Shown here in pieces: positions 1 through 64,000 of a stretch of 64,000 nt of DNA. The stretch covers positions 149,680-213,679 of the forward strand of contig NZ_RBIJ01000003.1 in the NCBI RefSeq assembly GCF_003633725.1. Direction: 5' to 3'. Each line of letters begins with the position of its first letter. Position 1 is the stretch's first letter. Both the position numbers and the translations under genes were made by a program. The notes beneath the pieces were generated by a model, which was not told where the DNA came from, searched no databases, and saw only the letters and a program-made list of their open reading frames with translations. Source of the stretch: Brockia lithotrophica (lineage in GTDB: Bacteria > Bacillota > Bacilli > Thermicanales > DSM-22653).

Positions 1-28
1 ACAAGGCGGGAGCGACGCACGCCTGAGC

Positions 29-1426
29 TCAGCCAAGGCCGCCTTCGATCTCGAGTTCGATGAGCTTGTTGAGCTCTTGGGCGAAGACGAGGGGCATCTC
101 GCGGGCCACCGGGTTGATGAACCCGAGGACAATCATCTTGACGGCCTCGTCTTCGGGGATACCGCGGCTCATGAAGTAGAACAGCTGCTCCTCGCTCACC
201 TTGGACACGCTGGCCTCGTGTTCTAGGACGACGTCTGCGGTCTTTACTTCGTTGTACGGGAAAGTGTCCGAGGTGGAGAGGTCGTCGAGGAGGAGGGTGG
301 CGCAATCTACCTTGGCCTTCGAGCCGCGGGCGTTGGCCCCGAAGGCCACGAGACCGCGGTAGTTCGTCTTGCCGCCGTCCTTACCGATGGATTTGGAGAC
401 GACGGTAGCCGTGCAGTTCGGAGCGTTGATGAGCACCTTCGTCCCGACGTCTTGGATTTGCCCCTTTCCCGCGTACCCGATGGAAAGGACGTCTACACGC
501 GCCCCTTCGCCCTTGAGGATCGCAGAGGGGTACTTCATCGTCACCTTGGCCCCGAGGTTGCCGTCCACCCACTCCATCGTGCCGTGGGCCTCGACGCTCG
601 CCCGCTTCGTCACGAGGTTGTAGACGCTCTTGGACCAGTTCTGAATCGAAGAGTAGCGCACGTGCGCACCGCGCTTCACGACCACTTCCACGACGCCCGC
701 GTGGAGGATGTTCGTGTTGTAGAACGGCGCAGCGCACCCTTCGATGTAGTGCACGAAGGAATCCTCGTCGGCGACGATGAGGGAACGCTCGAACTGCGCC
801 ATCCCCTCGGTGTTGATCCGGAAGAACGCGTGCACGGGGAGTTCGAGCTTAAGCCCCTTGGGAATGTAGAGGAACGTTCCGCCGGACCAAAAGGCGGCGT
901 TGAGCGCCGCAAACTTGTTGTCGCTCGCCGGAACGACCGTCCCGAAGTACTCGCGGAAGAGCTCCGGGTACTCCTTGAGCGCCGTGTCCGTGTCGAGGAA
1001 GATCACACCGCGTTGCTCGAGCTCCTTTTTGAGGCCCGTGTAGACGACTTCCGAGTCGTATTGGGTGGAAACCCCCGCGAGAAACTCCTGCTCTTCCTTG
1101 CTCAGGCCGAGGCGTTCGTAAGCCTTCTTGAACTCTTCGGGAACTTCGTCCCACGTGCGGGCGGGACGCTCCACGGGCGGCTTTACGTAGTACGTGAGGT
1201 CGTCCAAATTGAGCTCCGAAAGGTCCGGTCCCCACGTGGGCATGGGCTTCTTGAAAAAGATCTCCAACGCCTTGAGGCGGTACTCGGTCATCCAGTCCGG
1301 TTCGCCCTTGGACTGCGAGAGGTCGAGGACCAGCTCGCGGACGATCCCCTTGGGAGCGCGGTAGGCCGCTTGGATGGCGTCGCGCACGTGGTAGCGTTCA
1401 ATCCCTTCCACGAGAGGTTCGCCCAC
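29..1426 (-). CDS. sufB: Fe-S cluster scaffold protein SufB, copy 1 (distal)
   Basis: Subunit of the cytosolic SufBCD scaffold that builds Fe-S clusters and passes them to apoproteins. The 465-residue protein has the whole SufB fold: an N-terminal helical part, then a beta-helix core with [15 protein letters not shown], a KVDC cysteine position, [17 protein letters not shown] and a C-terminal [13 protein letters not shown]. The GTG start is preceded by AGGGGGG at 7 bases. It lies 24 bases after a second full-length sufB and is the last suf gene visible; the operon may continue past the left edge. It is roughly 70% identical to its neighbour by eye. The duplication, rather than a SufB/SufD pair, is unusual because a true sufD is also present upstream. 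Confidence 0.93.
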   Translation of the reverse strand: MGEPLVEGIERYHVRDAIQAAYRAPKGIVRELVLDLSQSKGEPDWMTEYRLKALEIFFKKPMPTWGPDLSELNLDDLTYYVKPPVERPARTWDEVPEEFKKAYERLGLSKEEQEFLAGVSTQYDSEVVYTGLKKELEQRGVIFLDTDTALKEYPELFREYFGTVVPASDNKFAALNAAFWSGGTFLYIPKGLKLELPVHAFFRINTEGMAQFERSLIVADEDSFVHYIEGCAAPFYNTNILHAGVVEVVVKRGAHVRYSSIQNWSKSVYNLVTKRASVEAHGTMEWVDGNLGAKVTMKYPSAILKGEGARVDVLSIGYAGKGQIQDVGTKVLINAPNCTATVVSKSIGKDGGKTNYRGLVAFGANARGSKAKVDCATLLLDDLSTSDTFPYNEVKTADVVLEHEASVSKVSEEQLFYFMSRGIPEDEAVKMIVLGFINPVAREMPLVFAQELNKLIELEIEGGLG

Positions 1427-1450
1427 GACGCATCCCCCCTTTTCTTCAGT

Positions 1451-2854
1451 TTACCCTAGGCCGCCTTCGATCTCGAGGGCGATGAGCTTGTTGAGCTCCA
1501 ACGCGTACTCCATGGGAAGCTCTTTCGTAAAGGGCTGGAGGAACCCCTGGACGATGAGTTGGGTCGCTTCCGTCTCCGTAAGACCTCGGCTCATGAGGTA
1601 GAAGAGCTGCTCCTCGCTCACCTTGGACACGCTCGCCTCGTGCTCGAGGACGACGTCCGCGGTCTTCACCTCGTTGTACGGAACGGTGTCAGAAAAGCTT
1701 TGGTCGTCCAAAAGGAGCGTCGCGCAGTCTACCTTGGCCCGCGAACCCCGGGCCTCGGGGCCGAAGAGGACAAGTCCCCGGTAGTTCACCTTGCCGCCGT
1801 CCTTGGCGATGGACTTGGAGACGACCGTGGCCGTGCAGTTCGGGGCGTTCACGAGAATCTTCGTCCCCGCGTCCTGCACCTGGCCCTTCCCCGCCAAGGC
1901 GATGGAAAGCACGTCGGCGTGCGCTCCCTCGCCGCGGAGGATGACGGACGGGTACTTCATCGTCACCTTGGACCCGAGGTTGCCGTCCACCCACTCCATC
2001 GTGCCGTGGGCCTCGACACTCGCCCGCTTCGTCACGAGGTTGTAGACGTTGGGGGACCAGTTTTGAATCGTCGTGTAGCGTGTCCGCGCGCCGCGCTTCA
2101 CGATCACCTCGACGACGGCGGCGTGCAGGGAATCCGAAGCGTACAGGGGGGCCGTGCACCCTTCCACGTAGTGGACGCTCGCCCCCTCGTCGACGACGAT
2201 GAGCGTCCGCTCGAACTGCCCCATGTTTTCCGCGTTAATCCGGAAGTACGCCTGCAAGGGAATGTCCAGCCGAACCCCCGGCGGAACGTAGATGAACGTC
2301 CCTCCGGACCACACGGCGCTGTTTAAGGCGGCGAACTTGTTGTCGCTCGGCGGGACCACCGTGGCAAAGTATTCGCGAAAGAGCTCCGGGTACTCCTTGA
2401 GCGCCGTGTCCGTATCGAGAAAGATCACGCCCTTGGATCCGAGCTCTTCCTTGAGGCTCGCGTAAACGACTTCCGATTCGTACTGCGCCGTGACCCCGGC
2501 GAGGAACTTCTGTTCCGCCTCGGGAATCCCCAGACGTTCGAAGGTGCGCTTGATCTCCTCCGGAACTTCGTCCCAGGAGCGCCCCTTGCGCTCCGTGGGC
2601 TTCACGTAGTAGACGATTTCCTCAAAGTCGATCCCCGAAAGGTCGGGCCCCCAGCGGGGAAGGGGCATCTCCAGAAAGAGCTCGAGCGCCTTGAGGCGGA
2701 ACGCCGTCATCCAATCGGGTTCGCCCTTCATGCGCGAGATCTCCAAAACGAGGTCGCGCGTGAGGCCCTTAGGGGCCTTAAAGACGTACGCTTCCGGGTC
2801 GCGAAACCCGTAGCGGTAGGCGTCGGGAAGGAAGGAAGCGTCCGCCACGTCCAT
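1451..2854 (-). CDS. sufB: Fe-S cluster scaffold protein SufB, copy 2 (proximal)
   Basis: Second complete SufB, about 467 residues, with the same landmarks as copy 1 ([51 protein letters not shown]). It ends in the Bacillus-type C-terminal signature [17 protein letters not shown], so it is closer to canonical SufB than copy 1, which reads PVAREMPLVFAQELNKL there. Start: an ATG with GAGGA 7 bases upstream; a GTG one codon earlier is possible. It lies 118 bases downstream of sufD, where Bacillus has sufS and sufU. The two copies may form homo- or heteromeric scaffolds, or serve different targets; that part is inference. Confidence 0.93.
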
Positions 2855-2972
2855 CACCCCATCCTCGCACCCGGCGGTGCGGCGTTTGCGCCAAATTCGC
2901 GTCTCCTACGCGAGTCGAAGAGGAGGCGATCCTTCGCGTTTCCCAGTTCCGCGGGCCACGCCCCGAAGCGGC

Positions 2973-4307
2973 TCAGCGCGCCTCCGCCGGAACGAGGCCG
3001 AGCTTCCGCTCGACGCCCCGGGCGATCTGCTCGGGAAGCTCTCCCGCGGTGAAGTCCCGCAGGACTTCCTCGAGGAAGCCGAGCACGAGGAGGCGTTCCG
3101 CCTCCGCGCGCGAAAGACCGCGGCTCATGAGGTAGAAGAGTTGGAGGTCGTCGACGCGTCCCGCGCTGGCGGCGTGGTCCGCGTACAGGTCGTTGTCGTC
3201 GATGAAAAGGAACGGGTTTGCGTCGCCGCGGGCGCGGCCTCCGAGCATGAGGAGGCGCGTTGTCTGCTTCCCCGTAGACTTTTTGGCACCCTTGTGGATG
3301 TGGGTGATCGCGTTGAAGACGTGGTGCGCCTCATCCTTGAGGATGGCCTTGACCAACGTACGGCTTTCCGTGGCGCGCGACCGGTGAATTTGGGAAAAGG
3401 TGTAGGCCCCCCGCTGCTTCCCGGAGCCGATCCCGGCAAAGCGGATCGTCCCCCGCCCCCCGTCGGCGTCGTAGAGGAGCGTCGTGAGGATCGCCCCGTC
3501 GGCGTCGCCCAGATCGGCCTCCCGGACGTCAAGCGAAGCGTCGCGCCCCACGCGCCCCGTACGCGCCTCGAAGCGGCGCGCCCCACGACCTCCGACATGC
3601 AAGACTTGGTAGTTCACCTGCGCCCCATCCGCGGCAAAGACCTCGGCGACGTGGGTGGCGAGGACGCGGACGTCGTCAGCGAAGAGACGACGCTCGACGA
3701 GCGTAAAGCGCGACCCCCGACCGGCGACGACGAGCGTTCGCGTGTGGCGCGCAAGACCTTCGTTACGGTCGGTCGCCACCCAGACGATTTCCAACGGTTC
3801 GGCCACCTCCACGCCCGGAGGGACGTAGAGGAAGGCCCCCTCCTGCCAGAGCGCCGCAGACAACGCCGTCAGTCGATCGGACCCGTCGGGTACGGCGGTG
3901 CCCAGGTAGGGTTCGACGAGTTCGGGGCGCTCGGAAGCCGCCTCACGCAGGGAGAGGAGGAGGACGCCTTGTTCGCGCAGGTGCGGTGCGATTTCCGCAC
4001 GCACCAGCGCTCCGTCTGCTGCGAGAAACTCGGCCATGGCCCCCGAAGGGAGAAAAGCGGAGAGCGGCTCGGCGAGTTCCCGTTCCGCAAACTCTGGCGC
4101 CCGGTCGCCGAATCCCTCGGGTAGGTGGGAAAATTCCTCGATGCGCAGGTTGGCGGCGTTGTACTTCTCGATGTGCGGGTAGGCCAGTTCTCCCACGCGG
4201 GCGAGCGCGTTCTTGCGGCGGTTTAGGAGCCATTCGGGTTCGCCGAGGGCGCGCAAGCGCGCGATGAGGCCTTCCGCTTCGGCCGCGTGCAGGAGTTCCG
4301 TTGCCAT
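2973..4307 (-). CDS. sufD: Fe-S cluster assembly protein SufD
   Basis: 444-residue partner of SufB in the SufBC2D complex, probably important for iron entry. The N-terminus (EPEWLLNRRKNALARVGEL) and the C-terminal core ([38 protein letters not shown]) are SufD-type: it has the histidine in the DH-A position and lacks the SufB cysteine motif. The ATG is preceded by AGGGGGG. It lies 12 bases after sufC, so the two are probably translated from one message. The protein is less conserved than its neighbours, which is normal for SufD. Confidence 0.93.
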   Translation of the reverse strand: MATELLHAAEAEGLIARLRALGEPEWLLNRRKNALARVGELAYPHIEKYNAANLRIEEFSHLPEGFGDRAPEFAERELAEPLSAFLPSGAMAEFLAADGALVRAEIAPHLREQGVLLLSLREAASERPELVEPYLGTAVPDGSDRLTALSAALWQEGAFLYVPPGVEVAEPLEIVWVATDRNEGLARHTRTLVVAGRGSRFTLVERRLFADDVRVLATHVAEVFAADGAQVNYQVLHVGGRGARRFEARTGRVGRDASLDVREADLGDADGAILTTLLYDADGGRGTIRFAGIGSGKQRGAYTFSQIHRSRATESRTLVKAILKDEAHHVFNAITHIHKGAKKSTGKQTTRLLMLGGRARGDANPFLFIDDNDLYADHAASAGRVDDLQLFYLMSRGLSRAEAERLLVLGFLEEVLRDFTAGELPEQIARGVERKLGLVPAEAR

Positions 4308-4319
4308 CGAAATCCCCCC

Positions 4320-5105
4320 TCACGCTTCCTGGCCGACGACTTCGTCGGTGATCCCGAGCTCTTCCCGAATCCAGTCGTACCCGCGGGCCTCGAGTTCGCG
4401 CGCGAGTTCCGGCCCTCCGGACTTCACGATGCGCCCCTGCATCATCACGTGGACGAAGTTCGGCTCGACGTACTGGAGGATGCGCTCGTAGTGCGTGATG
4501 AGGAGGAAAATGCGCTCCGGCGAAGCGAGGTGGGTGATCCCCCGGGCGACGACCTTGAGCGCGTCGATGTCGAGCCCCGAGTCGACCTCGTCCAAAATGG
4601 CGACCGTCGGCTTGAGGAGGAGCATCTGAAGGATTTCGTTGCGCTTCTTCTCGCCGCCGGAAAAGCCCTCGTTTACGGAGCGCCCCGCCATCTTGACGTC
4701 CATTTCGAGGAGGGCGAGCGCTTCGTTCAACTGCTTCATGAACTCCGTAAGGGGGATCGGGCTGTCGGCCGGGCGGCGGGCGTTGATCGCGGCACGGAGA
4801 AAGTCCGCATTCGTCACCCCGGGAATCTCGCTCGGGTACTGCATGGCGAGGAAGAGCCCGCGCCGCGCCCGTTCGTCTACCGAGAGCTGGAGGAGGTCCT
4901 CGCCGTTGAGGAGGACGCGCCCGCGGGTGACCTCGTAGCGCGGATGTCCCATGATCGCCTGGGCGACCGTGCTCTTGCCCGCGCCGTTGGGCCCCATGAT
5001 CGCGTGAATCTCCCCACCCCGCATCGTCAGGGAAAAGCCGCGAACGATGGGCTTCCCGTCGACGCTCACGTGCAGATCTTCGATGACGAGTTCCGGCTGC
5101 GCCAC
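4320..5105 (-). CDS. sufC: Fe-S assembly ATPase SufC
   Basis: 261-residue ABC-type ATPase that drives the SufBD scaffold. Visible motifs: Walker A GPNGAGKSTV, signature FSGGEKKRNE, Walker B VAILDEVDSGLD and the H-loop in LLITHYERIL. The GTG start has GGGAGGGA 6 bases upstream. First gene of the suf operon (C-D-B-B). A sigma-A-like promoter lies 137 bases upstream and a leader with several small hairpins lies between, which may be a control point for iron or oxidative stress. No sufS or sufU is seen between D and B, unlike Bacillus. Confidence 0.96.
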   Translation of the reverse strand: MAQPELVIEDLHVSVDGKPIVRGFSLTMRGGEIHAIMGPNGAGKSTVAQAIMGHPRYEVTRGRVLLNGEDLLQLSVDERARRGLFLAMQYPSEIPGVTNADFLRAAINARRPADSPIPLTEFMKQLNEALALLEMDVKMAGRSVNEGFSGGEKKRNEILQMLLLKPTVAILDEVDSGLDIDALKVVARGITHLASPERIFLLITHYERILQYVEPNFVHVMMQGRIVKSGGPELARELEARGYDWIREELGITDEVVGQEA

Positions 5106-5235
5106 GTTGATCCCTCCCTGAATAATCGGCCGCTCGGCCCGATCTGGTCGTTAGAAGTACGCACGGAAGCGCTCACACGTAAGTGTGCCCGGATACATAC
5201 CCCATCGGGTATCGGGGCGCACCCCGCCCTTCCTA
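5106..5235 (-). other. structured 5' leader of the suf operon
   Basis: The transcribed leader between the suf promoter and sufC holds four short hairpins in series. On the plus strand these are CGGGG/CCCCG at 5213-5226, ATACCC/GGGTAT at 5197-5212, CACAC/GTGTG at 5174-5187, and a GGCC/GGCC stem near 5128-5139. Three have four-base loops. The sufC ribosome binding site follows directly. No known riboswitch was recognised. Control by a protein or by transcription pausing is only inferred. Confidence 0.45.
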
Positions 5236-5241
5236 ATGGGC

Positions 5242-5270
5242 ATAGTACCAAAACGTGGAGCAAGAATCAA
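5242..5270 (-). promoter_or_regulatory. sigma-A-like promoter of the suf operon
   Basis: On the minus strand TTGATT (-35) is followed by exactly 17 bases and TACTAT (-10). It points at sufC and is the only good match in the 326-base gap 5106-5431, which otherwise holds the suf leader and the terminator of the upstream gene. Confidence 0.75.
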
Positions 5271-5366
5271 GTGATTTTCACCAAATGTTCACACCATCCC
5301 ATACCGGAAGGTGCGGACGAGGTGAGAACTAGAATCACCTGCAAAACTGAGTCTACTCCTATCTAA

Positions 5367-5423
5367 GAAAAAAAGCAAGTCGAGAAGCGCAGGGCGCGCC
5401 ACGTTTCGCGCCTGGGCTCCTCG
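5367..5423 (-). terminator. intrinsic terminator after the zinc-ribbon gene
   Basis: Long imperfect hairpin (arms 5381-5398 and 5407-5423, about 15 of 17 positions paired) followed on the minus strand by a T-rich tract (5367-5375). It starts 9 bases past the stop codon of the gene at 5432-5878. Confidence 0.7.
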
Positions 5424-5431
5424 ACCGGAAA

Positions 5432-5878
5432 TCAGCCGTTTGCGGGTTCTTCGTACGGACCCTTCTCCGCAAAGGCGAGGCGGTCTCGGTACCGCGCGGC
5501 GAGCACGGAAAACCTGCGGCGGAGTTCCCCAGCCCACGCCTCATCGGCGAGGTGTTCAGCCGCCCCGTACAGGTCGAGGGTGTGGTCGATGAGCTCCGCG
5601 AGAAGTCGCTCGTCGACCTCTTCCTCGTCGTCCACCCAAAAGGGGACGGTTTCCTTGAGGGCGTCCCAGTCCACCGTGGCCACCTCGTCGAAGTAAAAGA
5701 AGGCCGATTCGATGTGCTCGCTCATCTCTTCGATGATCTCGAACTCTCCGTACACCTTGGGGTGGATCTCCCCGCGCCCGCAGACGGGACATACGAGAAA
5801 GGGGACGTTTGCGACGACGATCCCGCCGACCTGAATCTTCGCCTTCGTGCCCACCATAAGCGCTCCGCAGCACTGCAT
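5432..5878 (-). CDS. zinc-ribbon protein of unknown function
   Basis: 148-residue soluble protein, family not recognised. The N-terminus reads MQCCGALM and, 25-30 residues later, CPVCGRGE; together these form a likely four-cysteine zinc ribbon. The rest is acidic and helical, with no membrane segment. The ATG is chosen because GGAGGCGGGGACG precedes it and a strong promoter lies about 80 bases upstream; longer in-frame starts would lie within or upstream of that promoter. It is a single-gene unit with its own terminator, between gcvH and suf. A regulatory or metal-binding role is possible, but nothing in the sequence decides it. Confidence 0.7.
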   Translation of the reverse strand: MQCCGALMVGTKAKIQVGGIVVANVPFLVCPVCGRGEIHPKVYGEFEIIEEMSEHIESAFFYFDEVATVDWDALKETVPFWVDDEEEVDERLLAELIDHTLDLYGAAEHLADEAWAGELRRRFSVLAARYRDRLAFAEKGPYEEPANG

Positions 5879-5954
5879 CGTCCCCGCCTCCCCCGCGTCG
5901 ACTCGGCCCGTCTGCCGAGCGCCGATGAATCCATCTCGCATGTCTGGTTCACCC

Positions 5955-5982
5955 ATTATACCGCGTCTTGCACACCCGGCAA
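5955..5982 (-). promoter_or_regulatory. promoter of the zinc-ribbon gene
   Basis: Minus strand TTGCCG, 16 bases, perfect TATAAT. The predicted transcript starts near 5948, which gives a 70-base leader before the ATG at 5878. Confidence 0.75.
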
Positions 5983-6086
5983 AGAACCAAAACAAAGAAG
6001 GCGCGGCGCAAGGCCCCCCATGGACCTCACCGCCGCGCCGACGCGCCTTCCGACGAAGCCGCCACTCCACGTGGATCCGGGAATTT

Positions 6087-6476
6087 CTACGCTTCGCCCA
6101 CGTGCGCCCGGTAGGCGTCCGCATCCAAGAGTTCGGCAAGTTCGGAGGGATCGCGCATCTCTACGACGATCATCCACCCGTCCCCATACGGCGAGGAATT
6201 GATGCGTTCCGGGGCGTCTTTGAGGCTTTCGTTTACCTCTACGACGCGGCCACTCACGGGCGCGTAGAGGTCGGAAACCGCCTTGACCGACTCCACGCTC
6301 CCGAATACGCTCCCCTTGTGCACCTCCGTGCCCACCTCTGGGAGGTCCACGTAGACGACGTCGCCCAGCTCGCTCTGGGCGTAATCCGTGATCCCCACGC
6401 GCGCGCGGTTCCCCTCGACGCGTACCCACTCGTGTTCCGTCGAATACTTGAGCTCTGCGGGAAACTCCATTCCCAT
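6087..6476 (-). CDS. gcvH: glycine cleavage system H protein
   Basis: 129-residue lipoyl carrier. The lipoylation lysine is in [18 protein letters not shown]; the N-terminal [13 protein letters not shown] and the C-terminal helix are typical. The ATG has AGAGGAG upstream; a second in-frame ATG at 6470 is equally well placed behind AAAGGAG. No gcvT, gcvP or lipoate ligase gene is adjacent, so besides glycine cleavage it may act as the lipoyl relay to 2-oxoacid dehydrogenases, as known for GcvH in Bacillus. It has its own promoter at 6538-6566. Confidence 0.96.
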
Positions 6477-6537
6477 GCTCCTTTCTCCTCTGACCGACGT
6501 GTTCTCGTCCGTTCGTAGGTTGGACCGATCCGCCACC

Positions 6538-6566
6538 ACTATAGCGCCTTTTCCGGCAAAAGACAA
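6538..6566 (-). promoter_or_regulatory. gcvH promoter
   Basis: Minus strand TTGTCT, 17 bases, TATAGT; it starts transcription about 55 bases before the gcvH ATG. It lies just beyond the stop codon of the MFS gene's coding frame start region and gives gcvH independent expression. Confidence 0.65.
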
Positions 6567-6597
6567 CGAAACCGCCCGCCCCTCGGCGGCGTCCCCT

Positions 6598-7941
6598 CTA
6601 GCTTTCCCTCGCCCTTCCGGATGCCACGGCAACGGAAGCCGTGGAGCTCCCGCTTCGGACGTCGCACCGCGGCAACATCCATAGGAAAAGGGCGGAAAGG
6701 GCGCGCAAGAGGGACGAAATCCACATAGCCCCGATGATCCCGAGCTTTGCCGCTATGAGTACGCCGACCTGCGGGGCGAGGAAACCGATGATGCCCACAC
6801 CGGCGTTGTACAGGGCGATCGCACCGTTTCGGTCCCGCACCTCCCCGAGGGCGAGGAGGACGTTGAAAATGAGGAGTTGCACGCCCGAAAGAAACAACCC
6901 CGTCCACAGGTTCACCAAGGCCAGGTAGGGAAGCGACACGGACAGGACCGTGAGAGCGGGAATCGTCGCCATCCCCAAGGTGGCGACGCCCAAAAGGTGC
7001 CGCCCGTCTCGCGCCTCGGCAAGCCTCCCCCAAAAACCGTAGGTCACGAGTTGCCCCAAGAGGGAGGTCACGGTAAAGCTCGCCAGCCAAAAGGCGTCGG
7101 CATGGGCGATCTTGACGTTGTACAGGGTAAAGAGCGGCCACGCCATCTGCCAGGCAAAGTGAAAGAAGAGGACGGCGGCCAGAAAGCGGCGGAAGCGGGG
7201 ATCCCGCAGGCTCTCCCCCAGTTCAGCGAGGGAAAAGGACGGAGAAACGCTTCGGTCCGCGCGCGGCGAGGGCACGCGGTGCCGTGCGAGAAAGTACACC
7301 TCCAAGAGGCCTGCCGCGAGGGCGACGGAAAAGAAGACCTGATACGGCCAGAGGAGGCGCTTGTCGAACGCGCTCATGAAGGAACCTACGAGGAGGACGG
7401 CAAACATCGAGGCAAGCGTGGCCCAACGGTTTCGGGCGCTGAAAAAGGCGTTCCGCCGTTCCGCCGGGATGATCTCCCCGATGAGCGCCTGCCAGAAGAG
7501 GTTGGCGAGGGCCTGGGGAAAGGCCATGACCCCCACGAGGAGGACGAGGAGGTCCGCAGCCCTTCCGAAGAGAAGCCAAGGAAGGAGGACAAACGCCGCA
7601 AGCAGGCCACGGGTCGCAAGCAGGCTCCAAAGCGTAAGGCGCTTGACCTCCCCCGCATAGACGCGCAAGAGGACCATGCCGAGAAACGTGGCCAAGAGAC
7701 TCGTGATCTGCGGGAGGGAACTCAAGAGGGCAACCCGGTAGTCGTCGGCGTGCAGGGCTTCCACGGCGAAGAGGGGAAGAAAGCTGGAGACGAGCGTGAG
7801 GGATATCGCCGCGAAGAGGCCGTTCCAAAGGCTCATCCGTTCGTTCCAAAGGAGGTCGGAATCCGCCTCTCCCGGGAGTAAGACGTTGCCGAGACGATGC
7901 CAAAACGCCCGAAAAGAAAACGGCGGCCGCTTGACCCGCAT
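6598..7941 (-). CDS. major facilitator superfamily transporter
   Basis: 447-residue integral membrane protein with about 12 hydrophobic segments in two halves joined by a basic loop near residue 220. The N-half has the MFS-like run [20 protein letters not shown] and a loop [15 protein letters not shown] after segment 4. No substrate can be assigned. The ATG is preceded by GGAAGGCC. It lies 9 bases after the YigZ-like gene, probably in one transcript. The C-terminal tail is short and rich in Ser/Arg. Confidence 0.82.
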
Positions 7942-7950
7942 GGCCTTCCT

Positions 7951-8622
7951 TCACTTCCCCTCGGGGATTTCGCCGACGACCGGCTCCGGGCATACGCGGA
8001 TTCCTTCGCCACCTCCGAAAAGCTCGCGCAGAGACGCGAGGGTGTGGGGAACATCCGCTTCGGGGACGTCGACGGTGAGCTGCACGCGCACGGTGAAGTC
8101 CGCGGCAAACGAGCATGCGGTTTCGCGCAGAAGGGACTCCACGGCACCGTACCGGCCGTAGTCGACCGTGAGGACGAGACGCCGACAAGGAACGAGCCGT
8201 ACGTACCCCGCCGCCTCGAGGGCGAGCTGCGCCGCATGGCGGTAGGCACGCACAAGCCCCCCTGCGCCGAGCTTTTTGCCGCCGAAGTACCGGGGGACGG
8301 CCACCGCGGCACATACGAGCCCGAGTTGCTCGAGGAGCTCGAGCATCGGCCGACCGGACGTGCCCTGCGGTTCCCCGTCGTCGTCCGCCTTTTTCGCCGG
8401 TACCCGGCCGCCGAGGACGTACGCATACGGGATGTGCGTGGCGTCCCAGTGCCTCCGCCGGAGTTCCGCAAGGAAATTCTGGACTTCATCTTCCGTACAC
8501 GCGCGGCGGGCGTACCCGAGGAAGCGCGAGCGCTCCACGAAGTACTCCACTTGTGCCGGGCCGCGAAGGGTGCGCACGCCCGCCTCGGGAAGCCAAAAGG
8601 ACCCCTCTGCCGACGGAACCAT
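7951..8622 (-). CDS. YigZ/YvyE (IMPACT, UPF0029) family protein
   Basis: 223-residue member of the IMPACT family. Family signatures: ERSRFLGYARRACTEDE near the N-terminus, then DDDGEPQGTSGRPMLELL and RYFGGKKLGAGGLVRAY. The C-terminal ferredoxin-like domain ends in PEPVVGE. The start at 8622 fits the family N-terminus and has GGAGG 6 bases upstream; an upstream ATG at 8730 lacks a ribosome site. The cellular role is unclear: eukaryotic IMPACT touches translation control, and the bacterial homologue is thought to bind nucleic acid or ribosome-related factors. Confidence 0.9.
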   Translation of the reverse strand: MVPSAEGSFWLPEAGVRTLRGPAQVEYFVERSRFLGYARRACTEDEVQNFLAELRRRHWDATHIPYAYVLGGRVPAKKADDDGEPQGTSGRPMLELLEQLGLVCAAVAVPRYFGGKKLGAGGLVRAYRHAAQLALEAAGYVRLVPCRRLVLTVDYGRYGAVESLLRETACSFAADFTVRVQLTVDVPEADVPHTLASLRELFGGGEGIRVCPEPVVGEIPEGK

Positions 8623-8763
8623 AGAAGCCTCCGTTCCGCACTCCTCCGAGAGGCCGTAGTCGGGCCCCGGAACGCCTTCCGAACTGCGCTCCAATTCCCA
8701 CCCTCCCCGTCGCAAGCACATGTAGGCCACGCCGTGCGCGCCCCGCGGTACGCCATACCCAAA

Positions 8764-8793
8764 ACAAACAAAAAAGAAAGCCCCTCGCGGGGC
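8764..8793 (-). terminator. terminator of tRNA-Thr
   Basis: Stem GCCCC/GGGGC with loop TCGC (8780-8793), followed on the minus strand by TTTCTTTTTTG. It lies 14 bases past the tRNA 3' end. Confidence 0.85.
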
Positions 8794-8807
8794 GTGTGTT
8801 CTCCTGG

Positions 8808-8878
8808 TGCCGAGTCGGAGAATCGAACTCCGAACTGCGCATTACGAGTGCGCCGTTATACCATTTAACTAACTCGGC
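8808..8878 (-). tRNA. tRNA-Thr(CGT)
   Basis: 71-base cloverleaf on the minus strand. The acceptor stem GCCGAGT pairs with ACTCGGC, followed by discriminator A. The anticodon stem-loop GCGCA-CTCGTAA-TGCGC gives anticodon CGT, which reads the ACG threonine codon. The T arm GGAG-TTCGATT-CTCC is standard. CCA is not encoded. It has its own strong promoter and terminator. Confidence 0.95.
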
Positions 8879-8906
8879 AGGCCGTACTGCGCCAGGCGCA
8901 AGTTCT

Positions 8907-8934
8907 ATTATACACCCAAAGGGGCGGTTGTCAA
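8907..8934 (-). promoter_or_regulatory. strong promoter of tRNA-Thr
   Basis: Minus strand perfect TTGACA, 16 bases, perfect TATAAT. This is the closest match to consensus in the window, as expected for a stable RNA. Confidence 0.88.
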
Positions 8935-8995
8935 CCCGCCGGTTGCCGCTTCTCCGAAGCCCTTTCTCGGGCTTTGCCTACCTGCCGGACTTCCC

Positions 8996-9037
8996 AAAAG
9001 TGCGTGGGCGGAAACGCGCAATCCGCGCTCCGCCCAC
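8996..9037 (-). terminator. probable terminator after degV
   Basis: Inverted repeat GTGGGCGGA/TCCGCCCAC (9004-9012 and 9029-9037) with an inner GCGC pairing, then a short T run (8996-9000) on the minus strand, about 40 bases after the DegV stop. The T run is weak. Confidence 0.5.
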
Positions 9038-9077
9038 AGGTTTCCCAAATATCCCAAGCGTCCGGGCGCATCCTCCC

Positions 9078-9959
9078 TCATCCTTCCCCTCCCGGAGGAG
9101 CTACGACGTCCCTCCCGAAAAACCCGACGACGATCGAACCCGGTCCGCCATGCAAGGCGATTGCCGGGCCCATCTCCGTGAGGAGAAACTCGACCTGGGG
9201 AAGCCGGTCGCGAAGGCGCGCCACGAAGCGTTCCGCCTCCGCGCGGGCGTCTGCATAGGCGATCCCGATCCGCTTTTTCCCCAGGTCGATGCGCGCCACA
9301 ACCTCCTCGGCGATCGCCGCAAGCGCACGTTCGCGCCCGCGCACCCTACGGAAGAGGTCAAACACGCCGTCCCGGATGAGAAAGATGGGTTTGATCTGGA
9401 GGAGTCCGGCGAGACGTCCGTGGAAGCGGTCGATGCGCCCGCTCCGCATGAGGTTTTCCAGAGTGTCGATGTACACGAAGAGATGGAAGCGTTTCACCGC
9501 TTCGCGCAACTCCGCCGCCGCCTCCGCCAGAGAAGCCCCCTTCTGACGAAGCTCGTCGGCAAACAAGGCGAGAAGCCCGAGGCCGACGGAGCCCGTCTTG
9601 GAATCGACGACGACGATCTGGGCGTCCGGATGGGAGGCGCGGAATTCCTCCGCCGCGAGGTAGGCGTGTTCGTACGTAGCCGAAACCCCGCTGGAGACGG
9701 TGAGCGCGAGAATTCCCACATCGGGGGCGGCGGCGTACAGTTCTTCGTACGCCCGGTAAAAGTCGTACGGAGAAGGGCTCGACGTCGTGGGAAAGGTACG
9801 GGCCTTGCGGACCACTTCCGAAAAGGCTTCTCCGCGAAGTTCGACGTCGGGGAGCTCCCGACCGTCGACGACGACCTTTTGCGGGACGACGGTGAAGCCG
9901 GATGCAGTGAGGAATTCGGGAGGGAGGTCGATCGTGCCATCGACGAGGATTCGGAACAA
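9078..9959 (-). CDS. DegV family fatty-acid-binding protein
   Basis: 293-residue two-domain DegV/FakB-type protein that binds a fatty acid, normally for phosphorylation by fatty acid kinase. Family motifs: ILVDGTIDLP at the N-terminus, FPTTSSPSP, LTVSSGVSATYEHA, VDSKTGSVG and LLQIKPIFLIRDG. The start is a TTG with GAAAGGGCG upstream, overlapping the end of the Nudix gene; no ATG/GTG lies near the family N-terminus. It probably forms a two-gene operon with the Nudix gene. No fatty acid kinase is in the window. Confidence 0.88.
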   Translation of the reverse strand: MFRILVDGTIDLPPEFLTASGFTVVPQKVVVDGRELPDVELRGEAFSEVVRKARTFPTTSSPSPYDFYRAYEELYAAAPDVGILALTVSSGVSATYEHAYLAAEEFRASHPDAQIVVVDSKTGSVGLGLLALFADELRQKGASLAEAAAELREAVKRFHLFVYIDTLENLMRSGRIDRFHGRLAGLLQIKPIFLIRDGVFDLFRRVRGRERALAAIAEEVVARIDLGKKRIGIAYADARAEAERFVARLRDRLPQVEFLLTEMGPAIALHGGPGSIVVGFFGRDVVAPPGGEG

Positions 9960-9972
9960 AGGAATCGCCCTT

Positions 9973-10821
9973 TCAACCGAAAAGTTTCTCGACCCGCGCC
10001 GAGGATCCCGTGCGAAATCCAGCCTCTGCTGGGAGGGACGGGGGCGCGGACCGCGCCTCGTGCCAGCGGGCCACGAGGACCTCGAGCAGGCGGGCCGTGA
10101 GTCCCCAGACGAACGCGCCGCCGAGTTCGTAGGCGACGCCCTGCATTTCCGCCCGCCGGAAAGGGTAGGCTTCTCCTCCGGGAAGGCGCGCGTAGGGGAA
10201 GGCGCCGCGCGGGCGAAATTCCACTTCGAAGGGATAGCGCTCCGCCGGCGCAGCGAGCACCTCGGACCACGGAACAAAGAGGAGTCTGTCGACTTCGGCG
10301 GGGTTGGGCCGATGCGGGAGTTCGGCGAGTTCCCCGACGTAGGCGTGAACGGCGTAAGCGTACGGCGTGACGAGCGTGCCCAACTTGCCCCACGGCCGCA
10401 CCGCTTCCGGCGAAACGCCCAACTCTTCCGCCGCCTCGCGTACAGCGGCCGCAAGGTAGGAAGGATCCCCTTCTTCTACCTTACCGCCGGGAAAGGCGAT
10501 CTCCTGCGGCTGACTGCGGAGGGAGGAAGCCCTGCGTTCGAGGACAAGTACGGGTTCATCGGCCTCTCCGACAAAGGCAAAAGGAAGAAAGACGGAAAAG
10601 TGCCGGAAAGGGGCAAAGCCGATTAGCTCTCGCTCGCTCACCCGTCCCAGGCCGGAAACGTCCTCCGGCGGGAGGAGGATCCGCCCCCACGCCCGAGCCA
10701 AACTCTGTCGATCCCACCGGCCGCCCACGTCCTCACCCCACTTCCGTTCGTCCCCCAAACCCTCCCCCGCCGCTCGCCGCGCGAAGGCGGAAGAAGGGCC
10801 TCTATGCCACCATCCTAGCAC
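9973..10821 (-). CDS. Nudix hydrolase, CoA pyrophosphatase type
   Basis: Nudix enzyme of up to 282 residues. The box reads GKVEEGDPSYLAAAVREAAE then ELGV, with FPGG before it; Asp replaces the usual first Glu, as is common in the YeaB/NudL coenzyme A diphosphatase group. The upstream SLRSQPQEIAFPGG also fits that group. It likely removes 3'-phospho-ADP from CoA derivatives. The start is uncertain: GTG 10821 is the longest possibility, but a possible -10 element (TGCTAGGAT) at about 10815 and a GTG at 10728 behind GGTGAGG suggest a shorter protein. The stop overlaps the degV ribosome site. Confidence 0.82.
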   Translation of the reverse strand: MLGWWHRGPSSAFARRAAGEGLGDERKWGEDVGGRWDRQSLARAWGRILLPPEDVSGLGRVSERELIGFAPFRHFSVFLPFAFVGEADEPVLVLERRASSLRSQPQEIAFPGGKVEEGDPSYLAAAVREAAEELGVSPEAVRPWGKLGTLVTPYAYAVHAYVGELAELPHRPNPAEVDRLLFVPWSEVLAAPAERYPFEVEFRPRGAFPYARLPGGEAYPFRRAEMQGVAYELGGAFVWGLTARLLEVLVARWHEARSAPPSLPAEAGFRTGSSARVEKLFG

Positions 10822-10932
10822 ATTCCACTGCGTTCGCAGAACGGGAAAGCTTTCTCCCCGCTCGGACCTCCGCCGGAAACGATCTCTGCGGGAAAGCCCC
10901 GTACCCCCGTTCTCAGATTTTCATGCCGCATA

Positions 10933-10941
10933 TGGTACGAT
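10933..10941 (+). promoter_or_regulatory. possible extended -10 promoter of hemQ
   Basis: TGGTACGAT matches an extended -10 (TG-N-TACGAT) 76 bases before the hemQ ATG; no good -35 is seen. Confidence 0.4.
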
Positions 10942-10974
10942 GTAGACACGAAACACCTTAAGGCACCACAAAGA

Positions 10975-11009
10975 CCTCCGGAGGTGAAGGTCCGACCGAA
11001 ATCGGTCGG
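10975..11009 (+). promoter_or_regulatory. palindromic ribosome-site region and hairpin before hemQ
   Basis: The only good Shine-Dalgarno sequence, GGAGGT, lies inside a perfect 12-base palindrome ACCTCCGGAGGT (10975-10986). It is followed by a stable hairpin CCGACCG-AAAT-CGGTCGG (10992-11009). The hemQ ATG comes 7 bases later, about 30 bases from the Shine-Dalgarno. Folding of the hairpin would bring the two close; pairing of the palindrome would hide the site. Confidence 0.45.
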
Positions 11010-11016
11010 GCGTGCC

Positions 11017-11751
11017 ATGCGCTACACACCCAAAACGTACGAAGGGTACCACATGCTCCACGACTTCCGCCGCATCGACTTCTCCTTCTGGCGCGCCCTG
11101 GACGAACATGAGAAACAGGCGCGCCTCGAATCCCTCCGCGAGCTCCTCACGGGCTGGGCCGAGCTCGAAACCCGGGGCGAGGGACATTCCCGGATTTACG
11201 CCGTCCTCGGCCACAAGGCCGACCTTCTCTTCCTCCACTACCGAAAGTCGTTCGACGCCCTCCTTGACGCCCAATTCGCCCTGAGCCGCATCCCCGCAGG
11301 GGACCTCTTCCCCCCGGCGTACGGGTACTACTCCGTCGTTGAACTCGGAAGCCACACAGGCGATCCTTCCTCCGATCCCAAACTCATGGCCGAACTCTAC
11401 CCCACGCCTCCCAAAGACGGCTACGTCGTCTTTTACCCTATGAGCAAGAAGCGGAGCAAAGACGAGAACTGGTACTGGATGCCCCAAGAAGAGAGGGCGC
11501 GGATGATGCGCTCCCACGGCGAGATCGGCCGCAAGTATGCGGGCACGATCCTCCAAGTCGTCGGCGGCTCCCAAGGTCTCGACGATTGGGAGTGGAGCGT
11601 AACCCTCTTTGCCGACGACCCAATCGCCTTCAAAAAGATCGTCTACGAGATGCGCTTCGACGAGGCGAGCGCCCGCTACGGCCTCTTCGGGCCCTTCTTC
11701 GTCGGCCGCGCGCTGGACGAAACGCAACTCGAACGGCTTCTCACGGGATAG
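11017..11751 (+). CDS. hemQ: coproheme decarboxylase HemQ (chlorite-dismutase family)
   Basis: 244-residue enzyme that converts coproheme to protoheme in the coproporphyrin-dependent heme pathway of Gram-positive bacteria. Landmarks: GYHMLHDFRRIDFSFWR at the N-terminus, VFYPMSKKRSKDENWYWMP with the catalytic Tyr, and RMMRSHGEIGRKYAG with the heme-ligand His. The ATG at 11017 fits the family N-terminus; a GTG at 10984 would add 11 residues. It stands alone, with a terminator 35 bases downstream. It implies heme synthesis and so some form of respiration. Confidence 0.94.
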   Translation: MRYTPKTYEGYHMLHDFRRIDFSFWRALDEHEKQARLESLRELLTGWAELETRGEGHSRIYAVLGHKADLLFLHYRKSFDALLDAQFALSRIPAGDLFPPAYGYYSVVELGSHTGDPSSDPKLMAELYPTPPKDGYVVFYPMSKKRSKDENWYWMPQEERARMMRSHGEIGRKYAGTILQVVGGSQGLDDWEWSVTLFADDPIAFKKIVYEMRFDEASARYGLFGPFFVGRALDETQLERLLTG

Positions 11752-11786
11752 CGTATTTGCGAAACCACCGTCCGTACATGCAAAAC

Positions 11787-11812
11787 GGGGCGCCGTGCAG
11801 CGCCCCTTTTTT
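11787..11812 (+). terminator. terminator of hemQ, probably also serving tmRNA
   Basis: GGGGCGC-CGTGCA-GCGCCCC followed by TTTTTT on the plus strand. On the minus strand the same stem is followed by GTTTTG and lies just past the tmRNA 3' end, so it probably works both ways. Confidence 0.85.
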
Positions 11813-11840
11813 CCTAATCCGGAGGTTTTCCTCGGCAATA

Positions 11841-12192
11841 TGGTGGAGGCGAGGGGACTCGAACCCCCGTCCGAAAGCCTCACCACGGCCGCTTCTCCGA
11901 GCGCAGTCCGGGTTCTCTTCTCGCGCCCGAGTCTCCCCCGGACGGGATCCCCGAACGCCAGCCCTCCTTTGTGTCGCCCCTCCCCGGAGGGCAAAGAGAG
12001 TGGCCAAGCCCGCTCAGATGTCCCCTATGCCGCCCTGCGGGCGCGGACGACACAGAGGCTGACCGCGCTAATTAGGCAGCCAGAGCAAGTTCGCGTTCGT
12101 TCGCACTTCTTGGTGCCCGCGTTGTTCCGGGGCCGCGGCCCCCCGGCTCGCTACGGCCGCTTCAAGGCCCCCGTCGAAACCAAGGCGCCCCC
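11841..12192 (-). ncRNA. ssrA: transfer-messenger RNA (tmRNA)
   Basis: 352-base tmRNA on the minus strand. The 5' GGGGGCG pairs with CGCCTCC, followed by ACCA; a T arm GGGGGTTCGAGTCCCC precedes it, and the 3' CCA is encoded. The resume codon and tag read GCG AAC GAA CGC GAA CTT GCT CTG GCT GCC TAA, giving tag ANERELALAA with the usual ALAA protease signal. It rescues stalled ribosomes together with SmpB, which is not in the window. Confidence 0.95.
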
Positions 12193-12210
12193 ATGAGTGC
12201 GGCAAACTAT

Positions 12211-12240
12211 ATTGTACATTGAAAAGGACGTAATACGCAA
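12211..12240 (-). promoter_or_regulatory. ssrA promoter
   Basis: Minus strand TTGCGT, 18 bases, TACAAT, placing the start about 10 bases before the tmRNA 5' end region. Confidence 0.65.
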
Positions 12241-12281
12241 GACCTCCGACCGACACGGCGTTCGGCCAAACCGCACGCGAT

Positions 12282-12638
12282 TCATCCGGAGGCCGTCCTC
12301 TCGGAAGACATCTCGGGAACCTCCGCAGGCGGCTTGGGAACGGCGGGTACGGAGCGGGAACCTACGAGACGGTCGACGCCTAGACGCCGCCGGGCCAGGC
12401 TTACGCGCGCCCGTTCCACAAACCATACATAAAACCCCGCGTAAATCCCCACGACCACGACGAGGTAGATCCAGAGCAGAGGAGGTTTGAGAAACGCCGC
12501 GACGACGTGCACGCCGACAACCAACGCCGCGGGAAGCCGCGCGAGCCGTTCCGGCCAGCCGGCTTCCCTGAGCCCCCACGAGAGGAGTGCCGCCAACCCA
12601 ATGCCGAAGAGGACACCAAAGACCGCTGCGCTGGTCAT
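12282..12638 (-). CDS. small membrane protein at the end of the pilMNO unit
   Basis: 118-residue hydrophobic protein, not recognised. It has about three membrane segments (near residues 5-22, 38-52 and 55-75), then a basic stretch and a Pro/Ser-rich tail. The ATG overlaps the stop of the PilO-like gene (ATGA) and follows GGGGGACAAGGACA, so it is translationally coupled and probably part of the pilus platform. It occupies the position where PilP might be found in Gram-negative loci, but it is not a PilP-like lipoprotein. Confidence 0.65.
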   Translation of the reverse strand: MTSAAVFGVLFGIGLAALLSWGLREAGWPERLARLPAALVVGVHVVAAFLKPPLLWIYLVVVVGIYAGFYVWFVERARVSLARRRLGVDRLVGSRSVPAVPKPPAEVPEMSSERTASG

Positions 12639-13228
12639 TGTCCTTGTCCCCCTACGTTCAGGTCCCAGATCCAGGTCGTCCACTCGTAGCGCACGCGGAG
12701 CGGAGAATCCCCAACGAACCAGGGGGCATGCGTGTTTTCCCCGTCCAGACGAAGGGGCGTGGTGAGCGGCGGGGCGGTCGATAGGGCGGCGAAAAACGCG
12801 CTCAGCGCCGCGTACGTCCCTTCAAAGGTCCCCTGCCAGCGCAGGCGCTTGAGGGGAATGTTTTGGAGTTTGTCTGGCAGCATCCCTTTGTCGAACGTGG
12901 CCTCCTCGACGACGCCGAGGTCGACGATCGTCACCTGGCTCGCCCTGGCCAAGAGTTCCACCTCGCGCATGATCGACCATCGGTCCCCCTTTGACGGAAG
13001 GTACGCCGCGGCCAGGGGATCGGCTTGGCTCGGCTTTTCCTGTTCTGCCTGGCGGATCTTGCTCGCGTACACGTCCACTTCGCGCTTCACCCGGTCGCGC
13101 TCTTCCGCCGCACTGCGGACTTCCCGCAAACCTCCGAGGAAGAGAAAGGCAAACACGAGCACCGCGAGTAGGAGAAATGCGAGGGCCGTAGCCCCGACCT
13201 TGCGAAGTACGCGCGCACTCGAGATCAC
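12635..13228 (-). CDS. PilO-like type IV pilus assembly protein
   Basis: 197-residue bitopic protein. A short cytoplasmic N-terminus and one membrane segment (LAFLLLAVLVFAFLFLGGL) are followed by a coiled coil and a ferredoxin-like periplasm-facing domain (WSIMREVELLARASQVTIVDLG). Topology and position after a PilN-like gene identify it as PilO-like; sequence conservation alone is low. The GTG start overlaps the previous stop (GTGA) behind GGGGGGAGC. It is expected to form the inner-membrane alignment complex with PilM and PilN. Confidence 0.68.
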   Translation of the reverse strand: MISSARVLRKVGATALAFLLLAVLVFAFLFLGGLREVRSAAEERDRVKREVDVYASKIRQAEQEKPSQADPLAAAYLPSKGDRWSIMREVELLARASQVTIVDLGVVEEATFDKGMLPDKLQNIPLKRLRWQGTFEGTYAALSAFFAALSTAPPLTTPLRLDGENTHAPWFVGDSPLRVRYEWTTWIWDLNVGGQGQ

Positions 13229-13884
13229 TTCTTGCTCCCCCCTTGCGTGGGCGGCGTCTCTCCGGACTGCGGGGGCTGCGCCTTCGCCGCAGCCGCCTTC
13301 CGCGGGAGGAGCTCCACCGTGGCCGTATACCCGTTCCCTTGGGCGTCGCGGGTGAAGGGCGTAGGCTGCACGGACCACTCGCCACCCGCCTGCGCGTCCA
13401 AATAAGGGATTTCCTTGCCCCAGCGGTCGAGCTTCTCCAAGAAGTCCGCGGCGCTCGTGAGGTCGGCGGACCGCACCTTGAGGACCACCCGTCCGTTGTT
13501 CTCGAGAACGAGACCTTCCACGGTCACGCCGGGGACGAGGAGCGAAGAGAGCGTCTGGAGGGCGTCCGTCGTCGGGAGGCGATGGTCCCGTAGGAGCTTG
13601 ACGGCCTCGACACGGGCCGCCTCCGCGAGGGCGGTTGCCGCGACTTTTTGGTAGTCGTTTTTGAGCTGGCGCAGCTGCGCCTCCAAAGACTCGCGCTCTT
13701 TTGCGAGCGGAACGAGGGCGGCGTGCTGGGCCTGAAGGAGGGCGAACAGCACGAGGCCGAGGAAACTGAGGAGAAAGCCTCCCAAAAGAAGTTTGCGGCC
13801 GAGGACGAATTCCTCGCGTACGGGCCTAAAGCTCACCGAACGAAAACGAAAGCGGAAAGGCAGCGTTTTGGCTTCCGCGCTCAC
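13225..13884 (-). CDS. PilN-like type IV pilus assembly protein
   Basis: 219 residues. A basic N-terminal tail with repeated Phe-Arg is followed by one membrane segment (LLGGFLLSFLGLVLFALL), a coiled coil (ERESLEAQLRQLKNDYQKV) and a ferredoxin-like domain with VTVEGLVLENNGRVVLKV. In PilN the N-terminal tail binds PilM, encoded just upstream. The GTG start overlaps the pilM stop. The C-terminal tail is rich in Ala, Lys, Pro and Gln. Confidence 0.7.
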   Translation of the reverse strand: MSAEAKTLPFRFRFRSVSFRPVREEFVLGRKLLLGGFLLSFLGLVLFALLQAQHAALVPLAKERESLEAQLRQLKNDYQKVAATALAEAARVEAVKLLRDHRLPTTDALQTLSSLLVPGVTVEGLVLENNGRVVLKVRSADLTSAADFLEKLDRWGKEIPYLDAQAGGEWSVQPTPFTRDAQGNGYTATVELLPRKAAAAKAQPPQSGETPPTQGGSKK

Positions 13885-14816
13885 GCTCGCTCCCCTCCTT
13901 GTACCGACGCCAGCGCCGCCGTCAGCTCCCGCGCTCCGGTCAGACCCTCGAGAACGGCGCGCTCGAAAGACACCTTGGGGAGGGCGAGGGCGCGCGGTCC
14001 GTACTCTTGGGCGAGACGATCGCCCACGGCCTCGAGGAAGGTGGCGCGAACGTCTTCTTCGCCAAAGAGGACGACGAGATCCACGCTACCCCCTACCCCC
14101 CATTCCGGCCCCCAAGCGCCTTGGTAGAAGCGCTCGAGCCGCGCCAAGGTGCGGAGGATTTCCTCGATGAGTTCACCTTCTTCGTCTTCGGAAACCGCAC
14201 CGGGCAAATCCCGCACGAGCACGGGGATCCCGCCCTCGTACAACGCGAGGAGGACGCGCTCCGCGCCCGCAACGACGATCGCCTTGACGCCGGACGAACC
14301 CCCTTCTCCCCCGCGAAGGGTTGGCACGGCCCGCGCCAAAGCGGAAAGCGGGTGTTCGACGCGCTCCACGGCAAACCCGAGCGCCTCCCAGAGGTCCAGG
14401 TAGGCGAGGAGCGTGTCCCGTTCCACTGCGACGAGCACCGCGCGCACGCGGTCCTTTTCCTGCGCCAGGGGGAGGACGCGAAACTCGGGATCGCGCATGG
14501 GCACGAGGCTCATCGCCCGGTGTTGGGAGAGGAGGTAGCCGCGCATATCTGCCTCGGCGAGCGCCGGAAGGACGTACGCGCGCACGAGAAAGTGTCCCGG
14601 GGGAAGGGCGACGGCCACTCGCCCCGGCTTCACCCCCTGTACGATAAACCCTTGGTGGAGGCGCCAGAACATCCCCTGCGGGTCGGCGATTCGCTCCCAC
14701 CCGACCTCGCCTTCCAGAGGGTAGCGGAGTACCGCCGCCAGCCCCGCGCGAAGCGGCGCCGCCACGTACGCGGAACGTGGAGAAAAGTACGCACCGATGT
14801 GCACCTGGGAGTTCAT
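13881..14816 (-). CDS. PilM-like pilus assembly ATPase-fold protein
   Basis: 311-residue soluble protein resembling the actin-fold PilM: early pattern VHIGAYFSPRSAYVA, mid region VKPGRVAVALPPGHFLVRAYVLP, then RAVLVAVERDTLLAYLDLWE and ALGFAVERVEHPLSALAR. Sequence similarity is weak, and the call leans on its place before PilN- and PilO-like genes. The ATG follows GGAGGGAGCGAG. It is the first gene of a four-gene unit separated from the pilin gene by a terminator. Confidence 0.66.
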   Translation of the reverse strand: MNSQVHIGAYFSPRSAYVAAPLRAGLAAVLRYPLEGEVGWERIADPQGMFWRLHQGFIVQGVKPGRVAVALPPGHFLVRAYVLPALAEADMRGYLLSQHRAMSLVPMRDPEFRVLPLAQEKDRVRAVLVAVERDTLLAYLDLWEALGFAVERVEHPLSALARAVPTLRGGEGGSSGVKAIVVAGAERVLLALYEGGIPVLVRDLPGAVSEDEEGELIEEILRTLARLERFYQGAWGPEWGVGGSVDLVVLFGEEDVRATFLEAVGDRLAQEYGPRALALPKVSFERAVLEGLTGARELTAALASVQGGERA

Positions 14817-15055
14817 CTCGCTCCCTCCGCCTGCCCCGCCGTTCGGGGCGTCCTCGCGTATTGCGCGTGTTTCTCTCGCGGACGGCCGCACCGCCGCCCG
14901 AAAAGACACATCGCCCTTTTTCCGCGGAAGAACGCGGAACCCTTTGTTCCTATCCTACCACTCCTACCACGCCGTCGCGCTCCGCACCTTGCGTCCGAAG
15001 AGGCAGACAATACGGTCCCCGCCGCAATCTCCGAGGATTTTGTCACTTATTGGCG

Positions 15056-15087
15056 AAAACGAGGCCGCCCAGCCGCGAGGCGGCCTC
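15056..15087 (-). terminator. terminator after the major pilin gene
   Basis: GAGGCCGCC (15061-15069) pairs with GGCGGCCTC (15079-15087), followed on the minus strand by GTTTTC. It separates pilB-pilC-pilin from pilM-N-O. The rest of gap 14817-15106 shows no clear promoter, although pilM needs one or depends on read-through. Confidence 0.7.
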
Positions 15088-15106
15088 AACTTTACAGGAG
15101 ATGTTG

Positions 15107-15577
15107 TTATTCCCACTTTTTTTGGCGGATCTGATCAGCTGTAAGAACCTTTCCGGGGTTATTACCAAGCTTATCAGATATCAAAGTGACCTGCTTTAGA
15201 TCTCCATTCGCTCCGAACTCTACACTCGAGGTACCCTCAATCTTTGCTCCCCACCCGTCATACGGCTGAGTGAGGTATCCACTATTAACAAGGGTCGCCA
15301 CATCCACCGTCTTATTGGCGAGCTGTCCGTTTTCTTCTGAAATGATATAGAGCCTGGCGGCTTCCGCGATCTGGCCCGCCGTGTTGATCGTAGCTTCCTG
15401 CTTGGAACGCTCGATGATGTTTCCGATGAGGGGTACGGCGATGGCGATGATCACGGCGAGGATGACGAGGACGGCCAAAAGCTCGAGCAGGGTGAAACCG
15501 CCGTCCTTGCGGCGTAGGCGGCGGTTCTCTTGGGCGTTCGGCACCGCAGGCCGAACACAGGCGGCGCGAAGGAGCAT
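15107..15577 (-). CDS. type IV major pilin-like prepilin
   Basis: 156-residue prepilin. The cleavage and assembly region reads KDGG|FTLLELLAVLVILAVI with Glu at +5, followed by a long helix and a C-terminal globular domain (GYLTQPYDGWGAKIEG). The 27-residue basic leader is long. The ATG is chosen for GGAGGTGAT at 6 bases; another ATG lies 3 codons earlier. It follows PilB and PilC, so it is probably the main shaft subunit. A ComGC-like DNA-uptake pilin is the alternative, but the PilM/N/O genes and size favour a T4P pilin. Confidence 0.86.
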   Translation of the reverse strand: MLLRAACVRPAVPNAQENRRLRRKDGGFTLLELLAVLVILAVIIAIAVPLIGNIIERSKQEATINTAGQIAEAARLYIISEENGQLANKTVDVATLVNSGYLTQPYDGWGAKIEGTSSVEFGANGDLKQVTLISDKLGNNPGKVLTADQIRQKKWE

Positions 15578-15625
15578 GCAGATCACCTCCGAGGGATGTT
15601 GAGGAGACCCGAGGGCCTCCGGGGC

Positions 15626-16816
15626 TCAGCGGACGTTTTGGTAGAGCGTGAGGAGCGGGAGGATGATGGAGAGGATGAGAAACCCTACGACCACGGCCAT
15701 GGCGAGGATGAGGATCGGCTCGAGGGAGCGCTCGAGGCGCTGGAGCGCCTGCTCGAGGTCCATCTGGTAAAATTCGGCGAGTTTCTCGAGCACCGCGTCC
15801 AGCGATCCCGTCGCCTCGCCGACGGCCACGGTCTGTACGAGGAGCGGGGGGAAGGTTCCGCCCTCGGCCAGGGCCTGGGAAAGCGAAAGCCCCTCGCGGA
15901 GACGCGCGCGGACTTCCTCCAGTTCCTGGCCCAAGGCGGCGTTGCCGATCACGTCCTTTGCAGCCCCCAGAGCGTCCAAGAAGGGTACGCCGGCCGCGTA
16001 AAACACGGCGAGCGTGCGGGCGAAGAGGGCGTAAGCACCCACACGCACGGCGCCGCCTATGCCCGGGAGGGCGAGGAGGAGGCGGTCGCGAAACCCCTTG
16101 CCGGCGGCGGCAAAGAGGAGAGCGAGGGCGACGAGCGCCGCCAACACCGCCCACCAGTACGAGCCGAAAAACCCCGCCACGGCGAGGACGACGCGTGTGA
16201 CCCACGGGAGGGGCACGTTCATCTGGGCGAAAAGGGACGTAAAGCGCGGAAGGACGAAGGTAAGGAGGAAGATCACGACGAGGACAGAAAAGACGAGGAG
16301 GAAGAGGGGGTAGGCGACGGCCCCCGCGAGCCTTTGGCGCAGGGTGAAGCTCCGCTCGTAAAAGGCAGCCGCTTCGTCGAGCGTGCGCGAAAGCTCGCCG
16401 GAAAGTTCGCCAGCGCGCACCATGGCGACGAAGAAGTTGGGAAAGACGCGGGGGTAGTGGGCGAGGGCGTCCGAGAGACCCACGCCTTCCCGGAGCTTGT
16501 CCACGACCCCGAGAAAGACCTCCCGCGCCCGCGCGTTTCGCGCCTGCTCGGCCAAGAGGGTAAAGGCGCGCACCATAGGCACCCCGGCGTCGATGAGGAT
16601 GGCGAATTGGCGGACGAAGAGGACGAAGTCCCTCCCGCTCAAGGGCGAGACGAGGGTGATCTCCTGCGACAAGAGATAAGGAGCGTACTCCTCGAGTGCA
16701 ACTACGGTTCCTTGGCGCGAGAGCTCGCTGTACGCTGTCCGCACGTCGCCCGCCTCGTGCGTACCCTTGAGGCGTCTCCCCGTCCGGTCGAGAAGGACGT
16801 AGCGGTATGTGGCCAC
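15626..16816 (-). CDS. type IV pilus platform protein PilC/GspF
   Basis: 396-residue polytopic platform protein with two repeated GspF domains, each starting with FVRQFAILIDAGVPMVRAF or FARTLAVFYAAGVPFLDAL and containing VGEATGSLD- or AGELSGELS-type turns. Membrane segments lie near residues 170, 220 and 370. It couples the PilB motor to pilin insertion. GTG start; it lies 6 bases after the pilB stop in the same operon. Confidence 0.92.
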   Translation of the reverse strand: MATYRYVLLDRTGRRLKGTHEAGDVRTAYSELSRQGTVVALEEYAPYLLSQEITLVSPLSGRDFVLFVRQFAILIDAGVPMVRAFTLLAEQARNARAREVFLGVVDKLREGVGLSDALAHYPRVFPNFFVAMVRAGELSGELSRTLDEAAAFYERSFTLRQRLAGAVAYPLFLLVFSVLVVIFLLTFVLPRFTSLFAQMNVPLPWVTRVVLAVAGFFGSYWWAVLAALVALALLFAAAGKGFRDRLLLALPGIGGAVRVGAYALFARTLAVFYAAGVPFLDALGAAKDVIGNAALGQELEEVRARLREGLSLSQALAEGGTFPPLLVQTVAVGEATGSLDAVLEKLAEFYQMDLEQALQRLERSLEPILILAMAVVVGFLILSIILPLLTLYQNVR

Positions 16817-16822
16817 GGTGCT

Positions 16823-18484
16823 TCAACCCCCTTGGTCGCCGGCGATCTCCTGAAGGACTTCTTCGACGGTCGTAAGCCCCTGCACCGCCTTGGCCAAAGC
16901 GTCTTCCCAAAGCGTGGTCATTCCCCGCTCGCGCGCCATGCGGTAGAGCTCGTCGCGCTTTGCCCCTTCGGAAATCGCCTGGCGCAAGGCCTCGTCGAGG
17001 TAAAGGACCTCATGCACCGCGATCCGTCCGAGGTAGCCCGTGCCTCCGCACGTCGGACAACCGCGTCCGCGGGTGAGTTCGGCGACGTCCATGCCCGCCT
17101 GATGGAGGAGCTTGAGTTCCCAGGCCTCCGGAGTGTAGGTTTCCGCGCATTCCGGGCAGACGCGGCGCACGAGGCGTTGGGCGACGACGCCGTTGAGGGA
17201 GGCGGCGATGAGGTACGGCGGCACCCCCATGTCCACGAGACGGTAGACGGTCCCCACAGCGTCGTTCGTGTGGAGCGTGGAGAGCACGAGGTGGCCCGTG
17301 AGGGCGGCGCGGATGGCGATCTCCGCCGTCTCCTGGTCGCGGATCTCTCCGACCATGAGGATGTCTGGGTCTTGCCGCAGGAGGGAGCGCAGCCCTGCGG
17401 CAAAGGTGAGTCCCGCCCGCTCGTTCACCTGCACCTGGTTCACGCCCGGGATCTCGTACTCCACCGGGTCCTCGATCGTCGTGATGTTCACCTCGTCGCT
17501 CTTGAGGTACTGAAGGGCCGCGTAGAGGGTCGTCGTCTTACCGCTCCCCGTAGGGCCCGTGAGGAGGACGATTCCGTGGGGCTGGCGGATCATGCGGAGG
17601 AAGAGCTCGTAGTTGTGGTCGGAAAACCCGAGCTCGTCGATCGTCTTGAGACCTGCGCGGCTGTCGAGAAGGCGGAGGACGATCTTTTCCCCGTGGATCG
17701 TCGGAAGCGAGGAGACGCGGACGTCGATCTCGCGGTCGTCCACGTGAAAGCTCATCCGACCGTCCTGCGGACGGCGGCGTTCGGCGATGTCCATGTTTGC
17801 GAGGATCTTGATCCGCGCGACGACCATGTTGTAGAGGCGGAAAGGAAGGGTCTGCTCGCGACGCAAGCGCCCGTCGATGCGGAAACGCACCTGCGCCCCA
17901 TCGGAAAAGGGCTCGATGTGTACGTCGCTCGCCCGCAGGCGTGCCGCCCGCTGCAAAGTTTCCGTGACGAAGCGGGCCGCCGGAGAGCTCACGTCGATGG
18001 CTTCGGGGGGACGAGACTCCTCCCCCTTCTCGCCCCCGCCCTCCGCCTCCCCGCTGTACAGGCGGGCCACGGCGTTGTGAAAGTCGGCACTCGAGGCGAG
18101 GTACGGCTTGACCTTGAGGCCCGTGACGCGCTCGAGGTCTTCGATGGCAAAAACGTCAAGCGGATCCAAAAACGCGACGTGGAGCACGTCTCCGTCCTGC
18201 TGAAAGGGAACCGCCCGGTACCGCTCCGCAAGTTCGCGCGGTACGAGGCGCACGAGGCGGGCATCGGGATGGTACCGGGAAAGGTGCACCTGGGGAATTC
18301 CCAGCTGCGAACTGAGCACGCGCAAGAGCTCGCCTTCCGTCACGTACCCCAAGGAGACGAGCACGTCCCCCAGGCGCTCGCGCGTCTTGCGCTGGCGGGC
18401 AAGCGCCTCCTCGAGCTCGGCCTGCGTGATGATCCCCCACTCCACCAGTAGGTCCCCCAACCGCTTCCTGGCTTCCGTCGCCAT
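16823..18484 (-). CDS. type IV pilus extension ATPase PilB/GspE
   Basis: 553-residue secretion ATPase. The N-terminal MshEN-type region (RLGDLLVEWGIITQAELEEAL) contains the repeat type known to bind cyclic di-GMP in MshE. Walker A is GPTGSGKTTT, followed by the Asp box EDPVEYEIPGVNQ, a Walker B-like region ILMVGEIRDQETAEIA and the His box TLHTNDA. A zinc motif CPEC...CPTCGGTGY lies near the C-terminus. The ATG follows GGGAGAGCGACC. First gene of the pilB-pilC-pilin operon, with a 160-base leader. Confidence 0.95.
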   Translation of the reverse strand: MATEARKRLGDLLVEWGIITQAELEEALARQRKTRERLGDVLVSLGYVTEGELLRVLSSQLGIPQVHLSRYHPDARLVRLVPRELAERYRAVPFQQDGDVLHVAFLDPLDVFAIEDLERVTGLKVKPYLASSADFHNAVARLYSGEAEGGGEKGEESRPPEAIDVSSPAARFVTETLQRAARLRASDVHIEPFSDGAQVRFRIDGRLRREQTLPFRLYNMVVARIKILANMDIAERRRPQDGRMSFHVDDREIDVRVSSLPTIHGEKIVLRLLDSRAGLKTIDELGFSDHNYELFLRMIRQPHGIVLLTGPTGSGKTTTLYAALQYLKSDEVNITTIEDPVEYEIPGVNQVQVNERAGLTFAAGLRSLLRQDPDILMVGEIRDQETAEIAIRAALTGHLVLSTLHTNDAVGTVYRLVDMGVPPYLIAASLNGVVAQRLVRRVCPECAETYTPEAWELKLLHQAGMDVAELTRGRGCPTCGGTGYLGRIAVHEVLYLDEALRQAISEGAKRDELYRMARERGMTTLWEDALAKAVQGLTTVEEVLQEIAGDQGG

Positions 18485-18652
18485 GGTCGCTCTCCCTTCC
18501 CTCGGTACTCTCGAAAACCCGCCGCCGGTTATCGGGCCAAAACGGCGCGCCATGTATCGCATCCCCGAAACGCGCGGGACCGTCGGTTCTGTCCTTGCGT
18601 GATAAATAAACTCAATAAAGAGAAGTTTGCGTCGGACGCGCTTCTTAGGGAA

Positions 18653-18681
18653 AGTATACCCCAGAGAATCTCCCGTGGCAA
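18653..18681 (-). promoter_or_regulatory. promoter of the pilB operon
   Basis: Minus strand TTGCCA, 17 bases, TATACT. The predicted start near 18646 gives a leader of about 160 bases before pilB. Gap 18485-18816 holds this leader, the promoter and a divergent promoter for the minor pilins. Confidence 0.75.
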
Positions 18682-18771
18682 GGGAAGCGCGGATATCCGT
18701 TTAGACAAAACTTCTTAGCCATAGAAGGGAGGGTATACAAGTGGGGTCTCTTCCTATTTTCGCGCGGAAAA

Positions 18772-18780
18772 TGGTATACT
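18772..18780 (+). promoter_or_regulatory. extended -10 promoter of minor pilin set 1
   Basis: TGGTATACT is a good extended -10 element 37 bases before the first minor pilin start; the -35 position (TCCTAT) is poor. Confidence 0.5.
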
Positions 18781-18816
18781 GCAGGTACCAAGGGTCTCGG
18801 ATCGAGGAACTCGGCG

Positions 18817-19404
18817 GTGAGACGACGGCGGCGAAATAGCCTTGCAGAGAAAGTAGGTGGGGCCGTGGCAAGCGCGCGGACGAGGGGGCGGAAAAACGGA
18901 GAGAAGGCCATTCCCGAGATTTCTCGGATTCTGGGCAAAAGGCGGAGGTGCGAGAGAGACGGGGGCTTCGGTCTCGCGGAAGTCCTCGCGGCACTCGTCC
19001 TCTTTTCCCTCATCGCCATAGTTACCTTGGAGCTCGTCGGCGAGAGCGCCCGCATCGGGGCGATCAGCCGGCAAAAGGCGGACGGACTTGAGCTGGCAAC
19101 TGCCGTGGCGACCGTGTATACGACGGCTCCGCCAGCAAGTCTCGAAGACGAATGGCAAAACCAAGCTAATCTTGCAAGCACCGCCCCCTGCCCCGGAGCG
19201 CCGCACCCGGGGTTTTACCGCCTCCCGCAGGAACGCGAGATTTCCTTAAGGGCCCTTCTTCCGCAAGGAACTTGGGAGGAAGGGTGGGAAGTGTGCACGC
19301 GCCTCGAAAAACCGTATGCCGGGGTGTACCACCTCTTCGTCCACGTGCGGGGGCCGCTCACACACGTGGACTATGACGCCTACCTGCGAGGGGAAGGCCC
19401 ATGA
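18817..19404 (+). CDS. minor prepilin (PilV/ComGE-like), set 1
   Basis: 195-residue prepilin. A long basic leader is followed by RDGG|FGLAEVLAALVLFSLI with Glu at +5 and a cysteine-containing globular domain. The GTG start has GAGGA 8 bases upstream; a GTG at 18865 is an alternative. The core FGLAEVLAALVL is nearly the same as in the first gene of set 2 (22340), at both the protein and DNA level. The stop overlaps the next start (ATGA). It probably primes or caps the pilus. Confidence 0.8.
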   Translation: MRRRRRNSLAEKVGGAVASARTRGRKNGEKAIPEISRILGKRRRCERDGGFGLAEVLAALVLFSLIAIVTLELVGESARIGAISRQKADGLELATAVATVYTTAPPASLEDEWQNQANLASTAPCPGAPHPGFYRLPQEREISLRALLPQGTWEEGWEVCTRLEKPYAGVYHLFVHVRGPLTHVDYDAYLRGEGP

Positions 19405-19946
19405 GACAAAACGCACGTGACTTCTATCGCCGAAAGCGACAACCCAAAGACGCCGGAGTCACCCTCGTCGAACTCCTCGCGGCGCTGGCGGTAGGCTCGC
19501 TCCTCCTCCTCGGCGTCTACGCGATCACGGGGCTCTTCACCTCCACCATCGGCGTTGAGCACGCGGAACGTTCAATCGACCGCCAAGCAGACGCCGTCGT
19601 CCAGTTTGTAGAGCGCTCAGTAAAAGACGCAGATCAACTGACCGCAAACGGGACGGAAATCACGGCTACCCGTAAGGTCGTCGAATCGGAGTCCGCCCCC
19701 GCGAAGCGCGAAGTCGTCACGCTCACCCTGGGGACGGGAAAGGTGAGCCGGAGGTGCGTGCTCTACGACGCAGACGATACTTCGCTCCCTTGCACGTCTC
19801 CCAAAGGCGACTCCGACCTCGAAGTCCCCGACCTTCTGGACACGAGCGAGGCGCGTGCAGATCTCCGCACCCTCGTGCTGACGCTCCGCTTCCGCGTACC
19901 CGGAGGAGAGCGGGAAGTGGTGCGCGTCGTACCGCTCATGCGCTGA
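19401..19946 (+). CDS. minor prepilin (PilW-like), set 1
   Basis: 181-residue prepilin with cleavage region KDAG|VTLVELLAALAVGSLL, Glu at +5, a long helix and a small C-terminal domain with two cysteines (RRCVLYDADDTSLPC) that could form a disulfide. ATG in ATGA overlap with the previous gene. The middle gene of the triad, equivalent to 22846-23457 in set 2. Confidence 0.8.
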   Translation: MRQNARDFYRRKRQPKDAGVTLVELLAALAVGSLLLLGVYAITGLFTSTIGVEHAERSIDRQADAVVQFVERSVKDADQLTANGTEITATRKVVESESAPAKREVVTLTLGTGKVSRRCVLYDADDTSLPCTSPKGDSDLEVPDLLDTSEARADLRTLVLTLRFRVPGGEREVVRVVPLMR

Positions 19947-19961
19947 AGGAGGAAAACGCCC

Positions 19962-22061
19962 ATGAAGTGGGGGAAGGCGCCGCGAGGCGCAACTCGCGGG
20001 ACAAGCCGGCTCGTCCTATGGGGGAGGAAAGTCCGGGAAAAGGTGCAGCGCGAGGCGCAAAAGGCGGGCGGGTACGCCTTGGTCCTCGTGCTCATCACGT
20101 TTCTCCTCTTTTCGTTCTTGGGGACGGCACTTCTGGAACTCACCGTACTTTCGGCACACACGGGCAAGAAAAGCGACACGCTCCTTCGGGCCCAGAGCCG
20201 CGTAGAAGACGCCATGGTGCTCTTCGAAGCGCATCTCGCCAAAGAGCTCAAAGCCCTCTCCCCCGCCCCCGGCGGCGGCACGGGCGAACGCCAGATCCGC
20301 CAGGCGGTGGACCGGGCCGTTCAGGCCATGCCCCGAGATCCCAACTTCGCGGCGGAGTTCGAAGATCTCAAGAGCACCTTGGATACGGGGGTAGCGTACA
20401 GCGGCGTGCTCACGATGAAGTTCACGGGGCGGGACGCCCTGGGGAGCGAGCACGTCGTCCGGCGAACCTACGCCGTGAGCAACCTCCCCTTCGTCTACGC
20501 CGTGGCATCTCAGGGAGAAGTCAGACTAAACGGCGCGCCCTTCATCCAAGGGGACATCGCGGCAAAGGGGCCGCTGTATGTAGACAAGAAGGCGAAGTGG
20601 CACGGCTGCTCCCGTGAGCAAAACAACTTGATTGGCTTTCTCCTCTGCCTCATCGACCACTACATCCTGGGAACGGGAAGTACGTTTGAATCCGGCTACC
20701 CCGCGATGCAGCGCGCCGACGGGAGCGCGGCGTTCATTTCCCTCGAAAAGAAGGACCTCTACATCGACGGAACTCGCTACGACTTCACAGATGCAAACCT
20801 CGCCCGGGCCTTCACCCACACGAACACGATCCCCGCGCCGCAGGCGAGCACGGTGACGAAGCAAGTCTTCCAAATCGACGTGGGGGGACTCGTGGACAAA
20901 AGGGCTAAGGAAGCAGAAGCGTGGCGGCAACAAATTCTCAGCTGTATGAACGACCGAAAGAACAGAGGCAACCTCAAACACGGGACGGAATCCTACGATC
21001 GGTACTTCGATGGGCGAGGAGCGATCCCTCAACTGGTCGGAGTAACGCGCGGCGAAATGGACTGCGGGAACGAAAGGATTTACCTGTACTACGTCGAAAG
21101 CGGGCTTTTGCCTAGCCGACTCGAGATCAACATGAGCCACACGGATCCCGTCGGAAATAGCGGTACGGGGCGAACTGTGGTGTACATCAACCGCGACCTC
21201 ACCATATCCGCGGAGTACTTTCCGGTGGTGTACTCCGTTCACGGCGACCTCATCGTCGACGGCGACCTCACCCTCAAGTGCAGCAAAGACGGGCGTTGCC
21301 CGCGGCTTCAGACCACGGGAAACGTCTACGTCACGGGGAAGGTCGACATCGAGGGAGGAAACCTGGACATCGGGAGCGGCCCGGACAGCTGGATGGTCAT
21401 CCGCAAGTCGCCGCAGGGGATTTTCCAAAAGTTGGGGTGGTTGATCGGAGATCTCGTGACCTTCCTCACGGGGCTGTACGACCAAACGCCCAAGATCCGT
21501 AACGCCGAGATGTACTGGGGCAATTTGTACATCAACGACAGCGTGCACATCGAAAACTCTTTCTTAGGCTCCGTGACGAACAAGCAGTTTGCCAAGCCCG
21601 TAGCCGTGTACGTGAAGGGAGACGCGTATCTGGACAACTTTACGAACAAGTACGACCAAAACGAGCGTACGGTGTATCTCCTCGCCGAACGCAACATCTA
21701 CATGTTTAACAACAACGAATTCCAGGACGAACCGCAAAAGATCAAAGCCTACCTGTACACGAACCGAAAGCTCGCGCTCTACGGCGTCGTCTCGAACGTG
21801 GAGCTTCACGGGGGCGTGTACGGAAAAGAGGCCGTGATCCTAAACGCCACCAAGGGAAAGACGAGAAACGTAGGCGGCGGCAACCCGGATCCGGAGAGCA
21901 ACCAGCTTTCCCTCCCCCCCGAACAGTCGCGGCTTAAGGTCGTCTTCGACCCCGATATGATCCTCCTCCCGCCGAAGGGACTCGAATCCGTCTTCAGCCC
22001 CGGCGTCTACTCACCGGGCCAACTCACGCTCGAGCCCCTCACGACCGAAATCGTTCGTTAG
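19962..22061 (+). CDS. large PilX-like minor pilin with beta-solenoid-like body, set 1
   Basis: 699 residues. The N-terminus resembles a PilX-type pseudopilin (KAGGYALVLVLITFLLFSF) but lacks the Glu at +5. Next come a helical stalk and a long body of short repeated strands such as GNVYVTGKVDIEGGNLDIG, typical of a beta-solenoid. The C-terminal third shares with the set 2 protein YNNNEFQD/YNNNLFQD, YGVVSNVELHGGVYGK and KGKTR. The ATG follows AAGGAGGAAAACGCCC. It is far larger than ordinary PilX and could be a tip adhesin; that role is inferred. Confidence 0.78.
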   Translation: MKWGKAPRGATRGTSRLVLWGRKVREKVQREAQKAGGYALVLVLITFLLFSFLGTALLELTVLSAHTGKKSDTLLRAQSRVEDAMVLFEAHLAKELKALSPAPGGGTGERQIRQAVDRAVQAMPRDPNFAAEFEDLKSTLDTGVAYSGVLTMKFTGRDALGSEHVVRRTYAVSNLPFVYAVASQGEVRLNGAPFIQGDIAAKGPLYVDKKAKWHGCSREQNNLIGFLLCLIDHYILGTGSTFESGYPAMQRADGSAAFISLEKKDLYIDGTRYDFTDANLARAFTHTNTIPAPQASTVTKQVFQIDVGGLVDKRAKEAEAWRQQILSCMNDRKNRGNLKHGTESYDRYFDGRGAIPQLVGVTRGEMDCGNERIYLYYVESGLLPSRLEINMSHTDPVGNSGTGRTVVYINRDLTISAEYFPVVYSVHGDLIVDGDLTLKCSKDGRCPRLQTTGNVYVTGKVDIEGGNLDIGSGPDSWMVIRKSPQGIFQKLGWLIGDLVTFLTGLYDQTPKIRNAEMYWGNLYINDSVHIENSFLGSVTNKQFAKPVAVYVKGDAYLDNFTNKYDQNERTVYLLAERNIYMFNNNEFQDEPQKIKAYLYTNRKLALYGVVSNVELHGGVYGKEAVILNATKGKTRNVGGGNPDPESNQLSLPPEQSRLKVVFDPDMILLPPKGLESVFSPGVYSPGQLTLEPLTTEIVR

Positions 22062-22156
22062 TCGACGCGCCCCCTCCCGCCGATTGGGTACCTTCGCCTT
22101 CCGCGGTTTTGTCGGACCGATTTCCGCCGCCGGCCGCGTATCTCCCAATCGTGTTT

Positions 22157-22183
22157 CCCGCGCCGTTTGGCGCGGGATTTTTT
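22157..22183 (+). terminator. terminator of minor pilin set 1
   Basis: CCCGCGCC-GTTT-GGCGCGGG followed by A and TTTTTT, 95 bases after the set 1 stop. Confidence 0.88.
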
Positions 22184-22184
22184 C

Positions 22185-22213
22185 TTGCCATTTTCATCTA
22201 GGTTCGATAGAAT
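22185..22213 (+). promoter_or_regulatory. promoter of minor pilin set 2
   Basis: TTGCCA, 17 bases, TAGAAT, directly after the set 1 terminator. The -35 hexamer and spacing are the same as at the pilB promoter. A leader of about 120 bases precedes the first set 2 gene. Confidence 0.68.
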
Positions 22214-22339
22214 TCGACCAGAAGTCCCGGGACTATCGTCCTCCGTTCATCCCTGCTACGCGGAAAACTCCCGCCGAACGGGACAAAAGGCCTGGTACGC
22301 GGTGCCCGGCACCGTAGACGGCGCAGGAGGAAAAGACCC

Positions 22340-22849
22340 GTGTGTGAAACTCGCGTACGGGAAGCAGAAGCGTGGGGGAAAAACGAGCGTTTGTGCGAGG
22401 GAAAGAAGGCGAAGGAAGCCGCGCCGGGCTTCAGCCTCGCGGAAGTCCTCGCGGCCCTCGTCCTCGTAGCCCTCTTGGCAGCCGTAGGTCTCGAACTCCT
22501 CACGGGCGTCGCGCACCTCACCGCCGTAAGGGAAGAACGGGAAGGGGCTTACCGCCTCGCCCGGGCGATCGGCGACCTGTACCGCCACCTCCCCGCCCAA
22601 GACGTCCGGCAAGAAGCACAAAACTTTGTGGCCACGGGATGCGGAGAAAACCCGGAATTCTCTCCCCTCCCCGAGAAACGCAAAGCCGAACTCCCCGCAG
22701 AGCTCCTCGGGACGTACGTCCCCTGCATCCGCTTTGCGTCTGCGAACGACGGGTACCTCCTCCTCGTCGTGCGGGTTCAAGGACGCACTACCGGAGCCGA
22801 AGAACGCGTCTTTCTCCCCGCGGCCCCACCCGGGGTGGGTACGAGATGA
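22340..22849 (+). CDS. minor prepilin (PilV/ComGE-like), set 2
   Basis: 169-residue prepilin with APG|FSLAEVLAALVLVALLAAV, Glu at +5 and a globular domain with two cysteines. GTG start behind GGAGGAAAAGACCC. Its hydrophobic core is close to that of the set 1 gene at 18817, which supports an origin by duplication of the whole triad. The stop overlaps the next start. Confidence 0.8.
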   Translation: MCETRVREAEAWGKNERLCEGKKAKEAAPGFSLAEVLAALVLVALLAAVGLELLTGVAHLTAVREEREGAYRLARAIGDLYRHLPAQDVRQEAQNFVATGCGENPEFSPLPEKRKAELPAELLGTYVPCIRFASANDGYLLLVVRVQGRTTGAEERVFLPAAPPGVGTR

Positions 22850-23457
22850 GACGCCCTTTCTTCCCCCCTTGCGCCATAGATGCGCGTTCGACGTCGACAA
22901 GATCGACGAGGCCCCCACGCGACCTGGGGATGTCGCTCGCAGAACTCCTCGCCGGACTCGTCCTCCTCTCTTTGCTCCTCTTTTTCCTCACGGGGATCGT
23001 CTCCGCCATGCTCGACCAGACGGCGGATCTCGAGGCGCAGGCGCGCGCCCGCTCCGAACGGGCTTCGCTCGTCCGCCTTCTCGAACGCACCGTAAAGGAC
23101 GCGACGGCCCTCGAAGGCGAAGAACCCCCCTGCCCTGCGGAAGAAAACGCTTCCCCAGCTTGGTCCTGCTCCGTGCGCGTCCTCCGCGAAGAATTCACGC
23201 CGGACGGGGCGGCGCGCACCTTTGTAACGTCTCTCACGTGGGACCAGGAAAAGGGCGCACTGCAAGTCGTTCGCACCACCCCTGAGGGGTACGGAGGCAC
23301 CTCCTCCGAGGTGCAGGAGAGCATCTACGCCTTTTCCTACCTACGGGAGGTGGCCTTCCGCCCGAGCGGCGACGTCCTCTACGTCCGTCTCCGGCTGGGC
23401 GGCGAAAGACGCCCGCGGGAAGAGACGTTCGCCGTGTGGACCGCCGTGAGACCGTAG
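22846..23457 (+). CDS. minor prepilin (PilW-like), set 2
   Basis: 203-residue prepilin; the leader ends in RDLG|MSLAELLAGLVLLSLL with Glu at +5. The helix continues into ARSERASLVRLLERTVKDA, and two cysteines bracket the globular part (PPCPAEENASPAWSC). ATG overlaps the previous stop (ATGA). Counterpart of 19401-19946, with which it shares the ERSVKDA/ERTVKDA segment. Confidence 0.8.
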   Translation: MRRPFFPPCAIDARSTSTRSTRPPRDLGMSLAELLAGLVLLSLLLFFLTGIVSAMLDQTADLEAQARARSERASLVRLLERTVKDATALEGEEPPCPAEENASPAWSCSVRVLREEFTPDGAARTFVTSLTWDQEKGALQVVRTTPEGYGGTSSEVQESIYAFSYLREVAFRPSGDVLYVRLRLGGERRPREETFAVWTAVRP

Positions 23458-23547
23458 CCCAAGGGCGCAGACGGAAAGCCGGAGAGGTCTTGACGTCCCG
23501 ACGAGCCACAAAAACCCACATCCGTTCCGAGGAAGGAGAGCGACGGA

Positions 23548-25140
23548 ATGGTCCGTCCTTACCGAAGTGCCGACCCACGCCGCGAGAAGGGAGGCGCGCT
23601 CCTCGTCGCCCTCCTCTTCTTTCTCCTCTTCGTGAGCGTAGGGCTCGTCCTCCTCGCCGCCGTAGGGCAAGCGGGCATCCTGGGAGCCAAGAGTGAGGAA
23701 TTTTCCCGCGCGGAAAGCGCCGCGGAGGACGGGCTCACCTGGTTCGACCGCGCGTTGCACGACGAACTTTCCGGACTAGGCAACGTCTATCCCGACACCG
23801 CGGAACCTCGCATCCGCGAGGTGCTCGCGCGCATTTCCCCGCCACCGGAAATGGGAACGCGTTACGAGACGGACCTACAGCCAGTGCCCGGAGAAAGCGG
23901 CAGCCGATCCTACCTCCTCACGGTGACCTCTACAGGCAGTGTTCGGGGGAGCGAAGTGGCGCTTACGCGGACGTACCTCCTTACGACCGTAGCCGAGCAG
24001 TTCCTCTACGCCCTCGTCACCGACGGCGACCTCACCCTAAACGGCGCACCTTACGTCGTCGGCGACGTCCTCGTCGGCGGAAAACTCACCACCTCCCCCT
24101 ACGCCCAATACATCTGGGGAAGACAGCGCGACCACCTCGTCGGCTATGGCGTCGTGCGGGGTTCCCTCTCCACGCCGCGCACGGATTTCGTCCTCGTCGA
24201 CGAACGCAAGAGCCAAACCGTCCTCCCCCTCACCTCGGACAACCTCGCCCGCGGCTTTGTCCAGCCGCCCACTCTGGCCCCTTCGCGCGCAAAGGCCGTC
24301 CCCCTCGACGTACAGGGAGAAGTATCACGGGCGCGGGCAAACGTCCCACCTACGGCGGACATGCAGGTCCTTCCGTGTCCGTGGTGGAGCTCTACGTGCG
24401 AGCTCTCAAAAGACGCAACCTACGGGAAGGGACTTTGGGTCAAGGGGAACCTCCGCGTCAAGGGAAGCGGCACGAAGGTCGTCGTCGGCGGAAACCTCCT
24501 CGTCGACGGCTCGCTCACCGTGGACGGGGGTGCGACCTTGGAAGTCCGCGGGAACGTCGCCTACGTGAAGCAAGACGCCGCCGTGAAGGGGAAAGTCGAA
24601 CTCTCCCCCGGCGGCGAAGCCTACGTCGGCGGAAAGCTCGACGCAACCGACGCGTACCTTCGAGGGACGTTTTACGTCGCCGGAAACGCGACGCTCCTCG
24701 AACACCTCTACGGCCGAAGCACGATCTACACCGGAGGCGCGGGGGAGGTACACGAATTCGAAATGCAAAAGGACAGCTTCCTCGTCCTCCTCGCCGAAGG
24801 ACCCGTGCGCGTGTACAACAACAACCTCTTTCAAGACACGCCTCTCGTCGTGTACGCCTACCTCTATTCGAACGCCGACCTCACGCTCTACGGCGTGGGT
24901 TCGCACCTGGAACTCCACGGGGGGATCGCCGGGAAGAACGTGACCCTCAACGTCGCCAAGGGAAAGACGCGCGACGGAGGCAAGGACGTCTCCTTTGAAG
25001 AGCCGCAGACGGAGATTTCCCCCGAACGCTCGCGCCTTAAGGTCCTTTACGACGAATCCATGATCCTCCATCCCCCGGAGGGGATCGACCGGCCGGGCCC
25101 GATCCGGGCGAAGGTGCTGAGTACGCGCTACGGCCGGTAG
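23548..25140 (+). CDS. large PilX-like minor pilin with beta-solenoid-like body, set 2
   Basis: 530 residues. The N-terminal segment EKGGALLVALLFFLLFVSVG is pseudopilin-like without Glu at +5, then a helical stalk containing AESAAEDGLTWFDRAL. The body is a run of short strands with Gly/Asp/Asn turns (GGNLLVDGSLTVDGGATLEV). It shares TLNGAPYVVGDV, YNNNLFQDTP, LYGVGSHLELHGG and SPERSRLKVLYD with the 699-residue set 1 protein but is about 170 residues shorter in the middle. The ATG follows AAGGAGAGCGACGG. Confidence 0.78.
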   Translation: MVRPYRSADPRREKGGALLVALLFFLLFVSVGLVLLAAVGQAGILGAKSEEFSRAESAAEDGLTWFDRALHDELSGLGNVYPDTAEPRIREVLARISPPPEMGTRYETDLQPVPGESGSRSYLLTVTSTGSVRGSEVALTRTYLLTTVAEQFLYALVTDGDLTLNGAPYVVGDVLVGGKLTTSPYAQYIWGRQRDHLVGYGVVRGSLSTPRTDFVLVDERKSQTVLPLTSDNLARGFVQPPTLAPSRAKAVPLDVQGEVSRARANVPPTADMQVLPCPWWSSTCELSKDATYGKGLWVKGNLRVKGSGTKVVVGGNLLVDGSLTVDGGATLEVRGNVAYVKQDAAVKGKVELSPGGEAYVGGKLDATDAYLRGTFYVAGNATLLEHLYGRSTIYTGGAGEVHEFEMQKDSFLVLLAEGPVRVYNNNLFQDTPLVVYAYLYSNADLTLYGVGSHLELHGGIAGKNVTLNVAKGKTRDGGKDVSFEEPQTEISPERSRLKVLYDESMILHPPEGIDRPGPIRAKVLSTRYGR

Positions 25141-25229
25141 CGACAAAGCGCACGGCACGTCGCTCGAACGAGACGCTTTGGACTTTCCATGCCCGCGCGT
25201 TCGGAGAAGGACGGCGGCCCGGCGACACG

Positions 25230-26621
25230 CTACGCTCGCCGGAGCACCGCCACGCTCTCCACGTGGCCCGTCTGGGGGAAGAGGTCCACGGGACGCACGA
25301 CCTGAAGGTCGTACCCGTGTTCGCGGAACCGCGCCACGTCACGGGCCAAGGTGGCGGGATTGCAGGAGACGTACACGACGGCGCGAGGAGAAAGGGCTGC
25401 TGCGGCGCGGATCATCTCGGGGGGAAGGCCTTTGCGCGGCGGGTTCACCACGACGACGTCCGCCCGCCTGCCCGCCTCCGCCCAGCGGGGAAAGACTTCC
25501 TCCGCCCGACCAAGATGGAACTCGGCGTTTGCAATGCCGTTTTTCCTGGCGTTTTCCCGCGCGTCGCGTACCGCCTCGGCGACGACTTCCACGCCCGAAA
25601 CCCGCCGCACCTTGCGGGCAAGCCAAAGAGAAAGACTTCCGATGCCGCTGTAGGCTTCGGCGACCTCGTCCTCCGGACGAAACTCCCCCAGGGCTTCCAC
25701 CTCGCGGTAGAGGACTTCCGCCTGGCGCGTGTTCACCTGGAGAAAGGAACGGTAGGTCACGTCGAGCTCGAGCTCGCCCAGGCGCTCGCGGAGCGTCTCG
25801 CGCCCGTAGAGGAGGCGTGCCTCGTCTCCGAAGACGAAGTTCGTCGGACGGGGCTGGACATTTTGCCAGACGGAAACGAGGGCGGGAAAGCGGCGGACGA
25901 GCTCGCGGGCAAAGGCCTGCCCCTGGGGGAACTCCCGACGGGCGGTTACGAGCACGAGCATGAGCTCTCCGTAGGCAAACGACTTCCGGAGGACGAGGTG
26001 GCGCACAAACCCCGTACGCCGCGCTTCGTCGTACGGCGCAAGACCGAAGGCGTTGAGGATCTTTGCGGCTTCGGCGGCGAGGGAGGCGAACTCCTCGGGA
26101 GCGAGAAGGCAGTCGTCGACGGGGACGAAGGCGTGCGTCCCGCGGGCGTAATACCCCACGCGAAGCGCCCCCGGCGATCCGCCCGCAACCATCTGCACCT
26201 TGTTTCGGTAGCGCCACGGCTCTTTTGCGCCGCAAATGGGAAGAACCGGCGGCTCGGGGATTTGGGCAAGCCGCCGGAGGGCGTCGCGGACGAAGGCTTC
26301 TTTGTAGCGAAGCTGCGCCTCGTAGGTCGCGTGCTGCAGCGTGCACCCCCCGCACCGGCCGTACACGGGGCACGGCGGAGGGGTGCGGTCGGGTGAGGCC
26401 GACTCGAGCGCGAGGAGCTCCGCCCGCGCGTAATCGCGCTTCAGCTGCACGACGCGGGCGCGTACCCGCTCTCCGGGAAGTGCCCCGGGGACGAAGACGA
26501 CGAACCCGTCGCCCCGGGAAAGCCCTTCGCCTTCCTGCGTAACCGTTTCGACGGAAAACGTTCGCTCCTCACCCATCCGAAGCGGAGGAACGGCATCCTT
26601 ATGCGCCTGCGTTCGTCTCAT
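25230..26621 (-). CDS. 23S rRNA m5U methyltransferase (RlmD/RlmC/TrmA family)
   Basis: 463-residue SAM-dependent uracil-C5 methyltransferase. An N-terminal TRAM domain (FVVFVPGALPGERVRARV) is followed by a 4Fe-4S motif with Cys84, Cys90, Cys93 and a likely fourth ligand Cys171. The SAM fold has AEAYSGIGSLSLWLA, and the catalytic cysteine is in VSCNPATLARD after VVVNPPRKGL. Substrate position (U747, U1939 or tRNA) cannot be told from motifs. No clear ribosome site supports either ATG 26621 or ATG 26576, so the start is uncertain. It needs the Suf system for its cluster. Confidence 0.9.
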   Translation of the reverse strand: MRRTQAHKDAVPPLRMGEERTFSVETVTQEGEGLSRGDGFVVFVPGALPGERVRARVVQLKRDYARAELLALESASPDRTPPPCPVYGRCGGCTLQHATYEAQLRYKEAFVRDALRRLAQIPEPPVLPICGAKEPWRYRNKVQMVAGGSPGALRVGYYARGTHAFVPVDDCLLAPEEFASLAAEAAKILNAFGLAPYDEARRTGFVRHLVLRKSFAYGELMLVLVTARREFPQGQAFARELVRRFPALVSVWQNVQPRPTNFVFGDEARLLYGRETLRERLGELELDVTYRSFLQVNTRQAEVLYREVEALGEFRPEDEVAEAYSGIGSLSLWLARKVRRVSGVEVVAEAVRDARENARKNGIANAEFHLGRAEEVFPRWAEAGRRADVVVVNPPRKGLPPEMIRAAAALSPRAVVYVSCNPATLARDVARFREHGYDLQVVRPVDLFPQTGHVESVAVLRRA

Positions 26622-26650
26622 CGGTAGGGATGTTCACCGCCCCCGGCGCC

Positions 26651-26679
26651 CGTCCGCCGCATGGGGCAGACGGCGGACG
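26651..26679 (-). other. GC-rich hairpin after the SDR gene
   Basis: CGTCCGCCG (26651-26659) and CGGCGGACG (26671-26679) form a 9-bp stem 4 bases past the SDR stop. No T run follows on the minus strand, so it may stabilise the message end or act as a pause rather than an intrinsic terminator. Confidence 0.4.
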
Positions 26680-26682
26680 TTT

Positions 26683-27510
26683 CTACCAGATCGTCGCACC
26701 TCCGTCTACCACGAGCGTCGTCCCCGTCACAAACGACGCTTCTTCAGAAGCCAAAAAGAGCACGGCTTCGGCGATCTCCGCGGGTACGGCGGCGCGGCCC
26801 AAGGGGGAGGCAGCCTCGATCTTGCGGCGCGTTTCCTCTTGGGCGAAGAGATCTTCGGTCATGGGCGAGCGCACCCAGCCTGGGGCTACGGCGTTTACGC
26901 GGATCCGGTAAGGGGCGTAGCTCACGGACATCGCCCGCGTAAGGGCCAAAACCCCGCCCTTGCTCGCCGTGTACGCATGGGTGTCGTTGGGAGGAGTCGA
27001 GCCGACAAGGGCGTCGTCCGACGCGATGTGAACCACCGCCCCACCCCGGGCAAACATGAGAGGGAGAAAAGCACGGGAGACGAGGTACACGCCCGTGAGG
27101 TTTACGGCCAACACGCGGGCCCACACCTCGGGCGAAAGAAGGTGCACGGGACCGTCGCCCAAGTGGCGGCCGCTGACCCCGGCATTGTTTACGAGAACGT
27201 TGACGTAGGAGACCCGCTCCGCCGCAAAGCGGGCCGCCTGCTCCACTTCTTCCGGGTTTGCCACGTCGACGGGGAGAAACCATGCCTCGGTGTCTTCAAG
27301 GCACTTTCGTCCTTCGAGAAGCGCGAGAGTCTCCGCGGCTTCCTCAGAACGTACGTCGAGCAAAAACAGCGCCCGTGCACCTTCTTCCGCAAAGCGGATG
27401 GCGATTTCCCGCCCGATCCCCCGCGCCGCACCGGTGACGACTACGACCTTGTCGCAAAAGCGGGCTTTACGCCTGCCGCACCCGCAACGAACGTCCCGCC
27501 CGGCTTCCAT
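26683..27510 (-). CDS. short-chain dehydrogenase/reductase
   Basis: 275-residue classical SDR. The nucleotide site is VVVTGAARGIG, the structural motif NNAG, catalytic Ser in VVHIASDDALVG and YxxxK in HAYTASKGG; the C-terminus VTGTTLVVDGGATIW is typical. The pattern fits NAD(P)-dependent alcohol or 3-oxoacyl reduction, but the substrate is unknown. An N-terminal extension of 20 residues contains CGCG and other cysteines before the Rossmann fold, which is unusual. It lies 6 bases after gatB, so it is probably co-transcribed with gatCAB. Confidence 0.88.
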   Translation of the reverse strand: MEAGRDVRCGCGRRKARFCDKVVVVTGAARGIGREIAIRFAEEGARALFLLDVRSEEAAETLALLEGRKCLEDTEAWFLPVDVANPEEVEQAARFAAERVSYVNVLVNNAGVSGRHLGDGPVHLLSPEVWARVLAVNLTGVYLVSRAFLPLMFARGGAVVHIASDDALVGSTPPNDTHAYTASKGGVLALTRAMSVSYAPYRIRVNAVAPGWVRSPMTEDLFAQEETRRKIEAASPLGRAAVPAEIAEAVLFLASEEASFVTGTTLVVDGGATIW

Positions 27511-27516
27511 CCGATC

Positions 27517-28998
27517 TCACGCTCCGCCCGGCTCTCCCAAGGCCTCGCGCAAGAGTTGGTTGACGAGCTCCGGATGCGCCTTCCCGCGCGTTTCGCGCAT
27601 GACCTGGCCGACGAGGAAGCCGAGGGCCTTTTCCTTGCCCTTTCGGTAGTCTTCCACGGATTTGGGGTTCGCCGCGAGGACCCGGTCTACGATCTCGCGC
27701 AGGGCCTTGGGATCCGCGATTTGCACGAGACCTTCGGCTTCCACGATCTCGCGCGGATCCCGTCCGCTCTCCGCCATGCGCTGAAAGACGGCCTTGGCGA
27801 TATTCGTAGAAATCGTACCGTTCTCGATCAAGGCGAGGAGTTCCGCCCACTGACGCGGGGTGATGGGAACGTCGCGAACGGCGAGCCCCCGCTCGTTCAC
27901 GTACCCCAGGAACTCACTCATGAGCCAGTTCGCCAGGGGTTTGGGCGGAGCCCCCTCGCGTACGCCCGCCTCGAAGAGGTCGCTGAGTTCGCGGTTGGCC
28001 GTGAGTACGCCGGCGTCGTAGGCGCTGAGTCCATATGTTTCCTGAAACTTTCTTCGGCGTTCCTTAGGAAGTTCAGGGAGTTCCGCACGAATGCGTTCTA
28101 TATAGCTTTCCTCGAGAACATAGGGAACAACCTCGGGTTCGTGTATCGGTCGGTAGTCAAAACCGCCAAATTTTTGACGCATGGAAAAGGTGCGACGAAG
28201 ATCTTCGTCCCAACGCCGCGTTTCGCTCACCACGCGTTCGCCGCGGCGGAGGAGGGAAATTTGCCGCTCGATCTCGTAGGCGACGGCGCGCTCGACTCCG
28301 GAGATGGAGTTCAGGTTCTTCACTTCTACCTTTGCCCCGAAGACAGGAGAACCCTTCGGACGCACAGATATGTTCGCATCAGCGCGGAGCGAGCCTTCCT
28401 CCATACGCACGTCGCTGATTCCCAGGTAGAGTATCGTGAGGCGCAATTCTTCAAGAAAAGCCCGTGCTTCCTCTGGAGAAGAGATGTCAGGTTCGGTAAC
28501 GATCTCGATGAGAGGGATGCCAGATCGATTGAAGTCAATGAGAGTCGCATTATCGCCATCACCCAGCAAGTGGATGCTTTTCCCAGCATCTTCTTCTAGG
28601 TGTATCTCGCGAATTCGGATAACCTTGGACCTCCCGCCTACATCGATGGTGAGTGAGCCGTTTCTCCCAATGGGAGCATGAATTTGGCTAATTTGATATG
28701 CCTTTGGAAGATCATGGTAAAAATACTGCTTGCGGTCAAAACGAACGCACCGTTCAATCTCGCAACCAAAGGCTAGCGTGGCGCGGAGAGCGTATTCTAC
28801 AGCCCGTTCGTTTAGGAGCGGGAGCATTCCCGGATGACCGAGGCAGATGGGACACGTATGCGCGTTGGGCGGGGCACCGAATGTCGTCGGGCAGGAACAA
28901 AAAAGCTTCGTGGCCGTGGCAAGTTCTACGTGCACTTCGAAACCAATTACCGCTTCGTACTCCGTCGCATGCGTTTCTCCACGTACCACGCTCATCAT
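27517..28998 (-). CDS. gatB: Asp/Glu-tRNA(Asn/Gln) amidotransferase subunit B
   Basis: 493-residue kinase/tRNA-binding subunit of GatCAB, which makes Gln-tRNA and Asn-tRNA by amidating misacylated tRNA. Visible: EAVIGFEVHVELATATKLFC, zinc-type CSCP...CPICLGHPG, DFNRSGIPLIEIVTEPD and ADANISVR, with a C-terminal YqeY-like domain. ATG overlaps the gatA stop, with AAGGTGG upstream. The 5' half has clearly lower GC (about 48-50%) than the genes around it, which suggests different ancestry or recombination. Confidence 0.97.
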   Translation of the reverse strand: MMSVVRGETHATEYEAVIGFEVHVELATATKLFCSCPTTFGAPPNAHTCPICLGHPGMLPLLNERAVEYALRATLAFGCEIERCVRFDRKQYFYHDLPKAYQISQIHAPIGRNGSLTIDVGGRSKVIRIREIHLEEDAGKSIHLLGDGDNATLIDFNRSGIPLIEIVTEPDISSPEEARAFLEELRLTILYLGISDVRMEEGSLRADANISVRPKGSPVFGAKVEVKNLNSISGVERAVAYEIERQISLLRRGERVVSETRRWDEDLRRTFSMRQKFGGFDYRPIHEPEVVPYVLEESYIERIRAELPELPKERRRKFQETYGLSAYDAGVLTANRELSDLFEAGVREGAPPKPLANWLMSEFLGYVNERGLAVRDVPITPRQWAELLALIENGTISTNIAKAVFQRMAESGRDPREIVEAEGLVQIADPKALREIVDRVLAANPKSVEDYRKGKEKALGFLVGQVMRETRGKAHPELVNQLLREALGEPGGA

Positions 28999-30536
28999 TC
29001 GTTCCCACCTTCCCGAGACGATAACTCCATAATCTTCCCCCCAAAAGGGGGGCGTGCCTCCAACGGACGTGCTTCCTCCCAGGAAAACGCAAAAGCGAGG
29101 ACGTCTAGATCGGAGTAGCGGGGCCCGACGATCTGAAGCCCCACAGGCATGCCGTCAGAACCGCGACCGGCAGGCACGCTCACCGCAGGCAGGCCCGCGA
29201 GGTTGGCAGGTATCGTGAGGAGGTCTTGCGTGAGTTCGACGACGGGATCGAGGTCCCCGGCGGCGCCTAAGGCCGGAGCCGTCGTCGGGGTCGTGGGTCC
29301 GAGGAGGAGGTCGTAGTCGGCAAAGAGCGCCTCAAGGCGGATGGCGAGAAAGCGGCGAGCACGGAGAGCTCGTTCGTACAGGTCAACAAAAGACTCAGAA
29401 AGTGTGACATAGGTGCCAAAGAGGATGCGGCGCTTCACCTCCCACCCAAACCCTTGGGATCGCGTCCAAGTGCTCAGCGTATCGACGTCCCCTGCCGGAA
29501 CGCGCAGCCCAAAGCGTACACCGTCGAAACGACCAAGGTACGATGCGGCTTCGGCGGTCATCACCACGGCGTATACGGCGCTCGCGAGCTTGAGCTCAGG
29601 GATGGACACTACCTCAACGTGGGCCCCGAGCTCTTCCATGCGGCGGGCAGCAGCTTCTATGGCAATGCGAACGTCGGGCGATACGCCATCTCCGAGGAAC
29701 TCACGGACAAGGGCCACCTTTACACCGGAAAATCCACGAGACAACAGAGCGTGCAAACGCTCGACGCGGGCAGGGTAGGCGAGCCGCTGGATTTCTGCAA
29801 GCTGATTCGCAAAGGCCGGAGGAAGTTTTCCAAAACTCGTAGGATCCTTGTGGTCGCTCCCGGAGATGTGGACAAAGGTATAAGCAGCATCGGCAACTGT
29901 ATTGGCAAGAACGCCTACGGTATCCAAGGATGCGGCCATATGAATAAGCCCAAAGCGAGAAATAAGCCCATATGTCGGTTTGAAGCCTACGATTCCCGTG
30001 TATGCTGCCGGTTGACGCACAGAGCCTCCCGTGTCGCTCCCTAAGGCAAGAGGGGTGAAGCCCGCGGCAACAGCCGCCGCCGAACCACCGCTCGAACCGC
30101 CAGCCGTGCGTGTGAGGTCCCACGGGTTACGTGTGGGACCGAAAGCGCTCGTCTCCGTCGAGACGCCCATGGCGAATTCATCGAGGTTTGTTTTGCCCAA
30201 GAGTACCGCACCACCAAGAGCAAGATGTTTCCATGCAGTGGCGTCTACGGGCGGCACGTAGGTTTCAAGTATTCGACTCCCCGCCGTCGTTCGCACGCCG
30301 CGGGTGAGAAAGTTGTCCTTTAAGGCGACGGGAATTCCAAAAAAAGGAAGCGTTTGCCGATCTTCCACCCTCAGGTTCCGCGCCTCTTCGCGTGCCTCCT
30401 CGCGCACGAGGAGGAAGGCGTGGATCTCGGGGTCGCGCGCGGCTATGGCCTCCAGGTAGTGCCGGGCGACGTCTTCGGGAGTCGCCTCGCCTGAGGCGAG
30501 GCGACTCCGCCACGCGAGTACGGAAAAGCCATCCAT
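28995..30536 (-). CDS. gatA: Asp/Glu-tRNA(Asn/Gln) amidotransferase subunit A
   Basis: 513-residue amidase that releases ammonia from glutamine for GatB. The Ser-cisSer-Lys triad is complete: Lys73 (VALKDN), Ser148 in TAGGSSGGSAAAV, Ser172 in GSDTGGSVRQPA, with the same spacing as in characterised GatA. So glutamine hydrolysis is kept here, in contrast to PurF and GuaA in this window. The ATG is behind GAGGAGTGAGGA. The 3' half shows reduced GC (about 47%). Confidence 0.97.
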   Translation of the reverse strand: MDGFSVLAWRSRLASGEATPEDVARHYLEAIAARDPEIHAFLLVREEAREEARNLRVEDRQTLPFFGIPVALKDNFLTRGVRTTAGSRILETYVPPVDATAWKHLALGGAVLLGKTNLDEFAMGVSTETSAFGPTRNPWDLTRTAGGSSGGSAAAVAAGFTPLALGSDTGGSVRQPAAYTGIVGFKPTYGLISRFGLIHMAASLDTVGVLANTVADAAYTFVHISGSDHKDPTSFGKLPPAFANQLAEIQRLAYPARVERLHALLSRGFSGVKVALVREFLGDGVSPDVRIAIEAAARRMEELGAHVEVVSIPELKLASAVYAVVMTAEAASYLGRFDGVRFGLRVPAGDVDTLSTWTRSQGFGWEVKRRILFGTYVTLSESFVDLYERALRARRFLAIRLEALFADYDLLLGPTTPTTAPALGAAGDLDPVVELTQDLLTIPANLAGLPAVSVPAGRGSDGMPVGLQIVGPRYSDLDVLAFAFSWEEARPLEARPPFGGKIMELSSREGGNE

Positions 30537-30545
30537 GGGGGTTCC

Positions 30546-30836
30546 TCACTCCTCGAGGACATTTGGAACGACAAAGAACCCGTTCTGCACTTCGGGAGCG
30601 CTCCGAAGGAGCTCTTCCCGCGAGGGGAATGCCTCCGGCACGTCCGCGCGGAGAACCGGTTCCACCTCGACGGGCAGAATCATGGGAGAAACGCCATCCA
30701 AGGGCAACTGTCGCAAGGGGGAAACGTACGCGAGGAGCTCCTCGAGCTCGCGCTCCATGCGAACCTTTTCCTCAGGCGTGAGCTCGAGACGGGCAAGATA
30801 CTGAAGTTTTTCCCACGTTTCGGGTGAAAGCGGCAC
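30546..30836 (-). CDS. gatC: Asp/Glu-tRNA(Asn/Gln) amidotransferase subunit C
   Basis: 96-residue small subunit that wraps the GatA-GatB interface. Typical sequence: LQYLARLELTPEEKVRMERE, ELEELLAYVSPLRQ, a Pro/Val-rich linker, then LRADVPEAFPSREELLRSAP. GTG start with AAAGGGGG upstream. First gene of gatC-A-B and probably the SDR gene. Confidence 0.95.
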   Translation of the reverse strand: MPLSPETWEKLQYLARLELTPEEKVRMERELEELLAYVSPLRQLPLDGVSPMILPVEVEPVLRADVPEAFPSREELLRSAPEVQNGFFVVPNVLEE

Positions 30837-30924
30837 CTCAGCTACCCCCTTTCAGAGCGGGGCCGCATCGCACGCGTTTCCGAAAACCGAGCCGTACGGC
30901 AACCGCGGCGTGCGGCACACACAA

Positions 30925-30933
30925 ATCATAGCA
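30925..30933 (-). promoter_or_regulatory. extended -10 promoter of gatCAB
   Basis: Minus strand TGCTATGAT is an extended -10 about 90 bases before gatC; the -35 region is not consensus. Gap 30837-31159 otherwise holds only the upstream region of the divergent gene at 31160. Confidence 0.55.
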
Positions 30934-31159
30934 CATCTTTTCCCCGCGCACCGCAAGGGAATCGAAACCGAGAAGCGTCCGTTGGGCGAATAAGAGATGC
31001 CACACAGGAACTTCGTGCCTAGTGTGCAAAATCCCCCCAAGCAGGTGGACTTCGGGTGTTCCTTACGGTAGGATATTCTTCGGCGCGTATGGTATGGGAA
31101 CCGTCTTTCTCAGTCCCATTTTCCGAGGAAATTTCCCGCGCGAAGGAGGGGCCCCCTTC

Positions 31160-32602
31160 GTGATCTCCGGCGAAATCCCCCTGTCCCGAGAGCGCGCGTA
31201 CGGATTAGAAAAGATTGGTACGTTTTCTCGCTATGTGGTTTTGGGTATGTTTCTTGTTTCTATTAGCGTGTTTTTTATTACATTTTTAACGGAACTAAAT
31301 ATTTTTTCTGAATTTGTTCACGATCGGCTTATGGTGTCGGCTTTCGCAATGCAACTTATTTTTCCTGCTGCGTTTATTTTTGTTGCTTATGAAAACTTAA
31401 AAATAAGATTAAACAGTAAATACGTACCATATTTTTTATTATTGTTTTTGGTGTATGCTATATTTTTATTTTCTCTGTTATCTTTTGTATGGAGCGATTA
31501 CCCATTATATGCAATTAAAAAGTCAATTACAATATTCGTTCCCGTTATTTTATTATCAGTCGTGATGCTATTCGATGATAACCCAATAAAAACGTTTAAC
31601 TACGTATCTATAATTTTTGTTGCGACGTCATTATTATCTTCGATTTACGGAGAAATAGTTTTGTTCGCTGGAAAAATAAATCCAATCCCACTCAGCGAAA
31701 ATATTTACGAACAGTCGATATCTTTAGGTATTTTAAAGGTTTCACAAATTGTTTATGGAACGCTTCCTTTTCTTCGTATATCTTCATTTTTGTCGAATCC
31801 GAATAGTCTTGCTGTGTTGAACTCTGTTGGTATTGTCTTTACACTTTATTTATCGAGAATTAAGTATATAAAAAATTCGACCGGGGCTTTCTTGTTGTTC
31901 GTTCAGGCGGTTTCTCTGCTCCTCACTTTTTCGCGTGACGGAATCCTATTTGTCGCTCTCATGCTCTTTGCCTATTTCCTGTGGTTTGCGAAAAGAGGAA
32001 CCTTGCAGGTTGCAGGGCTCCTTTTTGCAGGTGTACTCCTCGTTCTCTTCCTCTTGGAGATTTACCTCGTGTACCAAAGCATACACCCCACCTACTCCCA
32101 CACCGACGGCCAGTCGTTCCTCGAAAAACGACTTTCCTTGGGGCTGAACGGCAGAGATCGAATTTGGAGACCGGTGGTCGAACAAATCACCGCAACGCCC
32201 CTCTTCGGCATAGGATTCGGCGCCGCGACGGAAGCGATCCTGCGACCGTTGGGGATCGAACACACCGTCCACAGCTCGCACCTCCAAATTCTCGCGGAGC
32301 TCGGAATCGCGGGCTATGCCTTGTTTCTCCTCGTGTTTTTCACCTTCGGCTGGTTTGCGCTTCGCGCAATGCAAAGGCCTTCCGACCTCGTCGTCCGAAA
32401 CGTTGGCGCCGCCACGTTTTCTCTGGTCTTCGGCTTCTTCCTCCACGACTTCTTGGAAAGCGTGATCGTCCTGTGGGGGCCGTTTACCCTCCTTACGGCG
32501 TATGCGATGTTTACCCTCCTCCACCCTAGGGTAATTGGAGAAGTCGTCCGAAAAGGCGAGATGCGCGGAATTCCCGTATCGGAGGATTCCGTGTATACTT
32601 GA
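31160..32602 (+). CDS. O-antigen ligase/polymerase-like membrane protein with AT-rich core
   Basis: 480-residue polytopic protein with about 11-12 membrane segments and a large outward loop near residues 305-365 (LEKRLSLGLNGRDRIWRP, then GIGFGAATEAI and VHSSHLQILAELGIAG). These are the Wzy_C/WaaL-type landmarks, so it probably joins or polymerises a surface glycan. The GTG start is behind AAGGAGGGG; the open frame runs back to 31022 without a ribosome site. The 5' half is extremely AT-rich (some lines about 20-25% GC) and then switches abruptly near 31.92 kb to normal host composition, inside one continuous frame. Confidence 0.72.
   Translation: MISGEIPLSRERAYGLEKIGTFSRYVVLGMFLVSISVFFITFLTELNIFSEFVHDRLMVSAFAMQLIFPAAFIFVAYENLKIRLNSKYVPYFLLLFLVYAIFLFSLLSFVWSDYPLYAIKKSITIFVPVILLSVVMLFDDNPIKTFNYVSIIFVATSLLSSIYGEIVLFAGKINPIPLSENIYEQSISLGILKVSQIVYGTLPFLRISSFLSNPNSLAVLNSVGIVFTLYLSRIKYIKNSTGAFLLFVQAVSLLLTFSRDGILFVALMLFAYFLWFAKRGTLQVAGLLFAGVLLVLFLLEIYLVYQSIHPTYSHTDGQSFLEKRLSLGLNGRDRIWRPVVEQITATPLFGIGFGAATEAILRPLGIEHTVHSSHLQILAELGIAGYALFLLVFFTFGWFALRAMQRPSDLVVRNVGAATFSLVFGFFLHDFLESVIVLWGPFTLLTAYAMFTLLHPRVIGEVVRKGEMRGIPVSEDSVYT
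32571..32599 (+). promoter_or_regulatory. possible metE promoter
   Basis: TTCCCG, 17 bases, TATACT, within the last codons of the preceding gene and about 52 bases before the metE start. The -10 is good, the -35 only partial. Confidence 0.42.
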
Positions 32603-32650
32603 GGCACATCGCCTTTTCGTCTACAACCACAGTACCGGGAGGTGGGCAGA

Positions 32651-34915
32651 TTGCCCCTGAGCACGGCCAACCTGGGATACCCGCGCCTAGGCCACCGGCG
32701 CGAGCTCAAGCGCGCCTTGGAAGGATATTGGGAGGGCAAGATCGACCGCAAAGCGCTCCTCTCCGAACTGGAAGCGCTCGAACGCGCCCACCTCACGCTC
32801 CAGAGGGACAAGGGCCTCACCTACGTGCCCGTGGGCGACTTTTCCGCCTACGACCACGTGCTGGACCACGCCGCGCTCTTCGGCCTCTTGCCCAGGCGTT
32901 TCGGCTACCGGGGCGGACCGGTGGACCTCGACCTCTACTTCGCCGTCGCCCGTGGGACAAAAGAAGCGCCCGCGTCGGCCATGGTGAAGTGGTTCAATAC
33001 GAACTACCACTACATCGTCCCCGAATGGGAAGAAGGAGTCACGCCGGAACTCACCGGCGAAGGGCCAGTCGAACGCGTGCGGCGCGCCCGCGCCTGGGGG
33101 ATCGAAAACGTTCGTCCCGTCCTCCTCGGGCCGTACACCTTCGTCCGCCTGGCGAAAGGGCCCGGCGTAGAGGACGTACGCCGCGCCGTATCGGCCCTCG
33201 TGCCCCTCTACGGAGAGATCCTCCGCCGCTTGGAAGCGGAAGGTGTTTCCTGGGTGCAGATCGACGAACCGGCCCTCGTGCAGGACGTCCCGGAAGAACA
33301 CCTGCCGATTCTCGAAGAGGCGTACGCCGCGCTCGTGGGCGGTCTTTCTTCCCTCCGCATCCTTCTTCAGACGTACTTTGAGGCCGTCGACCACTACGAA
33401 CGTATCGTCCGGCTTCCCGTCCACGGCATCGGGCTCGACTTCGTTCACGGGAGGGCGCGAAACGAAGCGGCGCTCGCCGCCCACGGCTTCCCCGAAGACA
33501 AGGTGCTCGGGGTCGGACTCGTGAACGGGCGAAACGTGTGGCGAACGCCGCTCGGCGAACGCGCGGAATGGCTCAAGGGCCTCACGTGCTACGTGTCTCC
33601 TGAACGCATGATCCTTCAGCCGTCGACCAGCCTCCTCTTCGTCCCGCACACCGTGAAACTCGAAAAGAAGCTCTCGCCCGAACTCCTCCAAGTCCTGGCC
33701 TTCGCCGAAGAAAAGCTCGACGAGCTCGCCCTCCTCGCCCACGCACTCGATCCCTCGCCGGAGATTCGCGAAGCGTATCGCGAGGCAGACGAAGCCCTCC
33801 GGCGCTTCGCCGCCGCCCACCCCTTCCCCGCCGCCCGAAGCGAGGAACACGTCGGTCCGAGAAAAACCCCCTTCCCCGAACGCTGGCGTCTCCAGCAAGA
33901 ACGCTTCCGCCTCCCCCTCTTCCCCACGACCATGATCGGCAGCCTCCCCCAAACGGAAGACGTACGGGCGGCGCGGGCGCGCTGGAAGCGCGGCGAGTGG
34001 AGCACGGAAACGTACGAAACGTTCATCCGCGAAGAAATCGCCCGCTGGATCCGCATCCAGGAAGACCTCGGGATCGACGTGCTCGTGCACGGAGAATTTG
34101 AACGCTCGGACATGGTGGAGTTCTTTGCGGAAAAGATGGGCGGCTTTGCCTTCCTCGAACGGGGATGGGTGCAATCCTACGGCTCGCGGGCCGTTCGGCC
34201 GCCGATCATCTACGGACCCGCCGCCTACCTCGAGCCGATCACCGTCTCGTGGACCGTGTACGCCCAAAGCCTCACAGACCGCCCCGTGAAGGGGATCCTC
34301 ACGGGACCCGTCACGATCCTCCAGTGGTCGTACGCCCGAGAGGACGTACCGCGGGAGACGGTGGCCCGCTCGATCGCCTGGGCGATGCGCGAGGAAGTCT
34401 TGGCCCTCGAACGCGCGGGCATCGGGATCATTCAAATCGACGAGCCCGCCTTCCGTGAAGCTCTCCCCTTGAAACACGCGGATTGGGAGGACTACCTCCG
34501 GTGGGCGGTCGAAACCTTCCACATCCTCTCCAATGGCGTGCAAGACCGAACGCAGATTCAGTCCCACATGTGCTACAGCAAGTTCGACGACATCCTGGAC
34601 GCCATCAAGGCCCTCGACGCCGACGTCATCCTCATCGAGACGGCGCGAAGCCACGGCGAGCTCATCTCCGCCTTTGAAGAGGGAGGATACCCCAACGCCA
34701 TCGGCCTTGGGGTTTGGGACATCCACAGCCCGCGGATCCCGCCGGTGGAGGAAATGGTCGCCCTCGTCGAACGGGCGCTCCGCGTCCTGCCGAAGGAACT
34801 CTTTTGGATCAACCCCGACTGCGGCCTCAAGACGCGCAAGGAAGAGGAAGTGCTCGCATCGCTTAGAAACATGCTCGAGGCGGCCCGAATCCTCCGTCAG
34901 CGGTACGGCGGATGA
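32651..34915 (+). CDS. metE: cobalamin-independent methionine synthase
   Basis: 754-residue enzyme that transfers a methyl group from 5-methyltetrahydrofolate polyglutamate to homocysteine. N-terminal domain begins with STANLGYPRLGHRRELKRAL; the catalytic C-domain has PTTMIGSLPQTEDVR, GEFERSDMVEFF, and zinc ligands in QSHMCYSKF and NPDCGLKTR. The TTG start is chosen for GGGAGG 8 bases upstream and the family N-terminus; GTG at 32642 overlaps that site. It lies 48 bases after the O-antigen-ligase-like gene. No SAM riboswitch or T-box fits in the short upstream gap. Confidence 0.96.
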   Translation: MPLSTANLGYPRLGHRRELKRALEGYWEGKIDRKALLSELEALERAHLTLQRDKGLTYVPVGDFSAYDHVLDHAALFGLLPRRFGYRGGPVDLDLYFAVARGTKEAPASAMVKWFNTNYHYIVPEWEEGVTPELTGEGPVERVRRARAWGIENVRPVLLGPYTFVRLAKGPGVEDVRRAVSALVPLYGEILRRLEAEGVSWVQIDEPALVQDVPEEHLPILEEAYAALVGGLSSLRILLQTYFEAVDHYERIVRLPVHGIGLDFVHGRARNEAALAAHGFPEDKVLGVGLVNGRNVWRTPLGERAEWLKGLTCYVSPERMILQPSTSLLFVPHTVKLEKKLSPELLQVLAFAEEKLDELALLAHALDPSPEIREAYREADEALRRFAAAHPFPAARSEEHVGPRKTPFPERWRLQQERFRLPLFPTTMIGSLPQTEDVRAARARWKRGEWSTETYETFIREEIARWIRIQEDLGIDVLVHGEFERSDMVEFFAEKMGGFAFLERGWVQSYGSRAVRPPIIYGPAAYLEPITVSWTVYAQSLTDRPVKGILTGPVTILQWSYAREDVPRETVARSIAWAMREEVLALERAGIGIIQIDEPAFREALPLKHADWEDYLRWAVETFHILSNGVQDRTQIQSHMCYSKFDDILDAIKALDADVILIETARSHGELISAFEEGGYPNAIGLGVWDIHSPRIPPVEEMVALVERALRVLPKELFWINPDCGLKTRKEEEVLASLRNMLEAARILRQRYGG

Positions 34916-34940
34916 CGGCACGGCTTTCGAAGATGCGCAA

Positions 34941-34972
34941 GACGCCCCACTAAACGGTGGGGCGTCTTTTTT
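34941..34972 (+). terminator. terminator of metE
   Basis: Perfect 10-bp stem GACGCCCCAC/GTGGGGCGTC with loop TAAACG, followed by TTTTTT, 25 bases after the metE stop and facing the convergent camS. Confidence 0.93.
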
Positions 34973-35007
34973 CGTTTGGAATTTCACCCGTACGGGACAG
35001 CGAACGG

Positions 35008-36138
35008 CTACGGAACGCGTCCCGGTTCGTAGAGAAAGGAGCCGACGGCGGGATCGCGGATGTAGACGGCGTACGTGCGGCCAAAGCTTTGAAATTCGAG
35101 GACGAGAGCGACCTCAGAAGGAACGAGGGAACTCCCCTTTTCCACGGCGAAGTTCACGAGGGCCTGCCGCGATACGGCGTCCGCCAAGGAAGTGGTGAAG
35201 ACCAGGCGAACGCCGACCAACTTGTCCTGCACGTAGTGGGCGGTTCCCGAAGCGTACACCCCTTGGGGAAAAGGATCCCGAAGCTCGCGGACAAACCCCT
35301 GGAACTTTTGGGAAAGAAGGTCCTCCCCGCGGGAAAGAAGCACGTAGCGTTCGCGAAACGTCTCCCACTCCACAGAAGAGCCGCTCCCGTTCTTGGAAAG
35401 GCCAAAGGCGACGAACGTGCCGGGAACCGCTTCCTTAGAGGAGGGAAGGCGGTACACGGCGACCCACACGTCGCCGGCAAAGCCTTCGCTCCGCAGGTTG
35501 TGGACGATCTTTTCTCCGGCCTTGCGGCCGAAGGTCTCCGCATCCTCTGGGGAGGGGGCGTAGACGCCGAGGCCGAGCGCAAGCACCTCCGGAGGCGCGT
35601 TGCGCTCGGGTGGAGAGGTATACAGGTTGTACGCGAGGACGGCGACCGCCCGCGGTTCGCGCCGCACGGCTTCAGCCGCCCCCGCGTCGGACGTTCCGGG
35701 CGTCGCGGGATCCGCGGGGTTGACGCCGAGCGGGTTCTTTTCCGCGTCGTACGGCTTCAGCCAGTCCCCGAGTTCGGCAACCGGGGGGTAGAGCCCCGCC
35801 CGCAGCCCGAACCGGTCGGGCGGAAAGACGCGGGCGAGGTGTTCGAACATACCCGCTTCGAATTCCTCGTAGGAAAGGCGGACCCCCAGAGCGCTCACGA
35901 GACTCCCGCGGGATGCGCGGCCCACGCCTTCGGCGGCGTCGAGCGTCGGGTAGACGGCGTACGGCGCACGACCTACCTTGGGCGAAGGAATGGACGGGCC
36001 GACCTGCTCCCCTTGTTGTGCCGGGGGAGCGGTGAGCGGAGCTTCGGGAAGGGAGCAGCCGGAAAGGAACGTCGCGGCCCCCCCGAGGAAGAGCCCGCCC
36101 GCGAGGAAAAGGCGGAGCGCCCTGTCCCGCGTACGCAT
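35008..36138 (-). CDS. camS: CamS-family sex pheromone lipoprotein (YerH)
   Basis: 376-residue lipoprotein of the CamS family. A signal peptide with lipobox LSGC (Cys at about residue 28) is followed by a Pro-rich linker and a two-lobed domain. The family is named for a cleaved pheromone in Enterococcus; the function of the mature protein is not known. ATG behind GGGGGGCTGATCC, 3 bases after the ligA stop. The ligA-camS order is conserved in Bacillales, which supports the call over low sequence conservation. Confidence 0.87.
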   Translation of the reverse strand: MRTRDRALRLFLAGGLFLGGAATFLSGCSLPEAPLTAPPAQQGEQVGPSIPSPKVGRAPYAVYPTLDAAEGVGRASRGSLVSALGVRLSYEEFEAGMFEHLARVFPPDRFGLRAGLYPPVAELGDWLKPYDAEKNPLGVNPADPATPGTSDAGAAEAVRREPRAVAVLAYNLYTSPPERNAPPEVLALGLGVYAPSPEDAETFGRKAGEKIVHNLRSEGFAGDVWVAVYRLPSSKEAVPGTFVAFGLSKNGSGSSVEWETFRERYVLLSRGEDLLSQKFQGFVRELRDPFPQGVYASGTAHYVQDKLVGVRLVFTTSLADAVSRQALVNFAVEKGSSLVPSEVALVLEFQSFGRTYAVYIRDPAVGSFLYEPGRVP

Positions 36139-36141
36139 GGA

Positions 36142-38292
<2,151 letters not shown>

Positions 38293-38361
38293 TCACCTCC
38301 CTCTCCGGGATTCCAGGTTTTTCCCGCCTCTGGAAAGGCGGTTCGGGATTAGCCTGCCACA

Positions 38362-40620
38362 TCAGGAACCTTTCCGGCGGATGATCGGCGCATAGCGGGG
38401 AAGAAGGGTTCGCACACCCAACGGATGGGGAAAGGCGACGACGAGTTCGATTTCGTCGCCCCGTTCGCGAACCTGGACGACCGTCCCCTCCCCGAAGATC
38501 GCGTGGACGAGGCGATCGCCGGGCTGCCAAGGTTCGTCTTCGGGGCCTGCTTTCCCCCCTGTCTTCCCGAGCCTTTCTTCGCGGGAACTTCCGAAGCGTC
38601 CGAAGGACGGCAATCCTGCGACCCCCGCGGTTTCGCGCTCATCCGCAACAGCCGTGGAAAACCTGTGCCGGCGCAGGATTTCCCGTGCCCACGGAGAACG
38701 GACGTCTTCGACGACGAGAAGCTCCGAGGGGATTTCCTCGAGAAACCGACTCGGTCGGCTCGGCCGCATGGGAGATCCGTACTGGGAGCGGTACTCCGCG
38801 TAGGTGAGAAAGAGGCGCTCCTTGGCGCGCGTCATCCCCACGTAGAGGAGGCGGCGTTCCTCGTCTACGTTGCCCTCCTCGACGGAGAGGTGGTGGGGGA
38901 GCAGGCCTTCCTCGAGGCCGAGGATGAACACCACGGGAAACTCGAGCCCCTTGGCGGCGTGGAGCGTGAGGAGGGTTACGCGGTCCTCCGCCTCCTCGAA
39001 CGTATCGACGTCCGTAAGGAGCGCCACCTCAGCGAGGAACGCGGGCAGGTCCGCTTCGGGATGGAGGGCCTGAAAGGAGGTGGCCATGTTCAGAAACTCC
39101 TGCACGTTTTCCAGCCGAGAGGAACGCTCCGGCTCGGGAAGCGCGAGGAGGGCCGCCCGGTAACCCGTCACTTCGAGAACTTCGTCCACGAAACGCGCAA
39201 GCGGCAGTTCCCGCGAACGCGCGCCGAGTTCGCGCAGGAGGGTGCAAAATCCGATGAGGACTTTGGCCTTACTTCGGGGGATGTCCGCTTCGTCGGCGCG
39301 GCAGGCGGCGTGAAAGAGGGAAGACCCCATAGAATCCGCAAAGTCCCGCAGACGGGCAAGGGTTGACTCTCCGATTCCGCGCCGCGGTTCGTTCACCACG
39401 CGGAGGAAACTGAGGTCGTCGACCGGGTTGGCAATGAGCCGAAGGTAGGCGAGGACGTCTTTGATCTCCTTGCGCTCGTAAAACCGAAGACCGCCGACGA
39501 TGCGGTAGGGAATGCCGGCGGAGAGGAGGGCTTCTTCGACAACGCGGGACTGTCCGTTGGTCCGATACAGGACGGCGATGTCGCCCAACGCGTAGCCCTC
39601 GCGCGTGAGGGCGTCGATCCGCTTAACGACGGCTTCGGCCTCCTCGTTCTGGTTGCCGGCGAAGAGGACGCGCACGGGCTCTTTCCCCTCGTTTTCCGTC
39701 CAAAGTTCTTTGGGCGGGCGGCCCGGGTTGTGGCGGATCAGGGCGTTGGCGGCATCGAGGATCTTCTGGGTCGAACGGTAGTTCCGCTCGAGGGTGATCA
39801 CCTTCGCTCCGGGAAAGTCCTCGACAAACGAGAGAAAGATGCGGGGGTCCGCACCGCGCCAGGCGTAGATGGACTGGTCGGCATCTCCGACGACGAAGAG
39901 GTTGGCGTGTTCGCGCGTCAGGGCATGCAAGAGGCGGTACTGCATGGGGTTCGTATCCTGGTACTCGTCGACGTGGATGTAGCGAAACCTCGTGGCGAGG
40001 CGCGACCCCGCCTCGTGCTCGAGAAGTTCGACGGCGCGGAGGAGGAGGTCGTCAAAGTCGAGGGAACCGGTCTGAGCCTTCCTTTCCTCGTAACGCAGGT
40101 AGATCTGGGCGAGCAGGCGCTCCCAGGGACGCGTGGGGTCAAAACGCTTGAGGTAGTCCTCGGGCGAGGTCCCTTCGTTTTTGAGTCGAGAAACCTCTGC
40201 CGCATACCGGCGGGGATCCTCGCGCTTGGGATCGAGGTTGAGTTCTTCGAGGATCGCGCGAAAGAGGCTCCGCACGTCGTCCGTGTCGAGAATCGTGAAG
40301 TTCTGCGGCAGGCCGATGGCCTCCCCGCCCATGCGGAGAATCCGGGCGGCAAAGCTGTGGAAGGTGGAAATCCACACCTCGCGGGCCGCATCCCCGACGA
40401 GGGCTATGGAGCGCTCCTTCATCTCTCGCGCCGCCTTGTTCGTAAAGGTGATCGCGAGGATCCGCGAGGGCGGAACGCCGCGAGCGATGAGGTAGGCAAT
40501 GCGGTGGGTGAGGACGCGCGTCTTCCCGCTTCCGGCACCCGCAACGACGAGAACGGGCCCTTCCGTAGTCGTCACCGCCTCGCGCTGCTCGGGACTTAAG
40601 TTGCACAAAAGTTCCTCCAT
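38362..40620 (-). CDS. pcrA: UvrD/PcrA-type ATP-dependent DNA helicase
   Basis: 752-residue superfamily 1A 3'-5' helicase for repair and plasmid replication. Motif I GAGSGKT (residues 28-34), motif II VDEYQDTN, motif III VGDADQSIYAWRGA, motif IV RNYRST, motif V LTLHAAKGLEFPVV, motif VI LLYVGMTRAKERL. The C-terminal tail has the PcrA-type RNA-polymerase-binding Tudor-like segment (GDRLVHAIFGEGTVVQV). Its own promoter lies at 40745-40773. pcrB, next to pcrA in Bacillus, is absent here. Confidence 0.97.
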   Translation of the reverse strand: MEELLCNLSPEQREAVTTTEGPVLVVAGAGSGKTRVLTHRIAYLIARGVPPSRILAITFTNKAAREMKERSIALVGDAAREVWISTFHSFAARILRMGGEAIGLPQNFTILDTDDVRSLFRAILEELNLDPKREDPRRYAAEVSRLKNEGTSPEDYLKRFDPTRPWERLLAQIYLRYEERKAQTGSLDFDDLLLRAVELLEHEAGSRLATRFRYIHVDEYQDTNPMQYRLLHALTREHANLFVVGDADQSIYAWRGADPRIFLSFVEDFPGAKVITLERNYRSTQKILDAANALIRHNPGRPPKELWTENEGKEPVRVLFAGNQNEEAEAVVKRIDALTREGYALGDIAVLYRTNGQSRVVEEALLSAGIPYRIVGGLRFYERKEIKDVLAYLRLIANPVDDLSFLRVVNEPRRGIGESTLARLRDFADSMGSSLFHAACRADEADIPRSKAKVLIGFCTLLRELGARSRELPLARFVDEVLEVTGYRAALLALPEPERSSRLENVQEFLNMATSFQALHPEADLPAFLAEVALLTDVDTFEEAEDRVTLLTLHAAKGLEFPVVFILGLEEGLLPHHLSVEEGNVDEERRLLYVGMTRAKERLFLTYAEYRSQYGSPMRPSRPSRFLEEIPSELLVVEDVRSPWAREILRRHRFSTAVADERETAGVAGLPSFGRFGSSREERLGKTGGKAGPEDEPWQPGDRLVHAIFGEGTVVQVRERGDEIELVVAFPHPLGVRTLLPRYAPIIRRKGS

Positions 40621-40744
40621 GTCCGCCTCCCCTTCGCTCTTCGCGCATCGGGTATGCGAAGGAATCTGTCCCTCGGGTAGTTGGGAAAGGAAAAAGTCCG
40701 CATGCGAAGTCGATGGCGGGACATCCGCCCGCTTCTACCCGCCA

Positions 40745-40773
40745 TTCTAACGCAAGCAGGGGCACACGCCAAA
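40745..40773 (-). promoter_or_regulatory. pcrA promoter overlapped by an inverted repeat
   Basis: Minus strand TTGGCG, 17 bases, TAGAAT. An inverted repeat GGGGCACAC/GTGTGCCCC (40760-40768 and 40777-40785) covers the -35 and part of the spacer. It has no T run, so it is more likely an operator or pause hairpin than a terminator for yerC. Confidence 0.62.
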
Positions 40774-40807
40774 GGGTGTGCCCCCGTAGAGGACAAACGC
40801 TTTTCGC

Positions 40808-41197
40808 TCACCGTCTGGGATGTGGAACTTCGCGTGCCTCGGCTTCGCCCGAAGGCGGCGGACTTGTACTTGCCTTGGGGGAAGGCGAACCTCCCCGGCA
40901 CTCCTTGAGCTTGCGCAAGACGAGGGCGTAGCCGTCGCTTCCGTAGTAGAGGCTGCGCTTTACGCGGGAGATCGTCGCCGTGCTCGCGCCGGTTTTTTCT
41001 TCGATGGCGGCGTAGGTCTCCCCCTCCACGAGCATGCGCGCAACTTCAAAGCGCTGGGCCATCGCCTTGAGCTCGTTTACCGTACAGAGGTCGTCGAAAA
41101 AGGCGTAGCATTCCTCGAGCGTCTCTAGGGTGAGGATGGCTTCGAAGAGAGAATCCAACCCGGAATCGCGGAGCTTCTCCAGGCGCTGGGAATTCAT
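40808..41197 (-). CDS. yerC: YerC/YecD TrpR-related DNA-binding protein
   Basis: 129-residue protein of the TrpR-like YerC/YecD family. The N-terminal helices (LFEAILTLETLEECYAFFDDL) are followed by a helix-turn-helix reading VEGETYAAIEEKTGASTATI then SRVKRSLYYG. The Pro/Ser-rich C-terminal tail is not conserved. ATG behind GAGGGGG. It lies between yerB and pcrA as in Bacillus subtilis. Probably a transcription regulator; the target is unknown, although it could act on the palindrome just downstream at the pcrA promoter. Confidence 0.9.
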   Translation of the reverse strand: MNSQRLEKLRDSGLDSLFEAILTLETLEECYAFFDDLCTVNELKAMAQRFEVARMLVEGETYAAIEEKTGASTATISRVKRSLYYGSDGYALVLRKLKECRGGSPSPKASTSPPPSGEAEAREVPHPRR

Positions 41198-41321
41198 CCG
41201 CGCATCCCCCTCAACCGCTCCCGGTCGGTGTGCCTCGCGTATACTTTACCACATCATCGAGGTGAAATACAGGCGAGGCGGCCGGAGGACGGCGAAGAAG
41301 CCCCGGCTCTCTCCGCGCTTC

Positions 41322-42356
41322 CTAGGGGGCGAAGTTCACGTCGCAACCGCGGAGCGGGAGCACCGCGACCCACGTCGTTCCGGGAACGAGGGGAACTTCC
41401 TGCGATCCGAGGAACAACCGGTACGGCCCGTTCCCCTCCCACCGGGCCTCCACGGGGACGGCCTCCCCTTTGGCAACCCACCACGCCTCCCGCACGTCGG
41501 CCAGGTCGATCTTGAGGTGCCCGGCATCGTCGACTACCGCGTGGGGAACGCGCACGATCACGAGGTTGGACAGCTGAATGGGTGCCTGCGTCTTCCGGTC
41601 TACGTCGGGTTTCCCTGCCGTAGCCCGGACGTACGTCCCCCTGTCTTCCGCGTACGTGTAGGTCACGGGAGATGAACCCCAATAGGTGATGTGCACGCGG
41701 CCGGCCGGGCGAACGTCGGAAGACAAGGACGCCGGCCCTCCCGGCGCGAAGGAAAACCGCGGAGGTTGTCCCGTCTGCGGAATGCCGCGGGCGGCCATGT
41801 ACGCTTCGAGCTTTTCGGCGCTCGTGTACAGGTTGTGCGGGGGCTTTCGGTCCGAAGAACGCCAAAAGTATGTGCCTTCGGCGGCGAGACCGTCGAGGTG
41901 CGGCGGATCTCCACCCGCGAGGATCGCGTTTGCCTCGTCGCTCCCCCCCGCGTGTACGAGGACGGCCCCGAACGCGCGGGCCACTTCGATGAAATACGGC
42001 CGGGCGCTGCGTACGGGACCGATCTCGTCGGGCATGCCGCTGTGGAACACGGCGAGAAAACGCGGAATCCCCCCTTCCGCGAGCATCTCGTAGACGAAAT
42101 CCGCGGCAAAGAGGCCCGACTGCGGACGGGCGTCCGGCGCGTTTTCGATCACCACAGCCAGCGGCCGCCGGGGGATCGGCTTTCCGATCTCGCGGCCAGT
42201 AAGGGGGGCGTACTCCGGAACGGGCTGTGGGGCTTTCGGTGCGGGTGAAGGAACGGGGGCGGGCGGCTCTTGCGCCGGGCGGGAAAGACAACCCGCAAGG
42301 GCGACGAAGATCGTCAGGACTACCGCCCACCCCGCGTGCACCCGTAGCCTCTTCAT
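41322..42356 (-). CDS. yerB: YerB-like DUF3048 lipoprotein
   Basis: 344-residue lipoprotein. A signal peptide with lipobox LAGC (Cys at 23) is followed by a Pro-rich linker (residues 26-48) and a DUF3048 domain with PLAVVIENAPDARPQSGL, DFVYEMLAEGGIPRFLAVFH and IGPVRSARPYFIEVA. A second domain (YWGSSPVTYTYAED) follows. Extracytoplasmic, anchored to the membrane; molecular function unknown. Position between purD and yerC matches Bacillus order. Confidence 0.9.
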   Translation of the reverse strand: MKRLRVHAGWAVVLTIFVALAGCLSRPAQEPPAPVPSPAPKAPQPVPEYAPLTGREIGKPIPRRPLAVVIENAPDARPQSGLFAADFVYEMLAEGGIPRFLAVFHSGMPDEIGPVRSARPYFIEVARAFGAVLVHAGGSDEANAILAGGDPPHLDGLAAEGTYFWRSSDRKPPHNLYTSAEKLEAYMAARGIPQTGQPPRFSFAPGGPASLSSDVRPAGRVHITYWGSSPVTYTYAEDRGTYVRATAGKPDVDRKTQAPIQLSNLVIVRVPHAVVDDAGHLKIDLADVREAWWVAKGEAVPVEARWEGNGPYRLFLGSQEVPLVPGTTWVAVLPLRGCDVNFAP

Positions 42357-42428
42357 CTCCCGGAGTTCCTCCTTCCGCCGGCCACGTGGGGGTCCGGCCT
42401 TGGAAACTCGAAAACTCCGCCCAAGGGA

Positions 42429-43793
42429 TCATACGGCAGAAAAACGCTCGGCATACCGCCGGAGGTGCTCTTCATCGGCGACGTCTTCGCGCAGGAAAAA
42501 CCCCGCCTCCCGAAACGGGGCCGCCCAGGCGTACGCGCGACGGCGCGCCTCTTCCCAGTCCGCGCCCAATCCCACAACCGTGAGGAGTCGGCCGCCGTGG
42601 GAAACGAGGCGGGCGTCGTGGGAACGGAAGACCCCACGCCGGGTGCGCGTAAAGTCTACCCCCTCCGCCGCGCGCACGTTGGCGTAGTACACGCGCAAAA
42701 GCGGCGTCTCCCCGCGAGCCACGGGAAGCGTCGGGTCGGCAGGATAGGGCAAAGGAAGTCCCCGAACCGGGGCTTCCGGATAGCCGGGAGCGGCGACGAC
42801 GACGCCCACCGCCCGTTCTTCGCGAAAGCGCAGGGCATCGGCACGCAGGCGCCCTTCGGCGAGCCCGGAGAGAACTGCGCCGAGATCCCCGGCGACGCGG
42901 CTCAAGAGGATCTGAGCCTCCGGATCACCGAAGCGCACGTTGAACTCGAGGACGTGCGGCCCTTCCGCCGTCCACATGAGCCCGAGGTAGAGGATGCCCC
43001 GGTAGGAAATCCCCCGGCGATCGAGGGCGGCGAGGAGGGGATCGAGGACTTCTGCGCGTACGCGCGCCTCCGCCGCGGGACCGTACCCCGGAAGCGGGGA
43101 AAACCCGCCCATCCCCCCGGTGTTCGGACCGACGTCCCCTGTCCCTAGGCGTTTGTAGTCGCGGACGGGCGGCAGAAGGACCGCCTCGTTGTCGGCGACG
43201 AGGGCGTGCACGGTCAGCTCCACGCCCTCGAGAAAGCGTTCGACGACCACCCGGCTTCCCGCCTCGCCGAAGCGGCGGGCCTCGAGCATCTCTCCCAGGG
43301 CGGCGCGGGCTTCCTTCTCGTCGCCGGCGACGACGACACCCTTCCCCTGGGCAAGGCCGTCGGCCTTGATCACGAGAGGGTAGGGACCTGAGGCGAGGAG
43401 GTCTTCGGCTTCGGAGATATGCTCGACCACGCGAAACTCGGCCGTTGGAATTCCCGCCTCGCGCATGAGCTCTTTGGCGAACACCTTGCTCGCCTCGAGG
43501 CGGGCCCCTTCCCTACCGGGGCCTACCACGGGAATCCCGCGCGCGCGGAGGACGTCGGCAAACCCGTGGGCCAACGGCTCTTCCGGGCCGACGACGACGA
43601 GGTCGACGCGCTCCGCGCGCACGCGTTCGGCGATCTCTTCCGGCTCAGTCCAGGGGATTCTCCACACGTCGCCGAGGACGCCCATGGCATCTGTTCCCGG
43701 CGTGAAGCTCACGCGCCGAACGCTCGGCGAGCGAAGAAGGGCGACTCCCAGGGCGTACTCCCGCCCACCAGACCCTACGACGAGCACATGCAC
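42429..43793 (-). CDS. purD: phosphoribosylamine-glycine ligase
   Basis: 454-residue ATP-grasp enzyme, second step of purine synthesis (phosphoribosylamine + Gly + ATP to GAR). N-terminus VHVLVVGSGGREYALG; ATP-grasp motifs PLVIKADGLAQGKGVVVA and NTGGMGGFSP; metal site LEFNVRFGDPEAQ. The GTG start follows GGGGAGG at 8 bases and fits the family N-terminus; the frame extends to 43847. Last gene of the pur operon. Its substrate, phosphoribosylamine, comes from PurF, which here lacks a glutaminase. Confidence 0.95.
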   Translation of the reverse strand: MHVLVVGSGGREYALGVALLRSPSVRRVSFTPGTDAMGVLGDVWRIPWTEPEEIAERVRAERVDLVVVGPEEPLAHGFADVLRARGIPVVGPGREGARLEASKVFAKELMREAGIPTAEFRVVEHISEAEDLLASGPYPLVIKADGLAQGKGVVVAGDEKEARAALGEMLEARRFGEAGSRVVVERFLEGVELTVHALVADNEAVLLPPVRDYKRLGTGDVGPNTGGMGGFSPLPGYGPAAEARVRAEVLDPLLAALDRRGISYRGILYLGLMWTAEGPHVLEFNVRFGDPEAQILLSRVAGDLGAVLSGLAEGRLRADALRFREERAVGVVVAAPGYPEAPVRGLPLPYPADPTLPVARGETPLLRVYYANVRAAEGVDFTRTRRGVFRSHDARLVSHGGRLLTVVGLGADWEEARRRAYAWAAPFREAGFFLREDVADEEHLRRYAERFSAV

Positions 43794-43866
43794 ACGGGCC
43801 ACCTCCCCGGCACCGCGCGACGGGGTGCGCACGGTATTTTCTCCCATCTACGTGCCGCTTCCGTGA

Positions 43867-45549
43867 TCAGTGGCGAAAGACGCGGACGTCCGTGAAGACC
43901 ATGGCAATGCCGGCCGCATCGGCAGCCTGAATGACTTCCGCATCGCGTACGGAACCGCCGGGCTGGACGATCGCCCGTACGCCCGCGGCGCGGGCGAGCT
44001 CTACGGTATCGGGAAAGGGCAAAAATCCGTCCGAGGCGAGGACGGCGCCGCGGGCGCGCTCGCCGGCCTGGCGCAGGGCGATTTCCGCCGAACCCACGCG
44101 GTTGGGCTGTCCCGCACCTACCCCCACCGTAACTCCGTCTCGGGCGAGGACGATGGCGTTCGACGTCACGTGGGCGGACACCGTCCAGGCAAGGCGCAGG
44201 CTCGGCCAGAGCTCCTCCGGGACCGGATGGGCGCCCACGGTGCGGAAGGAAGGCGCGCGCCGTTCGCGTACGGAGAGGAGAAGCCCTCCCCGGACGCTCC
44301 GAAGGTCGAGGTCTTCCGCGGGACGGAGGAAGTCGCGGGGGTACACGAAGACGCGCAGGTTTTTCTTGCGCGTGAGGGGCTCGAGGAGGTCGAGGTCCGT
44401 CCCCTCCGGAAAGAGGACGACGTCGAGGAAGATCTCCGCCAACGCCTGTACGAGCGCCTCGTCGGCGGGCCGGTTTACGGCCACGACGCCGCCGAAGATG
44501 GACACGGGGTCGGCGTCGTGCGCCCGGCGGTACGCTTCGAGGACGTCCGCGCCGATCGCCGCCGCCGCGGGCGAGGCGTGTTTGAAGACGACTGCGGCCG
44601 GAGCGGAAAATTCCGCCTCAAGGTCGGCGAGGAGGCGCAGGGCGCGTTCGACGTCGAGGTAGTTCGTGTACGAAAGGGGCTTCCCACTCAAGAGTCGGAG
44701 ATCGGCCAGGGAAGGCCCCGAAGCTCCGGCGAGGCGGAAAAACGCACCGCGCTGATGGGGGTTTTCGCCGTAGCGGAGCTCTTTTCCTTCTACACCCCAG
44801 ACGACGATCGACCGCGGCAGGGGCGAGGGAGGTTCCGAAGCCGCACCGCCCGGAAGGGCCGCTGCCCCTCCGGCAGCGAGAACCTCTTCCCAAGGAAGTG
44901 GGGCGCTTTCCTCCTGCGCCCCTTCGTTTTCGGGTTTTTCCGCGGGGGAAGCCGTCCCCAGTTCCCCGAAGCGGCCTTCGCGAAAGGCGTAGGCAATGGC
45001 CAAATCGTAGAAGGCCGTACGGCGAAACGCGCGTTCGGCGAGCGCGCGACGTACGGCGAGGGCGCGCTCCGGAGGGGCGTCGAGACCTTCGAGGGCGAGG
45101 GAGACGTCCGCAGGAGAAGAGACGACGAAGACGCGCGCGTGGGCCTTCGCCGCGGCGCGGAGGAGGGCGACGCCACCGATGTCCACGAGTTCGACGAGTT
45201 CCTCGCCGCGCAAGCCCTTGTCCCGCGCGTCCTCAAACGGGTAGAGGTCGACGACGACGAGGTCGAACGGTACGCCTCCCGCCGCCTCTACGGAAGAGAG
45301 GTCTTCGGACGTGGGGCGTGCGAGGATTCCCGCAAACACGCGAGGGTGCAAGGTCTTCACGCGCCCTCCCAAGAGCTCAGAAAAGCCGGTCAACGTATCG
45401 AGGGAGATCACGGGGAGCCCAGCCTCCCGCAGGTAGGCCGCCGTGCCCCCAGAAGCGTAAAGTTCTACGCCCCGACGCACCAGTTCTCGGGCAAAGGGGA
45501 GATACGGCGGCTTCGTGTAGAGGCTCATGAGCGCGCGGCGTACGGGCAT
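43867..45549 (-). CDS. purH: bifunctional AICAR transformylase/IMP cyclohydrolase
   Basis: 560 residues. The N-terminal IMP cyclohydrolase domain has GVELYASGGTAAYLREAG and GGRVKTLHPRVFAGIL; the phosphate loop normally reading SVSDKTG is here SLYTKPP (Ser and Lys kept). The transformylase domain has the catalytic Lys-His in FKHASPAAAAIG, plus RYGENPHQ and SNAIVLARDG. A Glu/Ala/Pro-rich insert (about residues 195-240) precedes RYGENPHQ. The ATG is behind AAAGGAGG. It makes IMP, the end product of the operon. Confidence 0.95.
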   Translation of the reverse strand: MPVRRALMSLYTKPPYLPFARELVRRGVELYASGGTAAYLREAGLPVISLDTLTGFSELLGGRVKTLHPRVFAGILARPTSEDLSSVEAAGGVPFDLVVVDLYPFEDARDKGLRGEELVELVDIGGVALLRAAAKAHARVFVVSSPADVSLALEGLDAPPERALAVRRALAERAFRRTAFYDLAIAYAFREGRFGELGTASPAEKPENEGAQEESAPLPWEEVLAAGGAAALPGGAASEPPSPLPRSIVVWGVEGKELRYGENPHQRGAFFRLAGASGPSLADLRLLSGKPLSYTNYLDVERALRLLADLEAEFSAPAAVVFKHASPAAAAIGADVLEAYRRAHDADPVSIFGGVVAVNRPADEALVQALAEIFLDVVLFPEGTDLDLLEPLTRKKNLRVFVYPRDFLRPAEDLDLRSVRGGLLLSVRERRAPSFRTVGAHPVPEELWPSLRLAWTVSAHVTSNAIVLARDGVTVGVGAGQPNRVGSAEIALRQAGERARGAVLASDGFLPFPDTVELARAAGVRAIVQPGGSVRDAEVIQAADAAGIAMVFTDVRVFRH

Positions 45550-45630
45550 GTCCGAACCTCCTTTATTTCTCGCTCTTTTTGCCTTCGCCTGTGCGGGAGA
45601 GCGAAGGCCGCAAAACGATCCGCACGACAC

Positions 45631-46305
45631 CTAAGTTTCGGGTTCTCCTTCTCGCAAGAAGCGTACGCGCCGGCCTTCGAGGACGAGCCCTTCGCGGAGA
45701 ATCCGGGAGAGCACGGCCGGGTAGAGGCGGTGCTCAACGCGCTTGATCCGCGCCGCCAACGTCTCCGGAGTGTCCGTAGGCCGCACGTCCACGGGGCGCT
45801 GGGCGACGATCGGGCCCGTATCCACGCCCTGGTCCACGAGGTGGACGGTCGTTCCGGTCACCTTGACGCCGTAGGCGAGAGCCTGCCCGACGGCGTCCTT
45901 TCCCGGAAAGGCGGGGAGGAGAGCGGGATGGAGGTTGAGGATTCTCCAAGGATAGGCGCCGAGGAGCGTAGGTCCTACGAGGCGCATGTACCCCGCGAGG
46001 ACGAGCCACCGCGGGGCGAAGGGGCGCAAAAAGGCGAGAATTGCCTCCTCAAAGGCTGCCTTGTCGGGAAAGTCGCGCACCGACCGGGCGAAGACCGCCC
46101 GTCCCAGGCGGCGAAACTTCCGCACAACGGGGGCTTCGGGCCGGTCGCTCACGAGTGCCACGACGCGGTAGACCCCTTCTTTCCGGACGAGTTGTACGGC
46201 GTTGGATCCCTCCCCCGAGGCGAAGACGGCGACAGGCACCGGCTCCGCTCCCGGGTGCCACTCCGGCGGGATCTCGAGGCGTTCGGCGCGTTCTTCTTCA
46301 GACAC
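45631..46305 (-). CDS. purN: phosphoribosylglycinamide formyltransferase
   Basis: 224-residue 10-formyl-THF-dependent GAR transformylase. Core: VPVAVFASGEGSNAVQL, catalytic Asn and His in ILNLHPALLPAFPG, and Asp in HLVDQGVDTGPIVAQ. The chosen GTG follows GGGGAGGGGG and adds about 24 acidic residues (SEEERAERLEIPPEWHPGAE) before the Rossmann core, an extension not usual in PurN. The C-terminus after LYPAVLSRILREG is standard. Formate-derived formyl-THF supplies the carbon, so no amide chemistry is involved. Confidence 0.93.
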   Translation of the reverse strand: MSEEERAERLEIPPEWHPGAEPVPVAVFASGEGSNAVQLVRKEGVYRVVALVSDRPEAPVVRKFRRLGRAVFARSVRDFPDKAAFEEAILAFLRPFAPRWLVLAGYMRLVGPTLLGAYPWRILNLHPALLPAFPGKDAVGQALAYGVKVTGTTVHLVDQGVDTGPIVAQRPVDVRPTDTPETLAARIKRVEHRLYPAVLSRILREGLVLEGRRVRFLREGEPET

Positions 46306-46385
46306 AAGTTCCCCCTCCCCGAATTCTTCCTCTTCGACGCTTCCCGCCGCATCGCGCGAACGCCGAGGCGGGGCTGCGAAGGCGG

Positions 46386-47432
46386 TTACACGGGAAGCTC
46401 CCCGCCGTACCGGAAACGCACGGCGGCCTCTTCCCCACCGCGATCCCGTTCTACGAGGCGTCCGAGGACGACCGGCCTTTCCCCGAGGGCTTCGAGGGCC
46501 TGCCGCACGTCGCCGAGGCGTTCCGGAGGGACGACGAAGACGAAGCCGATCCCCTGATTCCACACGGTGTATGTCTCGCGGTCCTCGAGGTTTGCGGCCG
46601 CCTGCGCGCGCCGAAAGACTTCGGGAACTTCCCACGCGCCGAGCACGACTTCCGCCGCGAGCGTGGAAGGAAACACGCGGGCGAGGTTTTCGGGAAACCC
46701 CCCGCCGGTGATGTGTGCGGCGGCCTTGGCACCTGCGGCAAAAGCCGCCGCGGCCTGACGGACGTAGAGCCGCGTCGGCATAAGGAGCTCGTCGGGGGTG
46801 AAGAGGTTTGGGTCGCGGGCGAGGAGGGCGCGGAGCAGGCTGTAGCCGTTTGCGTGAAAGCCGGAACTCGCGAGGCCCACGAGCAGGTCGCCGGCAACCG
46901 GCGTCGGCCGCGCGAGGGAGGCGCGGGAGGCGACGCCCACCGCAAATCCCGCGAGCTCGAGGGATCCTTCCGGAAGCATCCCCGGGAGTTCGGCGGTTTC
47001 GCCCCCTAGAAGAACTGCTCCGACCTCGCGTAGGGCGTCGACCATGCCCGCAACGAGGCGTTCGATTGCGTCGGGGTCGAGGCGCCCCATGGCCACGTAG
47101 TCGAGGAAGAAGAGCGGCCGTGCCCCCTCCGCCGCCAGGTCGTTCACGTTCATCGCCACGAGGTCCCAGCCGGCAACCTCGAGCCGACCGTGGGCCTGGG
47201 CGAGAAGGAGTTTCGTACCCACGCCGTCGGCCGAGGCGAAGAGCACGGGGTCGTCGAGCCCCTCCGGAAGGCGGATCGCACCGGCAAAGGCGCCGATGCC
47301 GCGCAAGACTTCCGGTCCGTGCGTCCCTCGGACGAGTTTGGCGACGCGTCGGACGACCTCCGCACCCCGATCGAGGTCGACGCCGGCGCGGCGGTAGGCT
47401 TCGGCGGAACCCGATTCGCGTGCCCGCTCCAT
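46386..47432 (-). CDS. purM: phosphoribosylformylglycinamidine cyclo-ligase
   Basis: 348-residue AIR synthetase. YRRAGVDLDRGAEVVRRV at the N-terminus, ADGVGTKLLLAQ, DLVAMNVNDLAAEGARPLFF, LLGGETAELPGMLPEG and VGLASSGFHANGYSL are diagnostic. ATG behind GAGGAGGTACGAGCG. It closes the imidazole ring with ATP. It lies 39 bases after purF in the conserved F-M-N order. Confidence 0.96.
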   Translation of the reverse strand: MERARESGSAEAYRRAGVDLDRGAEVVRRVAKLVRGTHGPEVLRGIGAFAGAIRLPEGLDDPVLFASADGVGTKLLLAQAHGRLEVAGWDLVAMNVNDLAAEGARPLFFLDYVAMGRLDPDAIERLVAGMVDALREVGAVLLGGETAELPGMLPEGSLELAGFAVGVASRASLARPTPVAGDLLVGLASSGFHANGYSLLRALLARDPNLFTPDELLMPTRLYVRQAAAAFAAGAKAAAHITGGGFPENLARVFPSTLAAEVVLGAWEVPEVFRRAQAAANLEDRETYTVWNQGIGFVFVVPPERLGDVRQALEALGERPVVLGRLVERDRGGEEAAVRFRYGGELPV

Positions 47433-47471
47433 CGCTCGTACCTCCTCACTGAACGTTCGGTTCGCCCGCAC

Positions 47472-48794
47472 CTATCCGTTCCTCGGAACGAGGCAGGCCG
47501 TGCACACGCTTCCCCGGGGGAAAAGGGAGGCAAAGGTTTCGAAGTCGAGGTAGGCGAGGGAATCCGCGCCGATGCGCGCGGCGAGTTCCTCGGAGGACAT
47601 CGCGCCCATGGGCGGGGGTTCTGGGCCAAAGAATCCGTATACGCAAGGCGCGGTCACCGGAGGCGAGGCGATGCGGACGTGAACCGCGCGCGCCCCCGCG
47701 TCGCGCAAGAGCTTGAGGAGGCGCGCCGCGGTAGAACCGTACACGAGCGAATCGTCCACGAGGGCGAGGCGCTTTCCGTGCACGAGCTCGCGGACGAGAG
47801 CGAACTTGGCCTCGAGGACAGCGTCCCGTTCCCCTTGGGCGAGGAGGAAGCTGCGGGGTGCGGCAGGAGACTTTACGAGCACCCCTTCGAGCGGAAGTCC
47901 GAGGGTCTGGGCGTACCCGAGCGCTTGGGGAAAGGCCGTATCCGGGGCGTACACCACCATATCCGCCTCTGCGGGCGCCTGGCGGGCCAACTCCTCTCCC
48001 AGGCGCTTCCGCGCCGCGTACAGGCTCGTGCCGAAAAAGCGGCTGTCGGGCCGGGAGATGTACAAAAGCTCGAAGGCGCATACGCCGCGGGCAAAGGGAT
48101 GCGCCTCGCCTCGAGATCCCGCCTCCCCAGGGAGAGGGCGTGGGATGTAGCGAACCTCGCTTCCGTTCCAGCGCCAGCGGCTCACCTGTCCGGCACGAAC
48201 TTCCGAGACGGAAAATCCCAAGGCTTCCAAAGGAGACGTCTCGCTCGCCAGCGCTACGAGATCCCCCTTGCGCCCCACGAAGAGAGGATAAACGCCGGTG
48301 GCGTCGCGGACGGCGGAAAGCCCGTCCCGGGCCACCATTACGGCCGCAAAGGGTGCAGGCAGAGCGGCGGCCTCGGAGCGGCCCGCAAGGACGGAACGGA
48401 CGCCCTCGGCCTCTTCAGGAGGTAGCGCCCCGAGGTAGGCGACGGCTCCCTCGCCCGATGCGCCGTCTGTGGTCGGAACGTCGATCCACCCGCCGCCTTC
48501 GGCGAGCACGAGCGCCAAAGTCCCTAGCGCACCGCCTTCCAGGCGGACGGGGGAACACCCGCCGACCCCCACGGTCGCACCGCTCCCACCGCCCCGTCCG
48601 GGCACCCCTGCGTCGGCCTCGGGGACGGAAACGCGACGCTCGGCGGGGGTGAGCCCGAGGACGCGCCCGCCGCGGTGTAGGAGGGCGTGAACGGCGCGCG
48701 AGGCGAGGAGTTGGAGGTCTTCGGCGGCCGACGGCGCCCCCTCCTCTCCCCCGATCGGGGGCAAGTAGAGGGCGAAAAGCCCCCCGCCTTTCAC
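47472..48794 (-). CDS. purF: PRPP amidotransferase PurF with degenerate glutaminase domain
   Basis: 440 residues. GTG start overlaps the purL stop (GTGA) behind GGGAGGGGG, so the N-terminus MKGGGLFALY is secure. Canonical PurF begins CGVFGIW; here the nucleophile is Gly. The glutamine-binding segments HVRY and AHNGN are replaced by GGCSPVRL and LAEGGG, although HALLHRG keeps the fold recognisable. The PRTase half is present: FELLYISRPDS, then VDDSLVYGST (normally VDDSIVRGT). Four cysteines at 239, 384, 431 and 434 match the Bacillus Fe-S ligands. The flexible loop NRYVGRTF reads SPAAPRSF. Likely makes phosphoribosylamine from PRPP and free ammonia. Confidence 0.9.
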   Translation of the reverse strand: MKGGGLFALYLPPIGGEEGAPSAAEDLQLLASRAVHALLHRGGRVLGLTPAERRVSVPEADAGVPGRGGGSGATVGVGGCSPVRLEGGALGTLALVLAEGGGWIDVPTTDGASGEGAVAYLGALPPEEAEGVRSVLAGRSEAAALPAPFAAVMVARDGLSAVRDATGVYPLFVGRKGDLVALASETSPLEALGFSVSEVRAGQVSRWRWNGSEVRYIPRPLPGEAGSRGEAHPFARGVCAFELLYISRPDSRFFGTSLYAARKRLGEELARQAPAEADMVVYAPDTAFPQALGYAQTLGLPLEGVLVKSPAAPRSFLLAQGERDAVLEAKFALVRELVHGKRLALVDDSLVYGSTAARLLKLLRDAGARAVHVRIASPPVTAPCVYGFFGPEPPPMGAMSSEELAARIGADSLAYLDFETFASLFPRGSVCTACLVPRNG

Positions 48795-51184
48795 GGCGTT
48801 TCCCCCTCCCGAGAAGGCTCGCGGTCGTCTCCCGAGGAGGACGGGGGAGACACGAGGCCGAGGAGGGCGAGCTCGCGGGAGAGCCAACCTCCGATTTCCT
48901 CCGGCCCGAGGCGCACGGAAATCCCGCCGATTTCCACGCCCTCCCGCCGCACCTCCCCCAAGGGGATTGCCCGGAGGCCCTCGCCGCGCGCCCGCGCGCA
49001 GAAATCGTCTGCGGCCGCCCGCCTGACGACGAACACGCCGTAGGCCCCTTCGCCAAAGAGAAGGGCCAAACCTTCTAACGCCGTGCCCCCGACCTCGCCG
49101 AGGGCGACGCCGCTTCCCGAAGAGGTCGCCATCTGGAGAAGCGCGCCGAGGGCTCCGCCTTCGCGGACGGCACGCGCCGCGAGAATCCCGTGGCGGAAGG
49201 AGCCGTCGGCGTACAGGCGCGCGAGTGCGCTGCGCAGGCGCTCTTCCCCTTCGCGTTGCGGCGCCAGGGGGATTCGGCTCACGCGCGCGAGGATTTCCCC
49301 CGCCCGCGCGCGGAGTTCCTCCGCTCCGTAGGCCGCGGCGAGGAAGGGAAGGAGGCGCAAGGGACCGCTTCCTACCAAGAAGACAGGGGCCGCTTCGTCT
49401 ACCGCTTCCTCATCCCACGTTCCGGGAACGGCGGGGCGCGGCGAAGAACCAAAGGCTACGAGGAGCGGGGTAGGAAGAATCCCCCGTTCCGCCGTCTCGT
49501 TGTACAGGCTTACGTTGCCGCTCACGAAAGGCACCGAAGCAGCGCGCGCCGCGGCGGAAAACCCGAGAACCGTCTCGACGAGCGAGCGGTAGACGTCGTC
49601 TCGCTCCGGGGAGCCAAAGTTCAGGTTGTCCGAAAGTCCGAGCGGCGTAAGGCCGCGTACCGCGAGGGAACGGAGGGCGGCAAAGACGGCCATCTGGGCG
49701 GCACCGTAGGCGTCCAACGCAAAGGCGTTCCCCTCCCCTGCCCCGCTCATCCCCCATGCGGCGGGAGGTTCGGAGCCCACGTCCACGAAGGCTACGTCGT
49801 CGAAGGCCCACCCCCGCAAAGGAGGCTCCGCCCCTTTCCCGCCATCAGGCCGCACCTTCTCTCTCCTCCGGACGAGGCGCCGCGGAAAGCGGGGCGAGGT
49901 GAAGTAGCGTTGGAGGAGATCACGAACCGTCGAAGCGTCAAGGAACACGAGGCCAATTTGGGCGAGGAGTTCGCGCTCCTCAGGAAACACGAGCTCCTCT
50001 TCCGCCCGCTCCGGACGCGCATCGGGGGAACCTTGCGGTACGGCTTCCCGCACCTCTTCGGCCGCCCGGACGGAGGCGAGCACGTCCTCGCGCACGACGG
50101 GAGCGACATCCGTGAGCTCCGCCAGAGGAACCTCCGCGAGTAGGGCATCGCCCCGACGGACGGCAAACGTGCCGGAGGAAACGAGGCGCCCCACGACGGC
50201 CGCCGGCACCTGATGCGTGCGGAAGTGGTCGAGAAGTTCCTCGACGTGTGCCGGATCGGCTACGACGAGCACCCGTTCCTGCGTTTCCGCGAGAAGGAGG
50301 ACCTCCGGGGGGAAATCCCGCATGCGAGGAACGTGTTCGAGGTCGAGGACGACCCCGCCCGGGCCGCGGCTTGCGAGCTCGGCGGCCGAACCCGCCACAC
50401 CCCCTGCACCCATGTCCTGCACGGCGACGACCCACCCGCGGCGGGCGGCGGCGAGCAAGGCGTCCATCACGCGCCGACCCATCCGCGGATCCGCAGGGGG
50501 AACGAGGGGCGGGGCATCGGCGGAATCCCCTTCGGCTTCGGGAGGCAGCGCCTCTTCGGAGGCGAAGGCGCGGGAGGCAAAGGCCGCCGCTTCGTACCCC
50601 GCACCGTCCACGGGGCGACCCGCGTACACGAGCACGTCCCCGTCCCGCCCGCCGCGCGCGGAAAGGCGGGGGCCTACGATTTCGCCCAAGGCGAAGACGT
50701 TGACGAGCGGGTTTGCCGCGTAGGAAGGATCCGCGGCGTACTCTACGTACGCACCCTCGCCGACGCCGAATTCGGCGACGTACTCCGCAAAGCCCCGGAC
50801 GAGCGTACGCGTGAACTCCACTTCTTCTGCCAGGTGCGCGGGGCCAACGCGGAGGAGCGCTGCGGCGAGCCGCGGCTCCGCCCCCATCGTAAAGACGTCC
50901 CGGTACAGGCCGCCGATTCCCGTGGCCGACCCGGCGTAGGGGTCGATTTTGGACGGGTGGTTGTGGCTCTCGATCTTAAACGCAGCCGCGTTTCCGTCCG
51001 CAGCTACCACACCCGCGCCCTCGCCCGGCCCGGCAAGGACGTGGGGACCCTCGCGCGGCAAAAGAGCCAAAAGGCGTTTCGTATGGCGGTAGCTCATGTG
51101 CTCGGATGTGAGGATCTCCTTGAGGGCGGCGGCGATCTTCGCGGCGGTCGTCTCCTCCTGCGGAGTGCGCTCAACCTCTGCCAT
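48791..51184 (-). CDS. purL: FGAM synthase large component PurL, without PurS/PurQ partners
   Basis: 797-residue PurL, longer than the roughly 740 of Bacillus. The catalytic histidine is in TSEHMSYRHTK (His29; the common Cys is Met), followed by AGPGEGAGVV, IESHNHPSKIDPYAGSATGI, VAVQDMGAGG and LSDNLNFGSPE, so the ATP-dependent core is kept. The segment normally reading TTDCNARY is not conserved. ATG behind ACGGAGGGA. It has no fused glutaminase domain. The usual neighbours purS and purQ are absent: only 44 bases separate it from purC. It probably uses free ammonia, unless PurS/PurQ are encoded elsewhere. Confidence 0.9.
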   Translation of the reverse strand: MAEVERTPQEETTAAKIAAALKEILTSEHMSYRHTKRLLALLPREGPHVLAGPGEGAGVVAADGNAAAFKIESHNHPSKIDPYAGSATGIGGLYRDVFTMGAEPRLAAALLRVGPAHLAEEVEFTRTLVRGFAEYVAEFGVGEGAYVEYAADPSYAANPLVNVFALGEIVGPRLSARGGRDGDVLVYAGRPVDGAGYEAAAFASRAFASEEALPPEAEGDSADAPPLVPPADPRMGRRVMDALLAAARRGWVVAVQDMGAGGVAGSAAELASRGPGGVVLDLEHVPRMRDFPPEVLLLAETQERVLVVADPAHVEELLDHFRTHQVPAAVVGRLVSSGTFAVRRGDALLAEVPLAELTDVAPVVREDVLASVRAAEEVREAVPQGSPDARPERAEEELVFPEERELLAQIGLVFLDASTVRDLLQRYFTSPRFPRRLVRRREKVRPDGGKGAEPPLRGWAFDDVAFVDVGSEPPAAWGMSGAGEGNAFALDAYGAAQMAVFAALRSLAVRGLTPLGLSDNLNFGSPERDDVYRSLVETVLGFSAAARAASVPFVSGNVSLYNETAERGILPTPLLVAFGSSPRPAVPGTWDEEAVDEAAPVFLVGSGPLRLLPFLAAAYGAEELRARAGEILARVSRIPLAPQREGEERLRSALARLYADGSFRHGILAARAVREGGALGALLQMATSSGSGVALGEVGGTALEGLALLFGEGAYGVFVVRRAAADDFCARARGEGLRAIPLGEVRREGVEIGGISVRLGPEEIGGWLSRELALLGLVSPPSSSGDDREPSREGETP

Positions 51185-51228
51185 CCTCGCGTCCCTCCGT
51201 ATGTATCGTTTGGGCGTCGCCCGGCTTC

Positions 51229-51993
51229 TTACGGCGAGGCAAATTCGGGAAACCGTTCTGCTAGGCGCCGGTAGACGAAGGCGTACCCTTCGAGGAGGTC
51301 GCCCAAGTCGCGGCGAAAACGGTCTTTGTCGAGCCGCTCGCCTTCCTTCGTCCAAATGCGCATGGAATCGGGCGAGAGTTCGTCGGCGAGGACGATCTCT
51401 CCGTCGGAAGTTTCCCCAAACTCGAACTTCACGTCCACGAGGACGAGGTCGACGGCGGCAAAGATCTCTCGAAGCGCCTCCGCGGCGCGCCTCGCCTCGT
51501 CCTTGAGGTACCGGACGACTTCCGGGGACGCGAGGCCGAGAAGGGCGACGTGGTCTTCCGTAAGCAAAGGATCTCCGAGTTCGTCCGACTTGTAGTAGAG
51601 CTCCACGAGCGGAAAAGGAAGCGGTTGTCCCTCCGGAATGCCCAAGCGACGGCTCAAAGACCCCGTGGCGAGGAAGCGCACGACGACCTCCAAGGGAATG
51701 ATGCGGACGCGGCGCACGAGGTGCTCCACCGGCGCGAGTTCGCGCAGGAAGTGCGTCCGTATCCCCTTGGCGGCCAAGGCGCGGAAGAGAAGCGCGCTCG
51801 TCCGGGCCGCGAGCTCCCCCTTTCCCGGAAACTCCTCGCGTTTCGCGCCGTCCCCCGCCGTCACGGCGTCGGTAAAGACGACGCGCACGCGGTCGGGATC
51901 GTCCGCGGCGAAGACCTTTTTGCTCTTCCCCGCGTAGAGGGGCGTCCCGCGGGGTTCTGCGGCACCGGTGTGGGCGGAGTTGTGCTCGTCCAT
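51229..51993 (-). CDS. purC: SAICAR synthetase
   Basis: 254-residue enzyme joining CAIR and aspartate. PLYAGKSKKVFAADDP, GKGELAARTSALLFRALAAK, IPLEVVVRFLATGSLSRR, VDVKFEFGETSDGEIVLADE and the substrate motif LSPDSMRIW are all typical. ATG behind GGAGGGATCCCG. An N-terminal extension of about 15 residues is present. It lies 44 bases upstream of purB's end and 44 bases before purL. Confidence 0.96.
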   Translation of the reverse strand: MDEHNSAHTGAAEPRGTPLYAGKSKKVFAADDPDRVRVVFTDAVTAGDGAKREEFPGKGELAARTSALLFRALAAKGIRTHFLRELAPVEHLVRRVRIIPLEVVVRFLATGSLSRRLGIPEGQPLPFPLVELYYKSDELGDPLLTEDHVALLGLASPEVVRYLKDEARRAAEALREIFAAVDLVLVDVKFEFGETSDGEIVLADELSPDSMRIWTKEGERLDKDRFRRDLGDLLEGYAFVYRRLAERFPEFASP

Positions 51994-52037
51994 CGGGATC
52001 CCTCCTGAAGGGCGTCTATTGGGCGGAAAAAGGGGCG

Positions 52038-53393
52038 CTACGCCTCTCCCTCCGCGAACGTCGGCCCCAAAACGCGGCGGTACCGCTCCGCTTCGTGGCG
52101 GAGGAAGTGCCGCACGAGGGCGTCGAAAAAGCGCTCTTCCGCCTCCGCCTCGCCCCCCGAGGCGACCTCGGGAAAGACGCGTTCTACCGCAGCGCGGAGT
52201 GCGGAATCCTCGAGGATGCGCCGGAGAAACGACGGCGGCCCCTCGAGGGCGCGAAAGGCGAGCTCCTGAAGGCGCGCGTACGCATCCTCGCGGCGGATTC
52301 CTTGGGCGACGAGGAGGTCGAGGAGGAGGGAGGAGGCAAACAGGCCGCCCGTGCGCCGCAGGTTTTCCCGCATCCGTGTTGGGTCGACCTTGAGGTGTAC
52401 GAGGAGTTCACGCGTGCGCCAGAGCATGTAGTGAAGGACCGTCGTCGCGTCGGGAAAGATCACGCGTTCTACGGAGGAGTGGGAAATGTCCCGTTCGTGC
52501 CAGAGGGGGACGTTTTCGAACGCGGCGAGCATGTAGCCCCGAAGAAGGCGCGCCAGGCCGGAGACGTTTTCGAAGCCCACTGGGTTTCGCTTGTGCGGCA
52601 TCGCCGACGAACCCTTCTGGCCAGGGGAAAAGCCCTCCTCCACCTCCTCCACTTCGCTCCGGGCGAGATGGCGCATTTCCACGGCGAGGTGTTCGAGGGA
52701 TGTGCCCAGAAGCGCGAGGGCGGCGAGGTATTCGGCAAAGGTGTCGCGCGGGAGGACCTGCGTCGCCGCAGGCGCCGGCTCGAGGCCGAGGCGCCGCAGC
52801 GCCGCCTCTTCGATTTCCGGGGGAAGGTGGGAAAACGTCCCTACGGGACCGGCGATCTTCCCCCGCGCCGCACGCCGCGCCGCCGCCCGCAGGCGTTCTT
52901 CGCCGCGGCGGAGCTCGTCGTAAAAGCCGAGGAGCTTGAGGCCGAAGGTCGTCGGTTCCGCCGCCTTCCCGTGGGTACGGCCGAGGATGGGAACGCCGCG
53001 GTAGGTGAGGGACATATCCCTGAGGAGCTGCAAAAGGCGGTCGAGCTCGGCGAGGAGGAGTTCGGAAGCCTCCCGGAGGAGAAGCGCCCACGCCGTGTCT
53101 ACGACATCGGCACTCGTAAGCCCGTAGTGTACCCATCGCCCGGCGGGGCCGACCTGCTCGGCGACGTGCTCGACGAAGGCGATCGTGTCGTGGCGCGTGC
53201 GCGCCTCGATTTCCGCGATGCGCGCAGGGTCGATGCGCACCTCCCGCTTGAGCACGGCGAGGTCTTCGGGGGGGACGACGCCCGCCTCGGCGAGCGCCTC
53301 GAGTACGGCGAGCTCTACCCGCCACCACGCGTGAAACCGGTTTTCTTCGGACCAGAGGCGCGCCATTTCCGGTCGCGTGTAGCGCGCGAGCAC
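52038..53393 (-). CDS. purB: adenylosuccinate lyase
   Basis: 451-residue lyase acting on both SAICAR and adenylosuccinate. N-terminus RYTRPEMARLWSEENRFHAW; HYGLTSADVVDTAWAL; catalytic His in GRTHGKAAEPTTFGLK; the signature loop SSAMPHKRNPVGFENV carries the catalytic Ser. GTG start with GGGAGG only 3 bases away. It directly follows purE with 45 bases between, where Bacillus has purK. Confidence 0.97.
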   Translation of the reverse strand: MLARYTRPEMARLWSEENRFHAWWRVELAVLEALAEAGVVPPEDLAVLKREVRIDPARIAEIEARTRHDTIAFVEHVAEQVGPAGRWVHYGLTSADVVDTAWALLLREASELLLAELDRLLQLLRDMSLTYRGVPILGRTHGKAAEPTTFGLKLLGFYDELRRGEERLRAAARRAARGKIAGPVGTFSHLPPEIEEAALRRLGLEPAPAATQVLPRDTFAEYLAALALLGTSLEHLAVEMRHLARSEVEEVEEGFSPGQKGSSAMPHKRNPVGFENVSGLARLLRGYMLAAFENVPLWHERDISHSSVERVIFPDATTVLHYMLWRTRELLVHLKVDPTRMRENLRRTGGLFASSLLLDLLVAQGIRREDAYARLQELAFRALEGPPSFLRRILEDSALRAAVERVFPEVASGGEAEAEERFFDALVRHFLRHEAERYRRVLGPTFAEGEA

Positions 53394-53438
53394 CTTCCTC
53401 CCGCCTTTCCCTAGAATTTTCCGTTGACGGACGCCCGC

Positions 53439-53933
53439 CTACTCTTCCGCCTCGCGCCTAAGGTCGCGATCGCGGGCGCGGATTTCCTCGCGCCGCGCGG
53501 CGCGATGCGAGCGAAGCCGTGCGGCGAGTTCGGGATCTTCTAAGGCGAGGATGTGCAGGGCGAGGTAGGCGGCGTTTTCTCCGGCGTTTACCCCAACGGT
53601 CGCCACGGGAACGCCCGGGGGCATCTGGGCGATGGACAAGAGCGCGTCCACGCCGTGGAGCGGGCCCACGGCGAGAGGCAGACCGATCACGGGGAGGACG
53701 GTTTGGCCTGCAACCACCCCCGGGAGGTGCGCCGCTAGACCTGCGGCGGCGACGATCACGCGCACCCCGCTCCGCTCCGCTTCGCGCACGATCGCGAGGA
53801 CATCTTCGAGATTCCGGTGGGCGGAGGCGATCCGGACGTCACCGGGTTCGCCAAAGCGGGCCAAGACGTCGAGGAGCGGCCGAACGCGCTCGAGGTCCGA
53901 AGCGCTGCCCAACATGACGAGAACGCGCGCCAA
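53439..53933 (-). CDS. purE: N5-CAIR mutase / AIR carboxylase PurE
   Basis: 164 residues. MLGSASDLERVRPLL, catalytic His in IASAHRNLEDV and LAAHLPGVVAGQTVLPVIGLP identify PurE. The TTG start is chosen for GGAGGG 5-8 bases upstream and the family N-terminus. Normally it rearranges N5-CAIR made by PurK; no purK is present in this operon. PurE could run on CO2-derived carboxyl groups or on spontaneously formed N5-CAIR at high bicarbonate, or purK may lie elsewhere. First gene of the operon. Confidence 0.94.
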   Translation of the reverse strand: MARVLVMLGSASDLERVRPLLDVLARFGEPGDVRIASAHRNLEDVLAIVREAERSGVRVIVAAAGLAAHLPGVVAGQTVLPVIGLPLAVGPLHGVDALLSIAQMPPGVPVATVGVNAGENAAYLALHILALEDPELAARLRSHRAARREEIRARDRDLRREAEE

Positions 53934-54002
53934 TCTCCATCCCTCCGCGGGGAAAGGGTGGGCCGTGCGGGAAAGCGCCCGCAACTCGCCGGAATCGGCA
54001 AT

Positions 54003-54015
54003 AACCCCGAACAAT
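54003..54015 (-). promoter_or_regulatory. PurR-type operator (PurBox) at the pur promoter
   Basis: On the plus strand AACCCCGAACAAT matches the Bacillus PurBox AWWWCCGAACWWT at 11 of 13 positions, including the CCGAAC core. It overlaps the predicted transcription start of purE. A second box in inverted orientation at 16-17 bases, usual for PurR, is not evident; a weaker match lies at 54046-54058. Confidence 0.55.
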
Positions 54016-54023
54016 CCCAGGGT

Positions 54024-54032
54024 ATTGTACCA
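54024..54032 (-). promoter_or_regulatory. extended -10 promoter of the pur operon
   Basis: Minus strand TGGTACAAT, an extended -10, gives a start near 54017 and a leader of about 84 bases before purE. No purine riboswitch motif is seen in the leader. Confidence 0.6.
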
Positions 54033-54137
54033 CACCTACCGCACAAAATGCGAACTCGAACGGGAGAAGAAGAGAAAACGTTCGACGTTGTGTCCGTTCC
54101 GGGGAGACGGGGGGGTTCGCAATGCCCCCGCATTTTT

Positions 54138-54158
54138 GATAGGCTACAGGTGCCTATC
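54138..54158 (+). promoter_or_regulatory. inverted repeat before the psiE-like gene
   Basis: GATAGGC-TACAGGT-GCCTATC, a perfect 7-bp inverted repeat 19 bases before the psiE-like ATG. It could be an operator or a leader hairpin. Confidence 0.4.
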
Positions 54159-54177
54159 GTACGCGGGAGGGATTTCC

Positions 54178-54651
54178 ATGCGGCGCTCGATCGTCCGCCT
54201 GATTGGGGTGTTCGAAGAAGCCCTTGCGGTGATCATCATCCTCGCCGTAACCTTCGAAGGCATCGCGATGCTCGGCGACCTCTACCGCTACGTGTCCACC
54301 TGGGAACTCTCCACGCACTTCCCGCAATTCCTCGCCGACGTCCTCTTCTACATCATCGGCCTTGAAATCGCCCACCTCCTCATCAGCCGAAGTCCCGTCC
54401 TCATGCTCAACGTCCTCATCTTCGCCATCGGCCGAAAGGTGATCATCCAAAGCGAGACGGTCGGGGAAATGCTCGTCGGTTCCTTGGCGATCGCCCTCCT
54501 CTACGTCCTCTACCGCATGTTCACCCACGAAGAGGCGTCGCCCCCCAAAACGCGCCTCTCCTTTTCCTGGACGCGCGGTCCCGTCCCCCAAAAGGAAGAG
54601 GGGACGAGCGAAGCAGGGAAGGGAACGGCCGAACAACCCTCGGCAAGGTAA
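54178..54651 (+). CDS. PsiE-like (phosphate-starvation-inducible E) membrane protein
   Basis: 157 residues with about four membrane segments (near 10-30, 45-68, 72-95 and 98-115), followed by a hydrophilic tail rich in Lys, Glu and Pro. The region EIAHLLISRSPVLMLNVLIF, then AIGRKVII, resembles the PsiE family. Function unknown. ATG behind GGGAGGGATTTCC. Divergent from purE and convergent with pbuG. Confidence 0.68.
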   Translation: MRRSIVRLIGVFEEALAVIIILAVTFEGIAMLGDLYRYVSTWELSTHFPQFLADVLFYIIGLEIAHLLISRSPVLMLNVLIFAIGRKVIIQSETVGEMLVGSLAIALLYVLYRMFTHEEASPPKTRLSFSWTRGPVPQKEEGTSEAGKGTAEQPSAR

Positions 54652-54654
54652 AGA

Positions 54655-54687
54655 AAACGAGCGGTGTCGCAGGACACCACCCGTTTT
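54655..54687. terminator. two-way terminator between psiE-like gene and pbuG
   Basis: GGTGTC-GCAG-GACACC flanked by AAAACG and CGTTTTG: short T runs follow the stem on both strands, and the element lies between two convergent genes. Confidence 0.65.
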
Positions 54688-54735
54688 GCGGCCAAAGCCC
54701 GTCGGCAAAGGCACGAGAACGCACCGGTTACGGGA

Positions 54736-56058
54736 TCAAGGCACGAGAAAGACGAAATACAGGAGAAACGCCGCTCCCAGTACCCAAAGGAGAGCGTGTA
54801 CCTCCCGGGCCTTCCCCCGGACAAGCTTGAGGACGGGGTAGAGGATCACGCCGGCGGCGATGCCGTTCATGATGCTCGTCGTGAGCGGCATGAGGATCAA
54901 GGTGAAGAACGCCGGCGCCGCCTCGTCCCACTCGTCCCACCGGATCTTGCGCACGCCCCGGGCCATGAGCACGCCGACGACGATGAGCGCCGGCGCGGTC
55001 ACGGAAGGGGTAACCACGCCGAGAAGGGGGGCGAAGAAGAGGCTCAGAAGGAAAAGTAGCGCCACGACGACGGCCGTAAGACCCGTGCGTCCCCCGGCGG
55101 CGACGCCGGCGGCCGATTCGATGTAGGAAGTCGTGGAAGACGTCCCCAAAAGCGCCCCGGCGAGGATCGCCGAGGCGTCGGCGATGAGGGCGCGGCCGCC
55201 CCCCTTGAGCTTCCCCTCCTCCAAAAGGCCGGCCTCCTCCCCGACGGCGACGAGCGTCCCCGTCGCGTCGAAGAAGTCCACGAAGAAAATCGTGAGGACG
55301 ACGGCGAGGAAGGCAGTCGTATGCGTCCAGAGTCCGGAAAAGTCGAGCTTGAGGAAGGTCGGGGCGAGGGAAGGAACGGCGCCGACCACGTCGCCAAGCC
55401 CACGCGGAGCCGGAATCACCCCCGTGAAAATCCCGGCCGCCGCCGTGAGGACCATGCCCCAAAAGACGGCCCCCCGCACCCCCCGGGCGTAGAGGAGGAG
55501 CGTCGCCGCGAGGCCGAAGAGCGTGAGGAGCGCCTCCGGTCGGTGAAGTTCGCCGAGAACAGGGATGTTGGCGCCGGAGGCGACGGTGACCAGGCCTCCG
55601 TTCCTGAGGCCGATGAAGGCGATGAAGAGCCCGATCCCCGCCGTCGTCGCAGACTTCAACCCTTCCGGAATTGCGGCGATGATCGCCTCCCGAAGTCCGG
55701 TGAGCGTGAGGAGGAGGAAGAGCAAGCCGGAGACGAACACCGCGCCGAGGGCGACGGGCCAGGGGATGTGCATCGCCCCCACGACCGTGTACGCGAAAAA
55801 GGCGAGGAGTCCCATCCCCGGCGCCTGCGCCACGGGAAAATTTGCATACAGACCCATGATGAGCGTGCCGACGGCGGCGGCAAGGGCCGTAGCGACGAAC
55901 ACGCTTTCCCGCGGCATTCCCGCCTCGCCGAGCACCTGGGGAACGACGAAGAGCACGTACGCCATGGAGAGAAAGGTCGTGAGTCCGGCAAGTACCTCGC
56001 GGGAAACCGTCGTCCCGCGTTCGTGCAGAGAAAAGAAGCGCTCCAAAGCAGAAGACAA
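54736..56058 (-). CDS. pbuG: NCS2/AzgA-type purine permease
   Basis: 440-residue permease with 12-14 membrane segments, probably taking up hypoxanthine/guanine. Typical: GLTTFLSMAYVLFVVPQVLG, FPVAQAPGMGLLAFFAYTVV, FFVDFFDATGTLVAVGEEAG and GTSSTTSYIESAAGVAAGGRTGL up to 20 residues each. The AzgA family usually has Asn in GMGLNAFF; Leu replaces it here. TTG start behind AGGAGGGG. It follows guaA by 85 bases, the same order as in Bacillus. No guanine riboswitch is seen in that gap. Confidence 0.88.
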   Translation of the reverse strand: MSSALERFFSLHERGTTVSREVLAGLTTFLSMAYVLFVVPQVLGEAGMPRESVFVATALAAAVGTLIMGLYANFPVAQAPGMGLLAFFAYTVVGAMHIPWPVALGAVFVSGLLFLLLTLTGLREAIIAAIPEGLKSATTAGIGLFIAFIGLRNGGLVTVASGANIPVLGELHRPEALLTLFGLAATLLLYARGVRGAVFWGMVLTAAAGIFTGVIPAPRGLGDVVGAVPSLAPTFLKLDFSGLWTHTTAFLAVVLTIFFVDFFDATGTLVAVGEEAGLLEEGKLKGGGRALIADASAILAGALLGTSSTTSYIESAAGVAAGGRTGLTAVVVALLFLLSLFFAPLLGVVTPSVTAPALIVVGVLMARGVRKIRWDEWDEAAPAFFTLILMPLTTSIMNGIAAGVILYPVLKLVRGKAREVHALLWVLGAAFLLYFVFLVP

Positions 56059-56143
56059 GCGGCACCCCTCCTGAGGTAACAAAGGCGACGATCGGCCCCG
56101 ACGGCGACCGGCAACCCGATTCGCGCCTCGGGCTACAGGAGCA

Positions 56144-57454
56144 TCACTCCCACTCGATCGTTGCCGGTGGTTTGTCCGTGACGTCGTAGACGACGCGAGC
56201 GACGGCGGGAAGTTCGGTCGTAAGCCGGTGGGCGATTTTGCGCAGGAGCTCGTAGGGGAGTTCGGCGGCGCGGGCGGACATCGCCTCCTCGGAAACGACG
56301 GCGCGGACGGCGACGACTTCCCCTTCCCGCCTCCGTCCGTCCTTCGCCCCTACGGTTCGAACCCCCGGAAGCACGGCGAAGTACTGCCAGAGGGTGGGGG
56401 CTACGTCCGACGAACCAATCTCCTCGCGCACGATGCGGTCTGCCTCCCGGAGGAGCTCAAGCCTCTCCGCGGTGACCTCGCCGACGACGCGTACGGCAAG
56501 GCCGGGACCGGGAAAGGGTTGGCGCTCCACGAGGGAAGCGGGAAAGCCGAGGTGGCGGGCGATCTCCCGAACTTCGTCCTTGAGGAGCGGACGCAAGGGT
56601 TCGACGAGCGTAAAGGACACGCGTTCGGGCAACCCCCCAACGTTGTGGTGCGCCTTGACCCCTCCGCGTCCCACGCTCTCGATGAGGTCGGAATACACCG
56701 TACCCTGCACGAGGTACGCAACGTCCGGGATGCCGGCAACCTCCCGTTCGAAGACGCAGATAAACGTCTCGCCTACGGCGCGGCGTTTCGCTTCCGGGTC
56801 GACGAGGCCACGAAGCGCCGCGAGAAAGGCGTCCCGCGCGTCCACCCGGCGCACGGGAAGGCCGAGGATTTGCGTGAGCGCGGCGGGAACCTCTTCCGCC
56901 TCTCCCGCTCGCAGGAGGCCGTGGTCGACGAACAGGGGCACAAGGCGATCCCCAAGGGCTCGGGCGACGAGGGCAGCGGATACCGCCGAATCGAGTCCGC
57001 CGGAAAGGGCGACGACGGCCCGACCTTCTCCGAGGTGTGCGGCAAGCTCCGCGACGCAGCGTTCGGCAAACGCGATCGGCGTGTAGGCCGGCCCGCCCCC
57101 GACGAGTTCGCGAAGGGCGGCGAGGAGCTGGGAAAACCCTTCGTCGTCGGAAAACGAGACAAAGGCGTTCTCCCGCGTTCCGGAAAGAAACGTCTCTCCG
57201 TCCGGCGGAGCCGCTCCTTCTTCCCACAGCACAGGGACCCCTGCGGTGCGAAAGCGGAAAAAGAGTTCGCGTTCTTCCGGGGTCCAAAATCCCTCCTCCG
57301 TCCGGGGAAGGACGAGGGCGGCGGGGAGGTCGTCGCGTTCTCCCGGAAGCGGAAGCTCCGCGTAGATCCCCGCCCGGCGCAGGCGGCGAAGGAGGCGTTC
57401 GTCGGCGGTAAAGACGAGAACCCACGGGCGGAAACGGCAGGTAACGAGGGACAT
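56144..57454 (-). CDS. guaA: GMP synthase GuaA with vestigial glutaminase domain
   Basis: 436 residues instead of about 515. The ATP-pyrophosphatase half is complete: P-loop ALSGGLDSAV (residues 149-158), FVDHGLLRAGEAEEV, AHHNVGGLPERV, RQPFPGPGLAVRVVGEV and the C-terminal YDVTDKPPATIEWE. The N-terminal half still aligns at its start (VLVFTADERLLRRLRRAGIY, then PVLWEEG against PVLGICYG) but lacks the catalytic Cys and the whole region with GVQFHPE: about 125 residues remain of about 200. ATG behind GGAAGGAG, single unbroken frame. Expected to amidate XMP with free ammonia. Confidence 0.93.
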   Translation of the reverse strand: MSLVTCRFRPWVLVFTADERLLRRLRRAGIYAELPLPGERDDLPAALVLPRTEEGFWTPEERELFFRFRTAGVPVLWEEGAAPPDGETFLSGTRENAFVSFSDDEGFSQLLAALRELVGGGPAYTPIAFAERCVAELAAHLGEGRAVVALSGGLDSAVSAALVARALGDRLVPLFVDHGLLRAGEAEEVPAALTQILGLPVRRVDARDAFLAALRGLVDPEAKRRAVGETFICVFEREVAGIPDVAYLVQGTVYSDLIESVGRGGVKAHHNVGGLPERVSFTLVEPLRPLLKDEVREIARHLGFPASLVERQPFPGPGLAVRVVGEVTAERLELLREADRIVREEIGSSDVAPTLWQYFAVLPGVRTVGAKDGRRREGEVVAVRAVVSEEAMSARAAELPYELLRKIAHRLTTELPAVARVVYDVTDKPPATIEWE

Positions 57455-57484
57455 GGGCGTGCTCCTTCCCTACGGTGGTTTTCC

Positions 57485-59737
57485 TTACGAGTTTACGGAA
57501 GATGGGGGACGGGGGCGAAACGAGGGGACGGCGCGGCAGAGGTACCGCCACAGACAGCGCGGAAGGTGGCGGCGTACGCTCGCCGCAAACTCCCGCTCGC
57601 GCGCGAGAAATTCCGCATCCTCCCGAGGCGGAGGTCCGTAGTAGGCGGCAAGGTACGCTTGCGTCAGGCGCCGAAACGAATCTTCTACATCTCCCCGAGG
57701 TAGGCGGGCGGCATACGCCCCTACGGCCTCGCCGCGTTCCCTGGGGCCGCCGCACAGCCCAACGATCCACAGGGCCTTGCGGTACCTCCGCCGAAGCGCT
57801 TCCCGATCGAGGGGGGGCGAGCGCCTCCCCCTTCGGCGGCGGGAAAAGGCAATCCCCGCCACGAGTCCCGTCACGACGAGGGCGAGCCCTCCGAGAACCA
57901 ACGTGCTTGCCGGCGCAGGGATCGGGGAAGAGGAGGTTCTGCTTTCGGATGGCCCGGGTGCCTGCGTATCCTTCCCGGTTTCCGGAAGCGGTGCAGGTGC
58001 AGACGGCGAAGGGGTCGGTACGGGCGCGTCCGCAGACCGTGCCGTCGCTTCAGGAACGCGCGCCCCGGGGGTGACCTCGAGCGGGACAAACCCCAGCCCC
58101 TCGAGGTACACCTCCGCCCAGGCGTGGGCGTCGCGGTCGCGCAGGACGACGTGCAGGCCCTGGGAATCGGAGCTCACCTCGCCGGGTCCGTACCCCACGG
58201 CAAAGCGGGCGGGAACTCCGGCCGCACGAAGGAGGACGACGGCGGAGGAGGCAAAATGCTCGCAGTACCCGCGGCGCGTCGCGAAGAGGAACTCCGCCAC
58301 GTAGTCTTCGCCCGGACGTAGGAAGGGGACGTCCCACGTCTCGTAGGTAAAGTTTCCCTCGTCCCGAAGGTACGCCTGCACGCGCCGGGCGAGGCGCCAC
58401 GCCTCTTGGGGGGTCTTCGGCGGGCGATCTCCCCCGAGAGCCTCGAGGCGCAGACGGGAGGCTAGCTCGCGCACCGAGGGAGGAAGGTCTTGGGGGAGTT
58501 CGAGGGAAGTCGGCGGAGGGGGCGGCGTAGAACGTGGAATTGCCTGTGCGAAGGGAGACGCCTCGAATTCCGGCGTGTAGGGGACGGCGCGCACGGTGTA
58601 CGGTACGCCGATGGGGACCCCCTGCCACGCCCCGCGTCCGAGGAGGTACAGGGGGTGTTCAGCGCCTTCAAACGAAGCGTACGGGCGCTCGAGCACACCC
58701 GGAACGGGAACGTCCCGCAGACGGGCGACGATCTCCAGATCGACGCCGGGACCCGAGGGGACGGCGAGAAGAGGGGCGGCAGGGGCGTCGGGCGCGACCT
58801 CCCAACCCTTTCCCGTGTAGACGTCGTAGGCGGCGGTGCGCCAACGCGTCGGAACTGGAGAACCCGCAGGTAAAGAAACCGTCGCGTGCACCTCGCCGTA
58901 GGCTACGAAGGGGCCGCCCAAGGGGTGAACCGCGGCGGACGTCCCCGGCGCAGGAGCCCGCGCCGTACGGGCGGAGAGGCGTTGCGTGAGCCCCGGCCAC
59001 GGGTCGTCCCACGCGGGCGGCGGTTTGGGGAGAGCCGCGGCAGTGCCCAGCACGCTCGCCCCGAGGAGGAGAAATACGAAAAACGCGAGAAAGGCTCTAC
59101 GGGGGACGAGGAGCCGCAATCCCTCAGCCGTAGAGAGCAGGTAGAGCACGGCCGCGCCGACAAGGCACAAGGTGAACCGCGGCTCGGAAAGCCCGATCGC
59201 CTCTCCGGAAAACCCGAGGTACGCCTCGCCGACGCCCACGAGGACGAATGTCAGGAATACCCAAAAGAACCCCAGGCGGCGGAGGGAGCGAAGGGCCAAG
59301 AGGTACATCCCCACGATCGTGAGGTCGAAGGCGAACGTCCGAAGCGCCGGAAACGCATCTTCCCGCCAAAGCGCAAGGGCGACTTCTGGACTCCAAAAGA
59401 GCGCGGCATACCCGACCTCTGCCTCGCGGAGGAGGGCGAAAAATCCCCGTTCTCCCGGGAAGGTCCCTAGGGAGTAGGCGATCGCCGCAACGCCGGCTAA
59501 GGCACGTACCGCAAAGGAGGAAGGGACGCGAAACGGCCAGAGCCCGCCGACGGCAAGGGCGAAAAAGAGGAGCGCGTAGTGGGCCAAGTACCCCCGCTGA
59601 ACATGTCCAAAGGCGGTGAGCGCCGCAACGGCCGCAAACCCTAAAAACGCAAAGGAAGCCCCCTCCACGAAGGAAAAAAGCCAACCTTCCGGAGCGCAGA
59701 GAAGAGAAGAACGACGTGCGGGCGTCGGGGACGTCAT
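57485..59737 (-). CDS. membrane-anchored transglutaminase-like protein (YebA-like)
   Basis: 750 residues. About seven N-terminal membrane segments (residues 20-240) precede an outward region with a transglutaminase-core domain: Cys in RRGYCEHFASSAVVLLRAAG, His in DAHAWAEVYLEGLGFVPLEV and Asp in that turn. A Pro/Thr-rich linker and a last membrane segment (LVLGGLALVVTGLVAGIAF) end in a DUF4129-like tail. ATG overlaps the DUF58 stop behind GGAGGAAC. With MoxR and DUF58 it forms a conserved unit of unknown role at the cell surface. Confidence 0.9.
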   Translation of the reverse strand: MTSPTPARRSSLLCAPEGWLFSFVEGASFAFLGFAAVAALTAFGHVQRGYLAHYALLFFALAVGGLWPFRVPSSFAVRALAGVAAIAYSLGTFPGERGFFALLREAEVGYAALFWSPEVALALWREDAFPALRTFAFDLTIVGMYLLALRSLRRLGFFWVFLTFVLVGVGEAYLGFSGEAIGLSEPRFTLCLVGAAVLYLLSTAEGLRLLVPRRAFLAFFVFLLLGASVLGTAAALPKPPPAWDDPWPGLTQRLSARTARAPAPGTSAAVHPLGGPFVAYGEVHATVSLPAGSPVPTRWRTAAYDVYTGKGWEVAPDAPAAPLLAVPSGPGVDLEIVARLRDVPVPGVLERPYASFEGAEHPLYLLGRGAWQGVPIGVPYTVRAVPYTPEFEASPFAQAIPRSTPPPPPTSLELPQDLPPSVRELASRLRLEALGGDRPPKTPQEAWRLARRVQAYLRDEGNFTYETWDVPFLRPGEDYVAEFLFATRRGYCEHFASSAVVLLRAAGVPARFAVGYGPGEVSSDSQGLHVVLRDRDAHAWAEVYLEGLGFVPLEVTPGARVPEATARSADAPVPTPSPSAPAPLPETGKDTQAPGPSESRTSSSPIPAPASTLVLGGLALVVTGLVAGIAFSRRRRGRRSPPLDREALRRRYRKALWIVGLCGGPRERGEAVGAYAARLPRGDVEDSFRRLTQAYLAAYYGPPPREDAEFLAREREFAASVRRHLPRCLWRYLCRAVPSFRPRPPSSVNS

Positions 59738-60939
59738 GTTCCTCCCTCCCCGTGTCCCCGAAAGGGCGGCCGCGACGCGGATCGGACCGGACGGAATACG
59801 CGCATTTCCGCCTCCCAGAGCGAAGCCTCGCGGAGCCTAGGCGCGGTCGACATTTCGCGAAGAAAGACCGTGCGCCGCAGCGGTCCTCGTGTACCTACCT
59901 GCGGCGAGAATTCCGGTGCGAGTACGGAAAGAAGGAGCCATTCGCGATCCGGAACGAGGTTCCGGTGCGAAGCGGACAAAGGAGAAGACGAGCCGAGGCG
60001 AGGAAGCCCCGCAAGCAGGAGCCCCGCCTTTTGGGCATTTTCGAGTTGGGCGAGGGCCTGTGCCTCATCCGCTCGGAGGGCGGGGTAAGCCGCCACCCGA
60101 GCGGGGCGACCGGCGCGGACGGCGGCGAAGAGGGTGCGTGCGGCATCTTCCAGCATCCGTTCGACCGACCCGGAGAGATGCGAATTCGCGCCTCTGGGCC
60201 CCCGATCGCTTCCTCCTAGTGAGGGGGAACGTCGGTCGAGAAGGAGAAACAAGGGACGACGGCGAACCTCGCCCCCGCGCACCCAAAGGCCGCGACCGCG
60301 GGCAAAGGTCTTCCACACCACGTGGCTCAACGGATCCCCGGCGCGATAGGGGCGGAATTCCGCGGGGTCGACAACCGCCTCCGCGGAGGAGACGCGGGAG
60401 GCGCCCTTCAGACGCGCTGGCAGTGCGGGGAGGACGGCTACGTAGGCGACGCGTTCCGGAGAAGCAAGGGAGAACCGATTCCCGTAGAGAAGGGCGGCGG
60501 AAGACAGCCGCAGGCGGAGCCGGTAGGCGCCGCGGGGAAGATCTGCGAGCAAAACCCGAAAGGGAACACGCCGGCGAAAGGCCGCAAACTGCGCCGTCCG
60601 GACGTCGCCGCGTTTCCCGCCGGATGTGAAGGAAACGAGGGAGAGGGCCACAAGGAAGAGCGTGGGAGGCGGCGGGAGGAAAAAGCGCACCTCTCCCTGC
60701 AGGGAAAGGCTCTCGCCGTGAAATACGGGGCGAGAACCCGGCAAGAGGACGGCCCGAGCGGTGAGAAAGGCGGCGGCACGCCACGCTTCGTACGCGGCGA
60801 GGAGCGAAAAGGCGTAAAACACCGTATTTGCCAAATCTCCGCCGACGAACTGGCGGTAGGCGTAGAGGGCGGATCCCCCGGCGACGAGGGAAAGGAAAAA
60901 CGCAAAGGCGCGCAGGGCTTCACGCCAGGTGCGGTGCAC
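59734..60939 (-). CDS. DUF58 domain protein (YeaD-like)
   Basis: 401 residues. Two N-terminal membrane segments are followed by a beta-rich region and the DUF58 motif RPYRAGDPLSHVVWKTFARG, then a von Willebrand A-like fold beginning RRRPLFLLLDRRSP. GTG start behind GAGGAGGGG, 17 bases after the moxR stop. Typically works with the neighbouring MoxR ATPase as a chaperone-like pair; its target is unknown. Confidence 0.9.
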   Translation of the reverse strand: MHRTWREALRAFAFFLSLVAGGSALYAYRQFVGGDLANTVFYAFSLLAAYEAWRAAAFLTARAVLLPGSRPVFHGESLSLQGEVRFFLPPPPTLFLVALSLVSFTSGGKRGDVRTAQFAAFRRRVPFRVLLADLPRGAYRLRLRLSSAALLYGNRFSLASPERVAYVAVLPALPARLKGASRVSSAEAVVDPAEFRPYRAGDPLSHVVWKTFARGRGLWVRGGEVRRRPLFLLLDRRSPSLGGSDRGPRGANSHLSGSVERMLEDAARTLFAAVRAGRPARVAAYPALRADEAQALAQLENAQKAGLLLAGLPRLGSSSPLSASHRNLVPDREWLLLSVLAPEFSPQVGTRGPLRRTVFLREMSTAPRLREASLWEAEMRVFRPVRSASRPPFRGHGEGGT

Positions 60940-60956
60940 GGTGCACCCCTCCTCGA

Positions 60957-61913
60957 TCAGCGCCGCCGTTCTTCCGGCAAGGGGGTCGAGCGGACGACCT
61001 CCGCGAGAAGGTCCCGGACGGCCTCTGCCGAGTTCTCTTCGTCCGCGAGGAGGATTCGATGCCCCCAGGCGTACGGGAGAAGCCGCTGAACATCTTCCGG
61101 TAGGACGTACTCGCGCCCCCGGAGGTAGGCCCACGCCCGCGCGAGGCGCGCAAGACCCAAACTCCCCCGCGGGCTCACCCCCAGGAGGACCCGGGGGTGC
61201 GTCCTCGTCTTTCGGGCGAGGGCGACGACGTAGTCGGCTACGGCCTCGGAAAGGTACACGGCGCGCGCGCGGGCGATGTGCGCCGACAACGCTTCGGCGT
61301 CCAACATCTCGGGGAGATCTTCCGGGGAGAGGGGCTCGCGGGTGAGGAGGGCACGTTCCGCGGCGGCCGGAGGGTAGCCGAGGCTCAGGCGAAGGAGGAA
61401 GCGGTCGAGCTCCGCCTCCGGAAGCGGGTACGTCCCCTCGAGTTCCACGGGATTTTGCGTAGCGAGGACGAAAAACGGCCTAGGAAGCGGGTACGTCCTT
61501 CCTTCTACCGTAACCCGGCGCTCCTCCATCGCCTCGAGAAGGGCCGCCTGCGTCCGCGGCGAGGCGCGGTTGAGTTCGTCGGCGAGGAGGACGTGGGCAA
61601 AGATCGGACCGCGGCGAAACTCCGTCTCCCCGCGAGGCGAAAGGTATACGTAACCTGTAAGGTCCGCAGGAAGGAGGTCGGGGGTAAAAGACACGCGGGC
61701 AAACGAAAGGCCCAGCACCCGGGAAAACACGCGAAGGAGCGTCGTCTTCCCCACCCCGGGCACGTCCTCCACGAGAACGTGACCCTCGGCGAGGACGGCG
61801 GCAAAGAGGAGTTCGAGCACCTCGCGCTGCCCGTAGTAGACCCGTTCCACTTGGGCGAAAAGGGCGGAAAACGCCGTTCCCGCCCCTTCCGCCGCACGCT
61901 CCGGCTTGTCCAT
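60957..61913 (-). CDS. MoxR family AAA+ ATPase (YeaC-like)
   Basis: 318-residue AAA+ ATPase. Walker A EDVPGVGKTTLLRVFSRVL, Walker B VLLADELNRASPRTQAALLE, sensor 1 VLATQNPVELEGTYPLPEAE, arginine region RFLLRLSLGYP and sensor 2 GVSPRGSLGLARLARAWA. ATG behind AAAGGAC. First gene of moxR-DUF58-transglutaminase-guaA-pbuG, the Bacillus order; guaA may therefore be expressed from here. Confidence 0.94.
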   Translation of the reverse strand: MDKPERAAEGAGTAFSALFAQVERVYYGQREVLELLFAAVLAEGHVLVEDVPGVGKTTLLRVFSRVLGLSFARVSFTPDLLPADLTGYVYLSPRGETEFRRGPIFAHVLLADELNRASPRTQAALLEAMEERRVTVEGRTYPLPRPFFVLATQNPVELEGTYPLPEAELDRFLLRLSLGYPPAAAERALLTREPLSPEDLPEMLDAEALSAHIARARAVYLSEAVADYVVALARKTRTHPRVLLGVSPRGSLGLARLARAWAYLRGREYVLPEDVQRLLPYAWGHRILLADEENSAEAVRDLLAEVVRSTPLPEERRR

Positions 61914-62085
61914 ACGCGGACCGTCCTTTCTCTGAGGCCCCGGGAAGGAGCGGTTCGCCTTTAACTTTACCCCGGAACGAAAGCCGAGGCAAAGGGAAAG
62001 TCCACCCCTTTCCGGACCCCTTCTGCGAACTCCCGATTTCCCCCGCGCATACCCTGGGGCGAAAGCGGAATCGGGAGGGGTGGGC

Positions 62086-62730
62086 GTGGAGCTCTTCCTC
62101 ATGCTCCTTGGGTTTACCTTCGCCTCCAGCGTCGACAACTACGCCGTGGCGATCACCTACGGCCTCCGACGCGTGCGGATCCCCCTGACCTCGAACCTCC
62201 TCATCGCCGGTGTCGCCTTCCTCTTCAGCGCCGCGGGGATGTCCTTCGGCCTCTTCCTCAAAGAGGTGCTCCCCGACCTCCTCCCCACCGTGCTGGGAGC
62301 GGCAATCCTCGGAATCCTTGGCCTCCGCGTCGTACTCCTCGCCTGGCCCCGAAACCGACGAACGGCCGAGAAACCCAAGGAAAAGGGCAATACGGAAGCC
62401 TGGCCTTCCCTCGAAGACGTCTTCCACTCTCCGGACAGCGTGGATCGCGACGGAAACCGGGTCATCGGGTGGGGAGAGGCGGTCCTTCTCGGGGTGGCCC
62501 TCTCGGCAAACGCCCTGACGAACGGCGTGAGCGCGGGCCTCTTCGGCCTTCCGGTCCTCCTCCTCTCCGCACTCACGTCCTTGGGCAGCTTCGTGAGCGT
62601 ATGGCTCGGCGCGCTTACCGGCGAAACCGTCGCCCGCGTGCGCGTGGGCCCCTTCACCGTAGGGCAATTTGGAACGATCCTCTCGGGCGCCCTCCTTCTC
62701 GTCATCGCCTTCTTCGCCTTGTTGGACTGA
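62086..62730 (+). CDS. YtaF/MntP-like membrane protein
   Basis: 214-residue protein with six membrane segments in two repeats, each with an Asn-Ala-type motif: ASSVDNYAVAITYGL in the first and ALSANALTNGVSAGLFG in the second. The central loop is hydrophilic and carries an acidic segment (VFHSPDSVDRDGNRVI). This fits the YtaF sporulation membrane protein/MntP superfamily, which may export manganese or another divalent ion. GTG at 62086 sits 5 bases past GGGAGGGG; an earlier GTG overlaps that site. Confidence 0.85.
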   Translation: MELFLMLLGFTFASSVDNYAVAITYGLRRVRIPLTSNLLIAGVAFLFSAAGMSFGLFLKEVLPDLLPTVLGAAILGILGLRVVLLAWPRNRRTAEKPKEKGNTEAWPSLEDVFHSPDSVDRDGNRVIGWGEAVLLGVALSANALTNGVSAGLFGLPVLLLSALTSLGSFVSVWLGALTGETVARVRVGPFTVGQFGTILSGALLLVIAFFALLD

Positions 62731-62772
62731 GGGGAAATCGCAAAGGGGAGCCGAGGAAAACACCCGTTCCGT

Positions 62773-62803
62773 AAAAAAAACACCCCCGGACGACCGGGGG
62801 TGT
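62773..62803 (-). terminator. terminator of groEL
   Basis: Perfect stem ACACCCCCGG/CCGGGGGTGT with a four-base loop, followed on the minus strand by eight T, 15 bases after the groEL stop. Confidence 0.95.
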
Positions 62804-62817
62804 TGCCTTTGCCGGGA

Positions 62818-64000
62818 TCAGAAATCCATGTCCGGCGGCGTGGGCGTGGACTTCTCCTCTTTTTCGGGAAGCTCGACCACGGCGGCCTCCGTGGTGAGGA
62901 CCATCATCGCCACGGAAGCGGCGTTCTGCAGCGCAGAACGGGTGACCTTTACGGGGTCAATGATCCCCGCCTGGATCATGTCCACCCACTCGCCGGTCGC
63001 GGCGTTGTACCCAATGCCCGGCTTCTCCTTCTTCATCCGCTCCACCACGACCGCGCCTTCCTCACCCGCGTTGGCGGCAATCTGCTTGGCGGGCTCCTCG
63101 AGGGCCTTGAGGACGATCCGCACGCCCGTGAGCTCGTCGCCCGTAGCCTGGACCTTCTCCACGGCGGGGATCGTGTTGATCAGCGCGACCCCACCGCCGG
63201 GAACGATGCCCTCTTCGACGGCGGCGCGCGTGGCGTTCAGAGCGTCCTCGATGCGGGCCTTCTTTTCCTTGAGCTCCGTCTCCGTAGCGGCACCTACGCG
63301 GATGACCGCCACGCCTCCCGCCAGCTTCGCGAGACGCTCCTGAAGCTTCTCCTTGTCGAACTCGGACGTCGTCTCTTCGATCTGCTGCTTGATCGCCTTG
63401 ATCCGCGCCTGGATTTTCTCCTGCGAACCCGCACCGCCGACGATCGTCGTCGTGTCCTTCGTGACGATCACGCGCTGCGCGCGGCCGAGCTGGTCGAGCC
63501 GCGTCTGCTTGAGCTCGAGGCCCAGCTCTTCGGAGATCACCTGACCGCCCGTGAGGATCGCGATGTCCTCGAGCATCGCCTTACGCCGGTCGCCGAAGCC
63601 CGGAGCCTTGACGGCGACGGAGAGGAGCGTTCCGCGAAGCTTGTTCACGACGAGCGTCGCGAGCGCCTCGCCTTCCACGTCCTCCGCAATGATGAGGAGC
63701 GGCTTGCCGGCCTGGACCACCTTTTCGAGCACGGGGAGAATGTCCTGGATGTTGGAAACCTTGCGGTCCGTGATCAGGATGAGCGGCTCCTCGAGCTCGG
63801 CCTCCATGCGTTCTGTGTTCGTCACCATGTAGGGGGAGATGTACCCGCGGTCGAACTGCATCCCTTCCACGACTTCGAGCTCGGTCTGGAGGCTCTTGGA
63901 CTCCTCGACGGTGATCACGCCTTCGTTGCCGACCTTCTCCATCGCCTCGGCGATGAGCTTCCCGATCTCCGGATCGTCCGCGGAGATCGCCGCGACCTGG
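62818..64000 (-). CDS. groEL: 60 kDa chaperonin GroEL, C-terminal part (cut by window edge)
   Basis: The last 393 residues or so of GroEL; the frame runs open through the right edge ([20 protein letters not shown] upstream). Visible: [54 protein letters not shown] and [12 protein letters not shown]. The C-terminus ends [18 protein letters not shown] and has no Gly-Gly-Met tail, which most bacterial GroEL carry into the ring cavity. groES would be expected just beyond the edge. Confidence 0.97.

Follow-up and report, generated by a model that had tools for sequence, protein, structure and literature searches.

Glutamine is generally regarded as an almost universal donor of amide nitrogen. At high concentration and pH, however, NH3 is accepted by PurF and most amidotransferases with no help from the glutaminase, so the use of ammonia by a PurF that has lost its nucleophile is chemically easy. 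The protein described here shares with the Bacillus-type PurF (PDB 1gph, 1ao0; TIGR01134) the PRTase half, the PRPP motif, four Fe-S cysteines and the position in the pur operon, and differs from it in having no N-terminal Cys, in the loss of the glutamine contacts, in a changed flexible loop and in a score below the curated cut-off. The NAD synthetases offer a parallel, as many of them are single-domain proteins that have no glutaminase and work on free NH3 in vivo (PMC3376133). The same survey found 0% of glutaminase-less AsnB, PyrG, GuaA, PurL, TrpDE, and CarAB in 570-800 genomes each, whereas the lineage studied here (family f1) lost the glutaminase in several of these enzyme families together. 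Bacteria without glutamine synthetase have been described: the ammonia-tolerant anaerobes Syntrophaceticus schinkii and Tepidanaerobacter acetatoxydans are, like three of the five f1 genomes, non-symbiotic and devoid of the enzyme, and theirs is a background in which glutamate dehydrogenase is present; unlike in f1, neither the loss of glutaminase domains nor a regained glutamine island is reported for them (PMC5113046). The ant endosymbiont Blochmannia vafer also lacks glutamine synthetase (PMC3017870), but it is obligately intracellular with host supply, and no conversion of its amidotransferases to NH3 use has been reported. Among searchable open-access papers, we found no report of a lineage losing these glutaminases together, nor of an island restoring them, and two papers on hydrogen- and coal-gas-fed Bacilli, covering Brockia and its coal-seam relatives (PMC5928048, PMC10215811), do not mention glutamine.

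The window analyzed here is a stretch of 64,000 nucleotides (64.5% GC) of the Brockia lithotrophica genome, located on a contig of 245 kb (NZ_RBIJ01000003.1, hereafter C3). We compared this genome (G000) with the four others available for its family: G001, a sister species of the same genus (g1), G003 (genus g3), and G002 and G004, both outside g1. The draft genomes G001, G002, and G003 represent three genera and are 92-97% complete (97% for G001). The relevant features of the window are the following.

27517..29154, minus strand: gatB, stop-to-stop frame, from a sequence search
28995..30545, minus strand: gatA, stop-to-stop frame, 476 bits for a cut-off of 481
42429..43847, minus strand: purD, from its translation and G001
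43867..45630, minus strand: purH, from its translation and G001
45631..46635, minus strand: purN, open reading frame as listed, with the true start probably further in; from its translation (the G001 orthologue has 224 aa)
46386..47471, minus strand: purM, from its translation and operon order, which is the same in G001
47472..48794, minus strand: purF, amidophosphoribosyltransferase with an inactivated Ntn glutaminase domain (Cys1 to Gly), from alignment, TIGR01134 score and the G001 orthologue
48791..51355, minus strand: purL, native, without adjoining purS or purQ; from its translation, below the curated PurL cut-offs
51229..51993, minus strand: purC, immediately upstream of purL, purS and purQ being absent in between; from its translation
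52038..53393, minus strand: purB, from its translation
56144..57454, minus strand: guaA, native GMP synthase, from a model match and its translation

The purF gene starts at a GTG that overlaps the stop codon of purL (GTGA), with GGGAGGGGG immediately upstream as a strong ribosome site, in line with the preliminary description of this DNA. The protein begins with (V/M)KGGGLFALY where its relatives have EECGVFG, and the alignment with canonical PurFs places a Gly at the position of the Cys. The catalytic N-terminal Cys of class II (Ntn) amidotransferases is thus missing, as had been noticed. The 102 in-frame codons that precede the start encode no Cys, which rules out a mis-set start as the cause, and a sequencing error is ruled out by G001, which carries the same protein in the same operon. 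The earlier claim that the Arg, Asn-Gly, and Asp contacts to glutamine are all gone holds for three residues of four: the Arg of G-H-V-R-Y is absent, the SSDTE segment is deleted together with its Asp, and NGNL/NGAL reads LGAL, with Leu instead of Asn and the Gly kept. The match to TIGR01134, the NCBIfam purF equivalog, reaches 191.5 bits for a curated cut-off of 350 and is confined to positions 155-427 of the 432 of the model; the Pfam GATase_7 score (18.7 bits) is also under its cut-off (25). The PRTase half is retained, with all four Fe-S cysteines (CAFE, PCVYG, and CTAC columns) and a PRPP-binding motif, (L)VDDSLVYGST in place of VDDSIVRGTT, that still conforms to the type I PRTase pattern. 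The changes announced for this motif and for the flexible loop NRYVGRTF, here SPAAPRSF, were also found. AlphaFold2, run on a shallow alignment of four rows, returned a mean pLDDT of 37.8, too low for the model to be of use.

The G001 orthologue is 86% identical, lies in the same pur operon (purL-F-M-N-H-D), and also reads GGLFA. It is the sole PurF candidate of that genome, where the pur operon is otherwise intact. The dN/dS between the two species is 0.19 overall, 0.24 in the N-terminal domain and 0.12 in the C-terminal PRTase domain, which indicates that selection continues to act on each half of the protein; given these values and the conservation in G001, we reject the reading of purF as a pseudogene. 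The native PurF of G003, encoded in its own purF-M-N-H-D operon, has GGLFA and no Cys either, but keeps NRYVGRTF and VDDSIVRGTT, so the loop changes are specific to genus g1. The phenomenon goes beyond the relaxed coupling between domains that had been proposed from the loop and the changed Arg: outside the island described below, the family has no glutamine synthetase, and glutaminase parts of PyrG, GuaA, PurL, HisF, and CarB are lost too. Judging from these motifs, the family probably lost the Cys early on, and the changes in the loop followed later, in g1. The common ancestry of the loss in g1 and g3 is based on the GGLFA motif and the PyrG pattern rather than on the PurF tree, where the native proteins have extremely long branches and cannot be placed. 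The family search found no PurF of any kind in the draft genome G002. In G004, a fragment with only the PRTase (C34:138961-139572, minus strand) has KNRYVGRPF and VDDSIVRGTT and no glutaminase domain; from its sequence, it may be what is left of the native purF, or else a minimal PRTase. The PurF of the window is itself a novel variant of the enzyme.

The other glutamine-dependent enzymes of the family follow the same trend. Glutamine synthetase, found in all 14 control genomes and in 389 of the 399 genomes of the class, was not found by family searches in the draft genomes G001, G002, and G003, and within the family it is confined to the island described below. The same searches found neither PurQ nor PurS in these three genomes, and the native PurL of the window scores 398 and 373 bits for curated cut-offs of 648 and 526. 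The native CTP synthase PyrG has lost its nucleophile in the five genomes of the family (GICLGMQ reads GIGLGMQ in G002, G003, and G004, and ALGYGFP in G000 and G001). The glutaminase domain of GuaA is lost in G000, G001, and G002; in the window, only about 115 residues of it are left, without the Cys motif GICYGMQ, which is also absent from G001 and G002, and the model match runs from position 185 onward. G001-G003 have CarB but no CarA, and HisF comes after HisA with no HisH. Otherwise, the search for GATase domains in these three genomes matched PyrG and, in two of them (G001 and G002), a protein of another kind of about 260 aa, so that matches for CarA, HisH, and TrpG/PabA are lacking. In G005, an ordinary genome from the same order, the genes that make up the island described below are dispersed over 3.6 Mb. 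Single absences in genomes that are 92-97% complete could be assembly gaps, but this is unlikely as a general explanation because the absences are joint and the losses of Cys coordinated. To judge from gene content, native amidation in G001-G003 most likely runs on free NH3.

Several observations count against a lineage relying on ammonia only, among them the lack of any PurF match in G002. The search found no complete GlmS in G001, and we found no source of glucosamine-6-phosphate in this genome. GatCAB is kept in all genomes of the family, so some amide donor must feed the formation of Gln-tRNA. The native GatA copies that were seen carry the amidase motifs and an altered LSSGYYDAYY segment; in the window, the Lys and Ser motifs are present and this segment reads LSESFVDLYE. 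G004 has two gatCAB sets, one whose GatA has the usual LSSGYYDAYY and another with LSAGRYEDMY, like the native one of G002, as if GatCAB too had been regained. Outside the family, seven more genomes of the class lack a match to the glutamine synthetase of the island (G046, G173, G257, G266, G284, G344, and G398), four being members of a single genus (f3 g72); the seven may carry a different type of the enzyme or represent further lineages without it.

The genome of the window has, in addition, an island of glutamine genes. As far as C3:220515, the gene order of C3 matches that of G001; from there the contig passes directly into this block, which is absent from G001; at the break, the GC content falls from about 67% to about 58%, and we found no tRNA attachment site nearby. 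The block extends over 24.5 kb to the end of the contig and encodes hisF, hisH, a 221-aa ANTAR-like gene, glutamine synthetase, a glutamine-type nadE, purL, purQ, purS, guaA, glmS, asnB, and gltB. The island carries on in C11 (pabB-pabA) and in C7, a contig of 21.9 kb and 54% GC made almost exclusively of glutamine-related genes: purA, gatD, murT, a trpE-G fusion, pyrG, pdxS, pdxT, carB, carA, an IS607-like pair, and purF (names read from translations, some of them checked against models). The joining of C3, C11, and C7 is based on the gene order, which is the same as on C17 and C18 of G004, and not on reads. In G004, where the two contigs join through a split asnB, the island spans about 48 kb. 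Its content, HisFH, NadE, PurLQS, GuaA, GlmS, AsnB, PabAB, PurF, CarAB, PdxST, PyrG, TrpEG, and GatD-MurT, comprises nearly every glutamine amidotransferase along with glutamine synthetase and glutamate synthase. The far end is unassembled, and the IS607-like pair lies inside C7 (a resolvase and a TnpB-like gene at 15868-17528, between carA and purF). In G004, the hisF end of the island is followed, at about 16700-26900 of C17, by what by eye appear to be genes for a urea-type ABC transporter and urease, another source of ammonia.

The proteins of the island are 77-98% identical between G000 and G004, an excess over the values of the native proteins of the same genomes (56% for PyrG, 48% for CarB, and 57% for GatB). 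This difference indicates horizontal transfer at a time when the two genera had long been separate. Outside the family, the island is closest to genus g8 of family f6: its glutamine synthetase shares 86-91% identity with the copies there and about 65% with that of the next genome, and in the tree the PurF of the island groups with the f6 g8 PurF (support 100/99). This genus has a cluster of the same genes (G032 C79, G009 C40) that is the closest to the island in sequence and likewise shows hisF, hisH, the ANTAR-like gene, and glnA together with guaA and pdxST, with purLQS and carAB in G032. Unlike the island, it is partial, with PyrG and PurF elsewhere in the genome. The 221-aa protein lies beside glutamine synthetase in G000 (C3:224062-224727, minus strand), G004, G032, and G009; it had no NCBIfam match, and its C-terminal segment looks ANTAR-like by eye. 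The protein may serve the cluster as a nitrogen regulator. The two f6 g8 genomes also differ in purine genes: G009 has PurL (C24:23140-27152) and a PurF with a canonical score, with no PurQ above the cut-off and no PurS found, and G032 has two different PurLs.

The island bears directly on the function of the Cys-less PurF, since it carries a second, canonical purF (C7:18060-19400, 558 bits, ECGVFG). The preliminary description had stated that such a gene would refute an ammonia-using PurF. It is present in G000, on acquired DNA, and G001 has none, so that the proposal is well supported but not for the gene taken in isolation. One could argue that the canonical enzyme carries all the flux to phosphoribosylamine in G000 and that the native protein is a decaying or regulatory pseudo-enzyme, all the more as G004, which has the island, has its native purF reduced to a PRTase fragment. 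We regard this as unlikely, given the dN/dS between the two species of g1, the retention of the PRPP and Fe-S motifs, and the full pur operon of G001, which has no other PurF. A quite different concern is that the canonical purF and the rest of the island are contamination of the assembly and that the organism has the Cys-less PurF alone. The small size and the low GC of C7 relative to the window, as well as the listed contamination of G000 (1.58%), fit this idea. Yet glutamine synthetase, PurL, PurQ, GuaA, GlmS, AsnB, and GltB are on C3 itself, beyond a clean synteny break with G001, the block is found with an identical order in another genus, and a random contaminant would not consist almost only of glutamine enzymes. 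The continuity of C3 and the block of G004 make contamination very unlikely.

It is just as hard to believe that the native PurF depends on glutamine indirectly, through NH3 released by an unlinked glutaminase. PurL, CarB, and TrpE as a rule have glutaminase subunits that act in trans (PMC3376133, Table 1), but the members of the family with the same Cys-less enzymes lack glutamine synthetase, the class I and class II glutaminase domains that we searched are missing from them, and the pur operon has no gene for a docking partner. Finally, as two genera have the island with its genes in an identical order, it could be ancestral and have been lost from G001, G002, and G003 rather than gained by G000 and G004. 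We give this scenario very little credit: it is at odds with the excess identity of the island over the tested native proteins, its proteins group with family f6, and it coexists with native copies that have dead glutaminases.

We are thus rather confident that the PurF of the window is an ammonia-only enzyme, part of a family-wide abandonment of glutamine, and that two lineages gained the island later. The use of ammonia is supported because the Cys and the glutamine pocket are lost while the PRPP motif and the Fe-S cysteines are kept under purifying selection in an intact pur operon. An ancestor of the family lost glutamine synthetase, and its PurF, PurL/QS, PyrG, GuaA, CarAB, and HisFH lost glutaminase domains, subunits or catalytic cysteines. 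The genes of the synthetase cores remain, and their products would be fed by NH3. In PurF, the PRTase half would make phosphoribosylamine from PRPP and free NH3, and the N-terminal domain would be a dead remnant retained for architecture. Later, horizontal transfer brought the island, about 48 kb long, into G000 and into G004, from another genus. Cells with the island may switch between two modes of biosynthesis, using the native enzymes when NH3 is plentiful and those of the island, with glutamine provided by its own synthetase, when NH3 is scarce.

To our knowledge, the system around this PurF has no precedent. Several enzymes that were never glutaminase-less in the 2012 survey (PMC3376133) appear to be of the ammonia type in a single lineage without glutamine synthetase. 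This makes it testable whether the architecture of glutamine use and ammonia channels is essential or merely an adaptation to low ammonia. For genome annotation, it means that GuaA and similar proteins of the family would be labeled "glutamine-hydrolyzing", probably wrongly. On balance, we favor the view of a free-living family that does without glutamine as a nitrogen donor, where NH3 feeds the synthesis of purines, pyrimidines, histidine, and carbamoyl-phosphate, where glutamine is perhaps only a tRNA-bound residue made via GatCAB, and where two genera regained the whole module. The regained island would then show that a trait this central to metabolism can be transferred as one unit.
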